From Auricularia sp. M13 (Eukaryota > Basidiomycota > Agaricomycetes > Auriculariales > Auriculariaceae), in the NCBI GenBank assembly GCA_037042915.1, contig CM073193.1, positions 4,154,001 to 4,218,000 of the forward strand: a DNA stretch of 64,000 nt, given 5' to 3'. The notes under the pieces were generated by a model. That model saw only the letters and a list, made by a program, of their open reading frames with translations, was not told the origin of the DNA and ran no database searches. Made by a program: the position numbers and the translations under genes. This document shows positions 1 through 64,000 of this stretch, piece by piece (the stretch's first letter is position 1; every line of letters begins with the position of its first letter).

Positions 1-357
1 GCATATCCGATCCCCATGCCTCGACGAAGTGATTTACATATCGTGACCCAAGTGTGATCCACACGGTATCTCAAGAAATGAAATCATATATCTGGAGCTT
101 ACCAGGATATTTTTCAGAGAATGAGGGAAGTAGCATTGGACCTTGGTTTGATGTGTAGCAATCAGCCGGGAGCTAACGTGAACCTTATTTCAGCTTCTCC
201 TCAAGACCCACTCAACAAATAGTGAGTCCGCCGCCACCCGCAACGCCGCCCCCTGCGTCCACGCGCTCCGCCGCTCTGCTGGCGATGGCGCGCTGCGCTG
301 CGTTTGCCGCGCGAAAATTCACGGAAATTTGGCGTCGATACTGACGCTGAGCCGCAG

Positions 358-1169
358 ATGGCCAAGGAACTGGTGCCCGGTGTCGGCCGTCTGTCGCGCT
401 CCGCTGCGTACTCGAAGCGCCAGCTCTACAAGGGCCGCAAGACGTCCGCGCCCAAGGCCGCGGAGGAGGCGCCGGCGTTCAAGGAGGTCGAGGTGAAGGG
501 CGACAAGAACGGCGCGACACGACGGGTGCCCACGGTCAAGGCGCCGCGCTTCTACCCCGCCGAAGACGTCCGCAAGCCCAAGGTGTCGCGCAAGACGCCA
601 AAGCCCACCAAGCTCCGGCAGACGATCACGCCCGGCACCGTCCTCATCCTGCTCGCCGGCCGCTTCCGTGGAAAGCGCGTCGTGTTCCTCAAGCAGCTCG
701 ACTCTGGCCTGCTCCTCGTCACCGGCCCCTACAAGGTCAACGGCGTTCCGCTCCGCAGGGTCAACCAGGCCTATGTCATTGCCACCTCCACCCGCGTCGA
801 CATCTCGGACTTGACTGTGCGTCGAGCACTAAAACGTAGTCGCCCGTTCTTAACCCATAGCAGATCTCCGACAAGATTAACGACGCATTCTTCGCCAAGG
901 AGGGCAAGAAGTCTGCCGCGTCTGCTGAGGAGGAGTTCTTCGCCGACGGCAAGCCCAAGGAGAAGGAGGCTCTTCCGGAGGCCAAGACCTCGGAGCAAAA
1001 GGCCGTCGACGCTGCCGTCCTTGCGGGCATCAAGAAGACCGCCAACCTCGAAAAATACCTCAAGGCGAGCTGGGGCCTGTCGAAGGGCCAGTTCCCGCAC
1101 CAGGTAAATACCGAGTAATCCCATTCACGATTTCTACATTCTAACCATCTTTCGCAGCTGGTCTTCTAG
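358..1169 (+). CDS. RPL6: 60S ribosomal protein L6 (eL6)
   Basis: Structural protein of the large cytosolic ribosomal subunit. The reading frame from ATG 358 gives [14 protein letters not shown], then a basic linker, then the eL6 signature [13 protein letters not shown] (about residues 68-80) and the KOW-like stretch [20 protein letters not shown] followed by [19 protein letters not shown]. Exons are about 358-816, 861-1103 and 1158-1169. The last exon encodes only the terminal LVF, which matches the usual eL6 end PHQLVF. The first in-frame opening further upstream (304) lacks an ATG. The bases before ATG 358 read GCCGCAG, and a GTGAGT lies at 222, so a 5'-UTR intron (222-357) ending at the start codon is likely; such introns are common in fungal ribosomal protein genes. 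Family identity is secure; the leader intron is inferred. Confidence 0.95.
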
Positions 1170-1560
1170 ATGGGGGTGCATTGCTGGTGCGACGACGTTA
1201 GGTTATGACATGCCCTGTATGCTCCAGAGGATATATGCTTTGCTCCGCTGCGAATCGCGCTGCATGTCATGTACGCTGAGCACTGGAAGTCATCGAGCGG
1301 AACGCTGTGCGCAAGTTCCATCCCTCTTGGCCAAGAAAAAAACATGCTTTCGTTGTTATCAACGTGCAGTCCGCTGCATGCCTGGACTACATGTCGTGAG
1401 CGAAACAGTTGCAACTCGATGAATTTGTTCGTTGGCTTCACGTGGATTGTTCGATTCCTGAAGAGCTACAACATGACGAGGATGATTGGGTTGCCGTCGT
1501 CACTGAAGGTATAGATAAATACACTAAAAGGGTACAAATATGGGTTTCAAGTCTTCAGCT
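1170..1560. other. Intergenic, eL6 / GH71 convergent gap
   Basis: About 390 bp between two convergent genes. Open frames here are short and lack recognisable domains. I see no RNA gene or repeat, only presumed 3' UTR and terminator sequence for both neighbours. Confidence 0.6.
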
Positions 1561-3338
1561 TTAGTTGTCATCCACGTCGATGTGGAAGCGGCCAATCGTG
1601 AAGATGCGCCGCTTCTTCACCGACTCAGACGGCGACGCGCTCCAGAGATTGCACGATGGAGTAGCTGAAGCCGACGACGTCTCGGTGCTCGTAGTCGACG
1701 ATGGCTCGGTGCTTGTGGTTGACGCAGACTCAGTGCTTGTGGTAGGCGCCGGCTCGGAGCTCGTGGTTGCACCTTCACTTCCCGACGTTGTGGTTGGCGC
1801 AGAAGTCGTCGTGTCAACCGGAGGGGTCGTCGTCACAGGGACGTCCGGCGCTCCGCCAGACTCGCCGAACGAACCCACGTACGCGTTGAAGTTGTACTTG
1901 TCGCACGAATCCTGGATGTCGAGGCCGCCGTCTCCTCCAAGGATAGCCGCGCCGTCGCGCGCAAGCGCAAAGGTCTGCTTCCCGACACCCATGGTGAAGT
2001 TGCTCGTGACAATGCCCGCACCGACTTCGACGCTGACAGGCGCCTGCGTGCCACTGGTGACCGTCAGAGTCGCAGGTGCGGTCAGCAGCGTCGTGACGAA
2101 GACGAGGTCCTGAAGGTACTCCCTCCCCTGCGGCGCCGGGAGTGTGTCGTTCGAGCATTGCACATCCTTGGGCGTCGGGCGGTACCTGAGTCGCAGGGGG
2201 CAATGAGCCTCGGAAAATGGTATCGCGGAACACATATTACCAGTAAACCAGTTGATCTTGTTCAACGGTCGGTTTATCTGCGCCAGCCTTGTACGCAGCG
2301 ATGTATGGCTTCATGATTGCGCGCCAGCTGCTCGCGCATTAGCCACATATACGACCCGTGAGCTTCTGCATACCCGTCATGAGGGAATCCATCCGCCCAT
2401 TCCGACGAGCCGTCGTCGTCGTGGTTCGGCTCTGGCCCAGAAATGTAGTGGCTCTCGCCAAAGTCATTCCATCTGCAAGTTCAACACGTGAGCTTGAGGG
2501 CCTGCTAATAGATTCCTCCGCGTACGTGATGATCTCTATGAGGCCTGGCTTGAGCGCAAGCATCTGCTCCCAGCGGTCGGTAATAAGCTGCTCGCAAATG
2601 AAGACCCAGTTCTTGCTGTTGAAATGCGTCGAGAACCAGGGCGAGACGGGCGCGAGGTAGACTTTGTCTTCGAGATATTTGAAGTAGCCCTCGTCCCAGA
2701 TAGTCGAGATTGGGCCAGGCTTAATGGAGTTACCGCCGTCGGTTGGCCATGCATACCAGCTGAGCGCGCCGTCGATGCTCTTCTGGTTGTTCTGCGCCTC
2801 GATCGGGTCTTGCAGGTGCGGTAGCGCAACGAGCTTACTCCCGAGCGCTGATTTCACAGGGCCCCAATCGAACGAGTCGCCGACGAACGTGCTGGCAATT
2901 TGTCCGCCGTCGTACTTGGCCTGCGCAGGGTGCGAGCTGTAGTTGGCGAGGATGCCCGTAATCAATTCGGTGTCGTCGTTCTGCCAGTACGCAAAGTCGA
3001 ACGAGACGAAGACCGTAAAGTTGGTCTGCTGAGCGGCCTCGTATGCATTCGCCAGCTGCTTCGGCGTGTACGAGTCCACGCGTGGAGGCGCGCAGTTCAG
3101 CGCAAAGCCATCGATGCCGATTTCCTTCGCTTGCAGCATGTCGGCTTTCCAGTCTTCTACGGTGTAGTCCCTGACAATGCCGACCTAGGAATCTCGCTTC
3201 AGGACAAGTCCCATCGCGGTCGCGTAGCCGATGACGGACCATAAAGTGTGCGTAGACGGCCTTGTCAGTCTGGGCAGAGGTCACTCCTCCGAGAAGCGCT
3301 GCTGCGACTGCAGACGCAGCCATGAAGCTGAAACCCAT
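1561..3338 (-). CDS. Secreted GH71 alpha-1,3-glucanase (mutanase-like)
   Basis: Predicted endo-acting alpha-1,3-glucan hydrolase, acting outside the cell on fungal wall or polymer glucan. The start at 3338 gives a signal peptide (MGFSFMAASAVAAALLGGVTSA), then DKAVYAHFMV, typical of the GH71 N-terminus. The frame continues through IGIDGFALN, VSFDFAY, YDGGQIASTFVGD, the YAWPTDGG region and IITWNDFGESHYI, all GH71 hallmarks. Exons: about 3338-3240, 3184-2527, 2473 onward; a further intron (GTAATATG...CTCAG near 2200-2260) joins QLVYW to YRPTPKDV. The intron between DFGESHYI and PYIAAYKAG (about 2320-2370) has no in-frame GT-AG solution; a GC-AG intron or a 1-nt error is possible. The C-terminus carries a Ser/Thr-rich linker (about residues 460-510), probably O-glycosylated. 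An 880-bp inverted-repeat element lies about 185 bp upstream of the start. Confidence 0.88.
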
Positions 3339-3523
3339 ATCGAAAAAATGAACAGGCGAGGAAGAAAACTCTGCAGCGAAGTTGAAGGTTGAAGAAAGTG
3401 AAAAGGAAACAGAGCAGAAGTGTACGGTGCCGGTCGACGTGGCCTCGAGCTTTTATCGCCCATCGAAGCCGACATGATTAACGCAGAGACCATGACGACT
3501 TGCACGCGAAGAGCGATTAATCA

Positions 3524-4403
3524 TGGGGACGTGAAATGCCCGCTAGGCCGGTGGTTACCGACTGCTGCCGGGATAAGTCCTTCTTGGCTAGATTCGCCTC
3601 TAGCACCAGAAATTTTCGATTCCCCTTTTAAATAACTTATGGAATAGATGGATACACCTGTAATATACGTTCACATGAAATAACTAAGCCGTGGATGAAG
3701 GATTGACGGAGAAGGGTGTCACATGAGACCTGCACAAGCTACTAGAAAAATCATACTGGCCCAATCTAACTCTAAAACGCATGAATCGTGTATAATATGG
3801 CTTTCAATAACTCTTAAGCCACTTGAGACAGGCCCTTGAGAACTCCAGACTGTAATGCAGGTTTGCTAGGCATTAACAGCCCTTGAGCCATTGAAGCATA
3901 TTGGTAGTGAGAATGGACTTAGATTAAGCTTTAATGACTCTATATATCAATTTCATACTTTAAACCAAGCAGTACAGACGCAGGAAAGCCCTTTAATGCG
4001 CAAAACGGTCGTCCGCTGCCTTTCTGGCGGTCTTGATCGATTACGTAAGTCGGTCCGTTGTATGGTGCAAAACCCGAAACCGCACGTTCTATTTCTCCAC
4101 GGTGGCGGCACCTCATCGCGTAAAAAGCGGTAATTAGACATATTTTCAGTCTCCCTACAGTTCCTAGGTCTCAGGAGGCATATCCCTCACCTGAATGTTC
4201 GACAATTGGCGTCATTCTATACCTCCGCCAACGAGGGCAGAGATTTGACACCTAGCAAGGCAAGATGCTCTAATTAAAAAGCTATCCACATAATTTGTAG
4301 AATTTTAAAGTGTCCATAGGACTTAAAATAGGACCTGGACAGTCCGCTCATACGGGGTTAGCCGGCCGGAGGTAAATGACTTGGCGGGGATTTCACGTCC
4401 CCA
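3524..4403. mobile_element. Non-autonomous inverted-repeat element (MITE-like) A
   Basis: The ends are inverted repeats: the left end reads TGGGGACGTGAAATGCCCGC and the reverse complement of the right end reads the same with one difference (C for G at position 15). Both ends are flanked by TTAATCA (3517-3523 and 4404-4410), a 7-bp direct duplication. The 880-bp interior is AT-rich with no transposase-like frame. It sits between the GH71 gene and the Cox18 gene. Superfamily is not assigned; the duplication length resembles, but does not equal, that of hAT elements. Confidence 0.65.
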
Positions 4404-4410
4404 TTAATCA

Positions 4411-4733
4411 ACAAATGAGGATGAGGCTGTCCAGTTCTCGGACCCGTCGTGAAGAAGCACCACTGGCGCTGCTATGCGTAGAAAGCAAACGCGAATAGTA
4501 GACATGCAATCATCAATACTGCTAGTAGGCTCGCCAGCAGATGCGCAATAGCGAGTTTGGTGTGCTGAAGTTGATGGTAAATGAGATCATTGCGCCTTGC
4601 GGGGACCCGCGCCGAGAGAGAGAGCACGAATGCTATGCGACTCAGACAGCTGCTCGAGGAATACTTTGCAAGTACAAGTCGAACGAAGCTTCGGTAGCGG
4701 TCATGACGAGGAGGGTCGGAGTTTCATCACGCG
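4411..4733. other. Intergenic, upstream of Cox18
   Basis: About 320 bp of presumed promoter and 5' UTR for the downstream insertase gene. I see no conserved gene, RNA or repeat. Confidence 0.5.
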
Positions 4734-5839
4734 ATGCTTGCTCGACATGTTTTCCGCGCAGCGACGAGACGGTATGTCTTGAGGGCACCGCATTCGCTGC
4801 AACGGCGTACCTTCATTCGAACTGCCCTTGCGCCCGTGGCAGACCAAATCGTTGAACTGTCGACGGCACTGCCATGGCCACCAATGTGGCCTCCGTATGC
4901 TAGCACTATAATCTTGCTCGCCCTTCTGAGCCGTGCAGCTGTCCTTCCCATATCGATATGGGTACGTAGCCTTCTGCCCTATTCATGGTGTTCTTTTGAA
5001 CCGTGTTGCAGGGTAAACGGAAACAGTTCATCGTGGAAGATGTCGTCTTCCCCGAGCTGAAACGCAACGCAGCTGAAATCAAACAGCGTGCTGCGCGCGA
5101 CGTCAAGCTTGCAGTAGGTGAAGTCACTACACCGGAAGCTCGCGAGGAACGAGGGCAGTTGGCACAGAAGAAATTCTCTGAGATGGTGCGTCTGGTATCG
5201 GGTCCATGTTGGCAGTTGCGCTTAGAGCCTGTCGATTCAGATGCAAGCTCGCCAGCGGGAACTCTTCAAAGCTTTAGGATGCAGCCCGGTTAAAATCATG
5301 GCGATTCCAGCCCTGTCTCAACTGGCGGTGTTTCTACCCATGACGCTTGTTTTCAGCCTCATGTCGATGCCACCCACACCGCTGGACTCCGAGGCTTTCC
5401 TCACATTCACGACGCTCACGCATCCCGATATGGACTATGTCACGCCTGTCGTGCTTGGCCTCATCAGCATGGCGACCGCGGACGCCTCACGGTGGTTCAT
5501 CTCGCCGGACCGGTCACGCGAGCTCGAGCGCCGCGACCAAGTCAGCTTGGAGCGCTCGCGTAAGACGAGGCTGCAACTCAACTTCGGCAAAATTGCGACA
5601 ACCGCTGCGCGGCAAATGGCCATTGCGCGCATTGTCATCGGCATGCTCATGCCTGGGGTACGTTCCGTTTGCGTGTAAAGCTTGGAGGGGTGGCTGATTC
5701 GCTACAGTCCGTGATGGTGTATTGGCTCACGTCCTCGACGTTCGGCTTATTACAAGCATGGGGATTCCAATGGTGGGCGAGACGTCGGCACCCGACTTCT
5801 CTTCCTGTGCCGCCATTGCGCATCGGTCGAAAGGTTTAA
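4734..5839 (+). CDS. COX18: Mitochondrial inner-membrane insertase, Cox18/Oxa1/YidC family
   Basis: Predicted to insert membrane segments of mitochondrial proteins, in yeast notably the C-tail of Cox2. Four exons (4734-4961, 5012-5185, 5241-5657, 5708-5839) give about 316 aa with all junctions in phase. The N-terminus MLARHVFRAATRRYVLR is rich in Arg and lacks acidic residues, as in mitochondrial presequences. The Oxa1 fold follows: a first membrane segment (ASTIILLALLSRAAVLPISI), a charged coiled region (KRNAAEIKQRAARDVKLAV), the KALGCSP...IPALSQLAVFLPMTLVFSLMS segment and a last pair of membrane segments ending VYWLTSSTFGLLQAWGFQWW. The length and the very short C-tail favour Cox18 over Oxa1, which has a long ribosome-binding tail. 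Confidence 0.88.
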
Positions 5840-6448
5840 GTGAGTCGCGCTCCATGATCATATCCCCATGATTATACAAAGTGGTAGAAGGAACCTTCCG
5901 AAAATGGAGACCAGTTTCTCCTGGGTTCATCGTGATTTTCTCTTGATCTAATATGACTCTTACATGACCGCTGCTACTTACAAATGCTGATTAACTGTCT
6001 AGAGTTCCTGGCCGGGGAGGTCTTGGATCAGAACATTCTGATATTTGCGGCAACACCAGCCTGTCTTCTTCACCATACTGCCAAGGGATGCTTCGCCATG
6101 TCATGTATTCTTTGACTGAAGTGAAATCCGCCGACCGTCGCTAATAAAACTGTGAGCCTCAAGCTGAGAGCTCGACTAATGAGTTCAGATTCTGGGCCTG
6201 TAGTTTCGCCCGCGAAACTTGATACCCTGACATTTAGGTGGGAAAACTGCGAAATATTAGCCTAAGCTACGCGCTTACCCAGGGATTGCTCATTGGGACG
6301 TGTCCTCCGAAACAGTCCACATTGGTGGTGCGAGCATCCTATTCTCTCAATGAAGCGACTTCATGCATATTGTCTGCAAAGCCTGACATGTTTTTGTAGC
6401 TCAGAATTATGGGAAACCACTTACAGCGGGGATGATCGGACTACAAAC

Positions 6449-6655
6449 TGACCATGCCTGGATACGAACCAGGGTTTTCAGCAAGTTCCTATTTAGGACC
6501 AATAATCCTTTACTCAAGCGCTCAAAAAGCATGCCAAATTGCGGGATTAGGACAAATGTTTGAGTGCTCAAATACCAACTACACCTGGACCCAACAAAGG
6601 TTCCAGGAACCTGGGATTCAAGGAAGAAAGTTTTTGAGCACCAATCTGGAACCAA
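6449..6655 (-). repeat. tRNA-derived repeat fragment, SINE-like
   Basis: On the minus strand this has a T-arm-like stem (CCTGG, loop TTCGTAT, CCAGG) followed by CATGGTCA, matching the 3' half of the tRNA-Gln-like gene at 9017-9109, but without its D and anticodon arms. About 100-150 bp away (6590-6640) is AAGGTTCCAGG...GGGATTCAAGGA, which also occurs beside the 9017 copy (8975-9005). A shared flank plus a tRNA half suggests a short dispersed element rather than a tRNA gene. Confidence 0.45.
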
Positions 6656-8194
6656 GGATCAGGACAAATGCTCGAGTTTTGTTACATACCTCTGGCGGAA
6701 ATTTGGCTAACAGTCATATTTCATTTTACACTCTGGAAGTGTACTGGAACACTCCGGCACCTCAATGATGGTTTTGCCTACTCCCCGCCACGGAAAATAA
6801 CCGCCGTTGGGAAATTCTCAATTTCTGCCGCAATTTTGATACACTCGACCTGAAACTTATATTTATGCATTATGCTTAGGCTTGATACTATTCAATTGTA
6901 AACTTGTTTTGAGGATTCCCTCATCCAGTGATTCAGGAGAGCAAGTCTGCCGGTGAACCGGAGGACAAGTTTGAGCTCATATAAAAGCGAACATTGCGCG
7001 TACACCTTCGCTGCTTCTGCAACGTAATATCCATACAAAATCAACTTGGGTTTTATGTCAGGGGGAAGCGCGATGCTCCCTGGTTGTGGAGATAATATTA
7101 ATATCGGTCCCCCTCAAAGATGACATCATAGTCGAGTTGTATACCACCCGTTTCAAAATCTCGGAGGAGAAATATGTACCCAAGGGAGTGCCCTACAACC
7201 TTTACTATTACACCTTATCTTTGTATGCAGATCCTAGAAAGAAAGGTGTGTCTCAAGAGGGCGGCTGTCTCCGAACGGCAGTTTTTTTCCGGGGGGGGAG
7301 TAATGGGAAAGCAGTCTGAATTGCTGGGAGTGGGTAATAACAAAAATTGTGAAATGGCAGTCAAAATGTCATGGCAGAGCGCTCGTCACTTGCTGAGACC
7401 AACACTCAAGAGAGGAGAAAGGGACGAGGAAAACAGATAAGCAGTACAATTGACCAGACCAAACCTAGGGCACATGCATCTACGACCCACAACCTATATA
7501 CCCCTCCCCAAGGACCCCTGATCCGGTCCTGAGTGATCCCAGAGCTCGGGGATGCTTCCACCATCAAGGGATCCGCATTGGCAAACTCCGGAGCACGAGG
7601 CCGGAGGGAGGGTGCCTCCTCCGAGAGCTTATTTGGATTTTTTTTGAGCGAAAATCTGTTACTCTGTGGGCATATTTCTTACAGAGAAATTCTTCTGCGG
7701 TAATCCTGAGCAGCTCTGGCCCTGCTGGGGTATTGTACCTACTATATCTGTCGGAGTGCTGCCTTGGGATTCAACTGCGGATTCTGCGGAACCACCGGAT
7801 CAGATTGTCGGAGCTACGGCTGAGAGTTCCGAGCCTGCTTCTGAGCCAGGAAACTGTTGCCAGACAAGACAAAGCAGCCCCAGGAGCCTGCAGAGCCTGA
7901 AACTGACGATATGCCATGGGCCGGAAGCTTTTCAGAAGCAAATGGGGGGAGGGAGGGTCCCTTTGAGGGCTTATTCGGATTTTCGGCCGTGTCTTATTTT
8001 TTTTTTTTGCAGATCCCTTGTCCACCATCATCCCCCCCCCCATCCCACTGACACCCTACAGGACCCCCAACGAATACGGTTTGAGACGGGGAGATAGTGC
8101 CAAGGTACACTACACATCCCAAAGGTGAAAACCGAGGGGAGGGACGATGCCTGAGGGCAAAAGGATGCCACCAAGGTGCGGCAAACATGGGCCA

Positions 8195-8575
8195 AGGGTC
8201 TGAGGATGTAGCTGAGCTTGTACCATGCAACCAAGGTCCTCCTACGATCCATCCAAAGGGTTTTGAGCCAGCAGGAAGTCCAATAAGAGCGTCTCCGAGC
8301 CTCTGAGGCTACCTATGACATCAGCTAAGGCTACCTGAGGTCTGAGGAGGGTCCCATACATAGTACATCCTGAGAACGACAACATCGGTACACCATCTGT
8401 ACGGTGCCGCGGGAGCTGTAGAACCATGGTCTGAGGGTAGGGAACCTCCACTGAGCTGGATTGGGATATCCACTGAGGTCGTCTCACCCCTAGGCGGGTA
8501 GAGAGTAGCGCATAGGTCATATCCTGAGCCGAACAGCCTGAGGCACATAACCCTGGCCGAGTTTCAGTCTGAGGG
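8195..8575. repeat. CTGAG-enriched block
   Basis: I count twelve CTGAG pentamers on the plus strand in about 380 bp, often as CTGAGG or CTGAGC and irregularly spaced. The minus strand is open here (8242-8814) but shows no known domain. Origin unknown; it could be a degraded coding repeat or a decayed element. Confidence 0.4.
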
Positions 8576-8849
8576 TAAACAGCATGCTGACTGTATGCTA
8601 TGTCAGTTGAACACTCGGCAAAGCGGCATAAAATCTGCGGGCAAACAGACAGAGCCAGCAACAGCCGTGACAACCACAACAAGGAGCCAGCTTTGGTGCT
8701 CATGTTCCAAGTCATGTACGATGAGCGGTGTTGATGCGGGACCAAAGGTGTCGCAGTCATAGAGGTGGCACAGAGATACTCAGCAAGTTCAGGCATGGCA
8801 TGAGGTTGGAACACACAATCTAAGCAAGGTGTTTGTTGGTGCAGCTAGC

Positions 8850-8935
8850 AGTGTGTGCATGGGTGAGTAGATGGGTGAGTGGATGGGTGTGTGTGACTGC
8901 AGGATGGATGGTGTGCATGTGGGGGTGGAGGGGGT
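8850..8935. repeat. Low-complexity GT/GGATGG tract
   Basis: Imperfect repeats of TGGGTGAGT and GATGGGTG followed by G-rich sequence. It lies between the relic region and the tRNA-like gene and shows no coding potential. Confidence 0.6.
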
Positions 8936-9016
8936 CAAGCCAAGCACTAGATATACCTGTCATGACTCAAACAAGGGTTCCAGGTGCCAGGGATTCAAGG
9001 AGAAAAGCTGAAAAAG

Positions 9017-9109
9017 TGACCATGCCTGGATTCGAACCAGGGTTGAAGGAATACATTGCAGGTTACAACCCTTCAGAATCCTCAGTGATGACCACTACAC
9101 TACACAGCC
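9017..9109 (-). tRNA. Probable tRNA-Gln (CTG) with 21-nt intron
   Basis: Read on the minus strand, a 7-bp acceptor stem forms between GGCTGTG and CATGGTC (three G-U pairs), followed by discriminator A. The D arm contains TAGTGTAGTGGTCATCAC, a good A box. The anticodon loop TTCTGA carries CTG (plus 9074-9076), the stem GAGGA/TCCTT closes after a 21-nt intron, and the T arm is CCTGG TTCGAAT CCAGG, a good B box. A pol III terminator (five T) follows two bases after the tRNA 3' end. The wobble-rich acceptor, and the related fragment at 6449, leave open a tRNA-derived SINE head or a pseudogene. Confidence 0.6.
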
Positions 9110-10244
9110 AATGTGCTGCCTTTTCTGTTTGATTTTTGTATTATCCCATTCAGGAATACCATCTGTTACGAGGAAGTGAAAAACTTTATGATATCTTGCC
9201 CCCAACACTTTTCCTTCCCTCCAAACCTTTTGCGTTGTATTCCCATACATGAATTACAAGGGGGTTAGAAGTTTTTTTTTGGAGGGAACATGTGCAGAAG
9301 ACGGCAAGGCGCTGTCACGGAGTGCGCCAAAAGACCGACCAGACAAGGTACTCAGGAGGAGGAGAGGCCAGGCATGTTATGGGCATGGTCAAGATCCAAC
9401 CTAGAGTACACTGATCAGCGATAGCCGGTAACTATAGCGTGACCGGAAGCAAGGGGAGCACAGCCACACCACCATACAGTCAGGACTGAGATGGGGGATA
9501 GAAGGGGTGAACACCGGGGTGATGACCAAAGGGAAACACACAAAATAAAAGAGGGACTGAGGGAGCATCGGCGACGCAAGGGAACCTCGGAGAAGCGAGG
9601 AATGGGGTGAATACAGTACTGAAAGCAGCAACGAATCAAAGGTGGGAGGGAATATACTAAACTAGAGTCCATGCCTATCGGGGTATCGTGTGGGTATCTG
9701 GAAAAGACTGAGACCAGGGAGTACACGCGCCGCGGCACGGGAAGACTGAGAGCCCAGAGCCCGGAGCCCGCAATGCGGCAAAACTGAGACCGCAACCAAA
9801 TGTGGGAACACGGCCGATAGGAGTGTACCATAGTCCGAGCACGCACACGACCTCCCATAGTGAATGGAGGACTGGCCAGTGTGGCAGGGAAGTCAACGAG
9901 GGTGCCGGCGAGTGTAGAACGGAGGCCAAAGGGCCTGAGGTGTGCCACCGGAGCATATGGGACCAAGGTGGTCTTCACGGCGTGCGGTGACAGAGGGCGG
10001 CGGATGCGGACTGAGCGTTGATAATGGTGACGCGAGAGAGGCATGGACGCAGGACACCGCCGCGAATCACAACACGCTATGTCTGCCTTTCCAGGAAGTT
10101 CTACCTGGCTGTCTCCTGTTCCTGCCAAGTGTCAGCAATGACAAGGGGGAGCTGCAAGCAACATGGCCAAGTGGGAAAAGAGGCAAGGATGACATTGGGA
10201 CCCGATGCAGGTATATATACATCAGGTGGCACAATGGATGAAGG
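9110..10244. other. Gene-poor region before the LTR element
   Basis: About 1.1 kb. The longest frame (minus 9415-10128) has low-complexity composition and no recognisable domain. GAAGG at 10240-10244 is the left target-site duplication of the following retrotransposon. I see nothing else supportable. Confidence 0.5.
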
Positions 10245-10969
10245 TGTTAAGCCTGCTGTGCCTTGGGGGTTTGGTTGCAAGGATAGTCGAACGTCCGGGC
10301 GCAGAGAACACTCGAACGAACAACTAGAGCCTTCGGTGCGTTATTGAGCACACCGGCTACGTCGAGTAGCACGACCGAAGGGACCACGAGCAGCAGAGGA
10401 CTCAGACGAGTAAGTCGGGCGAAGGGAGAATCCAGAGGCGAAGCCGAGAGAGAGAGAGATAGAGTGTGCGAGGGGCACGACTATGTCGATTTCGTAACTG
10501 GGGAGCTAGATACAAAGTCGAGGGTCTTTTATACCTGGGGAGGTGATCCGATGTACTCGGAGTGTATCCTAGAGACGAAGGAGAGGGGCCTCAGATCAAT
10601 AGGGATCGTCGTCATCGGCCGATAGGATGAGTAAGAGCGAGTGGGTAAGGTATCGGGGAATCGGGCGAATGACGAGAGGCGAATGACTAAGACGAGTGGA
10701 GCGAACCGGATATGAACACTATCGATACAGTAGGGACAAGGCGAGTTAGGTGGATGTATGCGAGTAAGGAGAGAAGCTAGAGAAGTGAGGGAGAGGTCTA
10801 GAGGTAGAGGACGATGAGGAGAACATATCCCGAGCATATGAACACGAGGGGAGATAAGCCGGGTATTCGGGAGCTTGACCGAGTTGACCGAGTTGGCCGA
10901 GTGACGTAGAATGACGCCGAGTGATGCCGAGAGCACGTGGGGTCCGCGGACCGGGGCACGGGCGTAACA
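10245..10969 (-). repeat. 3' LTR of the Ty3/gypsy element
   Basis: Partner of 18141-18865, the same length and identical except at one position that I could find. It begins TG and ends CA on the plus strand. Because the element reads on the minus strand, this copy is the 3' LTR. Confidence 0.95.
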
Positions 10970-11167
10970 GTATCCCCCCTTTACGTCCTGAGCCCACGAA
11001 GGACTGCAGCAACGCAAGGGGAATACGAAAAATGAGATAGCACGCACTCGAGTCCGAATGGGGCCAAAAGATCGGGTCGGGTCGGAACGGGTCGGACGCA
11101 GATTAAAAGTGGTTGGGTCGGGAGTTGAATCGTCGAACCACTCTTGTCTTCTGCCCGCCCGCCCACC

Positions 11168-12405
11168 ATGCCGCGTTACGAATCGCTCGAGGACGTCGCC
11201 GCCGCGTACGACCGCAAGACCGTCGGCGCCGTCATGAGGTCGCTCGAGGACGACCCGACGATGGAGGCGCTGATCGCAGCACACGAAGACGCGAAGCGGA
11301 CGCTCGGCGGCCTACAGCAAGAGGCCGTCGACGAGGAGGACCTCGACGCGATCGAGGCGCTCAGCGCGCGCAGACGCCAGGCGAAGGCCGAGCTGCGCCT
11401 GGCGGCGCAGCGACGCCGGGATGCTGGCCGAGCGCGTGGCCAAGATCGCGCGGACGCGGGCGCCAAGGCGACGAAGAGCCAGGCGTCGCCGGCGAAGGCG
11501 CCGACCACGAGCACGAAGGCGCCGGCGAAGGACGCGAGGGAGACCGAGTCGCCGCCGAAGAGGCGGAAGGCCATGGAGGTATGGGTCGAGCTCCCGCGAT
11601 TGCGGGACGTTGCTAAGGTGCGCTTATTTTGCAGGTCGAGAGCGCGAAGACGACTCAGGCGCCGCGCAAGGTCGCGCCGAAACCCGCGCCGGTCGCGGTC
11701 GCTCGCTCGCCGTCGCTCGGGGCGGGCGAGACGCTCGAGGACGACGACGAGGTCGAGGAGCTCGCGAGCCCGGTGGCGCCGGCCGCGAAGCCCAAGCCCA
11801 AGCCCAAGCCGCGCGCGGGCGGCAAGTTCACGGATAGGTGGCCGGAGGTGCCGTACGGGACGCGGTTCCCGAGCCAGGTGAGTTTTTTGGTTGTTCGTGT
11901 TTTGCTCGCCGGGGCTGACATCGAGCAGTGCGAGGCTTGCGCCAAGCGCGGCGGCCAGTGCGTTCGGCAGCACCGGTCGAACACATGCACCGCGTGTCAT
12001 CAGACCCGGGGCAAGTGTACGCACTCGGGCAAGCCGTTCGTGCCGCGCGGCGAGAAGAGGGCGGCGTCGCCGAGTGCGTCGCCCGAGCGCCCCAAGAAGG
12101 TGCGCATCGTCGAGGGGACGACGCTGGGGACGAGGGCAGCCGAGGACCGCGCGAAGACGGCCGAGCACCGCAGGGTCGTGGAGAACCACGCCCTGTGGAC
12201 GAACAATTCGGTGCACAACATCGAGCGGATGTTGTACCGGATGCTGCAGTGGCAAGCGCAGCAGTTCGGCCAGTCGATCGACGATTCGATCGACAATCCG
12301 TTTTCGAGCGAGGAGGAAGAGGAGGCCGAGGAGGAGGTCGAGGAGGAGTCCGAGGAGGAGGACGAGGAAGCGGTCGAGGAAGCGACCGAGGACGCGGACG
12401 AGTAG
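11168..12405 (+). CDS. Antisense Zn2Cys6-like protein carried by the retrotransposon
   Basis: A 376-aa protein encoded opposite to gag-pol, between the chromodomain stop and the 3' LTR. ATG 11168 has a strong start context (CCACCATGC). Exons 11168-11578, 11635-11877 and 11929-12405 join in phase. Intron 1 (56 nt) has GTATGG, a GCTAAG branch site and TTTTGCAG; intron 2 (51 nt) has GTGAGT, CTGAC and GAGCAG. Exon 1 encodes a charged helical segment (SLEDDPTMEALIAAHEDAKR), then K/A/P-rich linkers. Exon 3 opens with C-x2-C-x6-C-x8-C-x2-C-x6-C (CEACAKRGGQC ... CTACHQTRGKC), the spacing of fungal Zn2Cys6 clusters. A helical part follows (NNSVHNIERMLYRMLQW), and the tail is about 35 residues of almost pure Glu/Asp. 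Nucleic-acid binding is inferred. A GC-rich frame on the other strand is probably a shadow. Confidence 0.75.
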
Positions 12406-12524
12406 GCGATCGAATAGAGTAGTAGCGGGTGCGACCAAAGTCGCCCAAAATGTAATAAATGGCTGTTTCTTGGAATCGAGTAAAAGCGAGTGAGCGAAGA
12501 AATAGCGAGTGAAAAAGCGAGGGC

Positions 12525-13052
12525 TTAGATGTTTTCGAATTTCTTGAGGATCTGCTGGAATTCTTGATAACTGCCGGGAGCGCTGGGATTTGCAGCATAG
12601 AAGTCTTGAACTGCTTCTTGCGCGTGTTCGAGATTTTCGGAACCCATCTCGGTGGTCTCGGGGTCGTCGGGAGTGCCGATGTGACCGATCCAGCGAATGC
12701 GAAAACGAAGGCGCGAGTGACGATGGCGATTGTCGATGCGTACGCTGAGTACTTCGAGCTCGTACTCTTGCTCGCCGTCGACGACGACGGGCGGAGGAGG
12801 TTCTTGACGTTGACCGGGGAACACTTCTCGAGGGTGGGGTTCGAGTTGCGAGACGTGAAAGACCGGGTGTACGCGAGCGAGGTAGTCGGGTAGGCTGAGG
12901 GTGAACGATTGCGAGCTAGGTTGATCGACGATCGGGAACGGGCCTAGGTAGCGATCGGCGAGTTTGCGAGTGGGCTGCGTCGTCTTGATGTGTTCCGAGA
13001 GGACGTAGGCCATGTCGCCGACCTTGAAGTCAGGCGGGGGTGCGTCGAGCAT
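12525..13052 (-). CDS. Retrotransposon Pol C-terminus with chromodomain
   Basis: This frame continues the integrase C-terminus: DFKVGDMAYVLSEHI, then RKLADRYLGPFPIVDQ and ARVHPVFHVSQLEPH, all standard at the end of Ty3/gypsy integrases. It then has a chromodomain-like segment (EYELEVLSVRIDN ... LRFRIRWIGH ... ENLEHAQEAVQDFYA). Such domains direct integration towards marked chromatin in related elements. It is out of frame with the Pol ORF by one base at a run of five C on the coding strand (about 13034-13038). One base fewer there would fuse the two frames into ...RTPPDFKVGD. So this is part of Pol, separated by an indel, an assembly error or a recoding site. Confidence 0.85.
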   Translation of the reverse strand: MLDAPPPDFKVGDMAYVLSEHIKTTQPTRKLADRYLGPFPIVDQPSSQSFTLSLPDYLARVHPVFHVSQLEPHPREVFPGQRQEPPPPVVVDGEQEYELEVLSVRIDNRHRHSRLRFRIRWIGHIGTPDDPETTEMGSENLEHAQEAVQDFYAANPSAPGSYQEFQQILKKFENI

Positions 13053-16000
13053 TCGCAGATGCAGTGTAACGTTTCTGAGCGGCAGCGATCTGCTCCTTCA
13101 GGACGTCCTGCAGTTCGTGGATGTCGACAGCGAAGTCGCGGGCGCGAGCAGAGGCAACGTCGCGCTCGGGGTAGACGGAGATGTTCGGGTGAAAACCCTT
13201 GTTGGCGAAGAAAGGCGAGACACCAGTCGAGTCGTTCGGGGTGTTGTTGTACGTGAATTCGGCGAGAGGGAGTAGCTCGGACCAGTTGTCCTGCTCGTAG
13301 TTGCAGTAGAGACGGAGGTACTGCTCGAGCGTCTGGTTCGTGCGTTCGACTTGACCGTTCGCCTCCGGGTGGTGACCCGAGGTGAAGTGCATGGTCATGT
13401 TGAGGAGCGAGCCGAGTGCGCGAAAGAAGCGGGAGACGAATTCGGAGCCGCGGTCGGTAGAGACGTGCGAGGGAGCGCCATGTTTGGCGAAGACGTGGAT
13501 GAGGAAGAGACGCGCGAGTTCTTCGGAGGTGATCTTGCCCTTGGTCGGGACGAAGATACCCTGCTTCGAGAGGCGATCAATAATGACGAGGATCGCCGTG
13601 TAACCGTTGGACTCAGGGAGTTGTTCGATGAAGTCCATCGAGATCGAGTCCCAGTTGCGAAGCGGAATCGGGAGCGGTTGAAGTCGACCGTACGGCTTGT
13701 GTCGTCGAGGTTTGCTGCGCCCACAGGTGACGCAGGCCTGGACGTAGGTACGAATCGAGTCGCGCAGGTCGGGCCAATAGTACTCGCGGGCGACCATCTT
13801 GAGTGTCTTGTTCTGACCCGGATGGCCAGCGAGCGGGTGATCGTGCTTTTCGCGAAGGATACGAAGGCGACAATCGAGAGCGTTCGGTACGTAGATCCTG
13901 CCCTTGAACAGCAAGAATCCATCGTCTGAGGCCGACCAGTTGATCGCGTCATCGGTGCCGAGTTTCGAGCGAATGTCGAGAGCGAGTTCGTCCGAGTCGT
14001 ACGAGGCGCGAATGTCATCCCGAATGGACTGGGTGTCCATGATTGTGGCTGCGCGAAGGAAAGTCTCTTCAGCATACGTCGCGCGAAGGGAAGCGGCGAA
14101 CTGTTCCGAAGTAAAAACAGGTCGGAAGTTCTGCGGGTTTGCGCTGGCGTAGCCACCATCCCCCCTTTTGAGATAGACGTCGTGGCGGCGAGTGAGAGCA
14201 TCGGGTTTGCCGCCGAGTCGACCGGGTCGAAAGCGAATGAGGAGGTTGAAGGTAGAAAGGTACTCGGACCAGCGAGCTTGCCGACGAGTGAGCATCTTCG
14301 TGGTAGAGAAATACTCGAGGTTCTTGTGGTCCGTGACGACGTCTATTGGGGTCTCGGCCCCTTCGAGGTAGTGTCGCCATAGTTCGAACGCCTCGAATAT
14401 CGCGAGTAGCTCCTTGTCGTGCGTGTCGTAGTTGAGCTCGGTGGGAGTGAGCGTGCGCGAATGGAAAGCGACGGGGTGAACAGAGCCGTCCGGGAGGACG
14501 TGCGAGAAGATCGCCGCGATCGCGTAGTCGGAAGCGTCAGTCTCGACGACGCGAGGGAGAGCGGGATCGAAGTGGTGAAGGACGGGAGCGCAAGTGAACG
14601 CCTTCTTGAGCTCGTTGAACGCAGCGAGGCATTGCGGAGTGAAGTTCCACGTTGCGGTCTTTCGAGTGAGACGAGTGAGCGGGACGACGATATCGGAGTA
14701 GTCGTAGATGAATCGTCGATAGAAGTTCGCGAAGCCGAGGAACGACTGGATGTCGCGAACGTTGCGAGGAACGGGCCACTCGAGGAGGGTGGCAATCTTC
14801 TTCGGGTCCATGCTGATGCCCTCGGGGCTGATGATGTACCCGAGGTACTCGATGGTGTTAGCATGGAACTCGCACTTCTCGGGCTTACAGAAGAGGTCAT
14901 TCTCCCGCAGCCGTCGAAGGACCTCTCGAACGTGTTCCTCATGCTTCGAGGGATCGTCCGAGTAGATGAGGATGTCGTCGAGGTAAACGGTAACCGTGAC
15001 GTCGAGGAGGTCGGAGAAGATGTCGTTCATGAAGCGCTGGAAAGCGGCTGGAGCGTTCGTGAGACCGAAAGGCATGACGAGATACTCGTAGGTGCCGTAG
15101 CGCGTTCGAAAGGCAGTCTTCCACTCGTCGCCGGCAGCGATGCGAACGTTGCTGTATCCGACACGAAGATCGAGCTTGGTGAACTTCTTGGCGGTGCGAA
15201 GGCGGTCGAGCGTGGACGAGATGAGCGGAAGCGGGTACTTGTCCTTCCGAGTGATCTTGTTGAGCCCACGATAATCGACGCATAGGCGAAGAGAACCGTC
15301 GGCCTTCTTGACGAAGAGAACCGGGGCGCCACCCGGGGACGACGAAGAGCGAATGTGTCCTTTGCTGAGGTTATCCTGAATGTACTCCCGAAGCGCGAGT
15401 TGCTCGGGCTCGGAGAGCGAGTAGATCGGACCGGATGGGAGAGGCTTGCCTTCTTCCATGTCGATCTTGAGATCGTACGGCCGATGTTCAGGGAGTCGAT
15501 TCGAGGCCTCCTTTGAGAAGACGTCGAGGAACTCGTGATAACACTCGGGGATGCCTTCGCCGGTTTCCGAGGCCGGGTTGGCAGACGCAGAGCGAGCGGG
15601 CACCGATGGATCTCGAATGTAGATGGCCGAGACCATCGAGCCGCGAAGTCGACGAGAGGTGTCGAAGGCTGCAGCGCCGATGATCTTGATGTCGACGAGC
15701 AGCGGCCGCGCGAAGGGCGGTTTCGTCCATCGGCGGTTCGGGAGGCAGAGTACGTGACGCGGGAGGAGGTGACGACGGAGTCGGAGGATCCGAGTCGAGC
15801 GAAACCCAGGGACGAAACCCGAGGGATCCGAGGGCGAGACACGAGTGGGGAAAGAGATGCGGTGATGGAACCAGTCAATCCTAGGATTGTAGCGGGCCAA
15901 CCAGCGGTATCCCAGCACTGCAGAGCAAGTCGGATCTAGAGTGGTGAGGAGGAAGTTGATGATCATCGAAGTTCCGCAAGGGAAGCGGACGGGAAGCGAC

Positions 16001-16233
16001 ACGTATTTGGAGATAACACCGCGATAGGAGCCGTCGAAGAGCCGAAGGCGTAGCGGTTGATCGAGAGACTTTTGAGGGAGTCGAAGACTCTCGGCGAACT
16101 GAGTATCGAGGAACTGATCTTCGGAGCCGGAGTCGACGAGTGTGCGAAAGGATGGGACAGCGTCGGAGGAAAGGACGACGATGAGAGCGTCTTGATCGGT
16201 GAGCGCGGCAGCGTTCAACCGAGTGTAAGGCAT
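13030..16233 (-). CDS. pol: Retrotransposon Pol: protease, RT, RNase H, integrase
   Basis: About 1,067 aa from ATG 16233, whose frame begins MPYTRLNAAALTD; it lies 22 nt after the Gag stop. Domains in order: aspartic protease with LVDSGSEDQFLD; reverse transcriptase with LRLCVDYRGLNKI, VMPFGLTNAPAAFQ and catalytic VYLDDILIYS; RNase H with VETDASDYAI, DKELLAIFEAF and VVTDHKNLEY; integrase with an HHCC zinc finger (HPGQNKTLKM ... CVTCGRSKP) and the DDE core (SMDFIEQLP, VSTDRGSEF, GQVERTNQ). The frame is open further upstream to 16437 across the Gag zinc knuckle, but that part is low-complexity and looks like a shadow. Pol is in the +1 frame relative to Gag, so expression could use +1 frameshifting in the overlap or termination-reinitiation. 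Confidence 0.95.
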   Translation of the reverse strand: MPYTRLNAAALTDQDALIVVLSSDAVPSFRTLVDSGSEDQFLDTQFAESLRLPQKSLDQPLRLRLFDGSYRGVISKYVSLPVRFPCGTSMIINFLLTTLDPTCSAVLGYRWLARYNPRIDWFHHRISFPTRVSPSDPSGFVPGFRSTRILRLRRHLLPRHVLCLPNRRWTKPPFARPLLVDIKIIGAAAFDTSRRLRGSMVSAIYIRDPSVPARSASANPASETGEGIPECYHEFLDVFSKEASNRLPEHRPYDLKIDMEEGKPLPSGPIYSLSEPEQLALREYIQDNLSKGHIRSSSSPGGAPVLFVKKADGSLRLCVDYRGLNKITRKDKYPLPLISSTLDRLRTAKKFTKLDLRVGYSNVRIAAGDEWKTAFRTRYGTYEYLVMPFGLTNAPAAFQRFMNDIFSDLLDVTVTVYLDDILIYSDDPSKHEEHVREVLRRLRENDLFCKPEKCEFHANTIEYLGYIISPEGISMDPKKIATLLEWPVPRNVRDIQSFLGFANFYRRFIYDYSDIVVPLTRLTRKTATWNFTPQCLAAFNELKKAFTCAPVLHHFDPALPRVVETDASDYAIAAIFSHVLPDGSVHPVAFHSRTLTPTELNYDTHDKELLAIFEAFELWRHYLEGAETPIDVVTDHKNLEYFSTTKMLTRRQARWSEYLSTFNLLIRFRPGRLGGKPDALTRRHDVYLKRGDGGYASANPQNFRPVFTSEQFAASLRATYAEETFLRAATIMDTQSIRDDIRASYDSDELALDIRSKLGTDDAINWSASDDGFLLFKGRIYVPNALDCRLRILREKHDHPLAGHPGQNKTLKMVAREYYWPDLRDSIRTYVQACVTCGRSKPRRHKPYGRLQPLPIPLRNWDSISMDFIEQLPESNGYTAILVIIDRLSKQGIFVPTKGKITSEELARLFLIHVFAKHGAPSHVSTDRGSEFVSRFFRALGSLLNMTMHFTSGHHPEANGQVERTNQTLEQYLRLYCNYEQDNWSELLPLAEFTYNNTPNDSTGVSPFFANKGFHPNISVYPERDVASARARDFAVDIHELQDVLKEQIAAAQKRYTASANARRTPA

Positions 16234-16255
16234 CTTGGGCTTGACGCAGTTGGCC

Positions 16256-16603
16256 CTAGATGCCCGTGGGGAACTGCCCGTTAGTTTTCGCTTCCGCCGG
16301 GGCAGAAGCGGCGGCGCCCGAGGGAGCGGGAGCCGGCGTCGAGGAAGTCGCGGGTTGAGCCTTAGCGGCGCGACCCTTCGACTCGCGATTGTGAGCGGCC
16401 TTGCGGCACTCGGACGCGGTGTGGCCGGCATGGCCACAGTAGAGGCAGAGGTTGTTATCGAGGCGTCGGCGTCGTTCGGCGTCGTTGAGCTTGCCGTTCG
16501 AGTTGAGGTTCTTCGCGACGTCGTCCTTCGACTTGGTCGTGGTCTTCGAAGACGAGCGGGCCGAGGTCGAGGACTGACCCCTCGAGTTCGAGTGGTTGTT
16601 CGA

Positions 16604-16634
<31 letters not shown>

Positions 16635-18108
16635 GAGCGCGCGTTGGACTTGGTGTTCGATCGGGAGCCCGATTGAGGCGTCGCGGTCGAGGTGGTCTTC
16701 TGCGCTTTACGGGGTTCGTTCGCGTGCTCGAGAGCTTGCTCGTCCTTATCGATCCAGTAGTTGGCGTCGATGCTAAGAGCGAGCGCAGCGAGTGGCGTCA
16801 GAGAAGCCGGGCGTTGAGCTACTTGAGCAGCGAAGACAGATTTGATGCGGCGAGGGAGTCCGCGATAGAATTGCGAGGCGAGTGCAGCGTCGTCCCAGCC
16901 GAGCAGTTTGGCGTATTCGTCGAACTGGAGCTTGTAGCGGGCGACCTTGCCGTTGTCGGCCATTTGCAGTCGTCGAATCTTGACTTCGGCGCGTTCGCGT
17001 TCGTTCGTGACGCCGAAGGTGATCGTGAGTTCGTTCTTGAATTCGTTCCAGTCTTCGAGGAACTCGTAACCGGGAGGCGGATTCGGGACGAGAGGAACGT
17101 AGCCGCCCCACCATTCCTTCGCCCGACCCGAGAGATAGGTCGCGGTGAAGAGAATCTTCTCGCGGGACGTCTGGTACTTCCGAGGGTTGGCGAGGAAGTA
17201 GGTTTCGCAGTCGATGAGGAATCCGCGAAGTTTGTTGGCGTTTTCGCCGTCGAATTTGTCGGGTTTGGCGGCGTCGATGCGAGAGCCGCTGTCGCGGTCG
17301 ACGAAGTAGACACGAGGGACGTTGTCGTGTTGATCGTGGAATTGTCGTTCGCGATCGACGTCCGAGTCGTAGCCGTCCGACGGAGGGTCGAAGGGAGGTC
17401 CCGGGGGACCAGGAGGATCGTTACCGCCACCACCGCCCCCACCGCCGCCACCTCCGGGAGGAGGGTTCGGAGGGTGCGAGCCGTGCGAGTGGTGCGAGTG
17501 GTGCGAGTGGTGCGACGAGGGCGAGGGAGCACCTCGATGACCACCACCGCCACCGCCGCCTCCGCCGCCTCCGCCTCCACCGCCGCCACCTCCGCCGCCT
17601 CCTCCGCCACCCCCGCCGCCACGCCGGGGCGTGTTAGGGGTGCCGGATGGGAAGAAGCCGCGGAACGACGAGGAGTGCTGCGAAAAGCGAGGAGTCGAGC
17701 GAGAGCCGGTGTACGGAACGAGCGCGAGAGGGTGTCGAGAGCCGAGCGAGTGAGTCGAGGGATGCGAAGGCGATCGCGTCGTGTGACTTGAGGGAGGGTA
17801 GGAACCGCTCGGGTCCGCGCGTAGTGTGGACTGGGCCGGCGAAAACGCGAGGTGTGAAGCGAGCCGGAGAGAGTGTGTTGCGAGAGGATTTCGTCATCAT
17901 CGTTCGGCGGTTGCGAGTGCCGAGATGATCCGAAGCGGCTAGTGCCCGACATCGAGACTGATGGCGAAGGCGTAGCCGGCTGAGGAGGTTGTTGGTCGCG
18001 AAGACGAGCCTGACGACGGGCTTCGCGAAGGATAGCGTCGGGGGAGTCGAGTAGAGGATGAGGTTCTTCCTGGTTTCTTCTGAGATTCTGTCGAGTCCCA
18101 AAGGCCAT
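16256..18108 (-). CDS. gag: Retrotransposon Gag with zinc knuckle (one frame break)
   Basis: The C-terminal two thirds is one clear frame. It has a Gly-rich and His/Ser-rich low-complexity zone (about 17400-17640), then a retrotransposon capsid core (KPDKFDGENANKLRGFLIDC, LSGRAKEWWGGY, FLEDWNEFKNELTITFG, YKLQFDEYAKLLGWD) and a CCHC knuckle CLYCGHAGHTASEC, ending FPTGI. The likely start is ATG 18108 (MAFGTRQNLRRNQEEPH), just after the priming site, in another frame. The two frames must join between about 17900 and 17640, where the core frame runs Ser/His/Pro-rich. With such recent LTRs this is a fresh indel, an assembly error or, less likely, an intron. Confidence 0.85.
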
Positions 18109-18127
18109 ACAACTCGAGCGGAGCTCG

Positions 18128-18138
18128 AGTTACGAAAT
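18128..18138 (-). promoter_or_regulatory. Self-complementary primer-binding site
   Basis: Two bases inside the 5' LTR end the element reads ATTTCGTAACT. This is an exact 11-nt complement of AGTTACGAAAT within the LTR (plus 18385-18395), at the position where the RNA should start given the TATA box. No obvious tRNA 3'-end complement (TGG...) is at the LTR edge. The Tf1/sushi group is known to prime this way with 11 nt. Confidence 0.75.
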
Positions 18139-18140
18139 AC

Positions 18141-18865
18141 TGTTAAGCCTGCTGTGCCTTGGGGGTTTGGTTGCAAGGATAGTCGAACGTCCGGGCGCAG
18201 AGAACACTCGAACGAACAACTAGAGCCTTCGGTGCGTTATTGAGCACACCGGCTACGTCGAGTAGCACGACCGAAGGGACCACGAGCAGCAGAGGACTCA
18301 GACGAGTAAGTCGGGCGAAGGGAGAATCCAGAGGCGAAGCCGAGAGAGAGAGAGATAGAGTGTGCGAGGGGCACGACTATGTCGATTTCGTAACTGGGGA
18401 GCTAGATACAAAGTCGAGGGTCTTTTATACCTGGGGAGGTGATCCGATGTACTCGGAGTGTATCCTAGAGACGAAGGAGAGGGGCCTCAGATCAATAGGG
18501 ATCGTCGTCATCGGCCGATAGGATGAGTAAGAGCGAGTGGGTAAGGTATCGGGGAATCGGGCGAATGACGAGAGGCGAATGACTAAGACGAGTGGAGCGA
18601 ACCGGATATGAACACTATCGATACAGTAGGGACAAGGCGAGTTAGGTGGATGTATGCGAGTAAGGAGAGAAGCTAGAGAAGTGAGGGAGAGGTCTAGAGG
18701 TAGAGGACGATGAGGAGAACATATCCCGAGCATATGAACACGAGGGGAGATAAGCCGGGTATTCGGGAGTTTGACCGAGTTGACCGAGTTGGCCGAGTGA
18801 CGTAGAATGACGCCGAGTGATGCCGAGAGCACGTGGGGTCCGCGGACCGGGGCACGGGCGTAACA
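18141..18865 (-). repeat. 5' LTR of the Ty3/gypsy element
   Basis: 725 bp, paired with 10245-10969. On the coding (minus) strand it holds a TATA box and the predicted RNA start. It is followed on the right by GAAGG, the duplicated target site. Confidence 0.95.
18422..18429 (-). promoter_or_regulatory. LTR TATA box
   Basis: TATAAAAG on the minus strand, about 34 nt upstream of the base that starts the 11-nt match to the priming site. That is a normal TATA-to-start distance, so the two signals support each other. The same box is in the other LTR. Confidence 0.7.
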
Positions 18866-18870
18866 GAAGG

Positions 18871-19285
18871 AGATAATGTATGGAGACAATACTAACTCCA
18901 AGGTCTCTAGCACATGGATATCGGTACACTGGGTTTGACGCACAACAGGTCCACGACACCAGAAAGACATGGTTTTTTCCTTCTCGTTTACACACCTCAA
19001 TTTTCCCGCAGTTCTCTCGATGATAGTTGAATGATCACCATTTGAGACGGTGCTTGCATACAGTCCCATGTGAGTACCGCCTTCAGGTTTGCGGCCATAA
19101 GGACGGCTGTGCCATGTAAATATCTAATCAAGTTGCATTGTAAAATCATGAACTACAAAGGTTTCATCGGATCGGAATGTGCCGGCACAGAGCGTCGGTT
19201 ACTTTCCGTGGCGGGGAGTACGTACAAAATCACCTCCGGATATACACATGAATTTTTTTTTCAGAGAGTTGGGAGGGGTACATAG
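18871..19285. other. Gene-free flank right of the LTR element
   Basis: About 415 bp between the retrotransposon and the next inverted-repeat element. It has no credible coding frame, RNA or repeat. Confidence 0.5.
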
Positions 19286-19287
19286 TA

Positions 19288-20048
19288 CTATACCGGACCA
19301 GGAAGCGCGCACTTTCAGCAATCGTTTCCTCCCGTCGTATCCGTTGAGCAATGCCCTTAGAAAAGATGTAATTCACTTTTATAGGTTCTTTATATTTTGT
19401 ATGCCAAGCCCGGCTTTGAACGGGCAACTTAGAGAGTGGCAAGAATTCAGACATTTCGGCCAGTTGCACACCCATGTGTCAAAAGAGTTAATTCCCATCC
19501 GTGGGAGAGCCCCTCAGACCCTACATTCTCCAAGGTGTGTTTTTACACTGTCATTGACGTATAATGCATGTTACCGAGATGTTGTCTTTGCTCTACGGTG
19601 AGACCGTCGAAGGTAGGGCACTTGGGGGGATTGCCTTGCCTCGGTCGGGTTCAATCCGTCGTCGGTGATGCACAATAGTTCCGAGTACAGTTCACATGAG
19701 ATTAAACTAACAGTGGCAACTCTTCCAAATTTCTGCTTTTATCGAAGAATCTTCTCTCAAAAGAAATTTTGGAGCTGGTTCCGAGGCAAAATAATGTGTG
19801 CATCGAGGGATCGAGCATTCGAGGTACTGGCCGAACTCGGACGTGGCCCATCACACGCCCATCGAAAGTGCGCGTTTCCCCGTCTGCAGCCGGCATCCCT
19901 AGCTCTCCTGTTGAGTCCCCTCCAAGAAATTCAGTCACTCGAATTCTATTGTATTATATGATTAAGAATCTTGTTGAGATGAGCCGAGAGTCACCGGGCA
20001 AGTGAGGGAGGCGACAGGCGAAAGTGCGCGCTACACGGTCCGGTATAG
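19288..20048. mobile_element. Non-autonomous inverted-repeat element (MITE-like) B
   Basis: The ends are inverted repeats: CTATACCGGACC, four unmatched bases, then AGCGCGCACTTTC, present at the left end and as the reverse complement at the right end. The element is 761 bp and is flanked by TA on both sides (19286-19287 and 20049-20050), as expected for a Tc1/mariner-type target duplication. I see no transposase; internal frames are short. It lies about 230 bp upstream of the 5'-nucleotidase gene. Confidence 0.6.
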
Positions 20049-20277
20049 TATGTAAGAGGGCGAGGGCTGCAAAGAGCAGACTGCGTACACCACCAGCCAC
20101 ACAACGGCGGTCACTGCAGCAAAGACATTTCCCCTCGGACACTCCAGAATTAGTCAGCCTGCCCTCTGCTGCATGCGTCTATGGCATCGATGCTGTGTGT
20201 GTGTAGCACGCTGAAGACGGAAAAGTACGGATTCTTTCCCCTCTTGGAACTAAACTCCTTTGCACGAGTCCAGCATC

Positions 20278-21252
20278 ATGGCCAACGTATCTGGCGACGA
20301 CAAGTGGATCGTGTGGCTGGACATAGGTGCTATCGAATGCAGCTGCTTGCATGCGGCCCACTCACTCGATCTCCAGATAATACGCTTTATCCATCCAGCA
20401 CGCGCATCGCAGAGGCTATGACAGAACGCATACATGCGTTCTTCGTTTCACTCGGCCTCCCCGACGATGAAGCCCATCGATTGCACATGCACTACTACAA
20501 GGAGTATGCACGAATTTGCTTGGTTGTGGCGCGTCTAAATGCCCTACAGATATGGTCTTGCTCTGCGTGGCCTGACTCGACACCACAATATAGGCATGCC
20601 ATTCTGCTTGGAGCGTCCACCTCGATCTTGAACTGCCTTACAGATGGCCTTGAATTCGACAAGGCCTGCGATCAGACTCTACCACTGGAGGAGGCTCTCA
20701 AAGCTGACCCTGCCGTCCGCAAACTGCTTCAAGACATCGACCGTTCACGGGCAAGAGTGTTGGCGCTCACCAACGCATACGTCACAGTCCGTAGTCATCA
20801 TCTATCAATACGCCTGTGTTAACCTGTCTGCAGCATGCAACTCGCGTCCTGAACATTCTAAATCTGCGAGACCAAGTCGAGGACATTATCTACTGTGACT
20901 ATTCCGACCCTACGTTCTCGTGCAAACCTGAACCAGAGTTCTTTCACAATGTATGTGCCGCCCCGTTCCATCTGACATCGTTTACTAAACTGTGGGCGTG
21001 TGAATGCAGGCAATGCAGCGCGCGGGAGTGACTGACACGTCTCGCTGTCTTTTCATAGACGATAGCTTACCAAATTGCCGCGCTGCAAAGAAGCTCGGGT
21101 GGCACTCCGTCGTCTGGTTCTGCGAGAACGGGCGTGCTGGTACACACATGCACGATTCTGCCCCGGTGGACCCGAAGAACGTCGACGGAGTCGACGCTGT
21201 TATCATGTCGCTCGAGGAACTCCGGGACGTCTGGAGCTTTGTGTTCAATTAA
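20278..21252 (+). CDS. HAD-family pyrimidine 5'-nucleotidase (Sdt1/Phm8-like)
   Basis: Predicted to dephosphorylate pyrimidine nucleoside monophosphates in the cytosol. Six exons (20278-20326, 20377-20503, 20550-20593, 20644-20786, 20834-20950, 21010-21252) join in phase. The HAD motifs are all present: motif I DIDNTLYP split by intron 1, motif II LTNAY, the Lys of CKPEPEF, and motif IV FIDDSLPN. Cap features of this subfamily (HYYKEYG, FDKACDQTLPLEE, KADPAVRKLLQDIDRS) are also clear. The third intron (20594-20643) starts GCATGC rather than GT. It gives the only in-frame join and the conserved NID/GLEFD region, so a GC-AG intron is likely. Which substrate is preferred cannot be told from sequence. 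Confidence 0.88.
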
Positions 21253-21320
21253 TACAAGGCGCCTACAGATATTGTTGTACAACACCAAGATACGGGTACA
21301 TTCTTCAGATGCGTCCTTGC

Positions 21321-22723
21321 TTAGAAGAGCGTTACTGTTAATACATGCTCGGATTCGGCCACCTCCAGTACCACGCCGTCGAATCCCATCAAGCCTTCAG
21401 GCCATAAGCATCTCAAGATGTCGAGCAGGGAGTGACTTACGCGTAGTCGAAGGCAGTGCTATGGCGTCGTCTTCGGAGCGATCGTACAGCATTGACGCAG
21501 GCTGTTCTCGTGCATCGGGCGCGAGGAAACCGACGATCTTGTCGACCTGAAAAAGACGCGTCAGTCTGGTAACGCTGAGATATTCGAGAGATATACCTTA
21601 TCGACAAAGCTGGGTCCCGCTTCTGCGATTTTGGTCATTGACGACAGATAGAATATGGTAAAATACGCGCCGACGTCTAGTTCCACGTCAGGCGACGAAG
21701 CAAACTCCCAGGGACATCGCTTATATCGCTGAAACATGGGGGATCCAGGTACGTTGGAGTGCAGAACGATCTTCTTGACGATATGCGTCTTGCCTGATAT
21801 CAGAAAGTCGATTCCATGTTGCATGTAATTGTAGAAGTCTATGAAACTCCAAATCAAAGGCTTGTGAGGACAAGCAACAGAGGCACGCACAATCACCAGT
21901 CTCTTCGGCGTCAGCAGATGATTGCGGTGCTGCATGAATACTCATGCGATCGTCCTCTTTGTAGTAGACGCGTAATGGAGGCCCAATGTCCACTGTGAGA
22001 TCCTGGACCGTTGTCTTGTTCAAGGTGATGCGGACAGGTGCATTGGTGAGAGGGTAAAACTGAAGGGAAACTCCTTCGTGAATCTGCCAGCTGATATTGA
22101 GAAGAGTTATTGGAGTTTGAGCGCATGCGTACATGTATGGTTGCACTGGCAATGTCGCCGAGCATGGGCGTACACTCATTGACTTCTTCCAGAGCGTCAT
22201 GTTCTTCCTTCTGAATGACCACAACGCGACGGACTTCGAGCATGCGGTCCTCGCCAGACACGGGCGAACTGGATGCTGCAACCGGCTTGAACGCCTTGCC
22301 TTGCTCGCCGTCCTCTTCGAACCCAAACCATATTCCAGGATATCGCATGGTATCGCCCTGATATGTGGGTCCAAAGACCTTGCCAATTCCGTGCTTACGC
22401 AGTACAACGTCGCCTTCGTGACCGGGAGACCAGCTGGAGATAACATTGCCCTTGTATCTCAGGGCGAGAGCTGGCGACGACCGCAACTTGTGTATGGATA
22501 TCATGCTCAGACGTTGCTGTAGGGGCGAAAATAACAGGTCGATATGGGCCGTGCGCAGGATGATAGGCGACGTGGCGGGCGAGTCAATGTCCCACTGGAC
22601 GTCGACCTTGGGATACGAAGTGCGGTCCTCGCGTAGGACATCGATCACGTGCCACACGCTCTGACCCAGCTGGAAGGGGCCCGCGCCGACGCCTGGTTGT
22701 AAGTCTAGTTGTAGCTGATACAT
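21321..22723 (-). CDS. PHAF1 / UPF0183 (C16orf70) family protein
   Basis: The animal homologue, phagosome assembly factor 1, acts in autophagosome formation; the fungal role is little known. From ATG 22723 the frame starts YQLQLDLQPGVGAGPFQLG, the family's opening motif, followed by LRYKGNVI, the GPTYQGDTMRYPGIWFGF block, PPLRVYYKEDDRMSIHA, YMQHGIDFLISGKTHIVKK and VLHSNVPGSPMFQRYKRCPW. It closes with GFDGVVLEV and VTLF, the expected C-terminus. Exons run about 22723-22133, 22083-21897, 21838-21597, 21546-21441 and 21394-21321, and all junctions keep frame. Its start is only 86 bp from that of the divergent DPB2 gene, so they probably share a promoter. Confidence 0.88.
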
Positions 22724-22809
22724 CGCTGTGGTTGCCGGTGGCTGAGAGCAAGGCCGCCGTATTTGGACCGTCAACAACGCCAAACGCGCTCACAAACCCA
22801 GACGCGACC

Positions 22810-24971
22810 ATGAACGGCGCTCAGGCAACCCGCAACCGCGCATACATTCTCAAGGCGCGTACCGTATACCGGATGCTGCGGTTTCCTGACGCGTATTGGC
22901 AGGCGTTCAGCAAGTATGGGCTGAAAACTATCCGACCAGACGCGCTCGCATTTCTCGAGGAACTCATCGCAGAGCACGATATCGAGGAAGATGCCATCCA
23001 GAGCTCGATGGAGCTCGTCGCCAAGAATTATCTCCTGCAAGATGGCACGCTCGGTGACGGCTTTGAATTGCAGTTCGCTAACCCGCGCGTAGACCAAAGT
23101 GGCTTCGTCTCGAAAGCAGCCCTAGTCAAAGTCTACGAAGCCATGCAAGACCAAGGCGACACTGAACTGGACGATATAGACGCTGAAACAGACGTAGATA
23201 ATCACCTGTTCTTTATCGACGCGTTCGAGATGCCATGGTGGCAGTATTCGTTAGAACGCCAGACCTTCGAGAGGTGTGTACTTGCTTTTTCCTTCCTGGT
23301 AGTGCAGCCTCAAGCGTGCATTGATGATAGAGCGCCCCATAAACCCACGATATCTGGCTCACCGGAAAGCCGAGCGCGCATGTACCGTGATCGACTGCAG
23401 ATCATTCGGCGTATCATCCTCAGGAACGAGCACTTTGCACCTGCTGCATTCCAGACACGGGACAAACTTGCACCATTGAAGGTACGCTTGCTGCATTTGC
23501 TTCATTTCACGGTCGCTCAAGTTCTGCCAGCTGCGTTCTACTAAAGATTTGCTCGGCCGTGGAGGCGACGATGAGCCCTTCATGCTCTTGGGCATGCTTG
23601 CATATTCGCCCGAAGGCAAGCTATGTCTCGAAGACCTTGATGGTCGCGTCGAACTCGACATGTCGCACGTTGTATGTGACGAGTGGGCATACAGTCCCAA
23701 GCTCACTGCGAGAAGGAACCTAGTGAAGGATTGTACACGGAGGGCTGCATCGTGATGGTGGAAGGTACATATACCGACGAGGAAATACTCGTTCTCCACG
23801 CCATCGGGCATCCTCCTTGTGAAAAACGCAGACGAGCACGGTGAGCTGTCCCCTGTTGACACACTGTTTCGTACTAAAGTTCACAGGGAAATTGATGGCC
23901 ACTTCGATTTCCTTGGCAAGGGTGCAACCACACTACTTGAAGATGTTGGTTACACGTTGTTTCGAGAGGCTAATGCTGAGACTTTTCCAGACACAATGGG
24001 CCGGCCGCATGAAGGAATTTGAACATGTAGCGTTCCTCGTCATTTCTGATCTCTGGCTGGATGAGCCACGAATACTTGCTGCGATGCGACAACTGTTCGA
24101 ACGCTGTATCGCCCTTGCATGGTTCCCAAAGGTGTTCATATTCTGTGGAAATTTCACTAGCAAAGCCGTACAAGGGAGCGGCAAGGACTTGCAGCGGTAT
24201 CAAGGTCAGCTCATTCTGCCACACAATGTCCTCTTCTCACAGTCCCTGCAGATGGCTTCGATGACCTCGCTGATATCATCTCGTCCTTCCCTGACTTCCG
24301 GGAGACTCACTTTGTCTTTGTCCCCGGCCCTCTTGATCTCTGCGGTTCATCCGTCTTCCCCCGGCCCCCGATTCTGCCGTCTTGCGTGTCGCGAATAAAG
24401 GCCAGGGTCCCGAAAGCCCATTTCATGTCAAATCCTTGCAGAATCAAGGTTTTCGCGCAGGAGATTGTCATCTTCAGAGAGGATATGATGGCGAAGATGC
24501 TCCGCAACCTCATCACCCATAAACAGGGTGTATCCGACGCTGACTTGAAGAAATACGTTCGTAGATTATATTGTCCTTTGGGAGAAGCTGACGTTTCCAC
24601 AGCTCTTCCAAACACTACTAGACCAATGCCATCTATCGCCGTTACCGCAGAACGTACAGCCTATCTTACCGGAGTTTGACCATGGGTTCAGATTATATCC
24701 TCTTCCTACGACAGTGAGCATACTGCGATCCCCTTGGTCGTCTTGGCTCACATTACTTGTAGCTCATCCTTGCTGACAAGTACCAACGATATGAAGAGAA
24801 CTACGAAGGCTGCCACGTCTTCAATCCGGGCAGTTTTTTGGGCAACTCGTTCGGGTTTTCCACCTACTTCCCGCACAACATAACAACGGAAGCTTCGTAC
24901 GTTTTGATTGTCGCCTTTATCTGGATAACGGGGTCTGAATCACAGGCAGTGAACTAGCAGCCGAAGAGTAG
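22810..24971 (+). CDS. DPB2: DNA polymerase epsilon subunit B
   Basis: Essential accessory subunit of the leading-strand replicative polymerase, which also contacts the CMG/GINS helicase. It starts at ATG 22810 ([20 protein letters not shown]). The N-terminal helical domain ([17 protein letters not shown]) is followed by the OB-fold part ([53 protein letters not shown]). The inactivated calcineurin-like phosphoesterase domain has [56 protein letters not shown] and [20 protein letters not shown]. About ten exons; junctions that keep frame include 23273/23331, 23481/23531, 23671/23716, 23840/23888, 23944/23991, 24204/24252, 24556/24603, 24713/24763 and 24896/24950. The last intron ends at the second of two nearby AGs and gives the tail ELAAEE. 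No break is apparent. Confidence 0.93.
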
Positions 24972-25174
24972 TTTTATGTAGAATGTCGATCAGTTCCTGT
25001 ATTACTCAGTGTAGTATTTTGGTTCCCATTTTTAGAATTGAGCGTCAGCGGGAGCAGACAGGTTGATCCCGGACACATACGCTCTTCCACTCGCATCCTC
25101 AAGCTCGCCTGCTTGCCCGCGCGCGCGAACCTCGTTGCACTCCTTACACTCCGGTCCGAAGGACGCTGCCCAGC

Positions 25175-28100
25175 ATGCAGGTCTGGGTCAGCTACCCGGC
25201 CTACATTCTCGGTCTCTTCGCGTTTGGGCCGTCGCAGGACCAGTCGCGGGTTGTGGCATGGACGCTCCAGCTGCTCAGGATCGTCTTATTTCTACTCCTG
25301 ACGCGGCGTTTCATTGCGCCCTTCATCCTCGCCAAAGTCTCGACGCGCATTCGCGTTCGCAGCATTAGCCTGCGCTCCATTCGCGGCCTCTACTATAAGC
25401 AAGGCGACCTCGCCTGGAACGTCGATCGCATTGGGCTTGCCTATCACCGTCCGACAAAGGAGCGCCCGCGTCGCTTTGCCATCCAAGTGGAGGGACTGCG
25501 CCTGAACGTGCTTCACATCCCTGGGCTCGGGCAGAACGGCGGGTCGTCAGCCAGGGAGAGCGCGACGGCTATCCACAGGCGACTTTCGTCTCTGTTCGTG
25601 CAGCCCCACACCAGCACGCCTGTCGTCTCGCACCCAAACTGGCGCTCGAGCCTGCTGACGCTCGTCCGAGTATTGATGGACGTGCTCGACCCATTCGTCC
25701 GGCCCCTCCTCCGTGCACTCTTCGTGGCAGTATTCCGCCTGATCATCCGCTCTCTCCCAGCGCTCACACAGGTGCTTGAATTCGAGATGGACTCGGGTGT
25801 AGTCAGTTTCGAGGTGCTACGCGGCGCGCATCTACGCGTAGCGGGCATTACTGTCACGACTCAGGTTCAGTTCGAGGGGCTCGATCAGATCATGCGCGCG
25901 TCTGCGATTGAGGGCTCGACAACCTCGTTCAAATTTGCAAGCTTCGCCGGTTTGAACACTCGCATGCGCGCAAGCGCGGGGCGGCTATGGGACCGGGGCT
26001 GGGCCAATACGCGCGGCGCTGCATCAATCGCCGTCAAAGTCTCTGAGGTTGTTGGGTCTACGCAGCCGTTCGCGGCCGATGTCGCGGCAGACTCGCCCAT
26101 CGCGTGGAGGCCACAGCACACCGTTCCAGGACGGTCGGGGATGTTCTTTGCAATTCGCTATCCCGTTGATTTTCGCGCTGCTCTGCGGTTCAATCCAAGA
26201 CGTATGAAGGTCGAGCCGCATTCGCTGGACTGCTCGGTGGAACTGGCCGGGATAGACATAATGGCGGATGTACTCCAAGCATTGGTTGACCTGGTCGAGG
26301 AGGCCCAGCGTTCAGCCGCTTCGTCCCCCACGGAGCCCTCTGAGCCCGCGAGGTCTTTCTCGCCTCCAACGTCGCCATTATTGGGTGCTTGGTCGGAAAT
26401 GGTGAGATTAATCGTTCCAATATCGTTCCATCCTCACGATTTTGTCAGTCCAGGAATGATGCCACGGACCTTGTCGTTCCGAAGAACCGCAAGCCTTCTG
26501 TGGCCAGAGTCAGTATTTCTGCCTACTCTCTCCGAGCTCGTCTGACCCACTACCCAGCGCCTTGCGCCGTTTGTGAAGAACCTTCGGCTTGGCTTGCAGT
26601 CTGTCAACTTGACGTTCCGCACCTCTGGACGAGCACCATACTTGTACAGACTGTCGTTGGACACACTCGCCATGCAAGCCTGCATCAGCAACCCTCGGAA
26701 TAATCGCTTACACCAGAAATGGCTCGGGTCTCTGGAGTCTAAGAAGTGTTTAGAGGGAGTAGTTTTCAGCATCACCAGCGACCTTCGCTCCCTTGCACTG
26801 GAGCGCTCCGGCGAACCTGGCCTTACGGACATCTGGATGCCTCTCGCGTCTATTCAACGCGTTGACTTGCGCACCATGATTACGGGTGCAGTCCTTGCAG
26901 TCAAAACCCGCAAACAATTGTTCACTGGTGACCCCAACTCGGCTTTCATCGCCTGCGAATTGGTTGTGGACGATGTGCAAATGTCGGAGCGCCTCGACGC
27001 CATTAACGAGAGCTTGTCGCAAGCCGAGCAAACCGTCACTTCGCCGCGTACCAAGCAGTCCAAGCTCGTTCACGACGCGCCTCGGATATGCATCGACGTC
27101 CTTGTCAACAACATCGAGCTGCACCTGTTGCGGACTGCTGATAGTGTTTCTGATCGCGAGATAGGTCTACACACGCGCACGGACGGCTTCGAACTGCATG
27201 TCCAATCGGCCTTCTCACCATGCTACCTCCAGCAGCCTCTTGGCATGCCTGCCACGACTTCTGGTGACCACAGCCCGACGAGAATGCAATTTCAATGTAC
27301 GACCATCCTGCATCCTCTCTTTACCCGAATGTCCATCGAAGGACTCCCGGAGCATCTGCAGGAAGTTGCCAAGTCTCCTTTCTTTTCTATCGACATGATT
27401 GAGCTGTTTGTGTCGGGGGACGCCCATGCTCTGCCAACTGACAACACCGCGGTGTTCAACGTCGCATCGGTCATGAGCGAAATAGCCTGCGTTACCGATG
27501 CTATCTCAGTGGAGCTCTGGGATCCTGCGCGCGTTACTGCTCTCGCCAAGCTGGTCTCCTCGTTTCCGGTCCGGCCTGCGCCTCAGAAACAGGCAACCGC
27601 ACTACTGGACGTATTGCCGTCCGGCATCAATGCCCGTGTTTCAGTCCGCGACGTGGTGGTCGTGGTGACCGGGCAAGATCTCAATCCACAATGCGACCTC
27701 GAACTCAATCGAGGCCTAGCCTTGCGGACGAGCGTTTCGGTGTCATACTGCTTCATGCACACCGTCCAGCACTTCGAGCGCACGAAGGTTCAGAGATTGC
27801 GGAACGGCAATCGTCGACAGCGCCTCGGCCTCCAAGAGGACCTGGTCGTGCAGGCGGTCGCGATAGCGAAGACGCATTCGCCCGAAGACATGGCAGCGCT
27901 GTTTTCCATGCTTATTTGGCGAACCTCGTGTCGAGTCGCCGTCGCTACCGAGCTCGCTGCAGACCATGAAGGCGACGCCGACACGTTTGGTGTTCCACAT
28001 TCTCCCACAGGGACAGCCGTACTGTCGACCCCGGTCATTGTCGGACGCTTCACCTTGGAACGGAAGTATCAGCGCGCATTCTTTGACTCCCACCACTATA

Positions 28101-31100
28101 CCGACTCGTGCACCGCCGTCATCGACATCACTAGTCTCAGCGCAACGTTCAATCTGCTCAACGTTTACTGTGCTTTACTGGCGGCCCGGACCCTGCAGAG
28201 TCTCGTTCCTCGTGGGCCGAAGGTCACGTCTAGACCCAAGAGTCAGCTCCAGCTGCTGCTGAAGGCCAAGGTCGAGGCGTTCGATGTTTTCTGTGGGTTT
28301 TCGCAGGGACAGCGCTCTTCATGCGCGCCGATGGACTTGCTTTCGAGCACTCGCCGAAGCATACCCATGCCGGATGCCGCTTCGTGAAGGCCTTCGTACC
28401 CTGCATCGCGGATTCCAGCGAAGCTACATCGGTGCCTAACCAGTGGGACGAGCTCCTTCATATTAAAGGCTTCTCTGCCTCGTTGAACGACTCCGTTACG
28501 CTTGGCCGACATTTCGATTTGAAAGCCGAGTCTCTGCGACTCCGCGTGGCGTCCGGCTTCAAGATCGCGGACCTCATTCTGGACGTAACTGTGGCCGTGA
28601 AAGCTGCCAAGCATCTGTTTCGTCTGGTTCTGGCCGGGGAGTTCTTCACCCATGCTGCGCCTGAGGCAGAGGCTGCAAAAAGGGTGCCGCATGTCAAGCT
28701 GCATATCAGCGTCGTGTTACTTGATGCCGAGGACTTGGCGTTGGATCGCAAACTCAACCTCATCTGGCAAGCTGGATTCGACGCTCAGCGCGTGCGTCTC
28801 GAGCGCGAATATGCGTTTGAAGCCAAGTGTGCTGCGATTCGCCGCGACACACCTCAGGATCCACTATCGGACGTCGGAACGAATGCTCGTTACAAGTTCA
28901 CACCGAAGCATACTGTGTCCATCGCGGACGCCCGCGAGAGGTTGAATATGGCCCATTCGAGCACATGGCTTCACCGTATCCTCCAGGTTAAGACGGAGCA
29001 GGTGCGCCGTGAGGAGGCCGCGACCAGACCAGTTCGGGACGCTTCTTCGCATAGCGAACGCCCATATCCCATCTTGCGGCGGCCCGTCGACAGCAGCACT
29101 CCGTTGGTCCGGATCCGCCTTTCCGAGCTTCGTCTTGACATATCTCCGCCACACTTCGAGGCGGAAGAACTCCCTTCGTTTCTGCACGATCTCGGCAGCG
29201 GCATCCCTTACTACACGCAGTACAGCCTTCTGGTACCTCTACACATTGAAGCATCTATCGTCCGGGGAAGTGTCGAGCTGCGCGATTATCCACTCCCACT
29301 GCTGCTCATCCCCAAGCATCCGGGCGATGAGTCGCCGGCGTTTGAGTTTTCTACCGACCTCGTCGTCGCCGAGGAGATGGGACCCGACTTCTCTGTCAAA
29401 TGGGTCAATTGTCTCGTTGTGCCTGCCAACTCCGGCATTCCCGGTGCATCTGCGATGCAGTTCGCGGTGCCGAAAACCGCCATGCCAGTGAAGACATACG
29501 CGCGGCCAGCTATTCGTGTTTCGACATCGGACATGACACATATCAGCTGGGGCGTATCCTATCTTCCAGCTATGCAAGAGGTGCTACGCTTCCTCGACAC
29601 GTTAACCACGCCGCCGGAGGACAACGCCAACCCTATTGGCTTCTGGGACAAGTTGCGACTTGTATTTCACTGGCAGATCACCGCGCACTTTACTGGCCCT
29701 GTACGCTTCATCTTCAAAGGTCAGCTGAACTATTCAGCAAAACGTGACTCTATTGCTAAAACTTCTGTAGGCTCTCGCGATCCGCATCACATCGTGGGAT
29801 CTGGCGCTGGATTCGCGCTGTGCTGGCAAGGCGGGACGACCCTGACCGTTGGTTACAACGAAAAGGATAAAGAATTGGTGCAAGTAACCAGCGATACCAT
29901 GCAGTTCATGATACCAGAGTTAGTACACCTCACGTGCAAGATACGCGTTTACCTGTCTCTAATCGCTGTTTCAGCCTTCAGTTCTTTGCGCCGTTATTCG
30001 AAGGAAGACGTGCTTCGGTCAACGTGGACCCTAGTGGGCAGTCAAATACGCCTGGAATGGAGAAGACCTGCGCCAAATTCACCAACGGCGTGCGCATGGG
30101 GCTTGGCTTCATCCTAGAGCGCACATGTGCCCCCAAATGTGCGGACTGTCCGGAGGACCCGTTCCATCGCCGTTGCCGCTTCTTCACCTTCAAGCCACAT
30201 TATGAGGTGCAACTTCGAGCGCACCCTTCTGAGCATGTACGTGATAGAGTTTTTTCCTACTCTCACAGCTCATCTTCTCCCAGGTTCACGATTCCTTTCA
30301 AGGGTTCCGCTCCGACTTTATTCACATGTCGTTCTCGCTGACTACGCCAACGATGCCACCGTCAGACCAAACCGATCGGCGCAATAACATCTACCTGAGC
30401 CCGCGAGCCTTCTCACATTTCTGGCAATGGTGGGAGCTATTTGACAACTCAATGGCGATCCGTATTCGACAAGGCAAGCTATATCCGAACAACGTCAAGG
30501 AAACTAAGAAGTTCGGCCGTTTCATTGCTTCGATCAAATACCGTTTCTCCCTCGAGAGGCTATTCATCACCCACGTCTACAAACACGAGACGCGCGATGC
30601 GTGGAACATGGGCGAGACGCCCTTCATCGGCGTGAAGGCCTTCATGCAGTCTTTGCACGCTGACCTCCACCAGTGTAACCAAGAGATATTATCTCGACGC
30701 GAGGGCAAGCCAGCCACAGTTACCATGCACAAGAAATTCAATGCCGTGGAGGTTGTTATCGGAGGAGTGGAGATGCGTGCGCTCGCTGCTGTCTTTGCCG
30801 AACCGCATAAGCAGTTGATCGCTGTCAAAAGCGCTACGTGCGAGTCATTGCGCCCGTGGGACGACATGAAACCGCATGATGGCCACTCAAGCTGGGTTGA
30901 TATGGACGACTTCGTCGAATTGCTGTGGGCGGCGACCGACAAGAAGCCGCGCATCTATCTGTCTCATCTCGCGTCCTGCCCACGCTTCACGTTCTCCCGG
31001 CATGGTGCCTGTCGCGAGCCGTGGTCTCCTCCGTCTCAGCTGCCTGGTCTCGCAGGGTCGTCGGCAGTGAGCAAGTTTGGCGCTGAGGATACCCACGTTT

Positions 31101-34100
31101 GTTTACTCGGCAAAGAGCAATGTACGTGCAGCAGAATGTCTAAGCAAAGCTTTATCGATCATAATATTCGTAGCTGCGAAGGAGATTCAACTGGACCTCG
31201 CCTCCCAGAGACTTCAAGAGCTGATGAACGAACGCGACCAGTTTGCGAGCTCCAAGATTGAATCCGACAGCCCTACTTCGACGCGTTCTTCGAGCAGTAT
31301 CGACAGCGATGATGATGTTCCTACCCCAGTAAGTTTCAGGTCGGTCCTCTGCCCATCTGCTCATGGCTCTCCAGAACCGCTCCGCGATCGACACGGAACA
31401 AAGCTTGAATAAGAAAATTGAGCTCCTCGAAGCCTATATACAACAGCTGGGATCGGCTTCCGCATCTCGCTCCGAGATTTACTACATGCCCGCCGACAGT
31501 GTTGACGCATCTGCATGGGCAGAATTTGCCAACGTATATCATATACACAGCCCAAATATCTTCATTAATAATTCCAACCGTAACGTTCGTGCATCCATCC
31601 CTTTCGCGACGATGGTTCTTACGCCCTAATTCAGTTATTATTCACGTATTATCAAGCATCACGAAGGCGTCGTGGGTTCGAGTATCACCTGGCTACACGA
31701 GCTGTCAAGTACCTGCACGACATTGCGGCGGAAGAGGCGTCAAGAACCCTAGTTGACGAAAACAAACGTCCGTGGAAGGCGGTTGACGGTGCCCAGGCTG
31801 CTGTCGAAGCCTTCCGCCATTTTCTCGTCTCGGAGAAGACCAGTTATGAGGCTAGCAGCGATGATCACTCAGCGGAGGTCTTGGAACCATTTGACCTCGA
31901 TGACCCACTGCGGGGGTTTCATGAAGGTGTCGCTGTGGCCAAAGGCCATTACTGTGTGCTGTTCAAGCCACAGTTTGTCTTGCAGAGCGAGAACAGCGAG
32001 GACGCTTGCATTGTCGTAGCAGCGTCTGACGTTTCGTCGCAGAACTTCCGAATCATAGACCTTCCCAACCAGGATGACCCTATAACAGGACACATCATGC
32101 ATCGGTAGGCATCCAGGCAGGCGTTTTCAGTGATACTGACCTTACTTTCAGAAATCACGCGGCTGTCAATGGACTGCAGGTTTTCTCCCCGAACTCCAGT
32201 ACATATTCCTCAAGCGGCCGAAAGCTATCACCCAATGTCCCGCTGGAAGTTCTTGTCGACTATAGATGCGACAGCAATGATTTCGATCGCATCGTCCCTC
32301 AAACAGAGGCTACATTCCATTATGACAAGTTCAATCGAAATCGACCACGCGCCAGCGCCTCGCAGGATATTCCGGCTCATATCGCTCACCACATGGCAAG
32401 TCAGGCGCGCAATGTGTCATGACGTTAATAATTTTCTCTAGGATCTCGTTCTGGTGAACATGCCTCGTTTTGCCGTCGCAGCTAAGCCTCAGAATTTCGA
32501 CACGATTTCGTCAGTTGTTACCGACCTTCTGTTGTTCTCGGATCCTGCGAACCGCTCGCGGGTAGAGCGGCTGGAGAATTTCCTCTTCAGTTACGACTTT
32601 TCTGACCTCAATGGTGCCGCGGACCTCATTTCGAGCCTTCAAACGCGCATTCGTCAGCTTCTGCAAATCGAACGCGGTTACGCCTTGCGCAACGACTCTC
32701 TCGACGCAAATGAACGTCTTGATCTTCTCGCTGTTTCTGCACAAATCTTTGTGCTCGGCGAGGAGCTTAATCTGGTCTTCGACGCGATCAGTATGGCTCA
32801 GGACCAAAATCACGACTTGCATGATGACCAGCAGTCTGCTCTCAAACTTGTTGTTTCTTCCAAGGAGATTTCCTGGCACATGCTGGATGACCGCGCGGTC
32901 CTGCTTGCGAAGCTCGAGGTACTCGGCGTCTACTTCGCGTGGCTCAGCAAGCAGGACAGCTCGACGAGCAGTCAGCTCAGGCTCACGGACATGCGAGCGT
33001 TGCATAGTTCGCCCACTGCTTTCTGGCCGGAGATTTTGATGAAATACGACGGCATGCCAAGTCATCCCATGGCAAAGGTTCGTTCCGTCTTGATGCACAA
33101 TATGTTGAAGTCTTACGCGCCATTCTGCAGAGGGAACTCTTCGCTCTCGCAGAGTGGGCTGTCTTGCCACCGGTTGCCGGTATTGCCATATATCAGAATT
33201 TCGAGCTGGAAGTCCATCCCATTAGGCTTCAGATAGAAGCGGAGGTGGGGGCCAAACTCCTCGAGTACTTCTGGCCCTCTCGGCGTGCTCAGAATGGAAC
33301 GAACCTGCTTCTCGTCGACGACAGCGCCGAATTCTCCACGACCGCCGACAGTTCCAACGCCAGTCTGAACCGCACCCGAACTCGTCGCGAAGACACTCTT
33401 GACGTTCATGGCGGTCGTAGCCTTGCGCGTCCTCGTTCACATACCAATCTCCGCGTGCAGGCGCGACCGACGCTCCACAAATTCAAGTCGTCCACAGCCC
33501 TCAACGAAATGAACGATGGGTTGAAATCCGACGACGAACGAGGTGGACTGATCAAACGCAAGGCCGAGAAGGTCGATGCATCCGAGATGCGGTCGCGGTC
33601 GTCTGCGAAAACGTTCATTCGTGTGATGATTCCTCCGTAAGTGGCACTTAACGATGCAAGCTTCTAGCTGATCAACCTACGTAGACTGCATGTTATGCTT
33701 TCTGCTAGAGTGGGTTGCTCCTAGCTTATGTGCGTTGTAACTGACGTGTCCCCAGAGCGACGATTTCGTATGCAACGAAGCTCTGCTCTACACGCGGCCT
33801 ATCACCTTCCAGAACAGGACGACAAGCGTAAGCTTTTGTTCATGTTCTGCTCGCAGCTGGTCTAATAGGCACACAGTTCGAAGAGATCGTGCAGCAGTTC
33901 ATCCCTCAGGATTTGACGTGGAAGGGATGGGTGAGGATGGCCTTAAAGCAAGAGGTCGTCCCGGTCATCCCGATCGCAAAGGAACTCTTCACCAAGACGA
34001 AGTGGGGGAGCAAAGCCGCTGCCTCGCAAAAGAATCTTCTACGCACAGGCACCACGGCCTCCAATGCTGCACCCCGGGCCGTCCAAAGAATCTGTTCGGC

Positions 34101-34301
34101 AATCTGCGACGCAAAACGGGCGACTCTGACATGCAACGGTTGCGGTCGCGAAGTCGAGGACGGACCAGCGACCCTGCTCTGCCCACTTCACCGCGTCCAG
34201 AGCTGATCTCGGTGCGTCTTTCAGTCATCCATATTATCCCTCTTATATTGGCACAGATATCGGTTCAAGAGCCGTCACCGAATGTCGAAGGGACATTCCT
34301 T
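25175..34301 (+). CDS. FMP27: Fmp27/Hobbit/SABRE bridge-like lipid-transfer protein (BLTP2)
   Basis: A giant (roughly 2,800-aa) rod-like protein of the RBG superfamily, which forms a hydrophobic groove that carries lipids at ER-plasma membrane contacts. An N-terminal membrane helix (VVAWTLQLLRIVLFLLLTRR, residues about 28-47) anchors it. The repeating-beta-groove N-terminus follows (IRVRSISLRSIRGLYYKQGD). The diagnostic GFWDK motif is at about 29638 (NPIGFWDKLRLVFHWQITAH), and the C-terminal part includes RAFSHFWQWWELFDN, MALKQEVVPVIPIAKELFTK and KNLFGNLRRK. Long frames at 25175-26545, 26573-28387, 28321-30117, 30326-31261 and 32454-33236 are joined by short introns. Near 34050-34090 the conserved end (PKNLFGNLRRK) is in a different frame from the preceding exon with no clear splice solution, so an indel is likely; the true stop is then about 34301 rather than 34206. 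Confidence 0.9.
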
Positions 34302-34569
34302 TGACACTCGTCGCTGTGTTATGCTTTGAACTATTGTACTTGCTTTGCGCCGCAGACAATTCATGTAGACTCTACCATATGTATTCGTATGCATCATTCG
34401 TGATAATTTCAGGGTTGTAATTCTCGGGACCCGACGCGTCACGCGTCATGGACCACAGCCGAGTCGCGCCTCGCGCAGTAGGTGAAGTTCCTCCGAGCCC
34501 AGCCGGACCCACGGCTTCGCTCCGGACCTCGTCGAGCTATTGAAATAGCCCCTCCTAGCCCCGCGCACC

Positions 34570-36382
34570 ATGTCCTCAGTGCGCGTGAGGAACCGCGGCT
34601 ACTCAGTGCTTGAGACGTCCGAGCCAGCCATGTCGCACACAGGGACACAAACCGGGACCTCAAGTACGCTGCCAGTGCGCACCGCCCGTAATTCCCTGCC
34701 CAGCATGCTACGTCCTAGCTCGGACGCCCAACAAAGCACGGGAATGTACACGGACGAACCGCAATGCATCGTTCGAACGACGTCGCCAACGGAGCAGCTG
34801 GACGCGGACCCTGAACGTGTCGACCAGCCACCGAAGCGCGCCTCAGCGTTCTCGACACCATCACCCGCGGCTTCCTCGCCTTCCTCACGCGCAAAGCCAC
34901 GAGCTCAGACACTGCCCACACAGCCCTCACGGTTGGCAGCTGCGCTGGGCGTTCCTGGCGATGACAAGCTACATGCCAGTCGGGTCGTTGACCATTTGGA
35001 TGTCATAGGTGTGTGTCTCTATAGTTTCAGGTTATACATTCTTAAACGCTGCAGATGGTCATGTATCCGTCGTCTCAGGACTTACGAACGTCGCCAACTC
35101 GATTCTCATCCCACCTTTGCCGTTTACTTCGCGCACACCAGTTGTGGATTTGCAAAGCATGGACCGCGACCCCTCCAGGTCTCGAGTGACTCTCGCCGAG
35201 GATTCAACATCTCAGTCGTGTGAAAAACCATCATATTGAGCAGCACGAGATTGACAAGGTGTGATTCGCAATGGCTGCATGCGGACAATGGATTGATCAG
35301 GCTCAGCATGTCGCAGAGGTACTCGACCACCGCGAGACGCTGAAACGCCAGCTACGCGGTCTCTGGGCATTTTGAAGACACCGATGGGCATTGTGATGGC
35401 GATATACGGCTTCCTCGTCGCGTTCTGGGGAGCAGCCATCGTGTTCTTCCTCGGCAAGCTCATCAACCTACACAACGCCGACCGTCAAGCGTTTTGGGTC
35501 GAGCTGACCTGCCAGATTGAGAACGGTGCGTGACTGCTGCTCTCGCTGTGCTGTTGATCTGACGCTGTGTACAGCTCTGTTCACCATTACAGGTGCGCAG
35601 TTCGCATTGAAACAACTCCGATTGGGCTAAATTCCCATTTTCTTTGAGGTGTCGGCCTCATTCCATGGGTGTGTCTCGCCGGTGATGCAGCTTCCCTAGC
35701 TGACAATGCCCACAGCGAGCTATAGACACATACCGTATTGTGCGCATCTGGCACTACCAGCGCCTCATCCGCAAGCGCCTTCAACAACGCAACCTTCCCG
35801 CGCTCGAGGACGAAAACGACATCCCGGACCCTGAGAAGGACCCGGTCCATGCACAGGTTCTGGAACCTCGGCAGCAGGAAATGCTTGTACTGCGTAAGAT
35901 TGTCCGCCCATTGTTCGTTTGGCTCTGGTTCTAACCCTTAGCAGAACAGACAAAGTTCGCGAAGAGTCAGACATGGTACATTCCCCATGCGACGGATACG
36001 CATAGAGCATTCCCTATCAGGTGCAGTGATCCCAAGTAATCTGCCGACGCGAAGTTGACGGCTTTCCAGCACTGCTTTATGGATCTGCCTGCTCACGGAC
36101 GGCAACTCGTTCTTTCAATGCCTCCTCTGCGGCTGCATGTGGGGTATGGACCGATACACGCGTCCAGCATGGACCACCGGCACACTCGTTCCCGCGAGTT
36201 TTCTCTGCGGTATCGCGGCAGCCGTCTTCATCTACCTTGGCGGCAAAAAGACCAAGAAAACGACAGAGGTCGAGGAGAGACTGCGCTCTGCGCTGGAGAA
36301 GCCGACGGGCGTGGAGGATAACGCAAGCGTCCGAGAGCTGCGCCCAGGCCTCTATTCCTGCCAAGGGCGCCGATTACGATGA
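34570..36382 (+). CDS. DUF2985-type fungal multi-pass membrane protein
   Basis: Function unknown. The N-terminal third is Ser/Thr/Pro-rich and probably disordered cytoplasmic sequence. Then come the conserved LWAF and KTPMGIVMAIYGFLVAFWGA membrane segment, ALFTITGVGLIPWR and AIDTYRIVRIWHY, a loop with KSQTWYIPHATDTHRAFPI, and a second membrane block (FFQCLLCGCMWGMDRY ... TLVPASFLCGIAAAVFIYLG) ending in a charged helix (KKTKKTTEVEERLRSAL). I recognise this arrangement as DUF2985. Exons are many and short; one between two introns near 35580 is only about 18 nt (LFTITG). At 35370-35373 a run of four T breaks the frame between LWAF and KTPMG; five T would restore it. The gene converges on MET6. 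Confidence 0.8.
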
Positions 36383-36845
36383 GGAGGCGAGCGTGCAGCA
36401 ACCTTCGAACATCGGGCATACACGGACAGAGCCAGGCTCCAGTGCCCTTCCCTCGTCAAGGTAGCAACGCCGCTTGTCGTGTAAATTATCTACTCGTAGA
36501 GCTTCACGGGGTTCACGCACATGTACTTGACATATCGTATCTTCACGGACTATTTGCAGTAACGGTGACACACTTTTCAAAAGATGCAGTAATGCTACAA
36601 TGCAAGTGTATTGCGATGCGATGGGGATTGTTGAGAATCCTACAATGACAAGAGCTCGATCGCGGGGGATGGTACAATGCTAACGCGATGGAAGTTCGAG
36701 GCCCGGCGTGCCATTATAGCGATACAAATGCGGCCTGGGGAAGGCCGATAACGAGAACAACCACGCAACACGAAAAGAAGGGACGATGGTGAACCGCCCG
36801 CTCCGCCACCTCAGCCGCTGTTGAAGCGCCAGGAGGGGTCGTGAT
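36383..36845. other. Intergenic between two convergent genes
   Basis: About 460 bp of presumed 3' UTR for the DUF2985 gene and for MET6. I see no separate gene or repeat. Confidence 0.55.
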
Positions 36846-39246
36846 TTACGCGTAGGTCTCGCGCGCCCAGCGCGCGGCGGCAACGACGTTCTGGAGCGCC
36901 GCCTCGGTCTCCTTCCAGCCGCGCGTCTTGAGGCCGCAGTCGGGGTTGATGAAGAGCAGGTCCGGGCTGAGCAGCTGCAGCATCGCCGCGACGCGGTCCT
37001 TGATCTCCTGCTCGCCGGGCACACGCGGCGAGTGGATGTCGTACACGCCCGGCCCGATCTCGTTCGAGTAGCCGTACTGCTTGAACGCGTCGAGCAGCTT
37101 CAGGTCGCTCTTCGAGGCCTCGATCGAGATGACGTCCGCATCGAGGCGCTGGATGGACGGGAAGATGTCGTTGAAGTCCGAGTAGCAGAAGTGCGAGTGC
37201 GTCTGCGTGCTGTCCTCGACGCCGGCGGTGGCGAGGCGGAAGGAGTCGACGGCCCAGGTGAGGTAGTCGTCCCAGTCGACGCGGCGCAGAGGGAGACCCT
37301 CACGGATGGCCGGCTCGTCGACCTGGATGGCGTAGATGCCGGCCTTCTCAAGGTCAACGACCTCGTCGCGGAGCGCGAGCGCGAGCTGCTGCGACTGGAC
37401 CTTGCGCGAGACGTCGACACGCGGGAACGACCAGTTGAGGATGGTGACCGGGCCGGTGAGCATACCCTTCATCGGCTTCTTGGTCAGGCTCTGGGCGTAG
37501 CTGCTCCACCGGACGGTGACGGGTCCCGGGCGAGAGACGTCCGAGACGATGATGGGCGGGCGAACGTAGCGAGAACCGTAGCTCTGCACCCAACCGTTCT
37601 GCGTGAAGACGAAGCCGTTGAAGCGCTCGCCGAAGTACTGGACCATGTCGTTGCGCTCGGGCTCGCCGTGCACGAGGAGGTCGAGGCCGACCTTCTCCTG
37701 GAAGCGGACGACGAGCTCGATCTCCTTCTTGATGAACTCGTCGTACTCGGCCTCGGTGATTTCGCCCTTGGTGAGCTTCGCGCGCGCCTGGCGGATCTCC
37801 TTGGTCTGGGGGAACGAGCCGATGGTCGTGGTCGGGAACTTGGGCAGGTTGAGGTGCTTCTTCTGGGCCTCGCGGCGGACGGGGAAGGGGTTCTTGCGCT
37901 TCAGGTCCTCGGGCTTGATGGCGGCGACGCGCTTGCGGACGGCGTCGTCCGAGTTGCGCTCGAACTCGCGGCGCTTCGCGATCGACACGCGGTTCTCTTC
38001 GAGCGCGGCGGCGACCTTCGGGTCCTGCGAGCCCGAGAGCACCGCGGCGAGCGTGGCGACCTCGCTGGCCTTCTCGAGGGCGAAAGAGAACCAGTCGCGC
38101 TGCTCGGGCGTGAGCTTCTTCTCGGACGCGAGCGTGACGGGCGTGTGCAGCAGCGACGACGACGTGGCGGCGATCACGCGATCCTGGCCCAGAGCCTCGA
38201 CGGCCTTGGTGGCGACCTGGACGGCGGCGTTGAGGTCCGTCTTCCAGATGTTGCGGCCGGACACGAGGCCCAGGGACAGGACAAGCGGCGTCGACTTGAC
38301 AGCGGCAACAGTCGCGTCAAGCTGCTCAGGCGCGCGGTCAAGATCGATGTGCAGCCCCGCGACCGGGAGCTTCGCGGTGAAGCCCAGGTTATCGCCCAGA
38401 CGGCCGAAGTAGGTCGCGATGAGGATCTTGGGCGCGTCCTTGACGAGCTCGGCGTAGGTCGACGCATAGTCGGCCGCACGCGCGGCGCCGGCGTCGAGCA
38501 CGAGGATGGGCTCATCGACCTGGACCCACTCGGCGCCGGCCTCCTTGAGCTGGGCAAGCAGCTTCTTGTAGACGGGGACGAGCTTGGCGAGCACGGAGAT
38601 GGGCTCGAAGCCGGGCTTGGCGCCCTTCGCGGCCTTGGAGAGGACGAGGTAGGAGATGGGGCCGAGGACGACGGGGCGGGTCTCGATGCCGAGGGCCTTT
38701 GCCTCCTTGTACTGGTCGAGGACATGGTTGTTCTTGAGCTGGAAGTCGGTCTCCTCCGAGATTTCGGGCACGACATAGTGGTAGTTGGAGTCGAACCACT
38801 TCTTCATCTCGGACGCGGGCACGTCGACGCCGTCCGCCTGGCGGCCGCGGCCCATGGCGAAGAAGACGTCGAGGTCGGAGAGATTGTGGCCCTGGTAGCG
38901 CGGCGGGATGACGTTGAACGAGAGCGAGTGCTCGAGCACATGGTCGTACAGCGTGAAGTCGCCGCTGCGGCCGGAGTGAGCAAAAATGGCAGCATACAAA
39001 CGGCGCCTACGAACCTCGGGATGTAGTCGACGCCGCGCTCCTTGAGCGCCGTCCAGCTGGCCTTCTTGACGTCGGCCGCAGCCTTGACGAGGTCGTCCGC
39101 GCTGATCTTGCCCGCCCAGTACGCTTCGACGGCCTTTTTCACCTCACGGTTTGCACCTGCAACTCAAAAGTCAGTGTGGGCCCGGGGCTGACTGTATGCC
39201 ACTGCGCACCGATGCGCGGGAAGCCGAGCACGCTGGACTTGACCAT
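36846..39246 (-). CDS. MET6: Cobalamin-independent methionine synthase
   Basis: Transfers a methyl group from 5-methyltetrahydropteroyltriglutamate to homocysteine, the last step of methionine synthesis, in the cytosol. Three exons (39246-39210, 39156-39015, 38964-36846) give 765 aa, close to the 767 aa of the yeast enzyme. The start reads MVKSSVLGFPRIGANREVKK. The N-terminal half contains DYIPSGDFTLYDH and WVQVDEPILVLD. The catalytic half has LPKFPTTTIGSFPQT, LVHGEPERNDMVQYFGE, LTGPVTILNWSFPR, QVDEPAIREGLP, HSHFCYSDFNDI and the zinc-site C-terminal NPDCGLKTRGW. The first exon is only 37 nt. The long open frame on the opposite strand (37032-39026) is a shadow caused by high GC at third positions. 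Confidence 0.96.
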
Positions 39247-40568
39247 TGCAGCAAAAGAAAAAGGATTTTCGGAGGGGAGGGTAGAAGGGAGCGGTGGTGC
39301 AATTTGTTGTGCGAGTGATGCTTTATATACTAGTGCGCCGCGGTGAGCCGGTACGTAAATCGGCCGATTACGCGTCGAGCGCGCTCGGATCGATCCAGCG
39401 TGCGGCCTGGCCGCCGCAGGCCGGCGTGCTTCACCCACCTTCACAGAACCAGGCACTCAGCCCATCGTCCGCGCCGCCGAGCACGTTCGCGACAACGTGG
39501 ACGTTCTTCCGGCCTCAGTGCGGCGGAAACTCGTGAGTACCCGTGCTTGTGGCTTCGGGTTCCAGACAGAGTCTGCACCGTCGCACCCGCTTTCATCCTT
39601 GGCCCGGTGCAAGGCGGCCATTCCACGAAGCTGCCGTGCTGTCCTATCAGCTGCGAAATCCGACTACGACGCAGAGCCACCGTTGTTTCATTCGGCTGAC
39701 AGTGCGCGGAGGCCCGCGCAGGTCGTCGGGCTTCCGCGGCAGATCGTGATGCATGCAGCGCTGAGAAACCACAACAGAGTGCACTCGAGTATCAAGGCAA
39801 CCGCTGCACAGCGTCCGATGAAAGAGGCTTGCACTTCTCAGCGGCCGCGGTAGTCAAAAGAGTCTATCTTCAAGGCCACCCGGATTACCGACCTCAGTCC
39901 CGGCCCACCGCCCTCTCACTTGCCGCGAACGCCGGAGGCGACGCCCAAAGGCGCGATCTCAAGGCGAGCCACTATAAAACCGTCGGCGGTCCAACCTTGC
40001 GACGCACGCGATTCGCAATCTCAACTCGTGCTGGACCAGGAAACAAGGTTCGCGCGGATTAACCGTGCAATGATGTGCATGCCCTGCGGGGAACAGGCCC
40101 GATTTTACGTGAAAGACAATACAAAGCGGCGGCAACGGCCGCTGGCTGGCGCGAACATGAGTGCAAGTAACGCGTTCCTTCCACCATCGATGACACGTGT
40201 GCAGCGATAGCACTTCGAGAACCATTCGATGTGCCAATGAACGATGGGCGGCGGGGAAGAGGTGTTTGTGTTGATGCAATAGAAAGCAGTTAGTGCGAAG
40301 CGCCCCCGTCGTGTTGAACATTCAGCTGGTGCATCGACTGGAGTGTTTGCAGAGAAAGAGCACCCCAGATTCATCGCGATTATGGTGGCGCGCGCAGAAA
40401 GCATGTCGAGAAGCAACAGTATCCAATTCATCGCCCAGAACCGTCGGTCCTATGATCACACCAACCTCAGGCCACGAGGATAGGCCATGACGGAGCATGA
40501 GTGAAAGCAGCAGGTTCAACAGATCGATAGCACCCAAGAATCCAGCAGATCCAGATACACGCGCAGAT
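39247..40568. other. Gene-free interval upstream of MET6
   Basis: About 1.3 kb containing the MET6 promoter on one side and the 3' end of the RING gene on the other. Frames here are short, overlapping and without domains. No RNA gene or repeat recognised. Confidence 0.5.
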
Positions 40569-41251
40569 TCACGCATACATGCTGTTGAATGCCTCCTCCC
40601 GTCTGGGCTGATTCTCTGCGCCCTGCCTCGCCTGGAGCATCTCGGCGAGCAGATCCGCGATCTCCTGGCTCTGTGGCGCGTCGGTGCTGGCGGCATTGAG
40701 CGCGCGGACGAAGGCAAAGTCGACGTCGCGCCCTGCGGCGTCGAGCTGGGCGCCGGACGGGAAGCCCTCGAGGACGGCGGCGTCGGCGAGCGAGCCCTGC
40801 AGCTGCGTGAGCGCGTCGCGGAGGACGTCGCGCGTCGCCTGGGTCGCGGGCGACGGCGGGCGTGGGAGGATGGGGGCGCGGCAGGTGGGGCAGGTCGTGT
40901 GGGCGGTGCGCAGCCAGGTGGAGATGTCCTTGCGGCAGAAGAGGTGGCCGCAGGACTTGTGCAGGCGCGTCACGCCGAGGTTCTCGACGACCGCCGCGGG
41001 CGACTCCATCGCGTTCGCCAGCTCCTCCTCCGCCAGCACCGCGCTGAACGGCGTCATGCAGATCGCGCACGCCGCGTCCGGCTCCGCCAGCTTGCGCAGC
41101 TCGTCCTCCGAGAGCCGCGGCAGGTCGTTGATGGCCTCTTCCAGTTGCCTGCCCGTCGTCAGCCGCTGCACCCAGTCACTGAGCGCAACACGCACGGGTC
41201 AATACGCGCAAGCGCATCGAGGGGATGTATGATGAATGGCGGGGGCTCCAT
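40569..41251 (-). CDS. RING-finger protein, probable E3 ubiquitin ligase
   Basis: About 210 aa. The RING is CAICMTPF, a spacer with an acidic/hydrophobic insert, CGHLFCRKDISTWL, then TCPTCRAP, which gives the full cross-brace set C-x2-C ... C-x-H-x2-C ... C-x2-C. The Trp after the third pair is typical of E2-binding RINGs. Upstream is a short helix (GRQLEEAINDLPRLSEDELRKL); downstream, a helical tail. The frame near 41195 has no ATG; an ATG at 41251 (MEPPPFIIHPLDAL) is the best candidate for a first exon, but I could not find a splice that keeps frame, so the 5' end is unresolved. Substrate unknown. Confidence 0.7.
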
Positions 41252-41502
41252 GGCAGTCGGTGGTCAACGGAACTGGCCACAGGGACGCGCGTCTCCCGTG
41301 CACGTGCGCTCATTACGCCCGGAACACGTTTCCACACTCCGCTCAACGCATCGATATAGCGTAGATTTGTGCTCTTGCTGACTCTCAATACAGTCGACTC
41401 AGTCCTCCTAACCGATAACCCATACTCGGCTGTGACCTTTGGCCGTCTCCGAATCAAGATTTATCTACATAAATTACGGCTCATATTTACTCTAATTTAT
41501 TT

Positions 41503-41660
41503 TCAGCCCTGCCTCCTTGTCTGCCTCCTTCGGGTCCTCCTCGAACACTGGCACACAAAGCGCCACTCAGCGACGCACCCTTCAACGAGCCGCGCGCACC
41601 GGCGAACCCAGCACTCCTGTACGCGCGCTCCTCTGGCCCGCGTGCGACCTTGACAATGGC
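41503..41660 (-). pseudogene. Degenerate copy of the gene end at 63831-64000
   Basis: On the minus strand a stretch reads LVEGCVAEWRFVCQC and shares TGGCACACAAAGCGCCA (plus) and its surroundings with the gene at the right window edge (LVDGWRFVCHCARC). The copy has lost the third Cys and the reading frame after it, so it looks like a truncated paralogous fragment. A 280-bp gap without genes separates it from the RING gene. Confidence 0.5.
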
Positions 41661-41689
41661 CGTGTAGAGCGGCTTCACTCCGTATCTTC

Positions 41690-42884
41690 ATCGGACTGAT
41701 AGTCGGATCCGAAGCGTGTGTTGTGGCCTGTGGCCCGTTATGACAGGCATAGAAGGCTGAGATGAATAGCACACACCAGTCCCACACAGGAGCAGCACCA
41801 AGGCCTCTACTCGTTCCTCCGACGAAAGCTCGGCGTCGCCGGTCCGCGCAAGCAGTATCTGCGACTCGCTGACGGTCAGGCCGTCGTCCAGGATCGGCTC
41901 TGGTGCTTGAGGTGCAGGGCCAAACCCCAGGGGAAGCTCCTCAGTGAATTCATCGCTCTCCGACGGAAGGTGATGGGCGAGCATTCCTTGCGGGGCAGAG
42001 TCGGCAAACTCTGTCTCGGGCATTGGAAGCCGAGGAGAACGGTCGCCCACATAGGGCATGCTGGTCAACGGAACCACTGTAGCATGCGCGACGGCAGATA
42101 CGGTTGGGGTGTCCGGTGATGCCAGCGGAGTGAGCGGACTCTCGGACTGCGCGACTCGCTCGTGTCCATCGCTGAATCGGCGCTGGCACGCGGTACAAAC
42201 ATTATGCGCTCCAGGGCGGCCTTGAGAAGTTCGTAATACGCATGGACCTCCTCATGAGCTTTTCCACGTCGGACGGCAGCCTGCACCTTCGCAAACGCAT
42301 TGGTGACCATTGCAAAGAGCGATAAGCGTTGAGTCGACCCGCGCTCAGTGTAGACACGGGCCCCTTGGTTCAAGCCATCGGATAGGCATCGTCGCACAGA
42401 TAAGGGAAAGTGCGGTCTTCGGGATGTGTGTGGACAAGACGGCCAGTCCGACGTTGACCACGTATTTGTGGATAGCTCATCCAGAGACGCTCATCGGGGT
42501 GAAGAAATGCCCATGGGTCCAGCAAGAGCACAACCCAAGATGGCTCTTCTTCGAGTATTATTTGATGTAATCTCTGGGATAGAGCCATCAAAACAAATCT
42601 TGGAGAACACGCGGAGTAACATGAGTGCAGGGCAACTTACTGAGAACACGCGCAGCGCGGCAGGGTTGGAGATTCTGGCCTTCTGCCATGCCGTGTTGCT
42701 TTCATCAAGTATTCCGCACAAGTATGATAGCACGTTCTTATGAGGTGTCAGGGCGAAGAGACCGTAGAGATCCCACGATGAGTACTCATCCGGTCTGACT
42801 GCGTGCTTTCAGCGGCGGAAGACGAGCCAGAGGTAGACGAACGTAGGATTCTATTCTCAATCCCGTCAAGCTTGAAAGTGCCAT
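41690..42884 (-). CDS. Unidentified multi-exon gene
   Basis: A plausible spliced reading frame from ATG 42884: MALSSLTGLRIESY, intron, HAVRPDEYSSWDLYGLFAL, LCGILDESNTAWQ, an intron starting GTAAGT, then RLHQIILEEEPSWVVLLLDP. Further pieces run to an acidic, Pro/Ser-rich C-terminal region (LPSESDEFTEELPLGFGPAP, SESQILLARTGDAELSSEE). I do not recognise the family. Some junctions in the middle (42150-42370) do not resolve in frame, so the model is rough. The start lies only 55 bp from an inverted-repeat element, which may have displaced the promoter. Confidence 0.35.
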
Positions 42885-44034
42885 GGAAAGAAAAGTTCTG
42901 TTGGTTTAACCGAGCCTCCTGCGTAGTGTGTCATGGCCTATGCTTCTTAAAGTGTACATTTATTATTGCCCACTGAAAAGGGGGTCCCACACCAATTTGA
43001 GGGTTTCTCACCAGTATAAAGAGTTGGCACATTACATGGACACACTCGGTCAATGAGTGGACACACTTAGTCAGCAGTGTCGACACTCCCATCAGAGTGC
43101 CGACACTCCATCAAGGTGCCGACACTCCAATCAAAGTGCCGACACACTTGGAGGTAAGTGGAACACCAATTCCCCTCACCTCCCAGACATGCTCCAAACA
43201 CTCAAGTATGCTTGGGAATCATGATCAGGAGGCCTCCTCAGGGTCCAAATTGCCTTCTTTGGAAAAAATAATATTTAATTAAACTCGAAATATAGGTTTA
43301 AATGCACTCTGAGCATGATTCCCAAGCATACTTGAGTGTTTGGAGCATGTCTGGGAGGTGAGGGGAATTGGTGTTCCACTTACCTCCAAGTGTGTCGGCA
43401 CTTTGATTGGAGTGTCGGCACCTTGATGGAGTGTCGGCACTCTGATGGGAGTGTCGACACTGCTGACTAAGTGTGTCCACTCATTGACCGAGTGTGTCCG
43501 AACGTCAAAAGTAATGTGCCAACTCTTTATACTGGTGAGAAACCCTCAAATTGGTGTGGGACCCCCTTTTCAGTGGGCAATAATAAATGTACACTTTAAG
43601 AAGCATAATGGCCTTGGCAAAATGCAGTACAATGATCCACACGATGGATTCAACGAGCGCAGTGTGCTCGGCTTTCTCCTCATCGGAAGCACCGGCCTTG
43701 CGACGCTTGCGGTTCACGACAGGAGCCGCTTGCAAGACAGCAATGCAGGTGCCGGAAAGAAACGAAAGGCAATCAATGTTCAGTAAGTTTTGGAGCGTCT
43801 TTGTGTCAGCTTTGGCTTCGCTGAGCTTGGCCGAATTCGAATATTGCGATGTATGCACCGACGGGGGACCGACGGCGACGCCCCCGTCACGAACAGGGTT
43901 GCCATGGGCAGTTGAAACATGCCGAACAAGATGGTGACTCTGAGCCTTGTGAAGGCCGGTAAGCTGGAGGAGCCGGTCCGACATGATAGAGATCTGAGAG
44001 AGATACTGTAGAGTAAAACGTTGAAACCCAGCCG
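42866..44034 (-). pseudogene. Unidentified ORF interrupted by a MITE and by the KDZ element
   Basis: Minus-strand frame including LLNIDCLSFLSGTCIAVLQ, KRRKAGASDEEKAEHTALVE and SIVWIIVLHFAKA. It stops at the inserted palindromic element (42939-43607) and continues in the same frame after it (MTHYAGGSVKPTELFFPWHF) to a stop at 42866. Its 5' side is cut by the KDZ transposon at 44043. Family not recognised; it may be a real host gene broken twice, or a relic. Confidence 0.3.
42939..43607. mobile_element. Palindromic MITE with subterminal tandem repeats
   Basis: 669 bp, almost entirely two long inverted arms (about 290 bp left, 300 bp right) around a spacer of about 75 bp. The ends read TATGCTTCTTAAAGTGTAC and the reverse complement. 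Flanks are ATGGCC on both sides (42933-42938 and 43608-43613), a 6-bp duplication. Inside each arm a unit of about 20 bp (GTGCCGACACTCCAATCA and variants) is repeated three to four times. The left arm lacks about 11 bp present in the right arm. It has no coding capacity. Confidence 0.8.
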
Positions 44035-44042
44035 GCAGCCGC

Positions 44043-44428
44043 CACCCGGGTGTCAACAGTTCCGGTGATAAGAAGCCGTGGTGATGGGGGGGGTGCGCCA
44101 TGGCATGTTGCACTCGGAATGCTACTGTAGATACACTCGCGAATAATACTGCCAATACCTCAATAATCCTCGGCCGCCAAGGAGTCCCTGGGGCCGGTGC
44201 ATGAGTCAGGGCAGCTCAGGGCCCTCGAAGCACGTGGGATTGCCCGTCCGGCTGTCCGGAACGTCCGGCAGCTGTCAAACACGTCCGGGCGCTGTGCCCG
44301 TCGTCATCAATCACCGCGCTCATCGCCGCAGCGCCGTCGTCGGCGACGAGCACGACTCGTCCGCCGAGGACTCAACATTAATACATAATTTTTATACCGT
44401 TGGGATCGCAGAAACGAGCTCTTTCACA
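44043..44428 (+). repeat. Left terminal inverted repeat of the KDZ element
   Basis: About 386 bp matching the reverse complement of 62703-63088 with few differences, ending inward near GAGCTCTTTCACA. A G-rich run (GGTGATGGGGGGGGTG) lies about 35 bp from the tip. The first ten bases, CACCCGGGTG, are themselves a palindrome. Confidence 0.9.
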
Positions 44429-44534
44429 TAGTATTATTTATAACTTACATTCGGAGACCTGTGCTCTGCAAATGTTGCCGCTGTTGGGTCTCAATTGCAC
44501 GGCAGCAGTCTCTTGTTGTCGTCGCTGCACCACC

Positions 44535-47500
44535 ATGGCTGCTGGCTCCTCGTCGGGCTCCTCGTCACGCTCGCGCTCGTTGGCAACAGTGAGCAAGAAG
44601 CCGCTCAACAAGCGCAAGGGCGTGGGCTTCATTTCGGCCGGCCTGCCCGCCGTTGCACTCTCGGTCTCCCAGAGTATGTCAAGGAGGAGATGATCAACAG
44701 CAAGGCTCCTCCTCCTGCGCCAGGTCTGTACAGGCCTCACTCGTGTTATTAATGTTGATTTCGTTGCAGGTTTTTCACCGGGAGTTGCTGAGCAGGCAGC
44801 ACTTCGAGGCATCCAACCGTCTCATGTTGCCGATGCACATGGCCCGACGGCGGACGACCTCGACTGGTTCGACACTCAAGACGACCTGCAGAGCGGTCAG
44901 GGTGAGGAGCCGCCCTCCATTATCGTTGATCTGGCGCGAGTTGGGAGGTGTGTGCATTCTCGCGCATTATTTCTTTCCAGGCAGCAGCTCACAGACTCTA
45001 GATACACACGCAAGCGCGTCGCGACGCAGACTCGCCGCCAGCTTGCAGACGTTCGCGCTGGCCAGTGGCTGGCCCATCTGTCCACGCTGGTACCAGCTTT
45101 TCTGGAGCTCAAGCGCCGTCGCGCGGAGCATCTCGCGTGCGACACCGACGCGCCGTCGCCGTCCTCCATAACCTTCTCCATTGCCGCCCTGGACCTTCTC
45201 GGTGAGCTTGTTCTTGCTGATTCCATGCCTTTAATTAATCCCATACCCCCACAGAAACGCCTGCACCGCGCTTGTTCGTGCGCCGCCACGCCGACGAGCA
45301 TGCGGTCACGACACTCATGCGGTACGGCTATATGGCATGCACGCCGGCGGAGCCAGCCCTTGCGGTTGGCATCCACGTCCTGGAGCTCTTTCATCAACTT
45401 CGACGTCACCATCCGCGCCTCGGGTTCCAGGCTTTCGCGCGTGCGATGTGCGCATTCGCGCATGTCCGCTACCGTCCCGCCTTTCGACACCAACTATCGG
45501 ACGCGTTCGACGCGTACCTGCTTCTTCTCCGCGCCGTCGACGAACGCGTCCGCGCCTTCCTGGGCCAGGATACGCCGGGCTGGCGAGTGCAGAACTCGTG
45601 CCCGCCGTGCACTTACAAGGTCTGTACCCTCCACGCTGCGGCACGCTGTCGGCAACCTGTTAATTTCTCTCAGGTTGATAACGAGCCCGAGCTTCCAGCA
45701 GGCCGTCTGTGGGCTATGGACGGCAATGGATCGCTCAAACGCCATGCCAACGCGGGCAGCGCGAACGGGCAAATGTTCGCGAGTGATTACAGCATCGCGG
45801 CCGAACAGGTCGACATCTACAAGGACGAAGTGCGCGCGCAGGCGGCCCCAGCAAGCAGAAACGCCCTCGTGAGCGGCGCGACGCCCGGCCCCGAAGGCGG
45901 CGACAGCGAGATTCCGTGCGTCAACAACTGGAAAAATCTGCAGCCAGAGCACATGAAGACCGCGCTCGAACAGTTCGAGCAGACGGGCGTGTTTGTGAGT
46001 GCGTGCCGCCACGCATTCATACTGCACTGCTCGGAGATGATCAGGAGCGGTGAGCTGTAAGTTTCGGCTTTTAATTGCTTCGTCAATGGCTAACAAGTCC
46101 AGGGCCAAGTACGGCCTAGCGCATACGGCCGAGATGCTCGCGCTCGATCGCGGGGTGAACCAGCGGCCAGGCTACGACATTGGTTGCGGCTTCGAAACGA
46201 CGGTGCGCAACAGCCGCGTTGGCCCGTCAGCCCGTGAGAAAGGCCTCAAATTTGTTGTCGGCGCGTTCCACGGGCACGCGCACAACCGGCTCTGCCAATT
46301 GACATGGCATCCGCTGACGTTCACTGGCGTGGGTCTCGAAGACTTCGAGACCTGTGAGCGGATCTTCTTTGAATCGAACAAAGTCGCCCGCGGTGTGCGC
46401 TACGCCACGCGCTTCCACTACCGCCAATCCATCGACTTGCACTGGCGGCACTGGGATAGGATGCGCTACGAGGAGCTCTCGCGCTGGCTCGTGAACAAGT
46501 ACGAGCTGGCGCTCAAGGTCCAGCAGGAGTGCAACGACGCGCTCTCCGCAGCCGCCGACCTCGGGTTCGGTCCCGAGGACTTTGCAACGTGGCTGCGCGA
46601 GGAACGCGAGTACCTTGTGTCTCTCAAGGAGGAGCCCGAGGAGGATGTTCTCAGTGTGGGATATGTGCAAGCCCTCCAGGTATTTCATGACGCCAGGTAC
46701 GCTTTCCACCGCTGACAGTAGATTGTAATGCCTCTAACAGAATTTCAGGGCCAAGTACAACGCCTCCAACGTCGACATTAGCGCGCTCAACCTGAGCGCC
46801 GCTGACTACGAGAGCGGTGGCGCCACCCTGAGCAGCATGTCGAAGCGGCTTGCCAGCGCCGAACGTAATCGGCGTCACGCGCAAGAAACGTATATGGCAG
46901 CGCTCACTGCGGTCCAGGAGTACGAGCGCCGCCTCGACATTGGACCAGACCAGCGGTGGACCGCGGCAACGCCGGCCTGGCAGCGTACGACCACGTACAT
47001 CCGCGAACGATCGCTGCGCCAGGCGCTCGACCATCTCGAGCTACTCGTGGTGCAGCGCCTACTCGAGCTCACTAAGGCCAACATGTCCGGTATCTGTAAG
47101 TAGATCTATTTCTTGAGTGGTTAATTCTGACACTGCGCAGGCTACAAGATGCGCGTCCAAATCGCGCGAGCCCTCAAGACTCGATCTGCGGCGATCCGCA
47201 ACGCGCTCGACAAATACAACGACGCGGCGCACAAGCTCGACCCGTCCGTCGAGCCATTGGCATGGGAGAACGTCGCTGACTGGACCGAACTGCAAGACTT
47301 TACGCTCCTGCGATGCGCGCGCACTGACGTCCGAGCAAAGCCGTGGGCCGTACCTACTAACCGCCTCCTCATGAACAGATATTTCAAGTCTCTGCGCGCC
47401 CAAGAAGAATTGCAGCGCCTCAACGTGGAGGTTCGGCGACTTCGGACGTACATCGACGACAATGACCGCGAACTTGCGGCCGCGGTTGCACGCGCCCGCG

Positions 47501-47910
47501 ACGAGGACAACGCCCTCTTGGTGGAGCTCCAGGAGATGCAGGCGTACCGTATGCGAATCAACGCGGTGCATCGTGCACGCCTGGATGAGCTGTCGGCCTC
47601 GCCGAGCTTCAGCGGTGTCCCGGGTCCCGGCACAAGAAACGGCGACACGGCCATGCGGGACACGGCCAGTCATGCTCATAACACGGATACAGCGTTGGCG
47701 GATGCTCACCAGGACGATGAGGACGATTCAGACTCGGAGCAACTCGGTGCACAGGCGGATGTTCTGGAGCGGTTCATGCAGAATGTAGCACGAGACGTGC
47801 ATGGAGAACCTCTCGCCCCGCTCAATTCACTTGGAATTTGGGTGATTGAATGTCTTAATATACTGCTATTTACTTGCATGAGTCTCTGCCTGAACTTGAG
47901 AATGGATTGA
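44535..47910 (+). CDS. KDZ transposase
   Basis: About 950 aa over roughly eight exons with short introns (near 44724-44769, 45202-45254, 45620-45673, 46060-46102, 46697-46748 and 47100-47140). The catalytic RNase H-like region carries the family blocks: RLWAMDGNGSLKRH with the first Asp, CVNNWKNLQPEHMKTALEQF, FVSACRHAFILHCSEMIRSG, GYDIGCGFE with the second Asp, VVGAFHGHAHNRLCQLTWHP, and GLEDFETCERIFFESN with acidic candidates. The C-terminal third is helical and coiled (EELQRLNVEVRRLRTYIDDN) and ends with an acidic tail. The N-terminus MAAGSSSGSSSRSRSL and the following LGLPEYVKEEMINSK block are in different frames near 44600-44650, which suggests one indel. Otherwise it looks intact. Confidence 0.9.
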
Positions 47911-48480
47911 GAGAACTTGAGTAGCATGCATGGACCTCTGCAAGACAACCCTCACTCGGGTTTCTCTCCCTTTCTCTCAAAGACTGTGCCAAAGAACTCA
48001 TTGTATCTTCAATGTTACTTTGCTCAGGAACTCACCATAAGCTTTCCCAGCTCAAGCCAGTGCAGAATTGTGGGTATGCACGGTGCAATGCTGGAGTGTG
48101 TTGTGCAAAGAACCACTGACTGAACGACGTTAGGCAGAAGTCTCACATGAACCAAATCATTCCAAATTGACGGTGAGCATTACCTGAAGGTACACCAAGA
48201 TATTCCACCCGGATTCAAAGTAGGATATGACGCAGACAGATGGGAATTCCACTTGTGCGAGGTGGTACGGCATCCTACGACCGATTCACATGTATCTACC
48301 GCACCGCTGAATATTTCTCTCTCAAAATAAATATTTAGGTATAAGAAATTGGTTTCTACATGACCATGTAGTTTTATTTGCTATCTATCTGAGAGAAGAG
48401 GCAGAGTGCAACGATTTGCAGGACGAAGGTGCGCATTCGGTTATCGCCGGCGAAAGCCAACCTCTCTTCCCGCGACGCTC
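47911..48480. other. Spacer between KDZ transposase and cargo gene 1
   Basis: About 570 bp, more AT-rich than the flanking genes. It presumably holds the transposase 3' UTR and the cargo promoter. I see no coding frame, RNA gene or repeat. Confidence 0.5.
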
Positions 48481-49350
48481 ATGTCGCACTCAACGCCGTC
48501 ACGCACGTCGCGCAGCTCGGCGCGCTCTCTGGAAGATAGCCTGGGGGACCTTTTGGTGTCCGGCTCGCCCTTGGCTCGTTCGTCTGTGTCCCATGGCACG
48601 CAGCGCTCGTCCACCCAGTCCTCAGTCTCGTCCGTTACCCCATCCACCCCCACCAGCTCTGGATCTCGCACCTCCTATCTCTATCCGTCCTCCAGCACGC
48701 CCTCCTCGCCCTCCGACCTGCGGTCTTCATCCACTGCCTCCGTCGCGCCCTCGACGCCATCGCAGCAGCTTGCCCGTATGCTTTTCCGCCAGGACACCGC
48801 ACCCCCAACCCCCAGCACGCCGTCAGCAGACGCTGACGTATTCTCGCCACCGACTCCATCGACCGCACCGCCCACACCATCTACCCAGTCCACGCCCGTC
48901 CGGCCTTACAAGGGCCCGCCGATTGACGCGGCCGCGCACAACGCCAAGCTGCGTGAGCGCGTCCACAGCTACATGAAGGCCGGGAAGGCACGTATCGCGT
49001 GCGGTCTATCGACGGGCAGTCACATCGTCAACGCGGAGCTCGTGGAAATTGTGCAAGGCTTTGAAAATTGGCGCAACCGCTGGGAGTTCGCCGAGTTGGC
49101 CGGTATGGACGACTTTGAGGACATTCAGCCTGTCCAGCGTGTTCATCCGTGGTATCAGCTGGAACCCAACACGCGCGAGGGAATCGTGGCACGGTTGCAG
49201 AAAGATATTATCAATTCGGTGAGTCGCAACTAACTAAGCACAACCTTTATCTTACTGACGGATACTGCAGATACGTCTTTGCGACAGACTCGCCGACACG
49301 GTTTCGTTCTTCGCGCAGTCGCGCCCAGAGGCTTACGAGGGCTACAAGAT

Positions 49351-49381
<31 letters not shown>

Positions 49382-49458
49382 GTGGAGCGTCAGAGACGTC
49401 TGCAATCACAAAGTGACCCAGAGAGTCTCCTTGTCCGCTGTGAGGCGGACGGCTGAGA

Positions 49459-49478
49459 CGAGCGGCGCTAGCCGCTCG
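49459..49478 (-). promoter_or_regulatory. LINE 3'-UTR hairpin
   Basis: A perfect 8-bp stem (CGAGCGGC / GCCGCTCG) closed by a four-base loop, about 80 nt from the poly(A) tail and downstream of the ORF2 stop. Some LINEs need such a 3' stem-loop for recognition by their own reverse transcriptase; that role is inferred here. Confidence 0.5.
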
Positions 49479-49522
49479 CATATAAAACGTTGGGGCGACG
49501 TCTCCGCCCGGAGAAATGGCCT

Positions 49523-52500
49523 TTAACACACCTGGTAGGTAAGTGTGGGGCTTGGAGGCTGCTCAACCCACTCCTGTGGCTTGAGCGCCTCCGTACCCAC
49601 TAAAACTCCGGGTCGCCATCGTGCAGTTTCTATCGCGGCAAACGAGTAATTGTCCATGTTGAGGCAATTCATCCAAGTTTCCTTGGCCAACCATTCCGAG
49701 ACCGGCCAGTGCTTGTAACGCTGGCGGTTGGACAGGAGCCTGTCCCTGAGGCTGCGTAGCTTTATTGTTCTAACCCAGCGCGCGCGAGCTTCGGCGTTGG
49801 AAACAGTCCAGTCAGGATCCTCCGAATGCTCGATCCTCTTCTCACATCGCATCTTCCATATGAGGAACGCGGATTCCGATACAACTATGCGGAAGGCTCT
49901 TTCGGCCGCCTTGCAACGGTTACTGCTAAAATTTCCGACGTGCATCGTCCCGCAGCCCAGGATCATGCCCATATCAATATCCACCTTGATCCGTTTGTGC
50001 GCAAAAAACCGTCGGACCAGGCCCCATATGAGCTCGTGCGGCGTATCTGGGCATTCTAGAAGTATATGTTCCATTGATTCCGTAACTTCGCACGTCGGGC
50101 ATCGCGCGTAACTTCGCCATGGCTCCGGCATGTTGCTGAAATACTCGCCGACTTTATGTGCGCCATGCAGGCATTTCCACATGAAATTCCTGACATTTCG
50201 TGAGAAATCCCGCGTCCGTAGGCTGTTCCATATTTGTGTTGTGGTCGGCGCGTGGCCCCGAGCCCGCGCAAGGCTCCCTTTTACCATTTCGATATTCGCG
50301 GCCGTCGCTCGCCGGGTTCCGGACTTGGCCAGCTTCGCATACTTGATGGCCCGATGTGCCAGATTCTGTGATATACCCTGGATAGATAACCCAGGCTTAT
50401 CAAAGCTTACAAAGTTCAGCATGTCGACTTCGCGTACGGGCCCTAGGTCCGCCGCAACTTCCGCCGTCTTCTTCGCATCACAAATCTGCGGCCAGTGCTG
50501 GGCTCTTTTTTTATTGATGAAGGTGAAAGTAGTTTCCGCCGTGCGCGCACGCAGGGCGCAGACTGCTGCGCGCAGGGCATCTGCTTCCCGCGGCATATCC
50601 AGCCAGCCTCGAGATTCGTGGAAGTGGAGGCGTGTTGTCAGCACCATGACGAGCTGTTTACAGGTCGATACGAGGTGCAGGGGCTGGTTCGCCGGGACCT
50701 GAGATATCGCGACGATCGCCGCGATCGCTACGCTTCTAATGTAGCTGTGTTGCATGCCAGGGCAAAAGCCTGCAGAGTCTTCAGCATCGCCGTCTGGGAA
50801 TACAACGGCGTAACCCCCACGTGCATCGTTCGTGTCCGCTAGACACATCGCGCCGTAGATGATTGCTTGGATAGGTTCTGGTATCAAGGCAGACGGTTCT
50901 CTTTCTACTGCTGCAGCTCGCATAGTTTCGGCCGCGCTCCTGCCTTGTAAGGCCAGGGAATCGACAAATGCGCGATAGTAGTCTGCGGCGTCGTCGCCAG
51001 GGTCTAGACGTGGATCGAAAACTATGGCCTCGCCATCTGCTATCGCATTCGCGCGCTGGTCTTCGAAGACCGTCCATAAATCCGGCTTCACTTCTGCGCA
51101 TGCTGTGGAGGTGTTCCATTTGCCCATGATGCTGCTCAAAATATCTTCGGCGAGGAGTTGACACCGGTATGGTTTCCTGCATCCTTCTGCACGGTCCGTC
51201 ATGCAGTCCTCGCACGCGCAGTCAGTGGCGGCCTCGTGATCCTCGTGGTCCGGCTCAGCTAGTTCTTCCAGGTCCTCCACAGTTCTCACTGCATGGTGGC
51301 GTCGTATGCATCTGATCTCTGGCTTACCGCGCCTCAGCGCGTCCGGATCCGCCAGAGCTGGGTGAGCCCAGATTGGCATTGATTCCCGAACTTCCGATGA
51401 GATCACCGGTGCGCCGAGGACAAGCTGGTGCTTTTTTGCCACTCTAACCATTTGTCGCATAAAAAAAGGCAGTTTCTTTGGATTCGTCCGCCACGCCTGG
51501 TAAAAGGGGTTTATTCTTGCATCTGTGGGAACTAATCTGCGGTCTTTTCCTATAATAGCCGCTCTGAAAATATGGTCGGCAATAAAGGCCCAGGTCGGGC
51601 GCACTTCAGGCTTTGCGAGGTACGCTCCTACCCACGTGAGATACTGGGCTTCGTTTCTTTCCTCAGCGCAGAACAGGCCTATCCCACCATTGTCTTTAGG
51701 TTGGCGGAGCACGTCCATATTGATTGGGTGTCTTCGTGCTCCTCCCCACAGGAAGTCCAACGTGAGTTTGTCTAGTTTCTGTTCCATTTTTGTAGGCATG
51801 CCCTGAGCTGCCGTCAGGAATTGTGTGTATCCTCCTACTATGACCTGCGACAGCATGCTCCTGCCGTTCATGCTCGGACGTCGCCGTTCCCATTTTTCGA
51901 ATGCGTCTTGTATGCGGTCCATAATGACCGACCAGGCGTTCGCATTTTCTACGCCGTTCCCAGGCCACGTCCCAAGAATACGCGTTGGCTCGCCGTCCGT
52001 GGCGATTCTCACTCCGTCTGGGAAGGGCGCCGAGACCGGGCTGAGGCGCCGCGACTCGATTAGCTCTGCGCGATATGCTCTAGAGCCCAGGGGAATGATC
52101 TCAGTCTTTGCGACGTTGAATTTCGCGCCTGACGCGAGACACCAGCTATCGAGGATTGACGCCAGAAGATCGTATGAGTCGTCCTCGTGCAGGTAGACGG
52201 TGGTGTCATCCGCGTATAAGGTCGCGATTAATTTCTCTTGCAGTCCCTCAATTTGGTAGCCGCGCAGGTTCGACCTGCGCATCATTGCTGACAATGGTTC
52301 AATTGCCAGGTTGAACAATAGGCAGGACAGGGGGTCGCCCTGTCGGACCCCCCGCGTCACTCGGAAGCGCGAGCTCAAGAACCCGTTTATCATGACCGAT
52401 GTGTACGCATTTTCGTACAGAACTTTAACTTGGTTGACAAAATGTTCTGGGAAGCCGAAGCGCTTCAGTACTTCGTGGAGATAATCATGCCGTATGCGGT

Positions 52501-54949
52501 CATAGGCCTTCTCCTGGTCCAGCGCGATTATCGCGCCGTTTACTTCCATTGCCTCCGCGTAGTCCAGCATCAGTGCAGATATTTTGGTGTGGTCGGCTAT
52601 GTTCCTACCTCTCACAAAGCCTGCTTGCGACTCGTGGATGAGGTCCGGCGCTGCCCTGGCCAATCTTATGGCGAGTATCTTGGTGTACAATTTGTAATCT
52701 GTGTTTAATAGTGTGATGGGCCTATAGTTTGAAATGTCGCACTTGTCTCCTTTCTTGTACAGGGGGCATAGCCACCCTTCAGTGAAAGAGGATTTCTCTA
52801 CAAGCCCGTGTTTCTCAATGTCCTGGAAGAGCGCTGTGATGATCGCCGCAATATTTGCCCACGGCTGTTCGCCGTTCTTCGAGCTGCAGTGTCTGGCATG
52901 CAGCACCTTCCACAGCTCGTATATAAGGCCATCGAGGCCTGCCGCAGAGCCATTTTTCGAGGTGAGGATCGCCTCCACCACGTCCTCTTCGTCGATTGGC
53001 TTCTCGAGGCGCTCCCTGTCCTGGTCGTTCACGGTACGTTCAATGTGGTCCAAAACGTCGGTGGTGGCTTCTGCTCGCCCGTTCTCGTCTATATCCAGAT
53101 CCTTGAGCTGGATCGAGTCATGGTATTCTTTAGCTAGCTCCGCCATGCTCTTCGAGCCCACTACATAAACGGGCGGGTCGCTACCCGGTTTGATCAACTG
53201 CAGCATTGTGTCTCGAGCTTGGCCTTCTTTTGCCCAGCGGAACCAGGACTTGTTCATTGTCTCGCCTTCGGCCCATGCGCGCGTCGTTCTTTGCGTGAGA
53301 GTGCGGCAGTGGACCCTGTGTTTAATGTCGTGGATGTTCTTCTCCGCTCTCGCGACCTGCTTTGCTGCGGCCTCACGCTGCTCCTGCGTGTCCGCCAGCC
53401 GCATTTTCTGCTTGCCCTCTTCGCGTTCTTGCAGCGCTTTGTTCGACAGTGTGAGATGAGCGCAGTTTGTCTCACGCGTGCGTCGCTTCGCAAGGGAAAC
53501 AAGGTCCTCCTTCAGCTTTGCCCATGTAGTTTGGGGGTTCAGTAATGCAGTGCGATTGCCGAGGGCTTGGTCAATAATATCCTGGTGTGCAGCTTTATTC
53601 AACTCGTTTGCGGCCTTCATGAAGGCTTCGTCGCGTAGGAGTGACTCTCTCATCGTCCATCTACCTTGGCCGACATCTGGCATGTCCAGGTTTGTCAGCT
53701 CCACTTGTACCCTACTGTGGTCATCTCTGTTGATGCCTGACAGTTTAATTTCCCAGCCCCGGCTTGCCGCCAACGCTGTCCTGGTGAGGTATATCCTGTC
53801 CAGTCTCGACATTGTCGTCCGTGCCGTATTTCGCCATGTCCACTCGATCTTGTCAGGGAAAGTGTGGCGCCATCCGTCTGCGACTTTCAGGTGCTTTTTT
53901 AGTTTGTCGAAGGACGCCGGAGCGTCTATTTTGGACAGCTTCGCGGGGAATCTATCTAGCGGATCCTCGACGAAGTTAAAGTCCCCCAGCAGTACATCTG
54001 GTCGCGGAATTGATTTGTCGGCACGTAGCACTCTCTTGATTTTATTCCAGAATTCCGCATTCGCTTTCTGGTTGGTCGGAGCGTATACTGCCATCACCGA
54101 GAGGTTGACACCTCTGTGCCAATTCAGCGTGGAGATTATCGCACGCCCCGGGATTATCACATGCGTTGTTACTGACTTGTGATTTGTGAGGTTCTTGTTG
54201 AAAATTAGCGCGACTCCCGCTGCGCCTGACGGATTCCCAGGCAGGGGAGAATTTTCAATTCTCAAGTGACTGTAGAAGAGGTGTAGCTCATCGACGTACT
54301 CATCCGTAAGGTGCGTTTCTTGCAGTGCAAAAATGCCTATTTTATCACGCCGAATGTCGTCCGCCAGTTTCCTCCACTTCAAGCTACCTGCAATCTTCGG
54401 GGCACCTCTTCCTCTTATATTCTCGGACGCAATTTTAATATACGCCTTGGTATTTTTCCCGTTCAGAATCGGGTCTTGTTCGTGATTAGGACTGGATGCC
54501 GATGAGACACTGGTAGTGCTCTCGTGCGCTGATGGCGATGTGGGTGTCATCGACGACCTAGGCGGAAGGCTGCTTCTTAGCCAGCTATCCGAATATTGTA
54601 GTAATGGGCCAGCCTGAGAAGGCTCGGCACCATTTGAAATCTCTTCGCTCCGTTGCTGCCATGGCAGCTGCGGGTTTTGTTGCGAAGAGGGAAAGGAAAG
54701 CGCGCTGGCGCTGCTGTTACTCTCCGAGTGGGCAGCGCCGCTATACGCATCGTGCCTGCCGCCTGGGACCCCGTCGTCTTCATACGCGGACGAAGTGGCA
54801 GACTGAGTCTCCGCCGCTCCGACAGACGGAGCCGTGTGTACCGACCTGTCTTTCGTCACCGAGTGTTTTTCTGAGTCTTGAGATGGAGTTGATTGCGCTG
54901 CTATATCTCGCGAGTGTGGGCCAGCGCGCCCCCACCGCACAGCTGACAT
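49523..54949 (-). CDS. LINE ORF2: endonuclease, reverse transcriptase, degenerate RNase H
   Basis: About 1,808 aa from ATG 54949 (the open frame reaches 55006 but without ATG). Order: a disordered N-terminus (about 170 residues); APE-like endonuclease with LQETHL, YAPTNQK, LLGDFNF, SRLDRIYL and DHSRVQVEL; reverse transcriptase with ISNYRPITLLNTDYKLYTK, ESQAGFVRGR, RGVRQGDPLSCLLFNLAIEP and catalytic TLYADDTTVYL; an RNase H-like region; a C-terminal zinc-binding RT domain (FMWKCLHGAHKVGEYF ... CPTCEVTESMEHILLEC). No stop codon interrupts 5.4 kb. In the RNase H-like region the usual TDGS position reads GAMC and the TDSQ position reads TCKQ, so the catalytic acids appear lost while the fold outline remains. 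Confidence 0.95.
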   Translation of the reverse strand: MSAVRWGRAGPHSRDIAAQSTPSQDSEKHSVTKDRSVHTAPSVGAAETQSATSSAYEDDGVPGGRHDAYSGAAHSESNSSASALSFPSSQQNPQLPWQQRSEEISNGAEPSQAGPLLQYSDSWLRSSLPPRSSMTPTSPSAHESTTSVSSASSPNHEQDPILNGKNTKAYIKIASENIRGRGAPKIAGSLKWRKLADDIRRDKIGIFALQETHLTDEYVDELHLFYSHLRIENSPLPGNPSGAAGVALIFNKNLTNHKSVTTHVIIPGRAIISTLNWHRGVNLSVMAVYAPTNQKANAEFWNKIKRVLRADKSIPRPDVLLGDFNFVEDPLDRFPAKLSKIDAPASFDKLKKHLKVADGWRHTFPDKIEWTWRNTARTTMSRLDRIYLTRTALAASRGWEIKLSGINRDDHSRVQVELTNLDMPDVGQGRWTMRESLLRDEAFMKAANELNKAAHQDIIDQALGNRTALLNPQTTWAKLKEDLVSLAKRRTRETNCAHLTLSNKALQEREEGKQKMRLADTQEQREAAAKQVARAEKNIHDIKHRVHCRTLTQRTTRAWAEGETMNKSWFRWAKEGQARDTMLQLIKPGSDPPVYVVGSKSMAELAKEYHDSIQLKDLDIDENGRAEATTDVLDHIERTVNDQDRERLEKPIDEEDVVEAILTSKNGSAAGLDGLIYELWKVLHARHCSSKNGEQPWANIAAIITALFQDIEKHGLVEKSSFTEGWLCPLYKKGDKCDISNYRPITLLNTDYKLYTKILAIRLARAAPDLIHESQAGFVRGRNIADHTKISALMLDYAEAMEVNGAIIALDQEKAYDRIRHDYLHEVLKRFGFPEHFVNQVKVLYENAYTSVMINGFLSSRFRVTRGVRQGDPLSCLLFNLAIEPLSAMMRRSNLRGYQIEGLQEKLIATLYADDTTVYLHEDDSYDLLASILDSWCLASGAKFNVAKTEIIPLGSRAYRAELIESRRLSPVSAPFPDGVRIATDGEPTRILGTWPGNGVENANAWSVIMDRIQDAFEKWERRRPSMNGRSMLSQVIVGGYTQFLTAAQGMPTKMEQKLDKLTLDFLWGGARRHPINMDVLRQPKDNGGIGLFCAEERNEAQYLTWVGAYLAKPEVRPTWAFIADHIFRAAIIGKDRRLVPTDARINPFYQAWRTNPKKLPFFMRQMVRVAKKHQLVLGAPVISSEVRESMPIWAHPALADPDALRRGKPEIRCIRRHHAVRTVEDLEELAEPDHEDHEAATDCACEDCMTDRAEGCRKPYRCQLLAEDILSSIMGKWNTSTACAEVKPDLWTVFEDQRANAIADGEAIVFDPRLDPGDDAADYYRAFVDSLALQGRSAAETMRAAAVEREPSALIPEPIQAIIYGAMCLADTNDARGGYAVVFPDGDAEDSAGFCPGMQHSYIRSVAIAAIVAISQVPANQPLHLVSTCKQLVMVLTTRLHFHESRGWLDMPREADALRAAVCALRARTAETTFTFINKKRAQHWPQICDAKKTAEVAADLGPVREVDMLNFVSFDKPGLSIQGISQNLAHRAIKYAKLAKSGTRRATAANIEMVKGSLARARGHAPTTTQIWNSLRTRDFSRNVRNFMWKCLHGAHKVGEYFSNMPEPWRSYARCPTCEVTESMEHILLECPDTPHELIWGLVRRFFAHKRIKVDIDMGMILGCGTMHVGNFSSNRCKAAERAFRIVVSESAFLIWKMRCEKRIEHSEDPDWTVSNAEARARWVRTIKLRSLRDRLLSNRQRYKHWPVSEWLAKETWMNCLNMDNYSFAAIETARWRPGVLVGTEALKPQEWVEQPPSPTLTYQVC

Positions 54950-55396
54950 TACCGGCCAGCGCGGCGAACTATGCCTTTCGTTACTCTTCTGCGCGTCCGG
55001 ACGCACAGAGTTTCAGTCAGGCTTAAGCGTCTCCGCACGGCGCGTTCGAAGCCTAAATAGGCTGCCGTTTCCTCTCCTCATGCATCGCATTAACACTAAG
55101 TCGGCTTTCCTATCCCGTTGCCGGCTAGTATATTTGGGCCGACCAGTGTATTCGGTACATTGCCGCCGGTTCAGGCAACGTCGACTTTGTATCTCTCTGC
55201 GCAGCTAGCGCGTCAAGAAGGGGCATCAAGTCGCAAGCACTCAGTTCATTCGGGGTGTAAACACAAGGACACGTCTGGAAGCGTGCAGGTCAAGTCATGC
55301 TATTGCGCGGCTCGTCGTGTACATCCAGCTAGGGCGCACAGAGTAGAGGAGAAGGGAAAAAAGCGGGCGGGGGTAGAGGACGGGGGGGGGGTCTTT

Positions 55397-58035
55397 CTAA
55401 AGAGCGTATCCACGGCCGCGGCCGCCGCGACCGCCGCCGCGACCACCACGTGTGCCAGCTCCCTGTCCGCCGCGGCCAGCCTGAGCGTTGCCGCGAGCAT
55501 GGCCACCTCCGCGTGCGAAGCCGCCGCGTGCCTGAGCGCCGGTGCCCGCGCCGCGCTGCGAGATGCCGCGGAAGGCACCTCCTCGACCGCCGCGTGCGTT
55601 GCTGGACGGCTGGTGGGGCGGGTTGGCCGGGCCTACGAGGGCCGTGGTGCCTGGCGCCTGCTTCTTCCAGGGGCGGTGCCAGCCCGGGACGTTCTTGGAC
55701 GGGCAGTGGCCTGTGGGGTGCGAGAGAGCGCCGCACGTGAGGCACGTCCATCCGGGGTTGGCCATGTAGCCCGTGTTCTTGAACTGGTTGACGAGCGGGA
55801 TGGCGCGAATGATGCCGCGCAGCTCGCGGTGGAGCTCGCGCGAGAGATAGCCTGCGTACGCGTACACGTTGTGCTGGGTCGTGGTGACTTGCAGAACCTT
55901 GTCCGTAATCGAGATGGGTTCGACGCGGATCGAGGCGATGAACTGCTCGACAAGCACCGCGACCGGGACGTCGGGGTGTTTGTCAAAGTGCCTACACGAA
56001 CGGTGGTGTCAGATCTGAGAGAAAGGAAGGGAGGAGGAGCCGGGAGGAGATGGGGCGGCGGCGTACTTTACAAAGACCTCGACGACGTCGGCCTCATTGG
56101 CCCAGCGCTCGCATGCGGCGTGAATCTCCCCTGCGTCCTGGTTGGTGCCGACGACGGTGCCGAAGAAGTCGGACGCCTCGAGGTGGTAGCGCGCGGCGAT
56201 GAAGTTGGTGTTGCCCAGTACCCACATGTGGTAGCGAAGGACGATATGTCGCTGGCGGCCGGAGACGTTGAAGGCGAGGAGCGTGTACGGGTGCCTCTTC
56301 TCCGGCGCGCCGCGGACCCACTTGGCTATCGCGAAGTCGGCAGTCAAGCCGGCATCGGCGAAGTCCTTCTTGACCTTCGCGACGATAACCATGTCGTCCT
56401 CCTCGCGCATTTCGCGCAGCTCCTTCGTGTCGCCGACGCGGTCAAGGAGGACGAGGAATTTGGGGCCGGCGTACCCGTCCCATGCCTTCCTCATGTCGGG
56501 GTCCAAACCGTCGAGGTGATAGTCGGCCTCCATGCCGTCGATCTTGCGGTCGTCGGAGGAGACGCCGACGTGGCAGCGGGCGTTTGCGAGCTCGGGGACG
56601 ACGATGTGCGGGACTGCTTCAGCTTCGGCGGCCTGCTCGACGGGCTGGAAGTTGGCCTCTGAGTTTTCGGAGTCAGAGTCGGCCGCGGACTCTTCGCGAG
56701 GCGGCTGCGCCGCGGGAATGTCGTAGAGGTCGTCAGCGTCGTCCATGTCGACGTCGAAGGCAGCTTGCTGCGGCAGGTGCGCGTCCTGCGGGGGGACGGG
56801 CTGAGGCTGCGCTGGGGCAGCTAGGGGCGGCGTGGCACCCTGGGGTGAGACTGATGGCGGCGCCGAGCGTGGAGGAGGGGCCGACGACCTGGCTGGGGGG
56901 ACCGCGGGGGGGCCGCGCTGGCAGGCTCGTCCGCGTTGGCGGCCCGGGACGTGCGCGCCTGGGCCGACGCTGGGTGCCGCGGTATAGCGTACGCGGCGAT
57001 GCGGGTGCGGACCACGGTGCTGCTGCGCATCCTAGGCGGGGACCGCGAGTGCTGGCGCAGGTTCTTCGCGGCGGCCGTGCGCGACACAATAGCAGAGTTC
57101 TCGCGCCATTCCTGGAGGCGCTGTGCGTGCTGGTGGTCCCGCACACGTTGGCGGGCGTATGCGCTTGCGGTCGGCGAGTCAGGGTTGGGGGGGAGGTCCT
57201 TGGCCTTCAAGAAAAAGTCGGGGTCGCTGTCTCCGTCATCGGTTTTGTTCGCCGCGACGACAGGCTGGCCGGATGAGATGTCCATGTCCGTGCTCTGTCA
57301 TCAATTAGGATGTGTAGCTGGTGAGCGTGCCATGTCACATACCGCAAGGCTCTTCTCGACGGCCGGCGCGCTCGGAACTTTGCTGGGCGGCGCCTCGTCC
57401 GCGGTCATGAACTGCGTAAGTGAGTATGATGGAATGGGCCTGGACGAGGTGTGGCTTACGTATCCGAAGCGGTCCCCGCGCAGCCTGGCCTCGTCGAGCT
57501 GCGTCGCACGGACTCCCGGCTGGTCGCGCGTGCCGTGAACCTCTGGCGCGTTGGACGTGACGGGCGCCTTGTCGTGAACGATAGTTGCGGCGCGAGGGCG
57601 GGTCTGGACGGCGCGCCTGATGGGTCCAGAGGCCGTGGCGACGGTGGCGGCAGTGCCGCCTTCAGCTGGCGCTGAGGGCGCGGGCGTGGGGGTCGGCGTC
57701 TCCTTGGCCGGAGGCTCCGGGTCGGCGAGTGCGGCCGCCGGGTCCACGAGGGGCGACGGCTCGACGGGGGTGTCCATTGAGGCCTTGCGGCGCGCCCAGC
57801 GAGCGTCTTGCGCCGATTTTTCGCGGGTCGGGGAGAGTGCGTCCTCGGCCTTGCGGACGGTGGCCGGGCGAGCCGGGGTGAAGCTGGCCTCGGCATTGAG
57901 TGAGTCCGAGGGGGACGCCGGGGTCAGCGACTCTCCAGTAGTAGCTTGGAGGGCTGGATAGACGTAGTCGCCCAAGGTGGGCGGGGGAGGCGGAGCGTAT
58001 ACGCTCTCGTCGCCGCGGAAGATGTCGTTGGTCAT
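55397..58035 (-). CDS. LINE ORF1: disordered region, globular domain, zinc knuckle, RGG tail
   Basis: RNA-binding Gag-like protein. Pieces in order: ATG 58035 (MTNDIFRGDESVYAPPPPP) with a Pro/Ser/Thr-rich segment; a 48-nt canonical intron (GTATGT ... CTAAT ... GACAG near 57302-57349) or an equivalent break; a charged segment with SDPDFFLKAKDLPPNPDSPT; a frame change at a run of seven C (about 56892-56898, coding strand); then a globular part (GMEADYHLDGLDPDMRKAWD, YTLLAFNVSGRQRHIVLRYH) and, after another short break, AYAGYLSRELHRELRGII. The zinc knuckle is CLTCGALSHPTGHC (C-x2-C-x4-H-x4-C), followed by about 20 RGG/GGR units to the stop at 55397. Introns in a LINE ORF would normally be lost on retrotransposition, so each break needs testing. 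Confidence 0.75.
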
Positions 58036-58724
58036 TTTGATGGGGCTGGTTGCGCTGGGTGCTGTTGGGCAAGGAGGTGGAGGGTGGCTCTCGATGGCAA
58101 AGGCAGCGGTCTAGATATATCATTACGGGCGTCACGTAGAGAGGGCCGTTCGCCTCACTTCGCCTTCCGGGAGCTTGCCTACGACAGCATGCTGAGGATG
58201 GGAGAGCTCGTCGCCTGTCAGCTCGCGGGGCTGCAGTTTCGGCGGTCCGGACGAGTACGACTTCCTACTCGCTGGCCAGGCAGCAGGCGGATGGAAGCGC
58301 GTCGGCCGGCGCTGTCAGATGGTCGGCATCAGTGCGGTGGTCGTCGCATCCGGGGGCGAAGTTGAGCGCAGGTCAGGACGGGCCAAGGATTGGGGAGAGG
58401 GCAAGCCCGGGGCAGCTGCCGCCGGGGGTATTTGTGGGAGCCACGACGTGCTTGGCATCGGGAATTGCTCCGGGTCTAGGCCATTATGACGTAACTCGGT
58501 TACAAAGACCCGGCCGGGTGGATAAGTACTCGTCCGGTGACCTTTATTGCAATCCGCGTCGTGCGGCCCGTGTCAGCGAGCCCCAGGCGGCGATTTCTCG
58601 AAGGCGGCTTCCTAAACGGGCAGCTCCGGCGGGGCCTGGCGGCCCTTATGTATTGGAAATATATAACTTGCTGACGTGGCACCGATATATATATCGGGAT
58701 CATGCGTAGCACTCATATCAAAAT

Positions 58725-59626
58725 CTATTTTGCGCTCTGCTTCCTGGCTCTAGCTTGCTGGCGGAGCACGAGCGAGCGGTTGTAGTCTATTACATGCGGT
58801 GTTCCTTGGATGGCGCGTACGTGTCTGGCCTCACACGTCGGGTTCCGGCCCCAATGCGTCTCACGCGCGTCGTTCCTCGCCCATGATCCACCGCAGCCGC
58901 CGAGGCATAGCATGCGCGCTCGTGCTCTCGTGTCCGGCGGGCAGCCCTGGCTGAGCACAGCGTCGATGGATGCAGCGGCCGTCCACGTCGGGGTGGCTGG
59001 CCGCGGCGGCGCGCGCCTCTTGCGCTTCTTTGTTGGCTTGGCGTCCTCGCCGCTGTGCGAGGACTCGCGGCTGGGTTCCGGCGTGATCTTCGGCGTTACC
59101 GGCTCGCACGGCCGTGCATGCGAGCTCGCCGTAACCGGCACTTTGTCGTCGTCGCCACTGGTGGGCCTGTCAAGGCGGGCTCCCACGCGGTCTAAACGTT
59201 ATGAGAAGGGGGCCCCGTGGGCATGGCCAGGTCAGTGGGCTCACCAGCGCTCAGGTCGGATGTCGGCGACGTCGACGAGGCGCCATCCGACACTCCTGGG
59301 GAGGAGCTGGCTCGCTGAGCGTCTGGTGTACGTGGGCGATCGAAAGCTTGCATTGGTCGCTGTTGCGGAGTAGCAGGCCTACATGCCCGGGGAGAGCTCG
59401 GCCTCGGAATGGGAAAGCCTGGAATTGGCTCCCAGACAAAGTCTGCGGCGGGGTCATGGTCGTCGTCCATGTTCGAAGGGGGAATCGAGTTTGGGGTTCT
59501 GTTCGCCTTTTCCCCGTCTTTAAACCGAGGAGAGGTCGTCGCGAATCCCCTGGGCGTCCTGAGGAAGGCGTTTTTCTTCTGCGGCTTCCATTCCTCCAGC
59601 ACGAGGAGGATTCGCGCATCCTGCAC
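58725..59626 (-). CDS. LINE 5'-region ORFs, function unknown
   Basis: Two adjoining minus-strand frames upstream of ORF1 (59626-59192 and 59186-58725). The first begins MQDARILLVLEEWKPQKKN, followed by a Pro/Ser-rich stretch. The second has a basic KKRKRRAPPRP patch and a Cys/His-rich end (CLGGCGGSWARND ... HWGRNPTCEARH) that could bind zinc. They may be one protein divided by an indel or an intron. Whether they belong to the LINE as an extra ORF or are a remnant picked up at its 5' end is not clear. The rest of 58036-60403 has no frame that I can support. Confidence 0.35.
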
Positions 59627-61274
59627 TGTTAGCTTTGCTGCTGGTGGATTGGTAGTCGTGGAACAGAGGCATCCTTTGCAGGTGGCGCACGGCTAGGAAT
59701 TGGCTTTTTTGTCCCCAATTATGGGGCGACTGCGATACATGTCTACAAGTGCCCTACGATCCATTTTCGTACACTTGGGGCTTTCCGAGACGTTACTGTG
59801 CCCGGAGCGGCCAGCGATTGCGTATTTTGCAAGTTCGGGCCTGCGTTCGAGTAGCGGCATCCGCTGACCTAGCGCCGGGGGCATATATCGGGCGCTCCCG
59901 GGGATTCCGGCTATCTCTATTGCCGGTCGATGGTTGGGTTGATGCCCACGGCGTCCAGCACGCTCAACCCCTCGCATTGGGGTCGCGAGGGTGCCTATGC
60001 TGGCCCCCACCCTAGCGCTGCACCAGTCCTCGATTTTCTGCGCTGGACTTGCTCTTGGCAGGCCGCGCTGTTACTGGCGCTTATACGGCTCATCGCTGCG
60101 AGCTGCAGCGCGCGTTCGCTGTGACAGCTTGCTCGGCACTCGCTGGTATAGCCACGCAGGCGGCTGCGAACATGCAGTCGGGCCCGCTTTCCTTATTGCT
60201 CGTGTTACTACTCTCGAGCCGGGCGATGTTGCTTCGATACGCTACACGCCCACCACGCACTTGCATGTACAAGAAAATCTTATAGATTGCGTTCTAGCGC
60301 TCTGCCATAGCTTTTAGGCCGTGCTGAGTGCTCCTGGGGGGGTTGGTATTGCTTCTGCGTTGTGCGCGTTTGCCGGACATGGTGGTCCGGGAAGAAGCCC
60401 CCCGGGCTACAAGATGCTCGACGTCGCTGTCGAGCCCGCGGTTGTCGCCTACAAAGCGCGCGCCGTCCGCTGCGCCGCCACAGCATACGAGCCAACCTAC
60501 GAGCTCATGGTCGAGGCCTTTCGGCATGGCATCGCCGCGCCACACGCCGCCGGGTTCACTGCGCGCAAGGAGTCGCGGATGGGCCACAAGTCGAAGTACC
60601 GTAACCTTCCGGTGCTTCGCATGGTCAACGTCCTCCCCGCGCGCCGATTTGTCGCTGGTCCCATGGTCGTGGGGCTGTACAACGAGGCATGGAATCAGCG
60701 CGACCTCGCGGACACGACGGAACGTCACGAAGCACGGGTGCGATACGTAGCCCAATGGGGAGGGCTTCCGCGCGTTCCCACCTTCGACAGGGCCGTTCTC
60801 GACCACAGTCATCTCAGGGGCCCGATGGCGCAGGCCATCAAGAACGTGGTCCTCGACATGCAGCCAAGCTGCCGGGGCCTTGATGATTGGGCCCGCATCT
60901 TTCGTGAGGAGTACGATGTGAATCACGAGGTGGCCGCACGCCTTGTCCATGCGGCCCTGACTGATCTTCTCGCGGCCCACTGGCCCCTATAAAGGTACGT
61001 GTCGTGTTTCCTGCTCCGCCTGTCTAACTTGTTCCCATCGCAGTTCCTGCTGTGTATGCCTCCTGCCCGCCGCCGCCATGTTCCCATTGCTGTCGCCCCC
61101 GTCCCCCATGCTTGTCCCGCCGTCAAACCCCTCTCCCGCTCATCCCCCTCAACCGCCCTCTCATCACGCCCGCCGACTTGCTAGAACAATGTCTGTATGC
61201 ACACCAAATAAACCCAGTCACTCCGCTGTTCACCGCGCGCGCTGACTTCGAATTTTTTTATCCGTGTCTTGCTC

Positions 61275-62642
61275 ATGGTCGTCTTCGTCGCTACCGCTGA
61301 GAAGAAGCCAGCAGGGGCGCGCAACAAGTACACGCGCAGCGGCAAGCGCGCGCCAGCGACGGCCGCCCAGCTCGTTCAGCGCAGGCAAAAGCGGCTGCAC
61401 GAGAACAAGCGCATCACCGAGGTGGGCGCGCAGCAAGACCAGCAAATCGCCGACCTCGCTGTTGAGCTCGGAAAGTGAGTAGCTCATGCATGCGCTGTCG
61501 TTGCACTGGCTGACCGTTCTGCAGGCCGATAGCTTGGGTGCGTATGATGTTTAATTGCAAAACGAAAATAAGCAAGGGCGCGCGCAACCACAACCCGTAC
61601 AACGCGTACATCTCCAAGATATCCCTGGATTACAAGGGGACCGGTGAGCCTTGCCCCCGCACACATTGTGACTTGTATTGATTCTGCTTAGCTACAGGCA
61701 AGGACAAGCTCAAGGAGCTGTCGGCCCAGGCGAAGGAGGGTTATAGGCAGCTCACGCAGGAGGAGCGCGCCGAGATGCTCAAGGAGTACGAGGACAGGCG
61801 CAAGGACAAAGAGAACGTCCGCCACCACTGGGCACACGCGCAGGACGCAGACCTGCGCCAGAACGTGAAGGCGATCGCCGAACGGGTACGTTTCTCTTCT
61901 TTTTTTCTTCTTGTGATTCACGACACTGACCTCTCCCTCTGTAGGCCAACGGTGTCGCGAACCGCAACGACGCCGCATTCTTTATGTTCTTCGGAAACCA
62001 GAATTCAAACGCTTACAGCACGAGCATGCACGCGCTCTCGCCCAACGCCGTATCGTTCATCAACAACGTCCTGAAGACGACGCCGGAGAAGTTGGCCATG
62101 GACTTCCACACCTACCTGATCTCAGGCCGGGCAGACGGTACGTGCACCGTGCTTATATTCACTGCTCATTCATTGAACTCACGTCGTTGCAGCACCTGAC
62201 GTGCCGCCGGTAACCACGGTCAACGGGCTGAAGACGAAGGCACGCGAGCTCATTCAGCACTCGTTCCGCACGCGCTGCCCAATGTCTCTCGTGCCCTACT
62301 CACGCCTGCACAGGAGAGCTCGTCCCTGTCGGTCGCATGACGTACGACTTACTGGGCATGTTTGAGAAGTTCAAGGTCGACTTTATCGGCGGCAAGGACG
62401 ACGTTCTGCCGGATCCAGGCCATCTGAATACGACCCCGCCGCTGCAGCAGCTCATCAGCGCGCTCGAAGCCGGCACCTGCGGATGGCGCTCGGTCCCTGA
62501 CGACGAGATCGACGAGCGGCGCGACGAGATCATCGCCCGCCTCACGGCTGCTCGCAAGTCCACGACCAAGCCGCCGCGCAAGGAGCGCAGCGACAAGAAC
62601 GTGCCGCGCAAGCCCCTCGCCCCCCTGAACCCCACAGCCTAG
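61275..62642 (+). CDS. KDZ cargo gene 2, HMG-box-like region
   Basis: Begins at ATG 61275 (MVVFVATAEKKPAGARNKYT). It has a basic region (KRLHENKRITEVGAQQ), an intron at 61475-61524, then a stretch that resembles an HMG box in pattern: NPYNAYISKIS, KLKELSAQAKEGYRQLTQEE and RAEMLKEYEDRRKDK. Later exons give NDAAFFMFFGNQNSNAY and FINNVLKTTPEKLAMDFHTY. The final exon (VGRMTYDLLGMFEKFKVDF to the stop at 62642) ends in a Lys-rich tail. The join before the last exon (about 62270-62310) has no in-frame GT-AG solution. The HMG relation is by eye only. DNA binding in support of transposition is an inference. Confidence 0.6.
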
Positions 62643-62702
62643 AGCACCGTTTACTTAGGATAGATCTTGCAAATGACATAAGTTTTATGCTTGCATATCT
62701 CG

Positions 62703-63088
62703 TGTGAAAGAGCTCGTCTCTGGGATCCCAACGATATAAAATTTATGTATTTATGTTGAGTCGTCGGCGGACGAGTCGTGCTCGTCGCCGACGACGGCGC
62801 TGCGGCGATGAGCGCGGTGATTGATGACGACGGGCACAGCGCCCGGACATGTTTGACAGCTGCCGGACGTTCCGGACGGCCGGACGGGCAATCCCACGTG
62901 CTTCGAGGGCCCTGAGCTGCCCTGACTCATGCACCGGCCCCAGGGACTCCTTGGCGGCCGAGGATTATTGAGGTATTGGCAGTATTATTCGCGAGTGTAT
63001 CTACAGTAGCATTCCGAGTGCAACATGCCATGGCGCACCCCCCCCATCACCACGGCTTCTTATCACCGGAACTGTTGACACCCGGGTG
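62703..63088 (-). repeat. Right terminal inverted repeat of the KDZ element
   Basis: Mirror of 44043-44428, ending ...CACCCGGGTG at 63088, followed by GCAGCCGC. Scattered substitutions relative to the left arm were noticed (for example near 44254, 44281, 44370 and 44384), so the arms are close but not identical. Confidence 0.9.
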
Positions 63089-63096
63089 GCAGCCGC

Positions 63097-63830
63097 CGCG
63101 GAGCCGCAAGATCATGGCTACTTTCAACGCATGCGTCAGACACAACGAACGGCTGGTTAATACAGTACTGTACGAGATTAGCAAGATCAAGGAACTAGAT
63201 TCAATAAACAAAACTCGAGCTGCAGACTTGAGAAAGGTTTTGAACTTTTGCCATGGGTAAAAGATTCTCTTCACTGGACCCGGAATAGTGGATTGGTTGA
63301 CATTTGTAAGAGATTCATAGACTGGTTTTCTGCAAGAATGAAGGATAATCGTTTGAGGGTGGTTGTTAACAGATTTAAGGACCACCATTCAAACTATTCA
63401 CTTGTTCAATGAGTATCCTTTGTAATATGTGAGAGAGTGGCACCGAGATTTCTATTGTGCCACATTCAATAGATTCACTTGTATTCTTGCAGAAAACCAT
63501 GACGGTAATCTCTAACAATTTTCGACCACCACACAATCATGGGCCCAGTGCTTACCCCAGCTTACCCCTTGCGGTGTTGCACCATGTGGTATTTTGGATA
63601 ATGCCTTCTCAGTTTCTGTGCTTATTACATGAGCTCTGATTCTGAACGGGTAATTCTGAATCCGTGGCCTGCTGTGACTTGAGTATACGCTGTACAGCGT
63701 AGATGGGTTTGGACAATGTTGGCAGGATGAGCTGTGGTTGTAAGTTGACAGTAAAAACTGCAGCGTGCTTATATATGTACTTTTCCTCCTCCTCCTCCTC
63801 CTCCTCCTGAATCCTCCTGGTGCCAGCAGC
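63097..63830. other. Gene-free interval right of the KDZ element
   Basis: About 730 bp, AT-rich relative to the rest. A minus-strand frame (63047-63388) runs into the transposon end and has no recognisable domain; it could be the other side of the locus broken by the KDZ insertion. A short trinucleotide repeat lies at its end. Confidence 0.45.
63785..63809. repeat. (TCC)n microsatellite
   Basis: Eight or so TCC units in a row just downstream of the stop codon of the gene at the window edge. Confidence 0.85.
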
Positions 63831-64000
63831 CTACGCAGCCCCTTCAAACTTCCGCACAGAATCCTCGACCTTGGACTCGTCCTTGATCTTGTCGGCCTCC
63901 TTGTCGGACTCCTTGAGCTGTTTCGGGCGCTCCTCGACACACCGCGCACAATGGCACACAAAGCGCCACCCGTCGACGAGCTGCGCGCGCCGGCGGACCC
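63831..64000 (-). CDS. Partial gene end, SET-domain-like Cys motif
   Basis: Only the last 56 codons are in the window; the gene continues past the right edge. The frame reads QLVDGWRFVCHCARCVEERP, then a Lys/Glu/Asp-rich helix (KESDKEADKIKDESK) and the end KFEGAA. The pattern GWRFVCxCxxC resembles the post-SET cysteine cluster of fungal SET/SMYD-type lysine methyltransferases, where these Cys help bind zinc. No SET core is visible, so the assignment is tentative. A degenerate copy of this same end is at 41503-41660. Confidence 0.5.
   Translation of the reverse strand, partial: VRRRAQLVDGWRFVCHCARCVEERPKQLKESDKEADKIKDESKVEDSVRKFEGAA

Follow-up and report, generated by a model that had tools for sequence, protein, structure and literature searches.

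LTR elements that carry an extra antisense gene are already known as a general kind. Among fungi, the brtn gene of Boty-like elements was reportedly described by Zhao et al. in 2011 (Virology 417:248). Later papers, in the excerpts consulted here, present brtn of the Boty-like elements of Botrytis cinerea as an extra antisense gene (PMC7264820, PMC8365987, PMC4227169). Antisense extra ORFs are likewise on record for plant Gypsy elements, as the preliminary description of the present locus had stated, and in the consulted portion of PMC7264820, what the antisense accessory genes of LTR elements do is still described as unknown. Some recently active Retand elements are non-autonomous, according to excerpts of PMC11963269; the words intron and zinc are absent from the main texts of PMC7264820 and PMC11963269. 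The retroviral genes HTLV-1 HBZ and HTLV-2 APH-2 are antisense, spliced and start in the 3′ LTR, and HBZ inhibits Tax activation of the viral LTR, as stated in excerpts of PMC3185765. Where fungal and moss elements are concerned, the part consulted of a study of Tcn1-like chromoviruses goes no further than a figure legend naming one additional ORF whose function is unknown (PMC2864245), and the words antisense and zinc are absent from the main text of ‘LTR Retrotransposons in Fungi’ (PMC3248453). The excerpted open-licence literature gave no description of a fungal element whose antisense gene has six Cys residues or introns. The novelty proposed in the preliminary description thus stands in part: Boty, a chromodomain-bearing Gypsy element of a fungus, had already been published with its antisense gene brtn, and it is the six-Cys and intron-bearing character for which we found no precedent in those excerpts.

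Here, we analyze such a gene in a 64,000-nucleotide stretch of the genome of Auricularia sp. M13 (hereafter the window; source genome 52 Mb in 14 contigs). The host element, which we call family A, is a Ty3/Gypsy element on the minus strand of the window (10245–18865); the antisense gene lies on the plus strand between its pol and its 3′ LTR. The features are listed in window coordinates.

10240–10244, no strand: left copy of the target site duplication (TSD) GAAGG, read directly, pair confirmed
10245–10969, minus strand: 3′ LTR, 99.86% identical to the 5′ LTR by self-BLAST
10970–10983, minus strand: polypurine tract, minus-strand TAAAGGGGGGATAC, adjoining the 3′ LTR, read directly
10984–11167, plus strand: presumed promoter and 5′ UTR of the antisense gene
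11168–11578, plus strand: exon 1, with a basic PPKRRK stretch near its 3′ end; pN/pS 0.33 (36 copies)
11579–11634, plus strand: intron 1, GT..AG, branch word CTAAG; divergence 0.125 (36 copies)
11635–11877, plus strand: exon 2, with an AGETLE motif common to family B; pN/pS 0.60, the weakest constraint
11878–11928, plus strand: intron 2, GT..AG, branch word CTGAC, phase 0, abutting the first Cys
11929–12405, plus strand: exon 3, with the six-Cys domain, a basic stretch, a predicted long helix, the acidic tail and the stop
12454–12459, plus strand: AATAAA, within the 119 bp that separate the stop of the gene from the end of the facing pol-tail ORF
12525–13052, minus strand: integrase C-terminus, with a Tf2-1-type SH3 domain (PF24626, E 3.9e-15) and a chromodomain-like tail
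13030–16431, minus strand: pol, with aspartic protease (sub-threshold), reverse transcriptase (RVT_1), RNase H, H2C2 and integrase by Pfam; pN/pS 0.12 (17 copies)
16432–18126, minus strand: gag region, assigned by position
18128–18138, minus strand: self-priming-type primer binding site (PBS), minus-strand ATTTCGTAACT, complementing AGTTACGAAAT in the LTR (18385–18395)
18141–18865, minus strand: 5′ LTR, from self-BLAST and LTR comparison
18866–18870, no strand: right copy of the TSD GAAGG, pair confirmed

The two 725 bp LTRs differ by one mismatch and GAAGG is duplicated at both ends, in keeping with the young LTR element of the preliminary description. A polypurine tract similar to that of family A adjoins the LTR of family B, a second Gypsy family of the same genome. 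Two features ally family A with the Tf1/sushi-type chromoviruses: i) a Gypsy-order pol (reverse transcriptase, RNase H, integrase) with a Tf2-1-type SH3 domain, and ii) the self-priming PBS, whose complementarity to the LTR is an 11-nt match made up of three overlapping 9-mers, with the LTR site lying 34 nt from the start of TATAAA (18424–18429). The integrase tail aligns with the tail of family B, which is PF00385-positive (4.4e-9); in the Pfam search, the tail of family A itself was without a score for Chromo. In the window copy, the integrase tail ORF is in a different frame from the rest of pol, the two overlapping at 13030–13052, and with pol split in this manner, the window copy need not itself be active. 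Within the gag region, one minus-strand frame is stop-free over 16432–17400. Among 20 longer loci of the genome, the longest RT-bearing open frame ranged from 0 (L027, which is cut) to 1455 residues (L025). Elsewhere in the window, a second reverse transcriptase (RVT_1) is found on the minus strand at 52094–52747 in an open frame of 1829 residues, and a spliced-looking plus-strand gene at 4734–5850 presumably encodes a protein resembling mitochondrial Oxa1/YidC-type insertases, judged by eye.

The antisense gene had been read as a 376-residue, intron-bearing gene, and its exon coordinates and intron ends bear this out. The three joined exons total 1131 nt, corresponding to 376 codons and a stop; the introns, 56 and 51 nt in length, are both bounded by GT..AG and both in phase 0, because the exon lengths of 411, 243 and 477 are all divisible by three. 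The encoded protein carries six Cys residues with the spacing C-x2-C-x6-C-x8-C-x2-C-x6-C and a Glu/Asp tail, just as first reported. In exon 1, compensating small indels put a short segment of the window copy in another frame relative to most open copies.

With the 1238 bp gene as query, the genome yielded 42 places representing at least 40 loci (40 of 57 candidates scored); besides the window copy, there are 39 loci, 20 of which hold most of the element and 19 the gene only. The signals expected of a spliced gene recur throughout: the ATG is present in 37/40 copies, its start context CCCACCATGC in 33/40, GT-AG ends at both introns in 38/40, and AATAAA less than 60 nt from the stop in 37/40. 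The branch sites proposed earlier are likewise retained (CTAAG in 38 and CTGAC in 39 of the 40 copies). Intron lengths vary narrowly, between 56 and 59 nt for intron 1 (37/40) and between 49 and 52 nt for intron 2 (39/40), with no regard for multiples of three. By a strict test, the exons are fully open in 17/40 copies, two of which (L010 and L018) stay open through long out-of-frame stretches that are later compensated. A count of nuclear localization signals (22/40 copies) was discarded, as exon 1 had been translated through frameshifts.

Substitution patterns were compared in 36 copies, the damaged L043, L044, L046 and L047 being left out. The pN/pS ratio was 0.32 in the spliced frame of the antisense gene, and 1.33, 1.55, 1.26, 1.75 and 0.54 in the other five frames, the last value belonging to the opposite-strand frame with which third positions are shared. 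The comparison of nonsynonymous with synonymous change that the preliminary description had proposed hence points to the plus-strand spliced frame rather than to the opposite strand. By exon, pN/pS was 0.33, 0.60 and 0.24; divergence reached 0.125 and 0.100 in the introns and 0.037, 0.041 and 0.053 in the exons, and each of the six Cys residues was kept in 36/36 copies. In the 17 more complete copies (the window copy and 16 of L009–L028), the ratio for the gene was 0.20 overall and 0.13 for exon 3, the latter near the values for pol (0.12) and part of gag (0.14, 16432–17400); that of the integrase tail was 0.08. On these sequence comparisons, the antisense ORF is almost certainly a real gene that codes in its spliced frame. 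As a separate observation, the stretch 11168–12524 is a local island of older variation relative to 13030–17400, its introns and 3′ spacer being highly diverged as well.

When did this constraint act? Two LTRs were found in 17 of the window copy and the 20 longer loci, with a perfect 5 bp TSD in 16/17; the LTR pairs differ at 0–3 of about 720 sites in 16/17 copies and at 8 in the remaining one. The genes, on the other hand, differ between copies by 3.4% on average. Because LTR pairs are nearly identical while the genes are 3.4% apart, most gene differences predate the insertions and arose during replication of the element; the constraint thus belongs to the life cycle of the element, and the introns went through rounds of reverse transcription. 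Persistence of the introns through retrotransposition, as claimed in the preliminary description, is thereby seen in many independent insertions. They would survive reverse transcription because the sense genomic RNA holds only their complement.

The association of the gene with the element was surveyed using 901 bp of the integrase end as query (40 of 66 candidate places scored). The antisense gene was found, whole or in part, at 38/40 of these pol-anchored places, some of them truncated: 34 places at a distance of 294–300 bp (DNA matches), three at 373–394 bp (one truncated gene, two by exon 3 matches), and one, L019, at 4.5 kb with another element inserted between. The two gene-less places, L049 and L053, are cut off inside the gene, of which the last 38 and 156 bp remain. 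Both the region and its Cys residues (36/36 analyzed copies) persist in other copies, a point on which the preliminary description had made its reading depend. L049 and L053 were among six RT-anchored stretches checked for gene-less elements; of the other four, L052 belongs to family B, and L048, L050 and L051 were uninformative, holding neither pol nor gene (L050 only 56 bp of LTR). The gene is thus antisense to gag-pol, placed between pol and the 3′ LTR, kept in most copies and conserved in its protein, as are the genes termed aORF-3R. Pairwise distances for LTR, gene, integrase tail, pol and gag in the 17 copies, compared in ten pairings, gave no correlation at p < 0.05, the lowest value being 0.052 (LTR with integrase tail), which suggests recombination among elements, perhaps by template switching.

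The Zn2Cys6 consensus is CX2CX6CX5-12CX2CX6-8C. The Cys spacing of the family A protein falls inside this consensus of the Gal4/LAC9 class (PF00172), with all six Cys residues conserved, and to this extent the ‘Zn2Cys6-like’ label of the preliminary description holds. The profile searches give it less: Pfam Zn_clus did not match the window protein or that of family B, and the family C and locus D proteins described below scored 10.1 and 8.1 bits, under the cut-off of 21. A profile of the four families searched against the PDB retrieved the Zn2Cys6 protein LAC9 as the best match at a non-significant E of 0.047, followed by unrelated tankyrase chains (E 1.1) ahead of two further Zn2Cys6 proteins (1.7 and 1.8). 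A single-sequence structure model of low confidence (pLDDT 65, pTM 0.24) places beta hairpins at the CxxC motifs; strands at the Cys residues are not clearly the two-helix fold of Gal4, and a helix is predicted after the cluster. The beginning of the Zn_clus profile pairs, in family C, with the second triplet of Cys residues, and the half-motifs of that family may be swapped relative to Gal4. The spacing, the six invariant Cys residues and LAC9 as best profile match are suggestive of a zinc cluster. CGG-triplet sites upstream of the gene, considered as candidate binding sites, were rejected, showing no enrichment over dinucleotide shuffles (family A, 9 seen, mean 12.2; family B, 8 seen, mean 9.5).

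A same-genome protein search with the conserved half gave, beyond family A, weak matches at 26–39% identity. Family B (L057) has a pol 79.5% identical to that of family A over 1100 residues and, between pol and the 3′ LTR, an antisense gene for 414 residues with two introns and exon lengths of 426, 198 and 621, each divisible by three. The two antisense proteins align only over family A residues 162–275 (30% identity in 122 alignment columns, E 1e-6), a part that takes in the AGETLE motif of exon 2 and the six Cys residues. In three copies of family B, intron 2 has GT..TAG ends in 3/3, and intron 1 begins with GT in 2/3, the donor being aligned as AT in one; for L058 and L059, only the intron ends were used, together with exon 3 for L059, as the alignment began inside exon 1.

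Family C is a 4.2 kb LTR element. Its complete copy in L019 (2712–6910), which is inserted in a family A copy, where it separates the integrase end from the antisense gene, has 480 bp LTRs matching at 99.8%, a 5 bp duplication CTCAC, a polypurine tract and a self-priming site with a 12-nt match (around 3085–3205). A Pfam scan of eight of its larger reading frames returned a PF00385 chromodomain (4.6e-9) only, with no gag or pol domain recognized. A sense ORF starts with this chromodomain, and an antisense six-Cys gene with one recognized intron adjoins the 3′ LTR. The antisense gene lay beside the chromodomain part, on the other strand, at 25/25 places (25 of 25 candidates scored), with a gap of 158–178 bp at 24 of them, one of the 24 being interrupted; four gene places were without a chromodomain match. 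By tblastx, family C gave low-grade matches only to families A and B, from which we draw no homology. Locus D (L054:169–1008) is a single-copy six-Cys gene, with the end of contig C1 roughly 25 kb away and no element or pol recognized in the 1.6 kb read, and may be a domesticated copy or a donor of the element genes. Additionally, the minus strand of L060 (G000:C11:2283500–2286000) holds a further, diverged six-Cys sequence close to an LTR-like stretch matching family B, perhaps representing another family.

The six-Cys regions of the three element families are about 28–43% identical in tblastn pairs, and the middle loops of B, C and D are longer than that of A. The last intron is in phase 0 in all four, and the first Cys follows its end after 0 codons in A and D, 1 in C and 3 in B, with D represented by one sequence; we read this shared place as common descent of a spliced gene, and it serves as a marker of homology even though the proteins themselves are by now hardly recognizable as related. 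The acidic segment is C-terminal in A and D, precedes the Cys residues in B and follows them directly in C; as its position varies, its role may differ.

The protein search that the preliminary description had suggested, for antisense relatives in chromodomain elements, hence succeeded within this genome, in families B and C, and not among public proteins, where the window protein had no relative at E 0.001 among 7994 candidates and residues 198–345 none at E 1 among 57 candidates. Pol, in the same database, matched 7200 of the 7944 candidates scored, with 68–76% identity for the top five and some lower ones named after mushrooms, so that fungal chromoviruses are indeed contained in it. The negative for the antisense protein is a weak one, because a lone exon 3 (158 residues) falls outside the length range searched and many entries were presumably called without introns. 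In IMG/VR, 11 pattern matches for the gene were returned, none of them confirmed, and nothing for pol.

Taken together, these data show the antisense gene to be a genuine third gene carried by a Gypsy lineage of the chromodomain type. They are also compatible with a model in which it encodes a trans-acting, nuclear DNA-binding regulator of the LTRs of its own element; we put the probability of this regulator reading at roughly 0.5. Transcription would begin at a promoter beside the 3′ LTR, and the mRNA would be spliced and receive its poly(A) tail at the AATAAA that lies between the two opposed genes. The protein would enter the nucleus by way of its PKRRK-type stretches and bind DNA in dimeric form, using the six-Cys zinc cluster together with the helix that follows; the acidic stretch would adjust transcription or chromatin at the element’s own LTRs, in trans. 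The antisense layout would let the gene keep its introns, with reverse transcription copying them from their complement in the genomic RNA. Since family C keeps the gene and a chromodomain with no recognized gag or pol, a nuclear or chromatin task carried out for the element itself is indicated. Several element families in one fungus thus probably each encode a small regulator for themselves. Beyond this, we tentatively propose, at odds somewhat short of even, an old class of regulators of retroelements that has so far gone unnoticed. It would consist of a zinc-cluster gene with introns, passed in antisense through reverse transcription since before the split of A, B and C, common to chromoviruses and to a two-gene LTR element (chromodomain protein and regulator), with locus D as a single-copy descendant or donor.

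The main rival to a regulator of the LTRs is integration targeting, in which the protein accompanies the pre-integration complex, or is in place before it arrives, and acts jointly with the chromodomain to direct the cDNA into chromatin or grant it entry. The linkage of the gene to a chromodomain or chromodomain-like tail in all three families (in A and B this is the tail of the integrase, in C a sense ORF of its own) would fit such a role, as would the retention of both functions by family C, which could target its own cDNA with no recognized gag or pol; a similar idea has been raised for plant antisense genes in the consulted portion of PMC7264820. However, plus-strand expression from an inserted copy would be uncoupled from particle assembly, and we consider this role unlikely.

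Divergence between families bears on a further alternative, that the protein is a self-limiting repressor (a copy-number or immunity factor) and that families have diverged in escaping mutual repression. The antisense proteins of A and B are only 30% identical (122 columns), as against 79.5% for pol (1100 residues), and within family A, pS of the gene is 0.069, about threefold higher than that of pol (0.022) and gag (0.026) in the 17 copies; HBZ inhibits activation of its viral LTR, according to excerpts of PMC3185765. Yet the introns and the downstream spacer have diverged also, placing the excess beyond amino acids alone, and selection within family A is purifying and not diversifying. Retention of a self-repressor by family C would be harder to explain, rendering this alternative improbable.

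It is very improbable that the antisense transcript rather than the protein is the functional product, acting through dsRNA or siRNA against the sense genomic RNA. The transcript would overlap the 3′ part of the genomic RNA completely in antisense, and an RNA role has been discussed for plant elements (PMC7264820, in the part consulted), but the frame-specific purifying selection, the kept splice sites around freely varying introns and the six invariant Cys residues are constraints of which RNA complementarity needs none; RNA as the sole function is thereby disfavored. Recent capture of a host gene as a functionless passenger transduced by the LTR element, to which the single-copy relative at locus D, with no element recognized in the 1.6 kb read, might point, is contradicted by the copy and family distribution of the gene, which is whole or partial at 38/40 pol-anchored places, present in three families and under selection, and is scarcely credible.

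Within the reach of these searches, the gene is new in four respects: the protein it encodes, the introns it bears, its repeated occurrence in three element families of a single fungus, and the fact that one of these elements has just two recognized genes. The strand of the gene offers an explanation for introns that persist through reverse transcription, and family C suggests that, of all the functions of a chromovirus, the chromodomain ORF and this antisense gene are those for which a parasitic element has to provide its own copy.

Among the systems compared, HBZ is a bZIP protein, and to our knowledge it has no six-Cys cluster. The bZIP family is not among the Pfam matches of the window protein, and the ATG-bearing exon 1 of HBZ lies in the LTR, unlike that of the family A gene; the two would have arisen independently, and HBZ is a comparison of how such a gene works only. 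Boty, in the excerpts consulted, shares with family A a fungal host, a Gypsy pol, a chromodomain and an extra gene placed in antisense in the interval from pol to the 3′ LTR; its host is an ascomycete, and brtn is compared here by this layout, as given in citing papers, so that it may or may not be a homolog of the family A gene. PF04195, the family of TRP28, is not among the Pfam matches of the window protein (E up to 10). The plant aORF-3R genes (Grande gene23, RIRE2, Retand ORF4/TRP28 and PvRetro13), though their hosts are plants, resemble the family A gene in position, orientation and presence in most copies, and, in the portions of the sources consulted, a nuclear or DNA-binding role is suspected for them, as it is for the family A protein. 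A six-Cys, probably DNA-binding protein makes the question of what such antisense genes do a testable one.
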